IMG/VR virus record: IMGVR_UViG_3300037264_000311
Coordinates: 1-24,670 of that record
Source of the DNA: a virus
Direction: 5' to 3' (one strand)
Length of the DNA stretch: 24,670 bases
This document shows, piece after piece, positions 1 through 24,670 of the stretch. A program made the translations under genes and the position numbers. The notes below the pieces were generated by a model that was given only the letters and a program-made list of their open reading frames with translations, had not been told where the DNA came from and made no database searches. Positions within the stretch are counted from its first letter, which is position 1. Each line of letters begins with the position of its first letter.

Positions 1-543
1 TGGATTCACCTTCTTTGGGCCAGAGTCAATTATGTTGTCGAGTTCCGAGATGTCAGGCATTCCGAAACCCTTGAACCCAAGAGTTGTCCTTCTCTCTGCT
101 CTAGTGTGAGCCTTCATCACAGCATCGGCAATAGCCTCACCCTTCAAGCCCTCAATCGAGGCAGCACCGATGTCTGTGTACTCTCTCAATCGTTTACCTT
201 CATCGTTCTCAGTCCAAACCCTGACCTTTACCACGTAAACTCCGGGGTAATGCTCGGAAGAGGTAAGCTTCAGAGCACCTTCGTAGACCACTTCCGACTG
301 GATGTTGTTGATCTCCCTGAGTTGGTCGGCACAGCCAGCATTAGCGTAGAGAATCAGCCTACTCTTATCCTTGGAAGGGATAAGGTCGAAAGGCTTCAAT
401 GCGGGGTCAAGCCCACTCCTCTTAGCCAGCCAGTAAAGGTATTGGTTTCTCTGTGGTACAGTGAGAAGGTTCACATCCATCTGAAGGAGCTTTGTGATTG
501 CTTCCTCAGGGACAGCATCAGTTTTCTGGATTTCTTCGGTCAT
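1..543 (-). CDS. RecT-like phage single-strand annealing protein (C-terminus cut by window edge)
   Basis: The first 181 residues are visible; the reading frame runs off the left edge. Residues 44-60 (GLDPALKPFDLIPSKDK), a following LILYANAGCADQLREI stretch and a late EGLKGEAIADAVMKA / KAHTRAERRTTLGFKGFGM segment match a widespread phage family that resembles RecT/Red-beta-type recombinases. In such families the protein anneals single strands during recombination. The next genes upstream include a PD-(D/E)XK nuclease, which is the usual exonuclease partner of an annealing protein and supports this call. The ATG overlaps the stop of the 53-aa gene upstream (ATGA), so the two are translationally coupled. 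The family match is from memory, so the RecT label is inferred; the coding call is strong. Confidence 0.72.
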   Translation of the reverse strand, partial: MTEEIQKTDAVPEEAITKLLQMDVNLLTVPQRNQYLYWLAKRSGLDPALKPFDLIPSKDKSRLILYANAGCADQLREINNIQSEVVYEGALKLTSSEHYPGVYVVKVRVWTENDEGKRLREYTDIGAASIEGLKGEAIADAVMKAHTRAERRTTLGFKGFGMPDISELDNIIDSGPKKVNP

Positions 544-701
544 TCCTTTATGATCCTTCCAAGCTTTTCAAGGTCATAATCCAACTCTTCCCTAAGCCCT
601 TCTAGTTTGAAAATTGAATCATTTACTTGTCCCTCTAATTCATCTAAAACTTTGAAGGCCACCTTTGCTTGCTTTTGTTGCGTAGATAGCTTCTTTGTCA
701 T
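540..701 (-). CDS. small charged helical protein, 53 aa, in the recombination operon
   Basis: A 53-residue frame starting MTKKLSTQQKQAKVAF, with a leucine- and glutamate-rich remainder (LDELEG, LEGLREELDYDLEKLG) that should form an amphipathic helix or short coiled coil. No family is recognised. Its ATG overlaps the stop of the nuclease gene (ATGA) and its own stop overlaps the start of the annealing-protein gene (ATGA), so it sits tightly between nuclease and annealing protein. That position suggests an accessory factor of the recombination pair, but this is inference from context only. Confidence 0.7.
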   Translation of the reverse strand: MTKKLSTQQKQAKVAFKVLDELEGQVNDSIFKLEGLREELDYDLEKLGRIIKE

Positions 702-1915
702 CTATTTTGCTCCATTTCAGGTGTATGGTGAGGCTCTCTTGGAATGAAGTTGTTCTCAGGCTTCTCCCATCCAGGCTCCTTGTAGCAGATCGAGTAGAAC
801 TGGCATCTAGATCCATAGTTCCAGCAGTTGTAGGATCTGGGAATCTCTTCATTGAGGCAGGACTGGAACTGCTCCGAACTCCACCCATACTGAACCTCAG
901 CATCGTAAAGAGTCCACAACCTCCTCACCCAACGAAGCTCCTCAGGAACCATCGACTCCACATATTGCTGAGTCATGTGAGATTGTCTAGCGTAAGGACC
1001 GATCAGAACAAATCCTTCTCGCAAGATCGCTTCAGGAAGCTGCTCGACCCAGAACTCAACATTTGTCCAGTCCTTCGGCTTCTGCGTGAACTGTGTCTCC
1101 CAGATCGGAGACTTGTCAGCCCACACCCCACGCCCGAACGCCCAACGCGTATCATCTTGTATGGGGGGCTGCGCGGGCTGGATCATGCCGTAACAGAAGT
1201 CTGAGTATTGTTTCTTGATCGGGTCAGCGACCTTGGCTTTCTTGAAATGTCCCCTGCCTCCCTTGAGAAGAACATGGATGTAGTAATGCGAGACTGGTTC
1301 CTTGAGCCTAGCCTCAACTCCAAGAGTCCCAACAGCCATTTGAACTGACTCTCGGTACTGCTCAATGTAGTCATCTCCAATCATCGAGGCAGTCTTGAAG
1401 TCATGAATCCCAAGCTGTCCGTCTGACTTCCTTCTAGCAACGAAGTCTGGACGGGACATCTGGATTACATCGAAGCCTTTCAAAGCAACCTTAAATCTCT
1501 CCTCCTCCTCCACAGCAACGATCTCGAAGTCATTCACAATGGTTGGGAGCATCATCTTGCACCAGCCATAGATGAGACCCTGAATAAGAGTACACTGTTC
1601 CATCATTATGTACTCTTCATGCTCTTCATTTAAACCAGACAGAAGAACCATGTCTCTATAAGAGGTGGCTGCATCCTCAACACAACCTTTAAGCTCATCC
1701 CTAAGAGGAATCTTTCCAGAGTCCATCACGAGTCTCATGATAGAGGCTAACCCTTGATGAACATAGATCCCAGTCGAGAGTGCCACAACCTGCTGCTTCT
1801 TGGTCCATCCCAAGGAGTGCAATCCAGCGTGATACCCTAAGTATCTCTTCATCGCACAGTCCATTCCAGCCATGTAGCGGGAACGGTCTGTGAGCCATTC
1901 TTTCTTATCGGTCAA
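698..1915 (-). CDS. PD-(D/E)XK (RecB/Cas4-like) nuclease with C-terminal cysteines
   Basis: 405 residues. The core motif is PDFVARR (about 156-162) followed by HDFKTAS, giving the Asp172-x-Lys174 pair of the PD-(D/E)XK fold. An acidic stretch (VAVEEEE, about 133-139) may supply another metal ligand, and YRESVQMAVG resembles the following Q-motif helix. The C-terminus has C-x6-C-x5-C (NCWNYGSRCQFYSIC), with a lone Cys20 near the N-terminus; this split arrangement resembles the iron-sulfur cluster of Cas4/AddB-type nucleases. The start is TTG, chosen because GGAGGAG lies 7 nt upstream; it overlaps the end of the 3D-domain gene by 11 nt. With the RecT-like gene downstream it probably resects double-stranded ends for recombination. 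The nuclease family is well supported; the iron-sulfur cluster is inference. Confidence 0.87.
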   Translation of the reverse strand: MTDKKEWLTDRSRYMAGMDCAMKRYLGYHAGLHSLGWTKKQQVVALSTGIYVHQGLASIMRLVMDSGKIPLRDELKGCVEDAATSYRDMVLLSGLNEEHEEYIMMEQCTLIQGLIYGWCKMMLPTIVNDFEIVAVEEEERFKVALKGFDVIQMSRPDFVARRKSDGQLGIHDFKTASMIGDDYIEQYRESVQMAVGTLGVEARLKEPVSHYYIHVLLKGGRGHFKKAKVADPIKKQYSDFCYGMIQPAQPPIQDDTRWAFGRGVWADKSPIWETQFTQKPKDWTNVEFWVEQLPEAILREGFVLIGPYARQSHMTQQYVESMVPEELRWVRRLWTLYDAEVQYGWSSEQFQSCLNEEIPRSYNCWNYGSRCQFYSICYKEPGWEKPENNFIPREPHHTPEMEQNR

Positions 1916-2261
1916 GCTTTCTCTCCTCCAACAAGCTAGGTCTCACCTTTGATTTAGTCAAGTGAATAACTCGCACGATCTCAACTCTCTTGCCGTAGCG
2001 TAATGCTCTCTTATGCGCTAATGGGTCCGATCCCTCATAGATGTCAATTCTGTTCCCTTTTATCTTCGAGCCTGTATCCTCGCACCAGTGGGGAATGCCA
2101 AAGATGGCTACAACAGACTGTGGTGGGAGGACTTTTGAGTCACAAGCTATTGTGTATCCTGCTATTGGTCTAGATCCTGAGCTTGTTCTATCAAACCCAA
2201 ACCATTTCCCAGTGCAAATCATGCAGGCGCAGTACCAGCTAAGCAGAACTTTCAGGAGCAT
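1905..2261 (-). CDS. 3D-domain (RlpA/MltA-C-like) protein with possible signal peptide
   Basis: 118 residues. The segment AGYTIACDSKVLPPQSVVAI..CEDTGSKIKGNRIDIYEGS carries the three conserved aspartates of the 3D domain (CDS, EDTGS, RIDIY), a double-psi beta-barrel fold found in MltA-type lytic transglycosylases and in Gram-positive cell-wall proteins. The N-terminus (MLLKVLLSWYCACMIC) looks like a short signal peptide or membrane segment, which would place the domain outside the cytoplasm. No separate catalytic domain is present. Its first 23 nt overlap the end of the gene upstream. A cell-wall role is known for the fold, but the location in a recombination operon is odd. Confidence 0.8.
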   Translation of the reverse strand: MLLKVLLSWYCACMICTGKWFGFDRTSSGSRPIAGYTIACDSKVLPPQSVVAIFGIPHWCEDTGSKIKGNRIDIYEGSDPLAHKRALRYGKRVEIVRVIHLTKSKVRPSLLEERKLDR

Positions 2262-2448
2262 CCTTTATTGTCTCTACCAACGATGTATCTTTGTAAGCTC
2301 CCAGGTCCCCAGCCCTTCTGAGGTATGCCTTCCCACCATCAACAGAGATAGCCCCACACTTGCAAGTAACAAAGTCATGTCGGTGAACAGACTCTATCTC
2401 ATCCTTGCACTTCTTGCACCTTGCTGAGTTCCTGATTATCTTCTCCAT
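2239..2448 (-). CDS. small CxxC zinc-binding phage protein (DUF7695-like)
   Basis: 69 residues starting MEKIIRNSARCKKCKDEIES. The pattern RCKKC ... RHDFVTCKCGAISVDGG ... YLRR matches a common small phage protein with two cysteine pairs, probably one zinc knuckle; I recall it as DUF7695, from memory. The start at 2448 is preferred over a longer frame because AAAGGA lies 7-8 nt upstream. It overlaps the end of another zinc protein by about 50 nt and the start of the 3D-domain gene by 23 nt. Function unknown. Confidence 0.82.
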   Translation of the reverse strand: MEKIIRNSARCKKCKDEIESVHRHDFVTCKCGAISVDGGKAYLRRAGDLGAYKDTSLVETIKDAPESSA

Positions 2449-2554
2449 CGTAGATCCTTTCGCACTTCTTGGAACAGAGTCCAACATCATTCCCCTTGTC
2501 ATCCAGATAGAGGAATCCTTTAGGAGTTGTCTTGGCACAGACCTTACACTTCAA
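2399..2554 (-). CDS. small zinc-binding protein, 51 aa, TTG start
   Basis: The frame reads L-KCKVCAKTTPKGFLYLDDKG.., with CKVC and CSKKC as two cysteine pairs typical of a zinc ribbon (residues 3-6 and 27-31). The only plausible initiator is a TTG whose last bases overlap the TGA of the membrane-protein gene upstream (TTGA), giving coupled translation. The Shine-Dalgarno signal is weak and the 3' part overlaps the next gene for about 50 nt, which lowers confidence. No family is recognised. Confidence 0.55.
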   Translation of the reverse strand: MKCKVCAKTTPKGFLYLDDKGNDVGLCSKKCERIYDGEDNQELSKVQEVQG

Positions 2555-2724
2555 TTCACAATACTTTTGACTACAGACCAGAACAGAGCAAAGGCAATCA
2601 CCATCCCAAGAGCTAGAACTGAGCCAAAGATGATGGAGACTCCTACAACTCCAACCACCTTATCTGTTGCAGACAATCTAGGAAGTGTAATTGCCTTATA
2701 GTTCTTTATCTCGATTGGCTTCAC
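2551..2724 (-). CDS. small single-pass membrane protein, 57 aa, GTG start
   Basis: The protein begins VKPIEIKNYKAITLPRL and has one long hydrophobic helix (residues about 23-48, GVVGVSIIFGSVLALGMVIA..) with a short cytoplasm-like tail. The GTG overlaps the stop of the upstream gene (GTGA) and has GGAGGGG just in front. Base composition returns here to the window average after the GC-rich island upstream. No family is recognised; a membrane-located accessory or host-takeover role is a guess. Confidence 0.7.
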   Translation of the reverse strand: MKPIEIKNYKAITLPRLSATDKVVGVVGVSIIFGSVLALGMVIAFALFWSVVKSIVN

Positions 2725-3335
2725 TTCCCCTCCAGCTTGGCGAGGATCGCGGGCAGCGCCTCGTCACGCACCGCCGGCCACGGATACCGGAGCAACCCGC
2801 GCTGCCACTCATCGAGTACCTGTCTTGGCACAAAAGGCAGTATCCGGTCTCCCGCATCGGTGAGGTTGCGGATCTGTTGCAGCGCTTCCTCCAGCGCGTC
2901 GAGAGCGCGGGCCGCGTCGCAGGGCCACCGCTTCTCCCACGAGTCCTCCCGTACCTCCCCCTCCTCCGTGTGGCACTCGCGGCACAGGTGGTAGCGCAGT
3001 CCCTCGCCGCAGACAAGCCCTACGTCGTCCACCTCGACGCACTCGCCGAGCGCGAACTGCTCCTCGGTATGCCGGTGGCCGCACTCGTCGTAGATGCCAT
3101 AGGATGAGTGCTTCGCCCGCATCTGCGCGATCTTGGCCTTCAGCGCGTCAGTCATCGTCCCTCCAGAGCGTCCCGACTCCACCGCCGCTGATCGGCGCAG
3201 AGAGCGAACCTCGGCTTCCAGCTCCCGCACTGCTATCGTCAGGATGCGAGCGACCCGAAGGATCTCGCGGTTGTAGTCAACGAGGCCCTCGTTGTCCCGC
3301 CTATGACGCAAGCCCCGCACGCGTAACTCGCTCAT
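2721..3335 (-). CDS. GC-rich accessory protein with cysteine/histidine cluster
   Basis: 204 residues from the ATG that overlaps the preceding stop (ATGA). The N-terminal third is arginine- and glutamate-rich and helical (ILRVARILTIAVRELEAEVRSL). From about residue 61 a second in-frame ATG (MTDALKAKIAQMRAKHSS) has GGAGGGACG in front, so a shorter product from about 3155 is possible. The middle has ECGHRHTEEQ .. GECVEVDDVGLVCG .. YHLCRECH, an apparent zinc-binding cluster. Codons are strongly GC-ending (GCG, CTC, CGC), unlike the surrounding AGA/AGG-rich genes, suggesting transfer from a GC-rich source. Function unknown. Confidence 0.72.
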   Translation of the reverse strand: MSELRVRGLRHRRDNEGLVDYNREILRVARILTIAVRELEAEVRSLRRSAAVESGRSGGTMTDALKAKIAQMRAKHSSYGIYDECGHRHTEEQFALGECVEVDDVGLVCGEGLRYHLCRECHTEEGEVREDSWEKRWPCDAARALDALEEALQQIRNLTDAGDRILPFVPRQVLDEWQRGLLRYPWPAVRDEALPAILAKLEGK

Positions 3336-3865
3336 CGCCCGGCCTCGATCTCGTCGGCCAACTGTGCCAGCACCCGCAATGGCAGCCACTTCCCCGTCAC
3401 TCCTGCGAATGAAGCTACTGAGGCGTCACGAGATACCGCCCACACCTTCTCCGCGATCTCCCGGCGAAGCAGGCTCAGAGACTTCTCTCTACGAGCTTCA
3501 CCGGCCCGCCGCTCCCGCCAGATGTCGAGGACGCTGTCCCGCTCCGGCTCCAGCCGAGTATCTCTGCGCCATGCGTCGGCGGTGAGTAGCGCGATCTCCC
3601 CCACCTTCTCTGCGATCACCTTCGCGGCATCAGCGTTCCACGTCTTGAGCCGCCCGATCTCGGCCTCGGCATCAGAGAGCCTCGTGCTGAGCCCCTTGAT
3701 CTCGTCCTCCAGTTCGGGGATCAGGGTGGGACGATCCCGGAGTCGTAGCGTCATGTTCTCTGCCTTCTCGGCGCGAAGCTCAGCCTTCCACTTGGCGATC
3801 TCGCACTCGGGGCAATAGTCCTGCTGGTCGTTCCATACTGCGCCGTGTTTCCCGCATCTAGCCAC
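3332..3865 (-). CDS. GC-rich zinc-finger plus coiled-coil accessory protein
   Basis: 177 residues from a GTG that overlaps the previous stop region and has GGAGGAGG about 6 nt upstream. The N-terminus RCGKHGAVWNDQQDYCPECE holds Cys/His pairs resembling a zinc finger (about residues 4-22). It is followed by a long coiled coil (about 23-90: KAELRAEKAENMTLRLRD.., ELEDEIKGLSTRLSDAEAEIGRL) and an arginine-rich tail with LPLRVLAQLADEIEAGR. The same GC-ending codon use as its neighbours marks a three-gene island. No enzymatic motif is visible; a structural or DNA/protein-binding adaptor is conceivable. Confidence 0.75.
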   Translation of the reverse strand: MARCGKHGAVWNDQQDYCPECEIAKWKAELRAEKAENMTLRLRDRPTLIPELEDEIKGLSTRLSDAEAEIGRLKTWNADAAKVIAEKVGEIALLTADAWRRDTRLEPERDSVLDIWRERRAGEARREKSLSLLRREIAEKVWAVSRDASVASFAGVTGKWLPLRVLAQLADEIEAGR

Positions 3866-4169
3866 GCTTGGCCTCCTCCCACGCTCCCAGCATCGGGCGA
3901 TGGTGGGTCGGCACGTCTCCATCGAGGACTGCGTAGCGGTACAGGGCGTCCCCCGCCAAGATCAGCTTGGTGATGCGGGCCTCGGCCGACGTGAGCCGAT
4001 CCCTCGCGGCTTCCGCTGCTGCCCTGATCTCATCGGCGGTGATGGCCCCGGGGAGCGCGGAGAACAGCGCCACCGCCAGCGACCAGTGCTTGTCCCGCTC
4101 GGCCTTCAGCCGCATGATCTCGTCCTCCAACGCTTCAACCCGTGAAATAGAATTGTCCAGCATAGTCAT
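3858..4169 (-). CDS. coiled-coil protein, first gene of the left minus-strand operon
   Basis: 103 residues starting MTMLDNSISRVEALEDEI; the ATG is chosen because a perfect AGGAGG lies 6 nt upstream (several nearby in-frame ATGs make the exact start uncertain). Heptad-like segments (ISRVEALEDEIMRLKAERDKH and ITADEIRAAAEAARDRLTSAEARI) predict helices or a coiled coil. It overlaps the next gene by 8 nt. It is the promoter-proximal gene of the operon and of the GC-rich island. No family or function recognised. Confidence 0.75.
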   Translation of the reverse strand: MTMLDNSISRVEALEDEIMRLKAERDKHWSLAVALFSALPGAITADEIRAAAEAARDRLTSAEARITKLILAGDALYRYAVLDGDVPTHHRPMLGAWEEAKRG

Positions 4170-4197
4170 TGTCATCCTCCTACGGCTAGCATACAAT
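4169..4197 (+). promoter_or_regulatory. sigma70-like promoter for the 4235-5347 operon
   Basis: TTGTCA (4169-4174) and TACAAT (4192-4197) are spaced by 17 nt, 5 of 6 matches in each box. The predicted start near 4204 gives a short leader with AAGGA before the ATG at 4235. Confidence 0.65.
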
Positions 4198-4211
4198 CTA
4201 GGTTTAGCCGT
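4182..4211. promoter_or_regulatory. candidate operator: 7-bp inverted repeat across the divergent promoters
   Basis: ACGGCTA (4182-4188) and TAGCCGT (4205-4211) form a perfect 7-bp inverted repeat with 16 nt between, about two helical turns centre to centre. The repeat encloses both -10 boxes, so a dimer bound here could control both operons. The binding protein is unknown. Confidence 0.45.
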
Positions 4212-4223
4212 TCACTTTTGCAA
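4195..4223 (-). promoter_or_regulatory. sigma70-like promoter for the left minus-strand operon
   Basis: On the minus strand TTGCAA (4223-4218) and TAGATT (4200-4195) are separated by 17 nt, each matching the consensus at 4 of 6 positions. Transcription would start near 4188, just before the AGGAGG and ATG at 4169. It overlaps the opposing promoter. Confidence 0.5.
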
Positions 4224-4234
4224 GGAAAAAGAAA

Positions 4235-4432
4235 ATGGATCAACTCACAACTCCAGTCAGAAGGGCCGTTTCCGCAGCCGGTGGTAGGGCTAGGATGAAG
4301 AAGCTCAGCCCATCGCGTAGGTCTGCTATCGCAAGAAAAGCAGCGCTCGCACGGTGGGACAAGGTGACATTGACAACCAAGCCCAAGGTGCCTACCTTTC
4401 GGGTAGAGGGTGGTCAACTCATCTTCGGATAG
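4235..4432 (+). CDS. small basic protein, 65 aa
   Basis: MDQLTTPVRRAVSAAGGRAR followed by MKKLSPSRRSAIARKAALARWDK: a lysine/arginine- and alanine-rich helix with the SxxRRSAIARKAAxARW pattern seen in many small phage and bacterial proteins. It could bind nucleic acid. AAGGA precedes the ATG at good spacing. It is first in a two-gene operon with the RepA-like ATPase and directly faces the candidate operator, so it might be a regulator; this is inference. Confidence 0.7.
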   Translation: MDQLTTPVRRAVSAAGGRARMKKLSPSRRSAIARKAALARWDKVTLTTKPKVPTFRVEGGQLIFG

Positions 4433-4462
4433 GAGTCCCGTACATGAAATCAGGAGAATCCT

Positions 4463-5347
4463 TTGCCTATTTATAGGCCAGAGGATTATGCCAACAAGAA
4501 GTACGAGAAAGCCAAGTTCCTCATAGACCCCTTGATTCCAAGCGGGGGGATGGTCTTTCTTTACGGTAAGAGTTCCATTGGTAAGAGCCCTGTAACCTGG
4601 AAGATGTCCGGGGCCATTACCAATGGGAATCCGTTCTTCGGTATGCAGTCATCCAAAGCAAGAGTTCTTTACATTGATACAGATAACTCCGAATGGGAGA
4701 ACCAAGAGAGGTTCAGGGCAGTTCAGCCTTTTCCTTCCAATGAACTGTTCCGGTACTGGTTCCCCAATACCATCATTAACATATTCACTTTCAGGGACGA
4801 CTTCCCCGAAGAATACAAGCAGGCTCTCGAATTCAAGCCAGAGCTTGTCATCTGGAACACTCTTGCGAAGATGCAGCATCTCGATATCAAAGATTTCAAC
4901 ACCCCAAGGATGATCCAGGCACAGATCTCGAAGTTGTTCCCACGAGCAGCCCACTTGGTTGTTCACCACGACAATAAGGATAGGCCCGAGTTCAACCCCT
5001 CAGACACCGAAACTTTTGCGGGCTCGCAAGGATGGTACAACAACTCCATTTCTTGCATGAGACTTATTTCCCTTAATCGCAAGAAAGGCTGGGTAAGGCT
5101 TGTCCATACAAAGTGTCAAGTCGCACAACCTGCTGATGATCTTCGACTGTGCTTGAACGTGGAAGATGGAGTTTCACTAGTGGATCTAGACACCGAGATG
5201 GCAAAAGAGATAAGGGATGAGTGGGCAAGGGCTGATGCCTCTGATGCTTCTATTTCTAAGACACAGAAACTAAAGGAGTTGGCTGAGAAACATGGGGTGA
5301 CAACTCGCACGATTAGGAACTGGATTAGGGCCTTGGAACTGCCGTGA
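4463..5347 (+). CDS. RepA-like P-loop ATPase (AAA_25 type) with C-terminal helix-turn-helix
   Basis: 294 residues. Walker A is GKSSIGKS (35-42); YIDTDN (70-75) occupies the position of the next conserved strand; VIWNTLAK (129-136) is the Walker B strand; HLVVHHDNKD (164-173) and the AGSQGWYN segment match the sensor region of RepA-like hexameric ATPases. The C-terminus (TQKLKELAEKHGVTTRTIRNWI) is a helix-turn-helix. The start is TTG with AGGAG 6 nt upstream; an ATG at 4444 is in another frame and stops quickly. In plasmids and phages this family acts in replication as helicase or initiator; the repeat-rich region directly downstream fits that. Odd: the Walker B acidic residue is Asn132 instead of the usual Asp. 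Confidence 0.8.
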   Translation: MPIYRPEDYANKKYEKAKFLIDPLIPSGGMVFLYGKSSIGKSPVTWKMSGAITNGNPFFGMQSSKARVLYIDTDNSEWENQERFRAVQPFPSNELFRYWFPNTIINIFTFRDDFPEEYKQALEFKPELVIWNTLAKMQHLDIKDFNTPRMIQAQISKLFPRAAHLVVHHDNKDRPEFNPSDTETFAGSQGWYNNSISCMRLISLNRKKGWVRLVHTKCQVAQPADDLRLCLNVEDGVSLVDLDTEMAKEIRDEWARADASDASISKTQKLKELAEKHGVTTRTIRNWIRALELP

Positions 5348-5534
5348 AATGGTCAGTTTGGTCAGATTCTCAATCGGCCCTTGGAAACAAGTCCATTTCA
5401 CATTTTCAACTCGTTGATTCTAAAGGAGTTAACTTGTGGAAGTGAAAGTGGAAATGCGTCCCTAAGGGGACGCAACATTTCCACTCTTACGGGAAACAGG
5501 CTTGAGACCACCTTTCAGGGATCCTCTTTCACTT
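5344..5534. repeat. cluster of GTGRAA motifs in the convergent gap (candidate origin)
   Basis: Between the ATPase gene and the next minus-strand gene there are at least seven GTGAAA/GTGGAA motifs on either strand. GTGAAATGG (5344-5352) is the exact inverse of CCATTTCAC (5393-5401). Three hexamers stand in tandem (GTGGAA 5436-5441, GTGAAA 5442-5447, GTGGAA 5448-5453). ATTTCCAC (5477-5484) and TTTCAC (5526-5531) are inverted copies. Iteron-like repeats beside a RepA-like gene suggest an origin; this is inference. Confidence 0.4.
5448..5484. terminator. long imperfect palindrome, possible bidirectional terminator or origin structure
   Basis: GTGGAAATGCGTCCC pairs with GGGACGC and ATTTCCAC around a TAAG loop: 15 bp in total with a 3-nt AAC bulge. 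It lies between convergent operons, as a two-way terminator would, but neither side has a clear T-run, so a replication or protein-binding role is equally possible. Confidence 0.45.
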
Positions 5535-5789
5535 TAGTAGCGTTCTCTGTCTTCTAGGATTAATGGTTGCTAGGAGCCTAACAGGACCACTGTAGAAAAC
5601 GCGGCTAGTAGAATCGTCTACCTCGGCAACTATCTCAACCATATCTTCTTTAGTGTAATGGTTGTGCCACATGGAAACTTCTACCCACCCAACATAGGAT
5701 TTGGCTAACACCTTCAGGCCCGATGTTTTGTGCCCAAGCCGACTAGCAGATCCTCTGTCACCCGTAACGATTCCGTAGAAGTCAGCCAT
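5529..5789 (-). CDS. conserved small phage protein of unknown function, 86 aa
   Basis: MADFYGIVTGDRGSASRLG followed by HKTSGLKVLAKSYVGWVEVSM. The MADFYG..G.RG.A.R.G pattern is familiar from many phage genomes as a small, probably beta-rich protein without a known role. The ATG overlaps the stop of the upstream gene (TAATG) and AGAGGA is about 10 nt upstream. It is the last gene of the long minus-strand operon. Confidence 0.8.
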   Translation of the reverse strand: MADFYGIVTGDRGSASRLGHKTSGLKVLAKSYVGWVEVSMWHNHYTKEDMVEIVAEVDDSTSRVFYSGPVRLLATINPRRQRTLLK

Positions 5790-5956
5790 TAGGAATTTTC
5801 CTCTTTTACTGCTGGAAACTGGTGCTTTAGGCAGGGGAAGTGAAATGCAAGGAGGCAGTCCCAAACTTCGTGTTCCCAAAGCAATCTACCTTCACCTAGA
5901 CAACGAGAGCAGCGGTGAAAATGAGGTTTAATGGTGAATAAGGTAGGATGGTTCAC
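5789..5956 (-). CDS. small Cys/His-rich protein, 55 aa, GTG start
   Basis: The frame opens MNHPTLFTIKPHFHRCSRC and contains CSRCLGEG plus later Cys/His residues (WDCLLAFHFPCLKHQF), consistent with one zinc site. The GTG overlaps the RNA ligase stop (GTGA), AAAGGAG sits just upstream, and its TAA overlaps the ATG of the next gene, so it fills the space exactly between two genes. No family recognised. Confidence 0.62.
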   Translation of the reverse strand: MNHPTLFTIKPHFHRCSRCLGEGRLLWEHEVWDCLLAFHFPCLKHQFPAVKEENS

Positions 5957-6543
5957 TTCACTCCTTTAGGCTTCTCATCCTTCTCTAGAGTAGCCTTGAA
6001 GAAGCATTGTCCAGCCTCGTGAAAGACAACTACTCCTTCTGGGTTCATGAATCCTGGAGATGCTAGAGAACCCTCTGTTCTAAGTCTTGAGACGCAATCT
6101 TTCACAACTTCAGTGGAGAATGGGCCAGCATATATAACAGGTACAACATGACAAGGGGAGACTGGAACAGAATTCCATCTAGTAGTATTGAATAGAGAGA
6201 ACCTCTTCTCTTTCAATCCATACTTCCTCTGAATCCCCGCTCCCCACCATTCCCCATAGTGAGTGCCAAAACCAAGGTTAGTTCTAAGCTCTTCCTGATG
6301 CTCTAGAACCCACCTAGCAAAGCCATAGTTGTCATTTTCTGGAGTAACCCATCTATTCCTAGAGCCAGCTAGAAGGATATCTCCATTTGCATTCCTGTGA
6401 AGCACATGCTCCTCAGCAGTCCCACTAGTTATTGTCCCAGCAGGGATAATGCAAATCTGCCCATTAGTCCCGTCAATCTTCTCAGTGATAATACAATCCC
6501 TGAAAAGTCTTGGAATCTTAGGGAATTCTTTAAAATCACTCAT
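5953..6543 (-). CDS. RNA ligase (Rnl2/DRB0094-like nucleotidyltransferase domain)
   Basis: 196 residues. Motif I is EKIDGTN with Lys22 as the expected AMP-accepting lysine; motif III is YGEWWG (96-101); RFSLFNT (114-120) fits motif IIIa; motif IV is EGVVV (169-173); motif V is FKATLE (182-187). These are the hallmarks of ATP-dependent RNA ligases, which seal 3'-OH/5'-phosphate nicks. The protein is only the ligase core with no extra C-terminal domain. Its ATG overlaps the preceding stop. In phages such enzymes repair tRNAs cut by host defences; that role is inferred. No polynucleotide kinase gene is in this window. Confidence 0.9.
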   Translation of the reverse strand: MSDFKEFPKIPRLFRDCIITEKIDGTNGQICIIPAGTITSGTAEEHVLHRNANGDILLAGSRNRWVTPENDNYGFARWVLEHQEELRTNLGFGTHYGEWWGAGIQRKYGLKEKRFSLFNTTRWNSVPVSPCHVVPVIYAGPFSTEVVKDCVSRLRTEGSLASPGFMNPEGVVVFHEAGQCFFKATLEKDEKPKGVK

Positions 6544-6701
6544 CTCTTTTTCCTCCTCAGTAATCTCATTGAGTTTTTCAACCTGATCCTGAAGCCAAGA
6601 TCAGGAGTCCAGCAACCAAATGAGATTATCCAGAGCAATCCATCTAGAATGTCTCCAATGAGCCCAGGGATATGAACATAGAGAAGCCTCTCCTTTGTCA
6701 T
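6540..6701 (-). CDS. small membrane protein, 53 aa, basic C-terminus
   Basis: MTKERLLYVHIPGLIGDILD leads into a hydrophobic stretch (LIGDILDGLLWIISFGCW) and a strongly basic tail (RIRLKNSMRLLRRKKR), the layout of a single-pass membrane protein with a positive cytoplasmic end. Both ends overlap neighbours (ATGA at the start; stop shared with the RNA ligase start), which supports it as a real gene. AAAGGAG lies inside its own first codons rather than upstream. Function unknown. Confidence 0.68.
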   Translation of the reverse strand: MTKERLLYVHIPGLIGDILDGLLWIISFGCWTPDLGFRIRLKNSMRLLRRKKR

Positions 6702-7276
6702 TTAAATAACTGTCTGTTGAGCTTGTAGAAAAGGATAGCCTCAATCCAAGCTTCCTTGTTTTCCAGGACAATAGGAATAAACTTAGATGCTTTCCTAGTC
6801 TCTAGCCCTTTCTTCTTCTCTGCCCTTATGAACTGCGCTGCTTCAGGGACAGAGTAGATGACATGGTGGAGGGATTTCATCTCTCTTTCTAGGTTTGCTA
6901 GAACACCATTTATTGTGTTAGCACAGCTAACTGCTAAACCATTCTGTGTTGTGATCTCTTCAAACTCAGGAATCATTGGGAAGGATAGCTTTCCATTGTT
7001 TGTATCTTCAGGCATGGCTGGTATTTCCATACTTACAATCTTAGCCGTCCACCAGTTAGCATCAAGTTCTATTGAAGAGTTGCTTGGCCCAGCCTCGATT
7101 CCCATTGTAGTTGTCTTTAGTAATGGCTTTAACTTAGAAACAACATCTAGGGAAAGTCCTACCCTTTCTGCAAAGAGTTTCATGTAGCTCTCTTCAATAT
7201 ACTTAATTACAACCTCAGGAATGGATGCACCACAGAGACTAACTCTCTTAAATGTAGACTTCTTCTTTCTTCCCAT
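6698..7276 (-). CDS. hypothetical protein, 192 aa
   Basis: MGRKKKSTFKRVSLCGASIP, then a mostly helical protein (YIEESYMKLFAERVGLSLDVVSKLK) ending QFIRAEKKKGLETRKASKF..WIEAILFYKLNRQLFK. The ATG at 7276 is preferred to a longer frame because GGAG is about 10 nt upstream and it starts just after the stop of the VWA gene. No motif recognised. Because it directly follows the VWA/metallopeptidase gene it might belong to that module. Confidence 0.75.
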   Translation of the reverse strand: MGRKKKSTFKRVSLCGASIPEVVIKYIEESYMKLFAERVGLSLDVVSKLKPLLKTTTMGIEAGPSNSSIELDANWWTAKIVSMEIPAMPEDTNNGKLSFPMIPEFEEITTQNGLAVSCANTINGVLANLEREMKSLHHVIYSVPEAAQFIRAEKKKGLETRKASKFIPIVLENKEAWIEAILFYKLNRQLFK

Positions 7277-7278
7277 TC

Positions 7279-8466
7279 TCAGCAATCTCCAAGAACTGCG
7301 AGCTTTCCCCAAGGAATGGCTGTGTTCCCATCCTTGGTTACAACCCAAAGCACGGGATAGACTGGCTTTTTCTCAGGGAATGTCCCGAGCCCATCAGTGA
7401 CATAGATCAGACAATCAGGCTTGATCTTCTTGTTCCTAATGTAGTCAAAGGGAGGGTTAAAGTCAGTCCCTCCTCCTCCTACAGCCTTCATCTTCCCAGG
7501 AGAAAGAGGAAACGAAGTGAACTCCTGAACTCCACCAATTGCAGCATCACACCAGAGAAGGACTAGTCTTTGAGGTTTCAACTGGAGACAGGATTGATTG
7601 ACTTGCTGTACGAACTGGCCTAGTTGTTTCTCAGAGATTGACCCAGAGGTATCTACTGCAACAACAACCGTGCTAGTCCCTGATCCCTTCATGCTAGGGA
7701 GATAAAGGTCTAATGCAATACCTCTCCTAGATGGACGCTTTAGGGAATAGTCCTCCTTGGACAGATTGGTAGAAAGAATCATCTTGATAGCTTTCTTATA
7801 GTCGAGGAAGAATCTCTTCTCCTTGGAGATCTCCCTCTTAATTGAGGCAGGGAGCTTCCCTTGTGCTTCAGCTACAGCTATTGCGGTTCTAAGCAGGGAT
7901 TCAAGTTGCTCTTCTACTTCCCCAGCCTTGTCTGGAGAGGGCTCCCTGATCTCACAGAATGGCCCAGGATGAGAGTTTGAGCCATTAGGCGGGCCAGGGG
8001 TGCCAGAACCATTAGAACCCTGCCCTGGGCTATTCTGAGCCTCCTGAAGCAGTCTATTGTAAACCTCATCCCTAGGTAGACCCTTCCATTCAGGCTTGTA
8101 GAATGCTTCCTTGGGGAGTCTATATCCCATGTCATCCAGCATGTCATGGATACAGTGATCCGCTGCTAGATTCCCAATCCTCTTGTTAGGCTTGAGAGCC
8201 ATCCATAGACAATCCTTCCTGATGTTGTGACAAGCCTCATGGATTACAGCAAACACATGGTTGTAGCTAGGGTCTCCAGCAAAGTAGGATGGTCCCCAGA
8301 TATAGCGTGTCCCATCTGTTGCTGTGGTAGGGATGTTCTCCCTAACCCAGGGTGCTCCCATAATCATTACTGCCAGGAAAGGATCATCCAAGACAACCTT
8401 GTTCTTAGCCTTGTCCAGATTCTCCTCTACCTGGTACATATTCAGTTTCTCTTGTTTGGATGCCAT
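7279..8466 (-). CDS. putative metallopeptidase with VWA-like domain (DUF2201-type)
   Basis: 395 residues in two parts. The N-terminal half has HEACH (76-80), an HExxH-type zinc motif, followed by NLAADHCIHDML (99-110), which can supply a further ligand, as in the putative metallopeptidases fused to VWA-like domains. A Gly/Pro/Ser/Asn-rich linker spans about 145-170. The C-terminal half has VVVAVDTSGSIS with the MIDAS-type DxSGS (272-276) and a later GGGGTDFNPPF, so a metal-dependent protein-binding site is likely. Such proteins work with MoxR-type AAA+ ATPases; one is encoded three genes upstream. Substrate unknown. Confidence 0.85.
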   Translation of the reverse strand: MASKQEKLNMYQVEENLDKAKNKVVLDDPFLAVMIMGAPWVRENIPTTATDGTRYIWGPSYFAGDPSYNHVFAVIHEACHNIRKDCLWMALKPNKRIGNLAADHCIHDMLDDMGYRLPKEAFYKPEWKGLPRDEVYNRLLQEAQNSPGQGSNGSGTPGPPNGSNSHPGPFCEIREPSPDKAGEVEEQLESLLRTAIAVAEAQGKLPASIKREISKEKRFFLDYKKAIKMILSTNLSKEDYSLKRPSRRGIALDLYLPSMKGSGTSTVVVAVDTSGSISEKQLGQFVQQVNQSCLQLKPQRLVLLWCDAAIGGVQEFTSFPLSPGKMKAVGGGGTDFNPPFDYIRNKKIKPDCLIYVTDGLGTFPEKKPVYPVLWVVTKDGNTAIPWGKLAVLGDC

Positions 8467-8661
8467 TTAGTAGTACCCACTCAATGCGACATGAGCATGA
8501 CAGTTCAGGCATATCCTCCATGCTGCTTGATGCATAAACCAAGTAGTAACACGAAAGGTATTCCCATCTGCTGTCTTTATGGACTTAAGTTTTGCGCCAC
8601 ACTTGGCACAGAACCTAGGAAGTGTGTAGTGAATGCGAATTACTTTCTTTCTGGATGCCAT
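8467..8661 (-). CDS. small zinc-ribbon protein, 64 aa
   Basis: MASRKKVIRIHYTLPRFCAK with CAKCG at residues 18-22 and CLNCH near 51-55, a two-pair zinc ribbon. It overlaps the upstream gene by 22 nt and abuts the VWA gene (TAA then ATG), whose first codons ATG GCA TCC it shares. It sits between the AAA+ and VWA genes and may be part of that module. No family name recognised. Confidence 0.75.
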   Translation of the reverse strand: MASRKKVIRIHYTLPRFCAKCGAKLKSIKTADGNTFRVTTWFMHQAAWRICLNCHAHVALSGYY

Positions 8662-8936
8662 CTCTTTTTAGCCTTGATCCACTCTATTCCTACGGTTATG
8701 CATCCATATCCCAAGCAGGGACTAAACGATCCTTCACAGATCAATATTGGAAACAGGGGTGATCCTTTTGCTTGATTCCTGATTAAACTATCTAGTCTAT
8801 ATTTGCGGTTATCCCACCATACGAAGTCTAAGAGAAGTTTTTCAGCTAACTCCATCCTTACAGGATCCAAGAGAGTTTTACCTACATTTGAAGTGTAGTG
8901 GATGGAAGCAAGGAATTCGTATCTAGGATCTTCCAT
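8640..8936 (-). CDS. hypothetical protein, 98 aa
   Basis: MEDPRYEFLASIHYTSNVGK, then a leucine-rich helix (MELAEKLLLDFVWWDNRKY) and a hydrophobic stretch with three cysteines (FPILICEGSFSPCLGYGCIT). No clear Shine-Dalgarno, but it lies 17 nt after the AAA+ gene and is probably read through by coupling. No family recognised; position within the AAA+/VWA cluster is the only functional hint. Confidence 0.68.
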   Translation of the reverse strand: MEDPRYEFLASIHYTSNVGKTLLDPVRMELAEKLLLDFVWWDNRKYRLDSLIRNQAKGSPLFPILICEGSFSPCLGYGCITVGIEWIKAKKRWHPERK

Positions 8937-8953
8937 AGTTTCAGGCTAAAGCT

Positions 8954-10045
8954 CTACAACAGGATGTTCTGATTGTCCTTGATCCACTCAACCCTCTGTG
9001 AAGAATTGGCAAATGCTACTAGCTTCTTTGCCAGATCCTGAGTAATCAGGGTTTGGAAGTCCTTAGGGAGCCTTCGGACAAACTTCATCAAGGGAGTGAA
9101 CTCTTCCTTCTTGGTGCATTTGGTTACTAGCAAAGCTGCTTGTGTAAACAAGCAACCCGGCTTTCTTGGAATTCTGCAACCCTCGGGATCAGAGATGATC
9201 TCATCAAAGGGAGAAAGCTCATCCACTGAATCAGCCCAACCCTTGAACTCCATGGTGACAGGGAATCCAATGGTTCCAGCGATCAAGTCCCAATCCCTCT
9301 CCTCACCAGACTGGTCCATGAGGTTAGCTACCCCTTCCCAGGAACGATGAGTAGGGTGAGCATAGGAGAAGTCGTTGTAGGTCTCCCAGAATGCCTTTTT
9401 GGTCATCCCACCGGCACCCTCGTTAGGCCAGAACTCCACATGGAGCAGATCAGGGCGAACATTCTTGATGAAAGCTGTAGGAAGGTAATGCTTCCCTCTA
9501 GCCAGCATGTAATCTACCCAAGTTTCAGGCTTAGGAGGCTTCAGATAGATGATTGTAAGTCTATTGACAGTGGTAGGAGGAAGTTCTACGACTCCAACGT
9601 TGTCATCTGAAGTGTTCCCCGCTCCAATGATGAATGTTCCAGGAGGGAAAGCATAGAGATCTCTCCCTTCCAATAGCTTGTTAGCAGACTTCAGAGTTGT
9701 AGCATTTACAATGGTCAACTCATCTAGTGCAATCAGCGGTCCCTTCCCCGTTCTCTTGTATGATTCCTCCGCCATAAAGTGAACCATTGATGCTGTGGGG
9801 ACTGTACGAGTAACTCCATCTTCACCCTTGATAGGGAAATTGATCCCTGAGAGATCCGTGGGATCATGGTTCTCAAGTCTGAAGTTGAGAGTCTCTCTCC
9901 CAGTAGCAGAGGAATAAGCCTCCATGCTCTGAGTCTTCCCAATCCCTCTAGCTCCAAGGATCAGAGGAACCCTTCCAGCCTTCTCACAGCGCTGCAACTT
10001 TGCGGGTAGAGCCTCGAATGGAGTCCAAATGACGTTCTTTTCCAT
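8954..10045 (-). CDS. MoxR/CobS-type AAA+ ATPase
   Basis: 363 residues. Walker A GARGIGKT (31-38), Walker B LIALDE (104-109), sensor-1-like IIGAGNTSDD (139-148) and a TTVNRL segment (158-163) with a candidate arginine finger give a complete AAA+ core of the MoxR/dynein-like class. The C-terminal part (from about 200) is a helical lid of unknown specificity. MoxR ATPases remodel protein complexes together with VWA-domain partners; the VWA/metallopeptidase gene is downstream and another conserved partner upstream. AGAGGA is about 8 nt before the ATG. Confidence 0.88.
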   Translation of the reverse strand: MEKNVIWTPFEALPAKLQRCEKAGRVPLILGARGIGKTQSMEAYSSATGRETLNFRLENHDPTDLSGINFPIKGEDGVTRTVPTASMVHFMAEESYKRTGKGPLIALDELTIVNATTLKSANKLLEGRDLYAFPPGTFIIGAGNTSDDNVGVVELPPTTVNRLTIIYLKPPKPETWVDYMLARGKHYLPTAFIKNVRPDLLHVEFWPNEGAGGMTKKAFWETYNDFSYAHPTHRSWEGVANLMDQSGEERDWDLIAGTIGFPVTMEFKGWADSVDELSPFDEIISDPEGCRIPRKPGCLFTQAALLVTKCTKKEEFTPLMKFVRRLPKDFQTLITQDLAKKLVAFANSSQRVEWIKDNQNILL

Positions 10046-10058
10046 TTCTACATCCTCT

Positions 10059-10382
10059 CTATGTATTGATTAGAAGAAGGGTTTGCGCAGTCTTATAGAG
10101 TTCTTTTGCCTTTTCCCAGTAAGGCATCTTAGAAATCTCATCCTTAGAGACAGTCCAATCTCCAAGGGATGCAAACTTCTCCCCTAGAACCCTAAGAGCT
10201 TTCTTGTTCTTCCCAATGACAATTGCAAAACCTGATGGAGAGTGGGTCAGGGAGTAGCCCCTGAAGCCTGTATTCTTAATGCTGCTCTTTATGAGTACAA
10301 TCCCAGGGGCTATCTCCTCTCCTATCAGTGTTATCTCTCCTGCTCCTCTCCATACCTTGGTAGGAACTTTCTTATAGCGCAT
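10059..10382 (-). CDS. hypothetical protein, 107 aa, paralogue of the next gene upstream
   Basis: MRYKKVPTKVWRGAGEITLI, with core segments RGYSLTHSPSGFAIVIGKNK, ALRVLGEKFASLGDW and MPYWEKAKELYKTA. The adjacent upstream gene has the same order of elements (RGWMLQHN, LLVGKKLASICSW, EPYWDEVQRIRGTA), so the two look like a diverged tandem duplication. AGGA lies 7 nt upstream and the start overlaps the previous gene by 11 nt. Located between the conserved partner and the AAA+ ATPase genes. Family and function unknown. Confidence 0.75.
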   Translation of the reverse strand: MRYKKVPTKVWRGAGEITLIGEEIAPGIVLIKSSIKNTGFRGYSLTHSPSGFAIVIGKNKKALRVLGEKFASLGDWTVSKDEISKMPYWEKAKELYKTAQTLLLINT

Positions 10383-10704
10383 GGAAAATTCCTAGCTTAA
10401 GGGCTGTTCCTCTGATTCTTTGTACCTCATCCCAATATGGCTCTTTCATAATGTCCCTAAGAAGGGCATTCCAGCTACAAATAGAAGCCAACTTCTTCCC
10501 TACAAGCAGAACTGTTGACTTCCTCCTTCCTACCCCTAAACAAGTGAACCATTTAATGTTATGCTGTAGCATCCAGCCTCTAAGACTTCTCTGAATATTC
10601 AATTCTCTCGTGTCAACTAGAGACAGTCCTGGACATATGACTTTGTTAGATACCAAGAATCCCTCTAGCTTTCTCCGAGTAATGACGCCTGAGAGAAGCA
10701 TCAT
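10372..10704 (-). CDS. hypothetical protein, 110 aa, paralogue of the next gene downstream
   Basis: MMLLSGVITRRKLEGFLVSN, then RGWMLQHNIKWFTCLG, STVLLVGKKLASICSWNALL and KEPYWDEVQRIRGTA, parallel to the neighbouring 107-aa protein. Its first 59 nt overlap the end of the large gene upstream, so the second ATG or an alternative start further in is possible. No motif recognised. Confidence 0.7.
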   Translation of the reverse strand: MMLLSGVITRRKLEGFLVSNKVICPGLSLVDTRELNIQRSLRGWMLQHNIKWFTCLGVGRRKSTVLLVGKKLASICSWNALLRDIMKEPYWDEVQRIRGTALKLGIFHAL

Positions 10705-11503
10705 TCCTCAACTGTTCCACAGTAGAAGTCTCCTCACCCTTTGGAGGGAGAAGATCATTTGCAATCTTGTCAATCAGGATCTGCACAACTGGGTCATTGG
10801 TGAAGTTGAGGTTAGGGAGGACTTCCACAACGTCTCTGAGGTTAGTAAGAATCGTGTCATGCATCCTCTTGCCATCCCCATAGTTGTCCAGCTTGTCTAC
10901 GAGCAACTGAATAGGCTTAAGGATCCTAGAGTGCAGATCAGTCATAGCCACCTTGACCTTATCCGCATTCTCAGAGTCAACATCAGCCTTGATCCTTTCC
11001 AGTTCCTCCTCAGGAACATCAAGCCTGAAGTCTGCTCCTCTCAGGATTGGGACAAAGCGAATGGTGCTATAGAACATTCCCTTTAGCTTGTCAGGAGAGG
11101 GATACCATGAAGGAACCAGAGACTTGAGAATGATCTTGTCCTCAAGCACTGTCTCCTCATAGTGCTCGAAGAACTTCTCCCTAGCCTCGTGGAAGGAGTC
11201 AATGCACTTACTGATTCTCTCCCTATAGAAAGTGAATCCTGAAGTCTTGAAGACTCTAGCTCCTCTATCCTCCCAAGGAGAGGTAATGTCGTAGTGAGTG
11301 GTTCTAATCATCCTCCCAGCAGCTAGAGCAGCATCCTTGAACCCACCATGAGTACAGAGTTTGATCGTGGTCTTGCTCTTACTCCTGGCAATGTCAAAGT
11401 CAGAAGAGACCTTATCCTCTGCGATCCCTGATCTGACTTCCCCTTCCCACATTCCAATTGTGAGTTTAGCTCCCATGAGGGAGCCATTGATTTGACTTGT
11501 CAT
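10646..11503 (-). CDS. conserved partner of phage MoxR/VWA cassettes (DUF3150-like), 285 aa
   Basis: MTSQINGSLMGAKLTIGMWE; landmarks are TTHYDITSPWEDRGARVF (about 88-105), FYRERI..FHEAREKFFEHYEE, a YPSPDKLKGMFY segment, GADFRLDVPEEELERIKADV and a late helical LTNLRDVVEVLPNLNFTND. I recognise this order from proteins of phages and mobile elements that lie beside MoxR-type ATPases and VWA proteins; the DUF3150 label is from memory and uncertain. No catalytic motif is visible, so it is probably a structural or adaptor subunit. A strong AAGGAG precedes the ATG, and the start overlaps the preceding stop. Confidence 0.78.
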   Translation of the reverse strand: MTSQINGSLMGAKLTIGMWEGEVRSGIAEDKVSSDFDIARSKSKTTIKLCTHGGFKDAALAAGRMIRTTHYDITSPWEDRGARVFKTSGFTFYRERISKCIDSFHEAREKFFEHYEETVLEDKIILKSLVPSWYPSPDKLKGMFYSTIRFVPILRGADFRLDVPEEELERIKADVDSENADKVKVAMTDLHSRILKPIQLLVDKLDNYGDGKRMHDTILTNLRDVVEVLPNLNFTNDPVVQILIDKIANDLLPPKGEETSTVEQLRNDASLRRHYSEKARGILGI

Positions 11504-11703
11504 GGTTCTCTCCTTTTTGCAACTTCTTTGATGAATTTAACTATTGATTTGTATAGCCTTCTCTCTGCTATTGGTTCTCTCTCCTTATCCCTAATAAATT
11601 CTTCAAACATGGGGATTAGTTTCTTACAGGCATTTGGCTTATAACGAACAAAGGCCATAGCTCGCAAAAAACAATCCTCAACAATTACAACTTCTTTCTT
11701 CAT
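11500..11703 (-). CDS. small basic protein, 67 aa
   Basis: MKKEVVIVEDCFLRAMAFVR, ending in a lysine/arginine-rich helix (RRLYKSIVKFIKEVAKRREP). Both its start and stop overlap neighbours by 4 nt (ATGA), fitting the operon pattern. No family recognised; helical and possibly nucleic-acid or protein binding. Confidence 0.7.
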   Translation of the reverse strand: MKKEVVIVEDCFLRAMAFVRYKPNACKKLIPMFEEFIRDKEREPIAERRLYKSIVKFIKEVAKRREP

Positions 11704-11840
11704 TTCTTCTCTCCAGCAAGAACAACAAATCCACCCATTCCCTGTAGCTTCTTTATGATCTCAAGTGCTTCAGGGGTTAGCAGTTTTTGTGTCTTAGTTG
11801 CTTCAGCCTCTATATCAACCCAGGCGCGTGGTTTAATCAT
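11700..11840 (-). CDS. tiny protein, 46 aa
   Basis: MIKPRAWVDIEAEATKTQKL, then LTPEALEIIKKLQGMGGFVV and LAGEKK. The ATG overlaps the stop of the upstream gene (ATGA) and its stop overlaps the next start (ATGA), so initiation is probably by coupling, as no strong ribosome site is seen. No family recognised. Confidence 0.65.
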   Translation of the reverse strand: MIKPRAWVDIEAEATKTQKLLTPEALEIIKKLQGMGGFVVLAGEKK

Positions 11841-12001
11841 CTTAAAGGTTTTTTGTCATGATTCTCTCCTTTTTCATTTTCCCAGTAAGACACATTCTCT
11901 TTCTTTCTTTGCTTTAGTTCCTTTAATAGAGCCTTGATTCTCTGCTCGGCCAAGATTCGATTACAGGCTTTAAGGTTCTTATCGTGATCCTGTTGATCCA
12001 T
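11837..12001 (-). CDS. tiny lysine-rich protein, 54 aa
   Basis: MDQQDHDKNLKACNRILAEQ, then RIKALLKELKQRKKENVSYW: a charged helical protein. It starts inside the end of the upstream gene (23 nt overlap) and ends in an ATGA overlap with the next gene. The Shine-Dalgarno signal is modest (GAGAAGG). No family recognised. Confidence 0.62.
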   Translation of the reverse strand: MDQQDHDKNLKACNRILAEQRIKALLKELKQRKKENVSYWENEKGENHDKKPLR

Positions 12002-12143
12002 TGGCCTTCTCATAGATCTTGGCTAGCAAGAAACGAATGTCCATAGAAGGTGACTTGGGAAACAGTCGTAATTGTCTCTCTATCCTCCTCACACCTTTAC
12101 CAATACCATGCCCTTTACGCTGCTTTGGATGCCTTATGCTCAC
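11979..12143 (-). CDS. tiny basic protein, 54 aa, GTG start
   Basis: Read from GTG as MSIRHPKQRKGHGIGKGVRR, then IERQLRLFPKSPSMDIRFLL, a strongly basic N-terminus followed by a helix. GAGGA lies about 9 nt before the GTG. It overlaps both the tiny membrane gene upstream (29 nt) and the next gene. Coding potential is inferred from the packed arrangement and sensible composition; no family recognised. Confidence 0.58.
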   Translation of the reverse strand: MSIRHPKQRKGHGIGKGVRRIERQLRLFPKSPSMDIRFLLAKIYEKANGSTGSR

Positions 12144-12234
12144 GGCGATACTTCCTCACTCCTCTTAAGACCCACAGCTTGTAAGAGACAGTCCCAAGAC
12201 TGAACCCAAGGAGAAATGGCACAATTACTTCCAT
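12115..12234 (-). CDS. tiny single-pass membrane protein, 39 aa
   Basis: MEVIVPFLLGFSLGTVSYKL then WVLRGVRKYRREHKASKAA: a hydrophobic helix (residues 3-18) and a basic cytoplasm-like tail. It overlaps the preceding gene by 10 nt and the next by 29 nt. One of several tiny membrane proteins in this operon; role unknown. Confidence 0.62.
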   Translation of the reverse strand: MEVIVPFLLGFSLGTVSYKLWVLRGVRKYRREHKASKAA

Positions 12235-12425
12235 GGCTCCACCCCCAAGATGGTCAACCACAATCCTGCGATTATGTAGCCTGCATGGTGAGTAACTCCA
12301 TGCTTATCATCTACATACATCTTGTCAGCGTGCTTCCTTCCAAAGAGTCTCAGAAGATCCTTTCTTGGATGAGTCAGATTATGGTATGTCTTCCCAAACT
12401 GATCTACTGCCATGTAGCGAGTCAA
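12225..12425 (-). CDS. conserved-looking small phage protein, 66 aa, TTG start
   Basis: Read from TTG as MTRYMAVDQFGKTYHNLTHP, then RKDLLRLFGRKHADKMYVDD and a C-terminal HHAGYIIAGLWLTILGVEPW. GGAGGAG is 5 nt before the TTG, and the TTG overlaps the upstream stop (TTGA); an ATG four codons later is less well placed. The DQxGxTYHxLTHPRKxL pattern resembles small proteins seen in other phages. Function unknown. Confidence 0.72.
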   Translation of the reverse strand: MTRYMAVDQFGKTYHNLTHPRKDLLRLFGRKHADKMYVDDKHGVTHHAGYIIAGLWLTILGVEPWK

Positions 12426-12526
12426 TCCTTCTCCTCCCCAAGATCAACAGCCTTCTTGATTAGTGAGAGAAAGATCAAGCACAAAGGGATTGCGACAATA
12501 AACCCTACGATTTCATCCTTACCCAT
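12422..12526 (-). CDS. tiny single-pass membrane protein, 34 aa
   Basis: MGKDEIVGFIVAIPLCLIFL then SLIKKAVDLGEEKD: one transmembrane helix (residues 6-22) and a charged tail. A GAGAGAGG site precedes the ATG, it starts just after the upstream stop and its TGA overlaps the next TTG start. No family recognised. Confidence 0.65.
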   Translation of the reverse strand: MGKDEIVGFIVAIPLCLIFLSLIKKAVDLGEEKD

Positions 12527-12528
12527 TG

Positions 12529-12762
12529 TTACCTCTCTCTGAGAGTCTCTAGCAACTCAGTTGACTCAGGATTGGGGAACACTCCCTCTTCATTGCAATC
12601 TATGAAGTAAAGGAGTGTGTTATAGACTCCCTTGAACTCACAACAACAGTCCTTCAAGGAGTCTAGCTCTGCGCGGTCCAAGTGGTCTTGCAAGGCTGTC
12701 TCAAGGTCCTCCCTGAGACTCTTGTAGTCCAGAAATGAGGCTGATTGATTCTTGGTTCTCAA
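12529..12762 (-). CDS. hypothetical acidic protein, 77 aa, TTG start
   Basis: Starts MRTKNQSASFLDYKSLREDL from a TTG with GGAGGAG 7 nt upstream. Helical, acidic, with three adjacent cysteines (DCCCEF, about residues 38-43) and two later acidic helices (STELLETLRER). No family recognised. It may bind a metal, but the spacing does not match a known zinc finger. Confidence 0.72.
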   Translation of the reverse strand: MRTKNQSASFLDYKSLREDLETALQDHLDRAELDSLKDCCCEFKGVYNTLLYFIDCNEEGVFPNPESTELLETLRER

Positions 12763-12765
12763 TGG

Positions 12766-12867
12766 TTATCTCCTCCCTCTGGGACCATTCTTCCAGAGGT
12801 CAAGCATCAGAACCAACGTCGCAAACGTCATGGCTATCGACAGGATCAAGAAGTCTCTGAGGATCAT
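12766..12867 (-). CDS. tiny single-pass membrane protein, 33 aa
   Basis: MILRDFLILSIAMTFATLVL then MLDLWKNGPRGRR: a hydrophobic helix and basic tail. GGGAGG lies 5 nt before the ATG. The frame stays open upstream to a TTG at 12939 (57 aa), but that start has no ribosome site and lies inside the hairpin region, so the short form is preferred. It is the first gene after the structured element at 12887-12964. Confidence 0.65.
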   Translation of the reverse strand: MILRDFLILSIAMTFATLVLMLDLWKNGPRGRR

Positions 12868-12886
12868 TTCAACCTCCCACAAATAG

Positions 12887-12964
12887 AAATAGCCCCCAAT
12901 AGCAGCACCTAGGGTCACAGGGTCGTCGCCCTTCCCCAAGGAATATAGCTATCAGGGGCTATTT
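12887..12964 (-). ncRNA. candidate structured RNA / regulatory leader with a 17-bp stem
   Basis: On the minus strand AAATAGCCCCTGATAGC (12964-12948) pairs with GCTATTGGGGGCTATTT (12903-12887): 15 Watson-Crick pairs plus two adjacent G-U pairs, without interruption. The two wobble positions would be C-A mismatches in the plus-strand transcript, so the pairing favours minus-strand RNA, the direction of the operon. The 44-nt loop can form CCUU-GGGG-AAGG or AGGG..CCCU hairpins. It lies between the 52-aa gene and the tiny membrane gene, whose GGGAGG begins shortly after the stem. A U-rich stretch follows, so attenuation or termination is possible. Confidence 0.6.
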
Positions 12965-12971
12965 GTTGGTA

Positions 12972-13130
12972 CTAATTGTACTCGGCCAGTCCGCCTCCAC
13001 GGAGGGCCTTGATGACCTTCGCATTCGTGTCCACCAGCAAAGCAGCCGTGCTGCTCATGTAGGCCGTCTGCTTCACCTGGGACTTCTCCGTCTTCCTCTT
13101 GTCGGTGTTGTACTTCCTGATTCTGCTCAC
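12972..13130 (-). CDS. small basic protein, 52 aa, GTG start
   Basis: Read from GTG as MSRIRKYNTDKRKTEKSQVK, then QTAYMSSTAALLVDTNAKVI and KALRGGGLAEYN. AGGAGG is 5 nt upstream, which fixes the start. Basic N-terminus followed by an alanine-rich helix. No family recognised. It is the last gene before the structured RNA element. Confidence 0.72.
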   Translation of the reverse strand: MSRIRKYNTDKRKTEKSQVKQTAYMSSTAALLVDTNAKVIKALRGGGLAEYN

Positions 13131-13153
13131 ATCTTCCTCCTTAGGTCAATCAT

Positions 13154-13240
13154 TTACAGTCCCCTCCGACACTTAGCACAGAGAGGCCCGTTCTGCACCC
13201 ATCTGCCACAGAAGATGCACTTCAGAGCCCAGTTGAACAT
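13154..13240 (-). CDS. tiny zinc-ribbon-like protein, 28 aa
   Basis: MFNWALKCIFCGRWVQNGPL then CAKCRRGL: two CxxC pairs (residues 8-11 and 21-24) in a minimal zinc ribbon. AGGAAGG lies about 14 nt before the ATG; an adjacent GTG one codon earlier is an alternative. It fits exactly between two genes. Coding status is supported mainly by the cysteine pattern. Confidence 0.55.
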   Translation of the reverse strand: MFNWALKCIFCGRWVQNGPLCAKCRRGL

Positions 13241-13242
13241 CA

Positions 13243-13530
13243 CTAGGCCACCTTCCTGAGCCACTCGTTGAAGGGCAGGAGCACTTCCTTCTTTGTGGCG
13301 TAGAGTCTGGACTGCTCCTTTGCTACTTCCCTGAGCCTCTCAGCACTCTGCTCATCCTTGCGCTTCAGAGCAACGAAGCTCAGGTGATTGTAGTGCTTCC
13401 AGATGCGCTTGGCACTTCGGAGGTAGTTCTTGGGTCTCTGGAACATCGTGTAAGACCCAATCTTGTTCTTCCTCTTACCAGCGGATCCGGGAATGCCCTT
13501 CTTGCTGCTCTTCCCTTTGTTCTCCATCAC
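13243..13530 (-). CDS. basic helical protein, 95 aa
   Basis: MMENKGKSSKKGIPGSAGKR begins a disordered lysine/glycine-rich tail (about 1-25), followed by a helical part (YLRSAKRIWKHYNHLSFVAL .. SAERLREVAKEQSRLYATKK). AAGGAG sits 5 nt before the GTG, which overlaps the nucleotidyltransferase stop (GTGA); the next codon is ATG and may be used instead. Overall charge suggests nucleic-acid contact. No family recognised. Confidence 0.75.
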   Translation of the reverse strand: MMENKGKSSKKGIPGSAGKRKNKIGSYTMFQRPKNYLRSAKRIWKHYNHLSFVALKRKDEQSAERLREVAKEQSRLYATKKEVLLPFNEWLRKVA

Positions 13531-13931
13531 TTCAACTCCTTTCCAGCGTAGTAAACCTCAGACAAGAGGTCCCAGAGAGCCCTCATTGCCAACTTGGAAT
13601 GTACAGCATTTGGGAATATGGTGGACTTTAGCATCAAGTCCTGAATCACCCTCTTTGCCATGACATCCAAACAAAGCTGGACATCGATCTCCATCCCATG
13701 CAGGTTAGCGTGCCATACCTCAACAGTCCCCTTGTCGAGATAGGAGTGGCGTGGGAGCTTGCTGAATCCCTGACTGGACAACCATCCTCTGATGCTTTCT
13801 GTGTCTTTAGTGAAATAGTCCCAATCGCTGTAGACAGTGGCAGTCCCGAAGTACCTTGAGCCTGTCAAGAAGAAGGGCTGAGGCGGGTAGACTAGGACTG
13901 GGATTTGGGATCCTAGCACATTATCCTTCAC
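13527..13931 (-). CDS. polymerase-beta-superfamily nucleotidyltransferase, 134 aa
   Basis: FFLTGSRYFGTATVYSDWDY (about 20-39) is the signature GSxxxG..SDxD with Gly24-Ser25 and Asp36/Asp38. HGMEIDVQL (79-87) supplies the third carboxylate, Asp83. This is a minimal nucleotidyltransferase fold that transfers NMP to an unknown acceptor; relatives act on antibiotics, tRNA, or toxins. It occurs alone, with no HEPN partner visible next door. GTG start overlapping the upstream stop (GTGA), with GGAGGGG in front. With the RNA ligase in the same operon, an RNA-directed role is conceivable. Confidence 0.82.
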   Translation of the reverse strand: MKDNVLGSQIPVLVYPPQPFFLTGSRYFGTATVYSDWDYFTKDTESIRGWLSSQGFSKLPRHSYLDKGTVEVWHANLHGMEIDVQLCLDVMAKRVIQDLMLKSTIFPNAVHSKLAMRALWDLLSEVYYAGKELK

Positions 13932-14095
13932 TTCCCCCTCCTATTGTCGATGGGATCACCAACGTTGGTCTTGACTCCCTTTGCGGGGAGATTCCTCATG
14001 CGACTCGTCTTACCCTTGGTGGAGCGATTGATGAAAGGCTTTCTCCCACCAATCTCCCTATCCAGAGTGTCTTGGTTTGCGAGAGGCTTATTCAT
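13928..14095 (-). CDS. small basic disordered protein, 55 aa
   Basis: MNKPLANQDTLDREIGGRKP, then FINRSTKGKTSRMRNLPAKG and VKTNVGDPIDNRRGK. Few hydrophobic residues, rich in Lys/Arg/Asn, likely unstructured. Its start overlaps the preceding stop (ATGA) and its stop overlaps the next GTG (GTGA). No family recognised. Confidence 0.68.
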   Translation of the reverse strand: MNKPLANQDTLDREIGGRKPFINRSTKGKTSRMRNLPAKGVKTNVGDPIDNRRGK

Positions 14096-14322
14096 TCAAA
14101 GTCCTCCTCTTCTTGGATTCCCACAGGCTCTCCAGCATGGAAACAGGCATAGCAGAGATCCATCTTCTCCCTATGCCCACACTTACTGATCTTCCCATCC
14201 TCAACCCAGCACTGGAGACCGTAGTTGTAGTGCAGGTTACGAGTCACGTTGCTATTGCTCCATGCCTCGTTTGCCTCTTTGTACTCCACACGGCATGATG
14301 GACAGTCACATCCAGGGATCAC
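14092..14322 (-). CDS. cysteine-rich zinc-binding protein, 76 aa, GTG start
   Basis: Opens VIPGCDCPSCRVEYKEANEA and continues through LQCWVEDGKISKCGHREKMD to LCYACFHAGE. CDCPSC, CWVED..KCGH and CYAC suggest one or two zinc sites. The GTG at 14322 is chosen over a start five codons earlier because AAGGAG is 5 nt upstream and GTGA overlaps the previous stop. No family recognised. Confidence 0.75.
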   Translation of the reverse strand: MIPGCDCPSCRVEYKEANEAWSNSNVTRNLHYNYGLQCWVEDGKISKCGHREKMDLCYACFHAGEPVGIQEEEDFE

Positions 14323-14507
14323 TTCAACTCCTTCCACTTCAAGCTCATGAAGGGCTTGTGGTAGAGGTTGGCACCCTCTACCTTGTAGAAGTGCTGGTAG
14401 CTGTGGGTCAGCCTCACGTTGGAGGCTAGGATCTGTGCCTCCATCTCCTGCTTCGAGAGGGGACCAACCAACGTCTTGAAACGGATGATCTTGCTCTTGT
14501 CTATCAT
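14319..14507 (-). CDS. first gene of the 9-kb minus-strand operon, 62 aa, unknown
   Basis: MIDKSKIIRFKTLVGPLSKQ, then EMEAQILASNVRLTHSYQHF and YKVEGANLYHKPF..KWKELK. AAGGAG lies 7 nt before the ATG, so a longer frame running through the GC-rich leader is rejected. Being promoter-proximal it should be among the first products made. No family recognised. Confidence 0.75.
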   Translation of the reverse strand: MIDKSKIIRFKTLVGPLSKQEMEAQILASNVRLTHSYQHFYKVEGANLYHKPFMSLKWKELK

Positions 14508-14552
14508 GGCTTCTCTCCTTGGGCTATACATCTCCCATTGTGCCAAGGCCGA

Positions 14553-14567
14553 CCCCGGCTGCCGGGG
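14553..14567. other. GC-rich hairpin in the leader of the minus-strand operon
   Basis: CCCCGG-CTG-CCGGGG: 6 perfect GC pairs around a 3-nt loop, within a GC-rich patch (about 14545-14590) in otherwise average sequence. On the minus-strand transcript it would lie about 45-60 nt upstream of the first start codon, where it could affect early transcription or translation. Confidence 0.45.
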
Positions 14568-14600
14568 ATACGCGGCGGCTGCCGGCGAGTCTAACCCCAA

Positions 14601-14630
14601 TTGAATAGCACTAAGCACTTAGGCTACAAT
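14601..14630 (+). promoter_or_regulatory. sigma70-like promoter for the late (packaging/head) operon
   Basis: TTGAAT (14601-14606) and TACAAT (14625-14630) with an 18-nt spacer. The expected start lies just before GAGGAG and the ATG of the small terminase gene at 14649. The minus-strand promoter on the other side is not clear. Confidence 0.6.
14611..14622. promoter_or_regulatory. candidate operator in the late promoter spacer
   Basis: CTAAG-CA-CTTAG, 5-bp perfect arms, lies between the -35 and -10 boxes. A dimeric repressor or activator bound here would contact the promoter directly. Short enough to be chance. Confidence 0.35.
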
Positions 14631-14648
14631 ACCTTGTGAGGAGATCAT

Positions 14649-15083
14649 ATGGCTAGAAGGATTACTTCCAAGAACAAAGCATGGTTGGATGCATTCTTTG
14701 GAGAGGCTCTCCATGATGCAACTAAAGCCTCTAGATTGCTAGGGTTCAAGAATCCATCACAAACTGGTTATAGGCTAAAGAAGAAGCTAGCAGATGTGAT
14801 CGAAACTAGGTCTAAAGAGTTAGCAACTAAAGCTTCTGTCTCAGCAATGGAATGCCTAAACATTCTCAGTGAAGTAGCCCGTGATCCTTCTCACAGAGAT
14901 AGAGTTAGAGCAGCAGAGATACTGTCTAAGATACATGGATTGCAGTCAGAGCGCATCCAGATAAGTCAAGACAGGTCAACACTTATCAAGGATTTAGAGA
15001 GCACATTATCAGCTATTGCAAGCAAGATGAATAGCAATATTACTGCTGCTATTGATACCTCTCCTGCTGTGACAAGTAACTAG
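14649..15083 (+). CDS. terS: terminase small subunit
   Basis: 144 residues. WLDAFFGEALHDATKASRLL followed by GFKNPSQTGYRLKKKLADVI is the N-terminal helix-turn-helix of small terminase subunits that recognise the packaging site. The middle (ATKASVSAMECLNILSEVAR and RVRAAEILSKIHGLQSE) is the oligomerisation helix region of the Terminase_2-like families. GAGGAG precedes the ATG. It is first in the late operon and lies upstream of the large subunit, but separated from it by an unusual 740-nt gap. Such subunits form a ring that guides the large subunit to the DNA. Confidence 0.85.
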   Translation: MARRITSKNKAWLDAFFGEALHDATKASRLLGFKNPSQTGYRLKKKLADVIETRSKELATKASVSAMECLNILSEVARDPSHRDRVRAAEILSKIHGLQSERIQISQDRSTLIKDLESTLSAIASKMNSNITAAIDTSPAVTSN

Positions 15084-15087
15084 TTAC
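15076..15087. repeat. 12-bp perfect palindrome at the terS stop
   Basis: GTAACTAGTTAC is its own reverse complement and contains the terS stop codon. CTAGTTAC recurs at 15114-15121 and the inverse CTAGTAAC at 15092-15099, so this is a small cluster of related sites, possibly for packaging or regulation. Confidence 0.4.
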
Positions 15088-15158
15088 CTACTGTTACTAG
15101 CCACTCAATACCTCTAGTTACATATAATAGGCAAGCATAAAACTCTGTCAAGGGGGGG

Positions 15159-15193
15159 TTGTGACACTTTCTACTTTCCTTGTGACACTTTCT
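15159..15193 (+). repeat. two direct repeats spaced exactly 21 nt
   Basis: TTGTGACACTTTCT occurs at 15159-15172 and 15180-15193, identical in all 14 positions. The 21-nt period equals two turns of DNA, so proteins bound at both would lie on one face. The rest of 15084-15369 shows a TATAAT at 15123-15128 without a convincing -35 box and no gene. Confidence 0.55.
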
Positions 15194-15369
15194 TCAGTCA
15201 CAATTAATGGCTATTGTGTCATTAGCTCGCAGAGTAGGAACCGGTGCTATGGTTTGTCTAGTTCTCAGACAGCCCCAGTTCACATTGGTCACTTTGATCG
15301 TTAGGCTCCCCGGCAGTCCATGCGTATCCTTGTCATGGGGCGGCAGAAAGGCTCCACGGGAGAAACCTA

Positions 15370-15558
15370 GTGCAAATCAAGTTGTCCGCCAAGAAGTCCA
15401 AGGAGGCGCCGGTCAACGGGACCAAGCGCGTGTGGGAGAGCGAGTTCAAGGGCGAGGCGTGGTTCCACGCTTCCGGGTCCTACGGCACCGTCCACCTGCG
15501 CGTCAGCGACCCGCTCTCCGCGACCATCGCGGCGACGCTGCCGGAGCCGGTGAAGTAG
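15370..15558 (+). CDS. small GC-rich gene inserted between the terminase subunits, 62 aa
   Basis: Starts with GTG (GGGAG 7 nt upstream): MQIKLSAKKSKEAPVNGTKR, then a basic/aromatic middle and GTVHLRVSDPLSATIAATLP. Nearly all codons end in G or C (GCG, GTC, CGC, CTG), unlike terS and terL on either side, which favour AGA/AGG arginine codons. This strongly suggests a late acquisition from a GC-rich genome. No family recognised; beta-rich by appearance. A short upstream frame (15320-15370) ends next to its start. Confidence 0.6.
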   Translation: MQIKLSAKKSKEAPVNGTKRVWESEFKGEAWFHASGSYGTVHLRVSDPLSATIAATLPEPVK

Positions 15559-15570
15559 GCTCCGAGGCAA

Positions 15571-15617
15571 TCCTCCTCCCTGCGAGCGAATGGGAGAGCC
15601 GTATACAGGGAGGAGGA
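15571..15617. repeat. 12-bp perfect inverted repeat with 23-nt loop
   Basis: TCCTCCTCCCTG (15571-15582) is the exact inverse of CAGGGAGGAGGA (15606-15617). It follows the small GC-rich gene by 12 nt, where a terminator might lie, but no T-run follows. The arms resemble anti-Shine-Dalgarno and Shine-Dalgarno sequence. The remaining 15618-15822 has no convincing plus-strand gene or ribosome site. Confidence 0.5.
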
Positions 15618-15688
15618 CCCCATCCGTACCCCGAGAGGGTAGAGGCTGCACATTAAGCGCAGCGACCTTAGCCATAGTCCACAGTAGG

Positions 15689-15807
15689 TCACAGAATGCT
15701 TGCCATCTCTTGATTCAATCTTATCAACATCTTAACTTTCCCATTGGGACCCTCAATCCTATACAGAGCCTTGGAGTCCCTTAACCCCCCAATGAATTGC
15801 TTACCAT
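15689..15807 (-). pseudogene. possible gene remnant or slippery-site frame, minus strand
   Basis: One minus-strand frame reads GGLRDSKALYRIEGPNGKVK then MLIRLNQEMASIL and a TGA, which looks like protein-coding sequence, but it has no start codon. An ATG at 15807 begins MVSNSLGG and stops at once; a -1 shift on the run G-GGG-GGT would join the two. No Shine-Dalgarno is seen. It could be a decayed gene, a frameshifted gene or coincidence. Confidence 0.25.
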
Positions 15808-15822
15808 GCTATATTTCTAGTA

Positions 15823-17466
15823 ATGCTACCTAAGAACCTCCCCGAGCTACTGAAGAACAAAGAGAGCCTGACAACTCCTCAGCTAATGAATCTGCTGAAG
15901 GAGATCAAGGATTATGCAGCTTCAATCGGGATTGGAACAGCAAGTCTCCCAGACAACCCAGCAGACTTTGCTGTCCAGTTCTCCAAGGGAAGATGGCAGA
16001 AATTCCCCCATCTTGAGAGGTTGTCACAAGAACTCTCTGATCTAGAGCAGGGGAGGAATAACAGGTTACTAGTAACCTTCCCTCCTCGTCACGGTAAGTC
16101 ATTCCTAATCTCAGTCTGGTTCCCCCTCTGGTTACTGGCTAGAAACCCAAAGAGAAAGGTTGTTGTTCTAGGTCATGAAGCAGAGTTCGCTGCTGGCTGG
16201 GGTAGACAGGTCAGGAACTGGATCATCGAGAATGGGGAACAGTTCAATCTGAGACTCGACCCAGGAACCACAGCAGCAGATAGGTGGACTCTAACCGCTG
16301 GTGGTGGGATGACAACCGCTGGATCGAAGGGAGTTGTTGGTAGGGGTGCTGATGCTCTAATCATTGACGACCCCTATGCTGATGCTGAAGAAGCCATGAG
16401 TGAGGTCATAAGGGAGAAGGTCTGGGATGGCTTTGTTACTGGAGCCCTAACTCGACTAGAGCCAGGAGGCTTCGTAGTAGTCCTCCACCAGAGGTGGCAT
16501 GAGGATGACCTTATTGGGAAGATTGTAAAGCTGAGCGAGAGTGGGGAGTTCCCCAAGTTCAGGATAGTGAACTTCCCAGCAATAGCAGGGGAGAATGATG
16601 TTCTTGGGAGGAAGATCGGAGAACCTCTCTGGCCTGAGAGATTCCCACTCGAAACAGAAGAGAGGGATGGAAGAATCATCATTGGCTTGAATGACATAAG
16701 AAAGGGAATGAGCCCTTACCAATGGTCCAGCTTGTACATGCAGAGTCCAACTCCCGAAGAAGGGAATGCTGTAAAGAGATCTTGGTGGAAGTTCTACAAT
16801 GCTCTCCCTGCTGACATAGATGTGTGGATTCAGTCATGGGATCTAGCCTTCAAGGATATGAAGCAGTCTGATTACACAGTTGGACAAGTCTGGGCTAGAC
16901 GTGGTGCAGAGATCTATCTCATAGATCAAGTTAGAGACCACATGAATGCTAGAGATGTGATCTCCCAGATCAGGCAATGGAAGGTAAAGTATCCTCTAGC
17001 CCTAGCCAAGGTAATTGAGGACAAGGCTTCTGGCCCAGCGGTAATCCAGATCCTCCAGAAGGAAGTCCAGGGAATGATCCCAATGAAGGCTGTTGGCTCC
17101 AAGGACCAGAGACTTCAATCGGTGATCCCTCTCATCGAGGCAGGGAATGTGTTCCTACCCAATCCAGAGAAGAACCGCTGGGTTTGGGAGTTCATCGAGG
17201 AGTTTGCGGCATTCCCGCGTGGAACCTATGATGACCAGCTAGATGCTGGAGTTCATGCTTTACGGTATATGATCCCCCAGGGATGGCTCTACCAAGCCAA
17301 GGTCAAGAGGAAGGAAGCCCTTGATGCCGCAACGGAGACCAACCCTTTAGAGATCCATTCCAAGCTGGTAATGGGTGGAATCTCCAAGGCTGTGAAGAAG
17401 GCTGGAGATAAGTTCAACAAGCAGGCTATGAACTTAGGCAGATCGAGGTACAGAGGCAGATGGTAA
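15823..17466 (+). CDS. terL: terminase large subunit (ATPase and nuclease)
   Basis: 547 residues. Walker A PPRHGKS (87-93) and Walker B LIIDD (179-183) form the packaging ATPase. The C-terminal RNase-H-like nuclease has IQSWDLAFK with Asp340, VIEDKASG (398-405) and the final YDDQLDAG acid cluster. LSPYQ/WSSLYMQSP-type segment before the nuclease is typical of the Terminase_6 C-terminal half. The enzyme cuts concatemers and drives DNA into the head through the portal. No clear ribosome site precedes the ATG, so its start is the least certain feature. It belongs to the late operon. Confidence 0.95.
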   Translation: MLPKNLPELLKNKESLTTPQLMNLLKEIKDYAASIGIGTASLPDNPADFAVQFSKGRWQKFPHLERLSQELSDLEQGRNNRLLVTFPPRHGKSFLISVWFPLWLLARNPKRKVVVLGHEAEFAAGWGRQVRNWIIENGEQFNLRLDPGTTAADRWTLTAGGGMTTAGSKGVVGRGADALIIDDPYADAEEAMSEVIREKVWDGFVTGALTRLEPGGFVVVLHQRWHEDDLIGKIVKLSESGEFPKFRIVNFPAIAGENDVLGRKIGEPLWPERFPLETEERDGRIIIGLNDIRKGMSPYQWSSLYMQSPTPEEGNAVKRSWWKFYNALPADIDVWIQSWDLAFKDMKQSDYTVGQVWARRGAEIYLIDQVRDHMNARDVISQIRQWKVKYPLALAKVIEDKASGPAVIQILQKEVQGMIPMKAVGSKDQRLQSVIPLIEAGNVFLPNPEKNRWVWEFIEEFAAFPRGTYDDQLDAGVHALRYMIPQGWLYQAKVKRKEALDAATETNPLEIHSKLVMGGISKAVKKAGDKFNKQAMNLGRSRYRGRW

Positions 17467-17500
17467 CTAGTTGTGTTATAACAGCTTTCGTGGAGTAACT

Positions 17501-18238
17501 ATGGCTGATCCTCGGAACATTCCGGTATTCTCCCCTGAGGCTTATCTGCAACGCAGAGCCATATCTTCGATGCTATCTCCATTTGGAATTAGTCCTGAGA
17601 GCTTGGATGCTTATGAGGCTATTACACAAGGGCCAGCAGAGTTGGTGGACCAAGGATACCGGGGATATCTCCAAAGCCAGGGGTTAAAGATGCAAGGGAA
17701 TGAAACTGTTGGAGATCTAGCCCAGAATGCCATTGATCCTGAGGGAAAGTCTTTGATTCCATTCAGAACTTTAGCCAACGTAGCCAGAGATCCCTTAACT
17801 TGGGCAGCAACCGTAGGACCAGCAAAGGCAATTGGAGCGGTAGACGAGGGGATACCAAACAGCATCTACAAACCTATTTCCAGAGTCTTTCCCTGGGTTG
17901 AGCAAGCAGATAGGGCCAAGATGGCTGTCAAGGCTATAGTAAAGGGAGCCCCTCCCTCTGGAGAAATGACTGTTGCAAGTCCACTTAAAGGAGGAAAGGG
18001 ATTTACCTTCAATCCTGTAATGGATAAGTATGCAAGAAAAGAATCATACAAATCTGGGTTTACTCCCGATAGAAGAATTAAGATTGGATCTGATGTTGGC
18101 CTTCCAGAATTTCTTAAGGGTATGCCTGACTTCCTCCCACAAATAAAGCCCACAATAGCCAAACCAGATTGGGCCATGAAACCAGTTTCTGAGCCTACTC
18201 TCGCGGATATTGCAAGGTCTATGGATATTGTATTTTAA
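17501..18238 (+). CDS. hypothetical protein, 245 aa, between large terminase and portal
   Basis: MADPRNIPVFSPEAYLQRRA; the ATG is chosen because GTGGAG is 5 nt upstream (a TTG ten codons earlier lacks a site). No domain recognised. The protein is rich in proline, glycine and alanine, with an ARDPLTWAATVGPAKAIGA segment (about 96-114) that could be a weak amphipathic helix. Position in the late operon suggests a virion or head-assembly protein. Confidence 0.78.
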   Translation: MADPRNIPVFSPEAYLQRRAISSMLSPFGISPESLDAYEAITQGPAELVDQGYRGYLQSQGLKMQGNETVGDLAQNAIDPEGKSLIPFRTLANVARDPLTWAATVGPAKAIGAVDEGIPNSIYKPISRVFPWVEQADRAKMAVKAIVKGAPPSGEMTVASPLKGGKGFTFNPVMDKYARKESYKSGFTPDRRIKIGSDVGLPEFLKGMPDFLPQIKPTIAKPDWAMKPVSEPTLADIARSMDIVF

Positions 18239-18247
18239 GAGGAAGCT

Positions 18248-18544
18248 ATGTTCTCTAAGGACAAAGACAGGGAAGTGGCGAGACTTAGTGCTCTTGCCAA
18301 TGATCTTCTGGATCAGTTGAAGATGGAACGCTCGATCTGGGCTCAAGAGAGAAGAGAGATGCTGGATAGGATCATGGCTCTGACAGCCCCTAACGCCATT
18401 AGAATCCTCCGTCCCCAAGATCCATCTAACAGGGAGAGGTTCATACAGTCTCCCCCAAAGTCGCTGTTGCCTGGGGCTCGCCCAGACATGAGACCACCAA
18501 TTAAGCCTGTAGAGTTCACAGGTCCCCCTGAGAAGGCAATCTAA
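18248..18544 (+). CDS. small coiled-coil protein before the portal, 98 aa
   Basis: MFSKDKDREVARLSALANDL, then a charged helix (LLDQLKMERSIWAQERREML) and a proline-rich tail (LLPGARPDMRPPIKPVEF). GAGGAAGC precedes the ATG; its stop overlaps the portal ATG (TAATG), so the two are coupled. No family recognised. Confidence 0.8.
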   Translation: MFSKDKDREVARLSALANDLLDQLKMERSIWAQERREMLDRIMALTAPNAIRILRPQDPSNRERFIQSPPKSLLPGARPDMRPPIKPVEFTGPPEKAI

Positions 18545-21216
18545 TGTCCCTAGGCAACCCACTACAAGTCCCTCCTCTAGACGAGGAAGAAGCAAGAGTT
18601 ATCGACTTTAAGGATAGATGGTTCTCTGAGTACAACATCTATCGAGTGCGCCGCTTGGAGCAGATGGCTCTGAACCATCATTATCTCCTTGGCAGGCAAT
18701 GGATAGAGCTAGACACTGAGATCCTGTTAGAGGGAACAAGGGGCTTCCAGTTCAGGCAGATTAGTTCCGAAGACCAGCACGACATTCCAAGGCCAGTAAC
18801 CAATATCATTGCTCCCTCAGTCGAGGTTGAGATCTCAGCTTTAGGCAAGAGGAAGCTGATTCCCAAAGTTATTCCTCTCAGCCGTGACCCCAGGGTAGAG
18901 GCAGCCACCAAGATAGCTAACGATGTCCTCGAAGACAGGCTCAAGAAGAACGAGTGGCCGATCAAGAGGTCAGAAGTCACGTTATCAACAGTGGTGTATG
19001 GAACTGGAATAATCAAGACATGGTGGGATGAGACCTATTTCGATGCAATGCTCGTAGGCTCTCCAGATGCCCTCCAGTGCCATCAGTGTGGAATGCTGCT
19101 CTCCTCCCCAAAGGTGGAGAATGAGCTTCTCCAGGAGGGAATGAGCACGCAGGGAGCCACTCTTGGAGAGGATGGTTCCTTCACTCTAGAGAACTGCCCA
19201 GTCTGCGGCTCAGAAGAATCTACAAGTGAAGAAGTCTTGGCACCCCCAACAGGACCAGTTCCCCTCCAACCCTACATGGTTGGTGAGGACGAAGCAGAGG
19301 GTGAGGATGGTTTTGGTAGAGCACTAGGCCAGACGGTTCCAAAGGGATTCCCTCGAATAGAGATTGTAAGTCCCTTTGACATCTATGTAGAGAACAGTGG
19401 TGTAGACATAACCCCAGAGAACTGTCGTGTTTGGGGACAATGCACCCCCAGATCCCTTGACTGGATCGAAGAGAGATTCCCAGAGAAGTTCGCTGAGGAC
19501 ACAATCAAGCCAGAAGATCCAAACGAGATAATGAGGAGTCACCCTCTCCTGGGAGACTGGGATCTCGTAGGACGCTACAGCGCTGTCTATGACACCAACA
19601 TCTACGACAACCACGCACGAGTCTATGAGATCTACTGCGACAAGACCTACAAGTTCCCCAAGGGAAGGGCAATCATCATCTGTGCAGACCAGATCCTCTA
19701 CAACGGAGTCCTCTACAGAGACATTGAAGTAGAGGGATCCAAGAAGGAAGTTAAGCTGGTCAAATACTCATCCACCCGTTACAAGGTAAGGCCAAGGGAG
19801 TTCTTCGGTAGAGGTCTTGTTGATGACCTGATCTCTCCCCAGAATAGGCTCAATGGGATGGATTCCCAGATCATCGAAGCTAGAGAGAGACTTGGATCTC
19901 CCAACATCATGGTCACTGAGGCGATGGATCTTCAAGGTCCTGAGTGGAATGAGCGTGGTGGTGGAGCGGTTTGGAGATACAACATTGATCCATTAGGCCC
20001 AGGAGCAAAGCCAGACTACTTCGGAGACAAGCTCTTTGACACAGCCGTCTATCAGGAAAGAGACCGTATCAAGGCAGACATCAAGGAACTGGCAGGTCCC
20101 CAAGACATTGAAATAGGAGCAGCCCCAAAGAACATTACTACTACAAGCGGTCTACAACTTCTCGGTGAAGCAGCAGAGAGAAGGAGAGGGGAAAGAGAAG
20201 ACTCGATGACCCATATGTATGAGTCTTCCTGGGAACATCTCCTTGAACTTGAGTGTGTTCTCAGGGCGGAAGATTCTTCCTATCAAACAGAAACCGATGG
20301 TGGCTCTTGGGAAGAGAAGCAGTTCAACCGTGAATTATTGATGGGCCAATCAAGGGTCAAGATTGAGAAGCAGGCTGAGGTAGACAAGTCCCTCTATCAG
20401 AGAGAAGCAACCAGAGAAGCTCAGGCAGACCAGCTTTACAGGCTGGACTCTCAAATTGCCATCAAGAGGATCCTGGAGCTTCGTGGACTACCAACAGATG
20501 TGAATGAAGACTTGAACTTCCAGGTGGATCTGGCAAAGAAGCGCTGGGTTGAGTTTGTTGATGAAGGACTCATTCCTTCAATCGACCCATCAATTGACGA
20601 CTTCAGGATTCACTTCCAGGCCCTAGGTACATTCCTCCTAGGAGAGGAAGGCCAGAGAATCCAGAAAGAAGCTGGCTGGCCCCAGATTCTCAAGGCCATA
20701 GCAGGCTGGGAATGGGAGCTTGCCCGTAACGAGGCAATAGACTTCCAGAGCAGGGAGTTGTATGGGACAACTAACCTAGATGAAGCCCAGACCAAGTATG
20801 CCGAAATGTTTGCGTCCTACGCCCAAGCCAAGCAGGCTGAAGAGTCCCTTAACAGGGTAGCTGCCCAGTCCATGATGCCAGCCCCGCCTCCATCAGGTCT
20901 CCAGCCCCCAATAGAGCCATTCTTCCTCCCTCCAGCTAAAGAAGACAGAGTTCTCTACATCTGGATGAACAAGTTACAGCAGGGAGGGTTACAGGTAAGT
21001 CCTCCTCAGGAGAACTTCCTGAAGTTCCGTGCTGTGGTGGATGCTTACCGGCTCTTAGCAGATGAGAAGGACCAGAAGGCTATGATGGGTCTTCCTCAAT
21101 CATCCTCTCCAGGAACTAACCCAGGCAACCCAGGGATTGGTGGCGCTACCCAAGACCTGATTCAACCCCAACCCCCTGAGGCAGCTAACCCTCAGAATCC
21201 TCCAACGGTGAAGTAA
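18544..21216 (+). CDS. portal protein, 890 aa, with an inserted zinc ribbon
   Basis: Position after terL, size, and composition fit a large P22-like or podovirus-type portal. Landmarks are RPVTNIIAPSVEVEISALGK (83-102), STVVYGTGIIKTWWDE, VSPFDIYVENSG, a PREFFGRGLVDDLISPQNRL region (about 418-437) and ITTTSGLQLLGEAAERRRGE, the stem/wing helices of portals. Residues about 179-221 hold CHQCG and CPVCG, a zinc ribbon that is not part of the usual portal core. The C-terminus is proline-rich and flexible. Twelve copies would form the DNA entry ring at one head vertex. Confidence 0.88.
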   Translation: MSLGNPLQVPPLDEEEARVIDFKDRWFSEYNIYRVRRLEQMALNHHYLLGRQWIELDTEILLEGTRGFQFRQISSEDQHDIPRPVTNIIAPSVEVEISALGKRKLIPKVIPLSRDPRVEAATKIANDVLEDRLKKNEWPIKRSEVTLSTVVYGTGIIKTWWDETYFDAMLVGSPDALQCHQCGMLLSSPKVENELLQEGMSTQGATLGEDGSFTLENCPVCGSEESTSEEVLAPPTGPVPLQPYMVGEDEAEGEDGFGRALGQTVPKGFPRIEIVSPFDIYVENSGVDITPENCRVWGQCTPRSLDWIEERFPEKFAEDTIKPEDPNEIMRSHPLLGDWDLVGRYSAVYDTNIYDNHARVYEIYCDKTYKFPKGRAIIICADQILYNGVLYRDIEVEGSKKEVKLVKYSSTRYKVRPREFFGRGLVDDLISPQNRLNGMDSQIIEARERLGSPNIMVTEAMDLQGPEWNERGGGAVWRYNIDPLGPGAKPDYFGDKLFDTAVYQERDRIKADIKELAGPQDIEIGAAPKNITTTSGLQLLGEAAERRRGEREDSMTHMYESSWEHLLELECVLRAEDSSYQTETDGGSWEEKQFNRELLMGQSRVKIEKQAEVDKSLYQREATREAQADQLYRLDSQIAIKRILELRGLPTDVNEDLNFQVDLAKKRWVEFVDEGLIPSIDPSIDDFRIHFQALGTFLLGEEGQRIQKEAGWPQILKAIAGWEWELARNEAIDFQSRELYGTTNLDEAQTKYAEMFASYAQAKQAEESLNRVAAQSMMPAPPPSGLQPPIEPFFLPPAKEDRVLYIWMNKLQQGGLQVSPPQENFLKFRAVVDAYRLLADEKDQKAMMGLPQSSSPGTNPGNPGIGGATQDLIQPQPPEAANPQNPPTVK

Positions 21217-21217
21217 G

Positions 21218-21523
21218 ATGCCACAATCTCCATCCCCATCCCCAAAGCAGTGGACCCAGGAAGAACTCCAAGCCTACGCGGCTGAGCAGGAAAGACTCAA
21301 GAAGAAGAAGCTTGATGAAGGGACTGTCTCAAAGGTTCTCCCAGGATCCAAGCCCCAATACAGTGGAGGAACAGTTGAGGAAGCCGTAGAGGCTAAGAGA
21401 GTCAAGGCATCTGAAGCTGCTGCTTCTGCCTCTAAATCCACCCCAAAGGTAGACGCTCTAGCTGCTGCTGCTGCTGAGGCCAAGAAGCAGCGAGAGGCTT
21501 TGAAGGGGAAGGAGAAACAGTAA
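21218..21523 (+). CDS. low-complexity alanine/lysine-rich late protein, 101 aa
   Basis: MPQSPSPSPKQWTQEELQAY, then KKKKLDEG, alternating AAASAS and AAAAAEAKKQ stretches. Likely disordered to helical. It starts 1 nt after the portal stop and its stop overlaps the next ATG (TAATG). No family; perhaps a minor head component. Confidence 0.72.
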   Translation: MPQSPSPSPKQWTQEELQAYAAEQERLKKKKLDEGTVSKVLPGSKPQYSGGTVEEAVEAKRVKASEAAASASKSTPKVDALAAAAAEAKKQREALKGKEKQ

Positions 21524-21843
21524 TGCCTGAGATTAAGAAGAAAGGCTATCCCAAGTATTTCTCCTATGAGGATGAGGATCCGTCTAGTGACGAGCTTGTG
21601 CGTAGAAGAAGGATGGAGCGTGGTGCTATTGATGCTATGAAATCCTCTCGTAAAGCAAACATAGAAGAAAGTGCAAAGAGGAGTAAGCACCCTGAATTCA
21701 TAAAGGCTCTTACTGATTATGTCTTCCCTGAAGTTGATGAGGATAGTGGTTCTGTGTCTGGAACTGTAGATGAGTATGTAGAAAAGAAGAAAGCAGCTAA
21801 CCAACGCAGGGCTTTGAGACAGAGAAGGGCTCCAGTTCCTTAG
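21523..21843 (+). CDS. hypothetical charged late protein, 106 aa
   Basis: MPEIKKKGYPKYFSYEDEDP, then RRRRMERGAIDAMKSSRKAN and a basic end (NQRRALRQRRAPVP). Highly charged, mostly helical. Coupled to the previous gene by TAATG. GGGGAAGGAG precedes it. No family recognised. Confidence 0.75.
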   Translation: MPEIKKKGYPKYFSYEDEDPSSDELVRRRRMERGAIDAMKSSRKANIEESAKRSKHPEFIKALTDYVFPEVDEDSGSVSGTVDEYVEKKKAANQRRALRQRRAPVP

Positions 21844-21854
21844 GGAGAAGTAAT

Positions 21855-22016
21855 ATGCCCTTCAAATCAATCTCAGACGAGATGCACCGCTTCAAGAAGG
21901 GAAAGCTTCATTCGGGCAAGGGGGGAAGGATTGTCAAGAATCGTAAGCAAGCCATAGCTATTGCCCTCTCTGAAGCTAGAAAAGCTGGAGAGCAACGTAA
22001 AGCCTTGAAAGAGTAA
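21855..22016 (+). CDS. small basic phage protein (DUF6496-like), 53 aa
   Basis: MPFKSISDEMHRFKKGKLHS, then GKGGRIVKNRKQAIAIALSE and ARKAGEQRKALKE. The pattern MxxFKKGKLHSGKGG..VKNRKQAIAIALSEA is a very common small protein in phage structural operons; I recall it as DUF6496, from memory. GGGAGAAG precedes the ATG at normal spacing. Function unknown. Confidence 0.82.
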   Translation: MPFKSISDEMHRFKKGKLHSGKGGRIVKNRKQAIAIALSEARKAGEQRKALKE

Positions 22017-22083
22017 AACTTGCATTGTCACTACAACCTATGGTACACATCTTATCAATAGGGACTACCCCTAGTGAGGATAT

Positions 22084-23205
22084 ATGTCAGAAGCTGAAAG
22101 CGTAGAGGAAGCAAGAGGCGAAGTCGAACCCGATGGAGCAACTCCAGAGGTTGATGAATCCGCCGAAACTGGGTCTGAAGAGATAGCAGCGTCAGACTCA
22201 GAGGAAGCCCAGGCTGCTGATGATGTAGAGCCAGAATCCGATGAGAACGCTGAGGAGGGCACCAGCGATCCTTTGGACGAGCTAGCCGCCAAGAAGTATG
22301 GTGGCGACAGAAAGAAGCTCGTAGACGGTTACTGGAATCTGGTGAATTCTGGTGCGACGTTGCACAAGAAGCTCCAGGCTCTAGAGACGGAACTGGAGAA
22401 CATCAGGACTTCAAGGCAGGAAGCTGCCGAGGAGCCTGAGCCTGATCCAGTCGAGTCTGATGAGACCGTTAAATGGCTCGATCAGCAACTAGAATCCTTG
22501 GGACAGAAAGCACAGCAGGACAACCAGAGACAACTCCAGATCATCAACGCTATCGACAAGAAGCGTGAAGAGATCGCGGAACTTCGGGGCGAGATGAGGC
22601 GGGCTGAGGACTACGATAAGGACATCCTCAGGGGAAAGTTAGAACGAGCGCAGGAACAACTGGAAGCCCTCTCCGAGAAGTGGACAACAATCGAAGAGGG
22701 TAAGAGCAACATCCTGATGCGTAAGTTCGACCTTGACCACCGAAAGAAACTCGCTGTGGCTGATGTTGAAAGATCCAAGGTACTAAAGAGGCAACAAGCG
22801 GAAGTTGACGCAGCTTATCGAAAGCAGTTTAGGAGTGAGTTCTCCGATGCTGTAGACGCAGCGGTCAAGGGCTATGGGGTATCGTTAGACTCCAAGACAC
22901 GTAACAGGGCGTATGAGTATGCCCGAGCCCAGGCCGTCCTGTTCTTGGATAACAACAAAGGATCCAAGATCGGGGATGTTGGTGAGTTCGTGAAGGAACA
23001 CGTTGCGGCATACCTGGAAGATGCAGGCGTTGCCAAGAAGGTGGCTTTCAACAAGCTCTCGACAGCCAAGTCCGCAGCAGGTAGACCAGTTCAAATTGCC
23101 AAGGTGAATGCGCCAGCGCTCGCAAGACCACAGCCAAAGATACCCGCTGGTAAGATGACGGCTGCACAGTCGCTCGCTTACCGAAAGAGGATATTCGGCG
23201 GCTAA
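22084..23205 (+). CDS. scaffolding-like protein upstream of the coat gene, 373 aa
   Basis: Acidic N-terminus (SEAESVEEARGEVEPDGATP and further Glu/Asp/Ala-rich sequence to about 65), then long coiled coil (about 95-245: LQALETELENIRTSRQEAAE, KKREEIAELRGEMRRAEDYD) and a basic C-terminal part (MTAAQSLAYRKRIFGG). This acidic-helical-basic layout directly before the major capsid gene is typical of internal scaffolds that shape the procapsid and then leave. GTGAGGA precedes the ATG. Identification rests on layout and position, not sequence similarity. Confidence 0.72.
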   Translation: MSEAESVEEARGEVEPDGATPEVDESAETGSEEIAASDSEEAQAADDVEPESDENAEEGTSDPLDELAAKKYGGDRKKLVDGYWNLVNSGATLHKKLQALETELENIRTSRQEAAEEPEPDPVESDETVKWLDQQLESLGQKAQQDNQRQLQIINAIDKKREEIAELRGEMRRAEDYDKDILRGKLERAQEQLEALSEKWTTIEEGKSNILMRKFDLDHRKKLAVADVERSKVLKRQQAEVDAAYRKQFRSEFSDAVDAAVKGYGVSLDSKTRNRAYEYARAQAVLFLDNNKGSKIGDVGEFVKEHVAAYLEDAGVAKKVAFNKLSTAKSAAGRPVQIAKVNAPALARPQPKIPAGKMTAAQSLAYRKRIFGG

Positions 23206-23215
23206 AGGATTTATC

Positions 23216-24535
23216 ATGGCAGCAGGCGGATTTGACGCATTGGGTGACAGCTTAAAGGTTGGCTACAAGCCTCAGGTAGTTGAGGCTATGGTTAATGAGG
23301 AAACCCCCTTTCGTAGTGAACTGAGCAAGGAGCTTCCTTCCGGTTCGAAAGTTACCGAGGGAGCAGTCCGTTTCGCTGCTAACCTCAACCCTCCCCAGAA
23401 CTGGGGACAGATCCTTGACATTGGGACTCTTCCTACTGCCAAGGACAGGACTGAAGTGCTCTTGAAGATTGCTCCAACGATCTTCGCTGGATCGCTCCAG
23501 TTGGGTATGATGACTCGCTACGCTGCTAACTCTGGAAAGAGTGCATTCAACGGTGGTGAGGTTCGTAGGAAGTCCGATGAGGCAATGGTTGACCTTGCAA
23601 AGGGGATTGAAACCACCTACATCGGAACCGCAGGGCTTGGGGCTCGTGGGCAGGTTGAGTCTGCAACATCCAACTCAACCGACTTCGTAGGTGCCAAGCC
23701 TTGGGGAACCAGACTGCTTAGAGAGAACATGTACATCTCTCCTAGAGCAGCGGCTGGTGGTACGGCAGCGGCTGTAACGACTGAGGGTGAGTTTGTAAAG
23801 ATCTCCTCAATTACCCACAGCACAAGGACCGTTACCCTTGCCAGCGCATCCACAATCACCGCTTCCTACTACGTTCATGCGGTGACTGAGTATCAGCAAG
23901 CCTTCACTGGTGGAACCGTCGATGGTGTCACCTATGCTCTGTTTGCTAATGGCATCAGAGGGCTGGTAGACGACGGAACCTACCTAACTACTGTTCACGC
24001 CTTAGCGCGTTCCAGCTATCCCAAGCTGAATGCTCAGGTCTTCGGTAACAGCGGAACTCTTCGCAACCTGACCGAGCAGTTGCTGATCCGTGCATGTCAT
24101 GAGATCAGGTCTCGCTCAGGCAAGATGCCGACCGCTGCTTGGATGGGCGAGGGTCAGGCTGAGAAGTATGTTGAGTTCGTGGCTCCTGACAGGAGACTCC
24201 CAAGAAGTGGTAAGTCCGACACCGGTAACATGGTGACTGGCTACCGTGAGGGGGATCTGGTTCATGTGGGTCCTGGAATCAACTTGACTCTCAAGACCTC
24301 CTTCGACATCGTAGCAAGAGAGTTGTACTTGCTGCACTGGCCTTCCTTCTTCCGCTACGAGAGCAAGCCTCTCGGAGTCCTGGATGAGGGTGGCGCTCTC
24401 AAGCTGATCCCTGTTGCTGGCGGATTCAGGGCTGGTTATCTAGGTTACGTAGCCGCTATCGAGAACCTAGGCTGTGAGAACTTCCAGGCACAGGGAGTCA
24501 TCAGAGACCTTAACGACCCTGCTATTGGTGACTGA
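23216..24535 (+). CDS. major capsid protein
   Basis: 439 residues. MAAGGFDALGDSLKVGYKPQ then LVKEMVNEETPF-type N-arm, a beta-rich core (LDIGTLPTAKDRTEVLLKIA), alanine-rich loops and a C-terminal region with the LHWPSFFRYESKPLGVLDEG and GYLGYVAAIENLGCENFQAQ segments. Size, high codon regularity (CCT, GGT, GCT) and position after the scaffold-like gene fit the HK97-fold coat protein, the shell subunit. AAAGGA lies 9 nt before the ATG. The fold itself is inferred. Confidence 0.82.
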   Translation: MAAGGFDALGDSLKVGYKPQVVEAMVNEETPFRSELSKELPSGSKVTEGAVRFAANLNPPQNWGQILDIGTLPTAKDRTEVLLKIAPTIFAGSLQLGMMTRYAANSGKSAFNGGEVRRKSDEAMVDLAKGIETTYIGTAGLGARGQVESATSNSTDFVGAKPWGTRLLRENMYISPRAAAGGTAAAVTTEGEFVKISSITHSTRTVTLASASTITASYYVHAVTEYQQAFTGGTVDGVTYALFANGIRGLVDDGTYLTTVHALARSSYPKLNAQVFGNSGTLRNLTEQLLIRACHEIRSRSGKMPTAAWMGEGQAEKYVEFVAPDRRLPRSGKSDTGNMVTGYREGDLVHVGPGINLTLKTSFDIVARELYLLHWPSFFRYESKPLGVLDEGGALKLIPVAGGFRAGYLGYVAAIENLGCENFQAQGVIRDLNDPAIGD

Positions 24536-24543
24536 TGTTAATT

Positions 24544-24557
24544 AGGCTAATTAGCCT
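24544..24557. repeat. 14-bp perfect palindrome after the capsid gene
   Basis: AGGCTAATTAGCCT equals its own reverse complement. It lies 9 nt after the capsid stop and before the next ribosome site. It could form a weak hairpin that limits read-through or a protein-binding site. Confidence 0.4.
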
Positions 24558-24572
24558 GAAAGGATAATACCA

Positions 24573-24670
24573 ATGGCAATCCAAAGAACAAGTGTTGGAA
24601 AGGGCGTGGTTGGTTCCGAGCGCCTTGTTCGTTCCTTGCGTCAGGGCAGATACTGCTTTGACAACTTCAG
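24573..24670 (+). CDS. next late gene, N-terminus only
   Basis: MAIQRTSVGKGVVGSERLVR then SLRQGRYCFDNF; the frame runs off the right edge. AAAGGA lies about 8 nt before the ATG. Position after the coat protein suggests a head or connector protein, but too little is visible to name a family. Confidence 0.6.
   Translation, partial: MAIQRTSVGKGVVGSERLVRSLRQGRYCFDNF

Follow-up and report, generated by a model that had tools for sequence, protein, structure and literature searches.

A phage locus encoding a MoxR-type ATPase, a metallopeptidase-VWA protein and a DUF3150-like partner: a candidate protein-remodelling machine

The window analysed here, a stretch of DNA of 24,670 nucleotides from an uncultivated phage, carries seven open reading frames (ORFs) at positions 7279-11503, all on the minus strand. 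Each was found in place in an ORF check, in accord with the preliminary description, which had reported an AAA+ MoxR ATPase, a metallopeptidase-VWA protein and a 285-aa gene in a single block. In the order of transcription, the block comprises a DUF3150-like gene of 285 aa (10646..11503), ORFs of 110 aa (10372..10704) and 107 aa (10059..10382), the MoxR gene of 363 aa (8954..10045), an ORF of 98 aa (8640..8936), a gene for a 64-aa zinc-ribbon-like protein (8467..8661) and the VWA gene of 395 aa (7279..8466). The ribosome site AAAAAGGAG precedes the ATG of the 285-aa gene, and the start of the 110-aa ORF is uncertain because starting at its ATG would place 59 b of it within the 285-aa gene. Downstream, on the same strand, lie an ORF of unknown function that gave no phage match (6698..7348), for which the ATG at 7276 (192 aa) is a likelier start than the listed TTG, and, next in the block, a gene for an RNA ligase family protein (5953..6543; PF09414, 1.4e-9; phrog_548, 4.3e-24). 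A PD-(D/E)XK (RecB-like) nuclease encoded at 698..1915, also on the minus strand (PF12705, 6.8e-7; phrog_1218, 1.4e-4), resembles neighbours of other three-gene loci.

The 363-aa protein, a relative of N4 gp24, matches AAA_5 in Pfam (1.8e-4) and phrog_1297, 'ATPase', among the PHROGs (2.6e-53). The residues G34/G36/K37/T38, D108/E109, N144, R162 and R234, which we take to represent Walker A, Walker B, sensor 1, the arginine finger and sensor 2, are all present in the window protein; G34, K37, N144, R162 and R234 are invariant in all 131 relatives, and D108 is found in 127 of the 131. The description of this protein as an intact MoxR-type AAA+ ATPase is thus borne out. The best PDB match of the MoxR profile is midasin (1.2e-38), which is consistent with the helix-2 insert and hexameric ring predicted for a member of the MoxR clade.

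The 395-aa protein, a relative of N4 gp25, consists of an N-terminal HExxH metallopeptidase-type domain (approximately residues 14-259) and a C-terminal VWA domain with a MIDAS (267-392), as the preliminary description had proposed. DUF2201_N (1e-23) and DUF2201 (8.9e-24) matched, and both domains (PF13203 and PF09967) scored above the gathering score (84.7 versus 23.2 bits and 84.4 versus 26.4 bits, respectively). The protein also matches phrog_1314 (2.8e-78); the HNH endonuclease label of that family was rejected because Pfam gave metallopeptidase and VWA domains only. Conservation of both active sites, which that description had made a condition of its proposal, is extensive: in the HExxH at positions 76-80, the first histidine is present in 143, the glutamate in 142 and the second histidine in all of 144 relatives, and each position of the complete MIDAS (D272, S274, S276, T334 and D358) is found in 144/144, although some members of this set were fetched by motif patterns that overlap part of the scored columns. 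Among VWA proteins retrieved via DUF3150 instead, HExxH and MIDAS are present in 55/55. The window protein carries aspartate (D85) at position +5 of HExxH, where 142 of the 144 relatives have histidine, the +5 position being a description of this alignment rather than a published criterion; lacking this histidine, its metallopeptidase may be impaired. In fold searches that hardly probed the metallopeptidase part, the structure model hit VWA domains at Z 12 and, weakly, MDN1-MIDAS chains.

The 285-aa protein is homologous over its full length to annotated DUF3150 members, as indicated by alignment and by tblastn against the DUF3150 protein of Synechococcus phage MinM2 (2e-17) and plasmid proteins (8e-15). 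DUF3150 is used here as an NCBI label; neither the window protein nor the MinM2 protein that bears the label matched a Pfam or NCBIfam model so named, and a brief literature search found no paper that mentions DUF3150. The AF2 model is of high quality (pLDDT 93.7) and gave no confident PDB match (best Foldseek E 0.72), leaving no solved relative that would reveal a mode of binding; the best VIA-align hits, at Z 7.6, were helical bundles of the vinculin type, a score that common arrangements also reach. The missing structural match does not show that the predicted fold is new. Weak hits of the DUF3150 protein of one locus (L016) to PtuB (19.9 bits versus a cut-off of 150) and ZorA (E 0.0039) were set aside.

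In phages and plasmids alike, the three main genes travel together. In viral scans, the MoxR and 285-aa proteins of the window gave no match as single sequences, and alignments were needed. Among 80 viral loci fetched with VWA, MoxR is present in 70 and DUF3150 in 31, all on one strand; three gene orders occur, with the linkage kept in all of them. In nine of the ten loci without MoxR, the VWA ORF starts less than 2.4 kb from the contig end, the exception being L053. Conversely, when viral and bacterial contigs were fetched with DUF3150 alone, in scans with the narrow alignments A6 and A7, 67 of the 74 hold all three genes, and in the remaining seven the contig end cuts the side of the missing gene. 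The recurrence of the 285-aa family beside MoxR/VWA pairs, previously noted from the window, is therefore real, and the synteny on which the proposal had been made to depend extends to other phages. The triplet is also found on Burkholderiales megaplasmids. A PRTRC ThiF gene occurs on 34 of 37 DUF3150 plasmids at a median distance of 8.0 kb; one plasmid DUF3150 gene is without a VWA partner.

DUF3150 is confined to one branch of these systems. It follows clades of the VWA tree, with 14 changes compared to 28.4 in shuffles (0/500 shuffles as low). In the two-gene phage records, it was found in 0 of 34, with both positive controls detected (2/2), and searches of the whole genomes of N4 and seven other two-gene cultured phages did not find it; hence, the two-gene machines work without DUF3150. 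The divergence of MoxR follows that of VWA (Spearman 0.85-0.87) more closely than the divergence of either follows that of the adjacent DNA polymerase (0.55-0.69), and the DUF3150-polymerase correlation is 0.73; such high values for the polymerase mean that much of this signal is shared genome history. Of the loci without DUF3150, 16/41 encode a 225-aa phrog_1965-like protein in the place beside the pair, versus 1/31 of those with DUF3150. The idea that this alternative partner is a diverged DUF3150 found no support, as the profiles do not match (hhalign probability 0.3%).

The four embedded genes behave differently: they are not conserved and are probably passengers. The ORFs of 107 and 110 aa are indeed paralogues, matching at E 6.7e-11 against a small local database, as originally described, whereas membership of the interleaved genes in a conserved unit found no support: none of the four has a relative among the genes enclosed within 101 three-gene loci, a set that includes at least five contigs found by both scans, with the window itself (L001) excluded from the HMM runs. 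The 107-aa ORF has no relative in the phage collection, the 98-aa ORF is an orphan in Pfam and PHROG searches, and the 64-aa protein, with two CxxC motifs, matches DZR at 4e-4, under the cut-off. The MinM2 paralogues MM2_66-68 were considered as counterparts of the 107/110 pair and showed no similarity at E 1.

The view of MoxR/VWA pairs as protein-remodelling machines is right, with DUF3150 as a recurring partner. We lean, with only slightly more confidence than doubt, towards a model in which the MoxR, VWA and DUF3150 proteins form one ATP-driven remodeller that acts on a replication-linked or host client and not primarily on the virion. Under this model, the MoxR protein would form an AAA+ ring, onto which the VWA protein would dock, using its MIDAS metal site to hold the client, and the zinc-metallopeptidase-type domain could clip that client. 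DUF3150 would be a dedicated third subunit, a scaffold or a client adaptor, marking off a separate three-gene subtype within the N4 gp24/gp25 machines. The triplet would be expressed together with early or middle genes, and the client would most likely be either a complex linked to replication or a host protein that phages and conjugative megaplasmids both encounter.

Genomic context bears directly on the choice of client. Three-gene loci sit among genes for DNA polymerase, SNF2-type helicase and RecB-like nuclease. After thinning of 68 viral three-gene loci to 53 at <65% VWA identity, we scanned 111 of 223 large neighbour proteins, from 25 loci, and found most commonly 13 SNF2-type helicases, 10 PD-(D/E)XK nucleases, 8 DNA polymerases and 6 primases; head or tail families are absent from the top 25 PHROGs of these 111 neighbours. 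This context favours a link to DNA metabolism over virion maturation, whereas that of the jumbo phages favours maturation. We consider it rather unlikely, if still a serious contender, that the pair folds tail or head parts while the metallopeptidase trims structural proteins. Such a role has been proposed for group 2.2 jumbo phages (PMC7824862), and binding of p618 to p892 together with a tail link has been described in Acidianus two-tailed virus, where the role was itself inferred (PMC4124505). Three phages speak for assembly: the two-gene relatives carried by jumbo phage K64-1 are surrounded by genes for virion structural proteins and an Hsp70, those in RHph_I1_6 adjoin genes for minor-tail and Ig-like proteins, and the N4 gp24/25 homologues of Roseobacter phage RPP1 lie close to where virion proteins map (PMC4193335). 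However, besides the replication-gene setting of the three-gene loci, TerS-family members near the 80 VWA-fetched loci are on the opposite strand in 14 of 14 cases, the triplet occurs on megaplasmids (on one of them beside type IV secretion genes), and the N4 pair belongs to the middle, not the late, genes (PMC4193335).

An unlikely but coherent alternative is counter-defence or host takeover, in which the machine would dismantle or cut a host complex, defensive or regulatory, that incoming DNA encounters. Such a role would account for the presence of the triplet on both phages and conjugative plasmids; on pATCC31433, it adjoins conjugation genes. The placement with replication genes fits as well. 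Anti-defence genes are typically patchy in distribution. N4-like phages, however, keep the pair as two of 14 core genes across 25 phages, described as of unknown function (PMC4193335). The window proteins also have no match in PADLOC, which covers defence rather than counter-defence genes. Host takeover, counter-defence and maturation could not be told apart here.

It is distinctly improbable that the machine loads a metallocofactor or metal cluster into a phage metalloenzyme, along the lines of CoxD/CoxE, NorQ/NorD or the chelatases, with HExxH binding metal without cutting. MoxR/VWA relatives do so (PMC7159879), and the NorQD chain is among the weak fold matches of the VWA model, but no metalloenzyme family recurs in the 25 commonest neighbour families, and HExxH and the +5 histidine are strictly constrained, as in a catalytic site. 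That unrelated genes have come together by chance in a densely coded phage genome, as the passenger-like appearance of the four embedded genes might suggest, is scarcely credible and is refuted for the three main genes by their linkage (67/74 and 31/80).

Within the remodeller model, one possible extension, to which we give well under even credence, is a mobile AAA+ machine with a swappable third subunit, either DUF3150 or the phrog_1965-like protein, beside a common MoxR-VWA core. If so, the third subunit would pick the client, giving invading DNA an exchangeable remodeller, armed with a protease, for early use. Whether or not this extension holds, DUF3150, which is restricted to one branch, present also on megaplasmids and predicted to fold well without a confident solved relative, offers a handle on the target of the machine. 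It also argues that virion assembly, the sole published proposal that we found for bacterial phages, may be only part of the explanation.

Phage MoxR/VWA pairs are not exceptional, contrary to what the preliminary description implied: among 50,697 phage records, 604 match the window MoxR and 502 the window VWA protein. The N4 gp24/gp25 core pair of the Schitoviridae shows the same two proteins, order and strand as the window, and the window proteins share 23-29% identity with their N4-like counterparts in alignments spanning most of their length; the N4 genome lacks DUF3150, whereas the window, which has it, falls outside the two-gene type. The jumbo-phage pair has the same make-up, with an N-terminal metallopeptidase fused to vWA (PMC7824862); unlike the window, that of K64-1 has no third gene and is placed among structural genes. 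Acidianus two-tailed virus likewise pairs a viral MoxR ATPase with a VWA partner (PMC4124505), but p618/p892 act in the virion and, according to PMC7824862, have no peptidase domain. Ternary conflict systems (VMAP, iSTAND, FtsH, beta-propeller) also combine MoxR and vWA with a third component (PMC7159879); the components named there differ from DUF3150, a term absent from the text of that paper. The triplets of MinM2 and the Burkholderiales megaplasmids contain all three components, as in the window, but in the order MoxR-DUF3150-VWA rather than DUF3150-MoxR-VWA, and the window VWA protein differs from theirs in carrying D85/H107. Thus, the MoxR/VWA pair is already known from N4 and the jumbo phages, and the novelty is the third gene, DUF3150.

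The right half of the window, an IMG/VR viral record of 24,670 bases, encodes, on the plus strand, the small and large terminase subunits, a portal and a major head protein, and hence the record belongs to a tailed phage. All seven open reading frames named in the preliminary description were recovered in the minus-strand block (7279-11503). The 395-aa metallopeptidase-VWA protein (7279-8466, minus) scores above the gathering thresholds of both DUF2201_N (putative metallopeptidase) and DUF2201 (VWA-like), and the 363-aa MoxR ATPase (8954-10045, minus) carries AAA_5 and matches phrog_1297 ('ATPase', 2.6e-53). The 285-aa protein (10646-11503, minus), which has no match among Pfam, PHROG and NCBIfam models, is homologous to DUF3150-labelled proteins; a clear ribosome site precedes its gene, and several small reading frames of the block have weaker sites and uncertain starts. 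Elsewhere, a 118-aa protein has a 3D domain (PF06725; 1905-2261, minus), and a plus-strand gene within the largely minus-strand block encodes an AAA_25 ATPase with an HTH-like C-terminal end (4463-5347).

DUF3150 is closely linked to the MoxR-VWA pair. Viral contigs were scanned with the VWA alignment, and genes were called by HMM (E <1e-8). Among the best 80 of 554 relatives, 29 loci contained MoxR, VWA and DUF3150, 41 MoxR and VWA, two DUF3150 and VWA, and eight VWA only, with the set genes sharing one strand at all 80; the presence of DUF3150 in 31/80 describes the loci closest to the window protein rather than a population rate. The reverse scan, with DUF3150 alone as the query, yielded 57 viral and 17 bacterial loci. 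All three genes occur in 67 of these 74; in the other seven the contig breaks off next to DUF3150, on the side where the missing gene would be, and each of the 74 has at least one of the two partners. The proposed recurrence of the 285-aa family beside MoxR/VWA pairs is thus borne out, as is synteny in other phages: both scans found the triplet together on viral contigs, with five contigs common to the two viral sets. The commonest order is MoxR-DUF3150-VWA; the DUF3150-MoxR-VWA order of the window appears in 5/80 and 2/57 viral loci.

When whole records were searched for DUF3150, both positive controls matched and none of 34 two-gene records did, N4, phage G and K64-1 among them; 26 of these 34 are contigs from IMG/VR, possibly incomplete ones. 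Mapped onto a tree of 90 VWA proteins, presence of DUF3150 requires 14 changes vs 28.4 when shuffled (0/500 shuffles as low); several unlabelled rows within DUF3150 clades are cut contigs (L027, L057, L077, L083, L086), and the window protein has a long branch whose position is uncertain. Modelled with AF2 from 30 sequences (mean pLDDT 93.7, pTM 0.87), the 285-aa protein combines a small beta part with long helices. The model has eight matches among predicted viral proteins at E <1e-3, one labelled DUF3150, and no confident chain match in PDB. A weak structural match, BFVD S5YZA3 of Mycobacterium phage Dylan (E 0.032, probability 0.85), is possibly a very distant relative. One DUF3150 protein (contig L071, 2829-3854) has an additional charged C-terminal linker and a zinc-ribbon-like tail.

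The HExxH and MIDAS positions noted earlier proved to be conserved. In 144 aligned VWA relatives, part of which were fetched using some of the scored columns, the HExxH residues are kept in 143 (first His), 142 (Glu) and 144 (second His), and D103 and the MIDAS residues D272, S274, S276, T334 and D358 in 144/144 each; in VWA proteins fetched via DUF3150 instead, HExxH, D103 and MIDAS are all 55/55. G34, K37, N144, R162 and R234 are invariant among 131 MoxR relatives, and the best PDB match of the ATPase profile is midasin (1.2e-38). In the AF2 model of the VWA protein (mean pLDDT 84.6), the VWA half aligns to VWA domains (Z about 12), and weak Foldseek matches include the MDN1 MIDAS domain (E 0.0095) and an NorQD chain (E 0.49). 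Taken together, this conservation and these matches show, at the level of sequence, that the residues a MoxR/MIDAS remodeller would require are present. The window VWA protein alone among the 144 has Asp at +5 of HExxH (residue 85; His in 142) and His at residue 107 (Asn in 142), perhaps a zinc-ligand swap or a loss of activity. Separately, phrog_1314 and like-worded public records (e.g. NC_021772, NC_070860) name this family 'HNH endonuclease'; domain searches of the family found no HNH domain, and the label is therefore probably wrong in many public genomes.

Burkholderia ubonensis, Cupriavidus basilensis and Rhodovastum atsumiense plasmids also carry the triplet contiguously; in B. ubonensis, VirB-type secretion genes come after it. 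Among 72,556 plasmids, the window DUF3150 matches 37 (E 0.01), of which 36 also have the VWA protein. PRTRC ThiF is present on 34 of the 37, with a median distance of 8.0 kb; because PRTRC ThiF itself is on 332 plasmids, this link may reflect the backbone of a single lineage. Only the Manganitrophus plasmid CP114559.1 clearly breaks the linkage: a search for the VWA protein gave no match there, and DUF3150 adjoins a different AAA-DUF1257-DUF2997 set, so that it may have a role in another AAA system as well. On Synechocystis pSYSA, a MoxR-VWA pair stands with no third gene annotated alongside.

MoxR ATPases and VWA proteins act together in midasin, RavA-ViaA and CbbQ-CbbO. Part of this biology is reviewed in PMC7159879. 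In the favoured reading, the MoxR ring would couple to the VWA adaptor, which would grip a client through its MIDAS, two steps that follow these established systems; the peptidase-type domain would sit beside that grip, and DUF3150 would be a third subunit. We infer complex formation, client cleavage and the identity of the client. For a jumbo-phage pair, the survey PMC7824862 proposes a role in virion assembly and processing, with which two two-gene contexts agree, counting against a replication-type context: in K64-1 the pair is flanked by virion structural genes, with Hsp70 alongside, and in RHph_I1_6 tail-like genes adjoin it. However, the triplet is found on megaplasmids, and three-gene loci are placed with replication genes. 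Near the best 80 viral loci, DNA polymerase (34 members, all downstream), SNF2-type helicase (20/20), RecB-like nuclease (16/16) and primase (17/17) lie on the same strand; TerS-family members (14/14) and DnaG/DnaB-type primase-helicases (14/14) lie on the opposite one. The three-gene scan covered 111/223 large neighbours from 25/53 non-redundant loci, and found helicase (13), PD-(D/E)XK nuclease (10), polymerase (8) and primase (6); none of the 25 commonest PHROGs was a head or tail family. The window fits in part, having a PD-(D/E)XK nuclease (698-1915, minus) and an RNA ligase (5953-6543, minus) in the same block, with terminase and capsid genes opposite. Given the megaplasmids and the replication-gene placement, a replication-linked or host target appears somewhat likelier than the virion.

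The four interleaved genes, previously included in the unit, do not appear to belong to it: none of the genes enclosed in 101 three-gene loci is related to them, 45 of these loci enclose no gene at all, and the four are probably passengers. A 225-aa family (alignment A10; loci L013, L019, L024, L040 and others), phrog_1965-like in 10/16 members scanned, occurs in 16/41 MoxR+VWA loci lacking DUF3150, usually between the two genes, vs 1/31 DUF3150 loci (L082, downstream). The clades of the two locus types differ, so relatedness may account for part of this split. The profile of the 225-aa family does not match that of DUF3150, and kinship between the two is not supported.

The MoxR-VWA pair as such is not new, being already known in N4 and jumbo phages. 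Among 50,697 phage records, the ATPase matched 604 and the VWA protein 502 (E 1e-5), all below 60% identity. Coliphage N4 gp24 and gp25 are the same pair (gp25 vs DUF2201_N, 293 bits); according to PMC4193335, they are middle genes in N4 and two of 14 core genes across 25 N4-like phages, with 'no known function'. A 75-kb record filed as an A. baumannii plasmid (pRBH2-3, NZ_CP110465.1; L167) has the two-gene pair beside a DNA-directed RNA polymerase gene and in this resembles an N4-like phage genome. The jumbo-phage pair of the survey is likewise a MoxR and a metallopeptidase-vWA protein, like those of the window. However, N4, phage G and K64-1 have two-gene machines without DUF3150, whereas that of the window includes it.

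Follow-up and report, generated by a model that had tools for sequence, protein, structure and literature searches.

A stable operon-strand RNA hairpin, possibly of intrinsic-terminator type, behind a small gene of an uncultivated phage

The DNA analysed here, referred to as the window, is the whole of IMG/VR record IMGVR_UViG_3300037264_000311, 24,670 bases from an uncultivated phage. The right half is read from the plus strand and encodes the small and large terminase subunits, a P22-like portal and a major head protein. The left half is read mostly from the minus strand. Here lie some 20 small genes, together with those for an ATPase (phrog_1297), a phrog_1314 protein, an RNA ligase and a PD-(D/E)XK nuclease. 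This minus operon runs into a plus-strand AAA_25 ATPase gene (4463-5347). Among GenBank phages the record has no close relative. IMG/VR contained no close relatives of three window proteins: the 52-aa protein encoded upstream of the hairpin described below, the ATPase and a VWA/HNH-type protein. The main features are listed in Table 1.

Table 1. Features of the hairpin locus and of two further sites in the window
Feature	Position	Strand	Remarks
Upstream 52-codon gene	12972-13130	minus	GTG start, AGGAGG ribosome site, no family match
Hairpin 5' arm, AAAUAGCCCCUGAUAGC	12948-12964	minus	First base 7 nt past upstream stop codon
Hairpin loop, 44 nt	12904-12947	minus	Short nested pairings CCU/AGG, GGG/CCC, AGGG/CCCU
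Hairpin 3' arm, GCUAUUGGGGGCUAUUU	12887-12903	minus	Pairs with 5' arm
Interrupted U-rich tract, UAUUUCUAUUUG	12880-12891	minus	T score 2.79; after last G-C pair
GGGAGG ribosome-binding site of downstream gene	12873-12878	minus	8 nt past 3' arm
Downstream 33-codon small membrane-type gene	12766-12867	minus	ATG start, no family match
Comparator hairpin	5442-5490	minus	End of same minus operon, z -6.5
Terminase small subunit	14649-15083	plus	phrog_51, weak match

Elsewhere in the window, the terminase subunit genes are separated by a 739-nt gap (15084-15822). This contains a GC-rich stretch and a 15-bp hairpin (15569-15619), and its overall fold is only modestly better than shuffles. A gene block at 2700-4200 is seemingly GC-richer than the rest of the window and is possibly a recent acquisition; genes 2721-3389 and 3332-3922, within this block, have no family match. 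A candidate minus-strand promoter at 15151-15124 (an 11/12 site) was not significant, as one such site occurs in 17% of simulated windows.

Our starting point was an earlier note on this DNA, which described a hairpin in a sizeable operon gap, directly upstream of a tiny membrane gene. The gap is indeed there: 104 nt of non-coding DNA (12868-12971), one of few such gaps in the operon, with no signal in it other than the hairpin. The TAG codon of the 52-codon gene is at 12972 and the hairpin begins 7 nt later. On the 3' side of the hairpin, CUAUUUGU is followed by GGGAGG and then by the ATG of the membrane-type gene. The hairpin is flanked by A-rich sequence on the 5' side and U-rich sequence on the 3' side; the 3' arm contributes its final 5 bases to the U-rich tract. 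We also considered a coding explanation. A 57-codon frame with a TTG start (12766-12939) spans the 3' arm, yet leaves the 5' arm outside. Note that no ribosome site precedes the TTG, and that translation starts more plausibly at the ATG at 12867, which has GGGAGG.

The two 17-nt arms that had been reported were found exactly at the positions in Table 1, 44 nt apart. In minus-strand RNA they form 17 uninterrupted pairs, 15 of them Watson-Crick, with a tandem U-G/G-U. The 78-nt hairpin (12964-12887) has a minimum free energy (MFE) of -40.9 kcal/mol and a z-score of -5.4. For a 91-nt stretch that includes the hairpin, z is -5.0. None of 200 shuffles was equally stable. Except for the last A-U pair, pair probabilities in the outer stem are 0.9-1. 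We conclude that the RNA hairpin on the operon strand is real and unusually stable, and this is well supported.

How often might such a stem arise by chance? With G-U pairs counted and the span limited to 110 nt, 22 of 200 simulated windows (11%) contained a stem of 17 or more uninterrupted pairs. Hence, a stem of this length is not in itself rare. A stem with an energy of -26.8 or below was present in 4% of simulated windows. Not one of 300 contained a stem that combined at least 15 Watson-Crick pairs with a maximum of two G-U pairs. The placement of the hairpin, in a non-coding gap of 104 nt, makes a chance origin less likely still. Note that, in a coarse z-score scan, several other 110-nt stretches of the window reached z of -4 or below.

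The G-U pairs had been said to form on the operon strand only, and to be a sign of selection for RNA structure on that strand. The asymmetry itself was confirmed. Plus-strand RNA has C-A mismatches at these positions, and folds less stably than minus-strand RNA (-35.6 versus -41.5 kcal/mol). As an argument for selection it is weak, because every transition that hits a Watson-Crick pair leaves one strand with G-U and its complement with C-A. By reasoning, rather than by computation, two adjacent transitions would both favour the operon strand in about 1 in 4 cases. The claims made for the loop fared worse. A CCUU-GGGG-AAGG hairpin was proposed, but its pair probability is 0 and forcing it costs 9.9 kcal/mol. 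The suggested pseudoknot, in which the GGGG of this loop hairpin pairs with a downstream CCC, is thus unsupported. Folded alone, the 44-nt loop is no better than shuffles (z -0.7).

That the element resembles no known riboswitch or tRNA was borne out by searches: Rfam gave 0 matches at the gathering threshold and ARAGORN 0 genes. With permissive Rfam thresholds there was no match for the hairpin, and a single chance match elsewhere (E 1.9). When 2.9 million viral contigs (IMG/VR) and 84,980 genomes (GTDB) were searched with a pattern in which the G-U positions were left free, no homologous hairpin came up; nor did phage records yield a nucleotide homologue. Alignment of the portal protein identified 50 related IMG/VR loci, few of which extend to the early region. 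Among those that do, none has a homologous hairpin. One relative, L095 (IMGVR_UViG_3300031949_000029, 1-19999), carries 32 tRNA genes within the first 20 kb; the window record has 0.

Next, consider hairpins that share only the base of the stem. The pattern AATAGCCCC...GGGGCTATT matched 23 viral stretches, which is about our estimate for chance, so only matches with long stems carry weight; their loops are unrelated to that of the window hairpin. Five matches (L006, L015, L017, L018 and L019) have continuous stems of at least 14 pairs and lie between convergent genes. A sixth, L014, has tandem short hairpins, also between convergent genes. In these six, the hairpin is mostly 5-12 nt past a stop codon; the exceptions are L015, in which the first arm overlaps the stop, and L019, in which the arm begins 161 nt past it. 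The tail in L017, TATTTCTGTTTG, is nearly identical to that of the window hairpin. In a wider survey of phage gaps, long hairpins were not enriched at convergent junctions, as judged with a gene caller that overlooks genes of fewer than 60 codons and that mislabelled the window's own gap. Within the window, the comparator hairpin lies between convergent genes, 5529-5879 on the minus strand and the AAA_25 ATPase gene on the plus strand, and is without a long U-tract. It is probably the natural terminator of the operon, acting in both directions.

The closest relative with an early region is L046 (IMGVR_UViG_3300005518_000034), whose terminase is 52% identical. On its minus strand, at 1634-1703, TTTTTT follows an 18-bp stem whose 34-nt loop is structured. 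This hairpin is inside the minus operon of L046, and the next gene downstream is on the same strand. It also ends a tract of about 770 nt (1630-2400, minus strand; also L093, 17748-18519) that has no convincing genes and a high density of long hairpins, several starting TTGAG. Over 821 nt, z is -8 for the tract; an equally long coding control gave -0.6. The tract has no Rfam match and no phage nucleotide match. It may represent a new large structured RNA of phages, akin to GOLLD or ROOL. Hence, the more unusual RNA of this phage group may sit in L046 rather than in the window.

What, then, does the window hairpin do? Its surroundings argue for a terminator, or for a 3'-end hairpin, over a new regulatory RNA. 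Most likely, it is an ordinary leaky transcription-stop or mRNA-end signal and not a new kind of RNA. More specifically, we give a probability of about one half to a hairpin of intrinsic-terminator type, at the 3' end of the upstream small gene and inside the minus operon. Several lines of evidence favour this. A stable hairpin forms on the operon strand, 7 nt past a stop codon, in a non-coding gap. Long hairpins with the same base, in unrelated phages, sit where bidirectional terminators sit. L046 has a U6-tailed 18-bp stem within its own minus operon. The comparator hairpin, the strongest at the operon's end, has a similarly poor U-tract. Finally, ribosomes are known to block hairpins close behind stop codons (PMC4824070).

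Other properties fit this reading less well. Intrinsic terminators have a GC-rich stem-loop and a short loop. The former is present, with the folding energy and z-score given above; the loop, at 44 nt and with weak inner pairing, is long for a terminator, although analogous hairpins with loops of 18-34 nt exist. A terminator scan, restricted to loops of 3-8 nt, did not list the hairpin. The interrupted U-tract has a T score similar to that of L017 (2.77). The d'Aubenton-Carafa score is -16 for the window hairpin, where the threshold is 0, and +11 to +27 for L006 and L017. The absence of a homologue, in the searches above, also counts against termination, as does the lack of enrichment of long hairpins at convergent junctions in the wider survey. 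The hairpin is just past a stop codon, but co-directional genes continue downstream. Since the U-tract is weak, and the score below the classical threshold, leaky rather than strong termination is expected.

If the hairpin is a terminator, RNA polymerase would pause and partly terminate at the U-rich tract. Promoter-proximal small genes would then be expressed above distal genes. A ribosome at the stop codon of the 52-codon gene would cover the 5' arm and allow read-through, so termination would occur mainly when translation lags. Distal genes of the operon would be transcribed through read-through or antitermination, and the 3' end of the short transcript may likewise be shielded by this hairpin. 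Between the hairpin and the genes nearest downstream, no good promoter was detected; transcription of these genes therefore probably comes from read-through, or from starts further upstream within coding sequence. Precedent exists for the translational component. Moving a terminator to 5 bp after a stop codon reduced termination from about 90% to less than 10%, with ribosomes blocking the hairpin, and the lambda tR2 terminator is almost silenced by translating ribosomes when 5-6 nt past a stop codon (PMC4824070). By analogy, with a spacing of 7 nt, translation of the 52-codon gene would possibly silence the window hairpin likewise, provided that the host couples transcription to translation. 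Hairpin structure, position and flanks are what the analysis shows; termination, its leakiness and its dependence on translation are what we infer.

The main rivals are RNase III processing and 3'-end protection, which fit the structure nearly as well as termination. T7-type RNase III sites lie between early genes. A hairpin that cuts or segments the operon mRNA, as in the T7 early region, would tune the stability and translation of flanking genes without stopping transcription. RNase III sites have stems of about 20 bp or more. Here, 17 continuous pairs and about 10 interrupted inner pairs give an irregular structure of about 27 pairs, which may be long enough. The hairpin sits exactly between a stop codon and the next ribosome site of a co-directional operon, the transcribed strand has the better structure, and the poor U-tract suits processing better than termination. 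However, the A-rich and U-rich flanks, and the U6-tailed hairpin of L046, resemble terminators, and we regard a processing or protective role as somewhat unlikely. A neutral inverted repeat, whether a product of chance or a remnant of gene exchange, would accord with the 11% frequency of 17-pair stems in simulated windows, with similar coarse z-scores elsewhere in the window and with the lack of demonstrated conservation. It is made improbable by the absence of comparably Watson-Crick-rich stems from 300 simulations, and by the exact fit into one of the few operon gaps, directly past a stop codon.

A dedicated cis-regulatory RNA (riboswitch-like, protein-binding or pseudoknotted) might instead control the tiny membrane gene. 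The very stable outer stem is, after all, immediately 5' of that gene's ribosome site. Yet the stem does not include the ribosome site itself, the loop is no more structured than shuffles and the loop hairpin proposed for it does not form in our predictions. Rfam gave no match, even at permissive thresholds, and our searches found no homologue that would show conservation. Such a role is quite improbable. Highly improbable, to our minds, is a more elaborate version, where a lineage-specific regulatory RNA would split the operon into immediate-early and delayed-early genes, with control via translation of the 52-codon gene or a phage antiterminator. The hairpin would then be a reduced counterpart of the large hairpin-rich RNA that L046 has in an analogous position.

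If the terminator reading is right, the hairpin marks where this phage lineage balances promoter-proximal small genes against distal genes for DNA metabolism. It would also be one more long-stem, long-loop hairpin of terminator type overlooked by standard scans.

Comparison with known systems places the hairpin as follows. Like the ribosome-suppressed terminators described previously, it is within the ribosome footprint of a stop codon (7 nt here; 5-6 nt there), but that system is lambda tR2 in E. coli (PMC4824070), whereas termination and its coupling to translation are putative here. The L046 hairpin, from a related phage, similarly has a stem with G-U pairs, a loop with its own helix and a location between co-directional small genes. 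It differs in having no sequence similarity to the window hairpin, a clear U6 tail and about 700 nt of preceding hairpins that the window does not have. T7-type RNase III sites are also long irregular hairpins between co-directional early genes; the window hairpin differs in its terminator-like flanks, and RNase III cleavage here is only putative. Unlike the intrinsic terminators of L006, L014, L015, L017 and L018, which are at convergent junctions, the window hairpin is inside a co-directional operon, with its 44-nt loop, interrupted U-tract and score below the classical threshold. Nevertheless, these terminators have, as in the window, a GC-rich stem with AAATA.../...TATTT flanks just past a stop codon, and several have the same 9-nt stem base.
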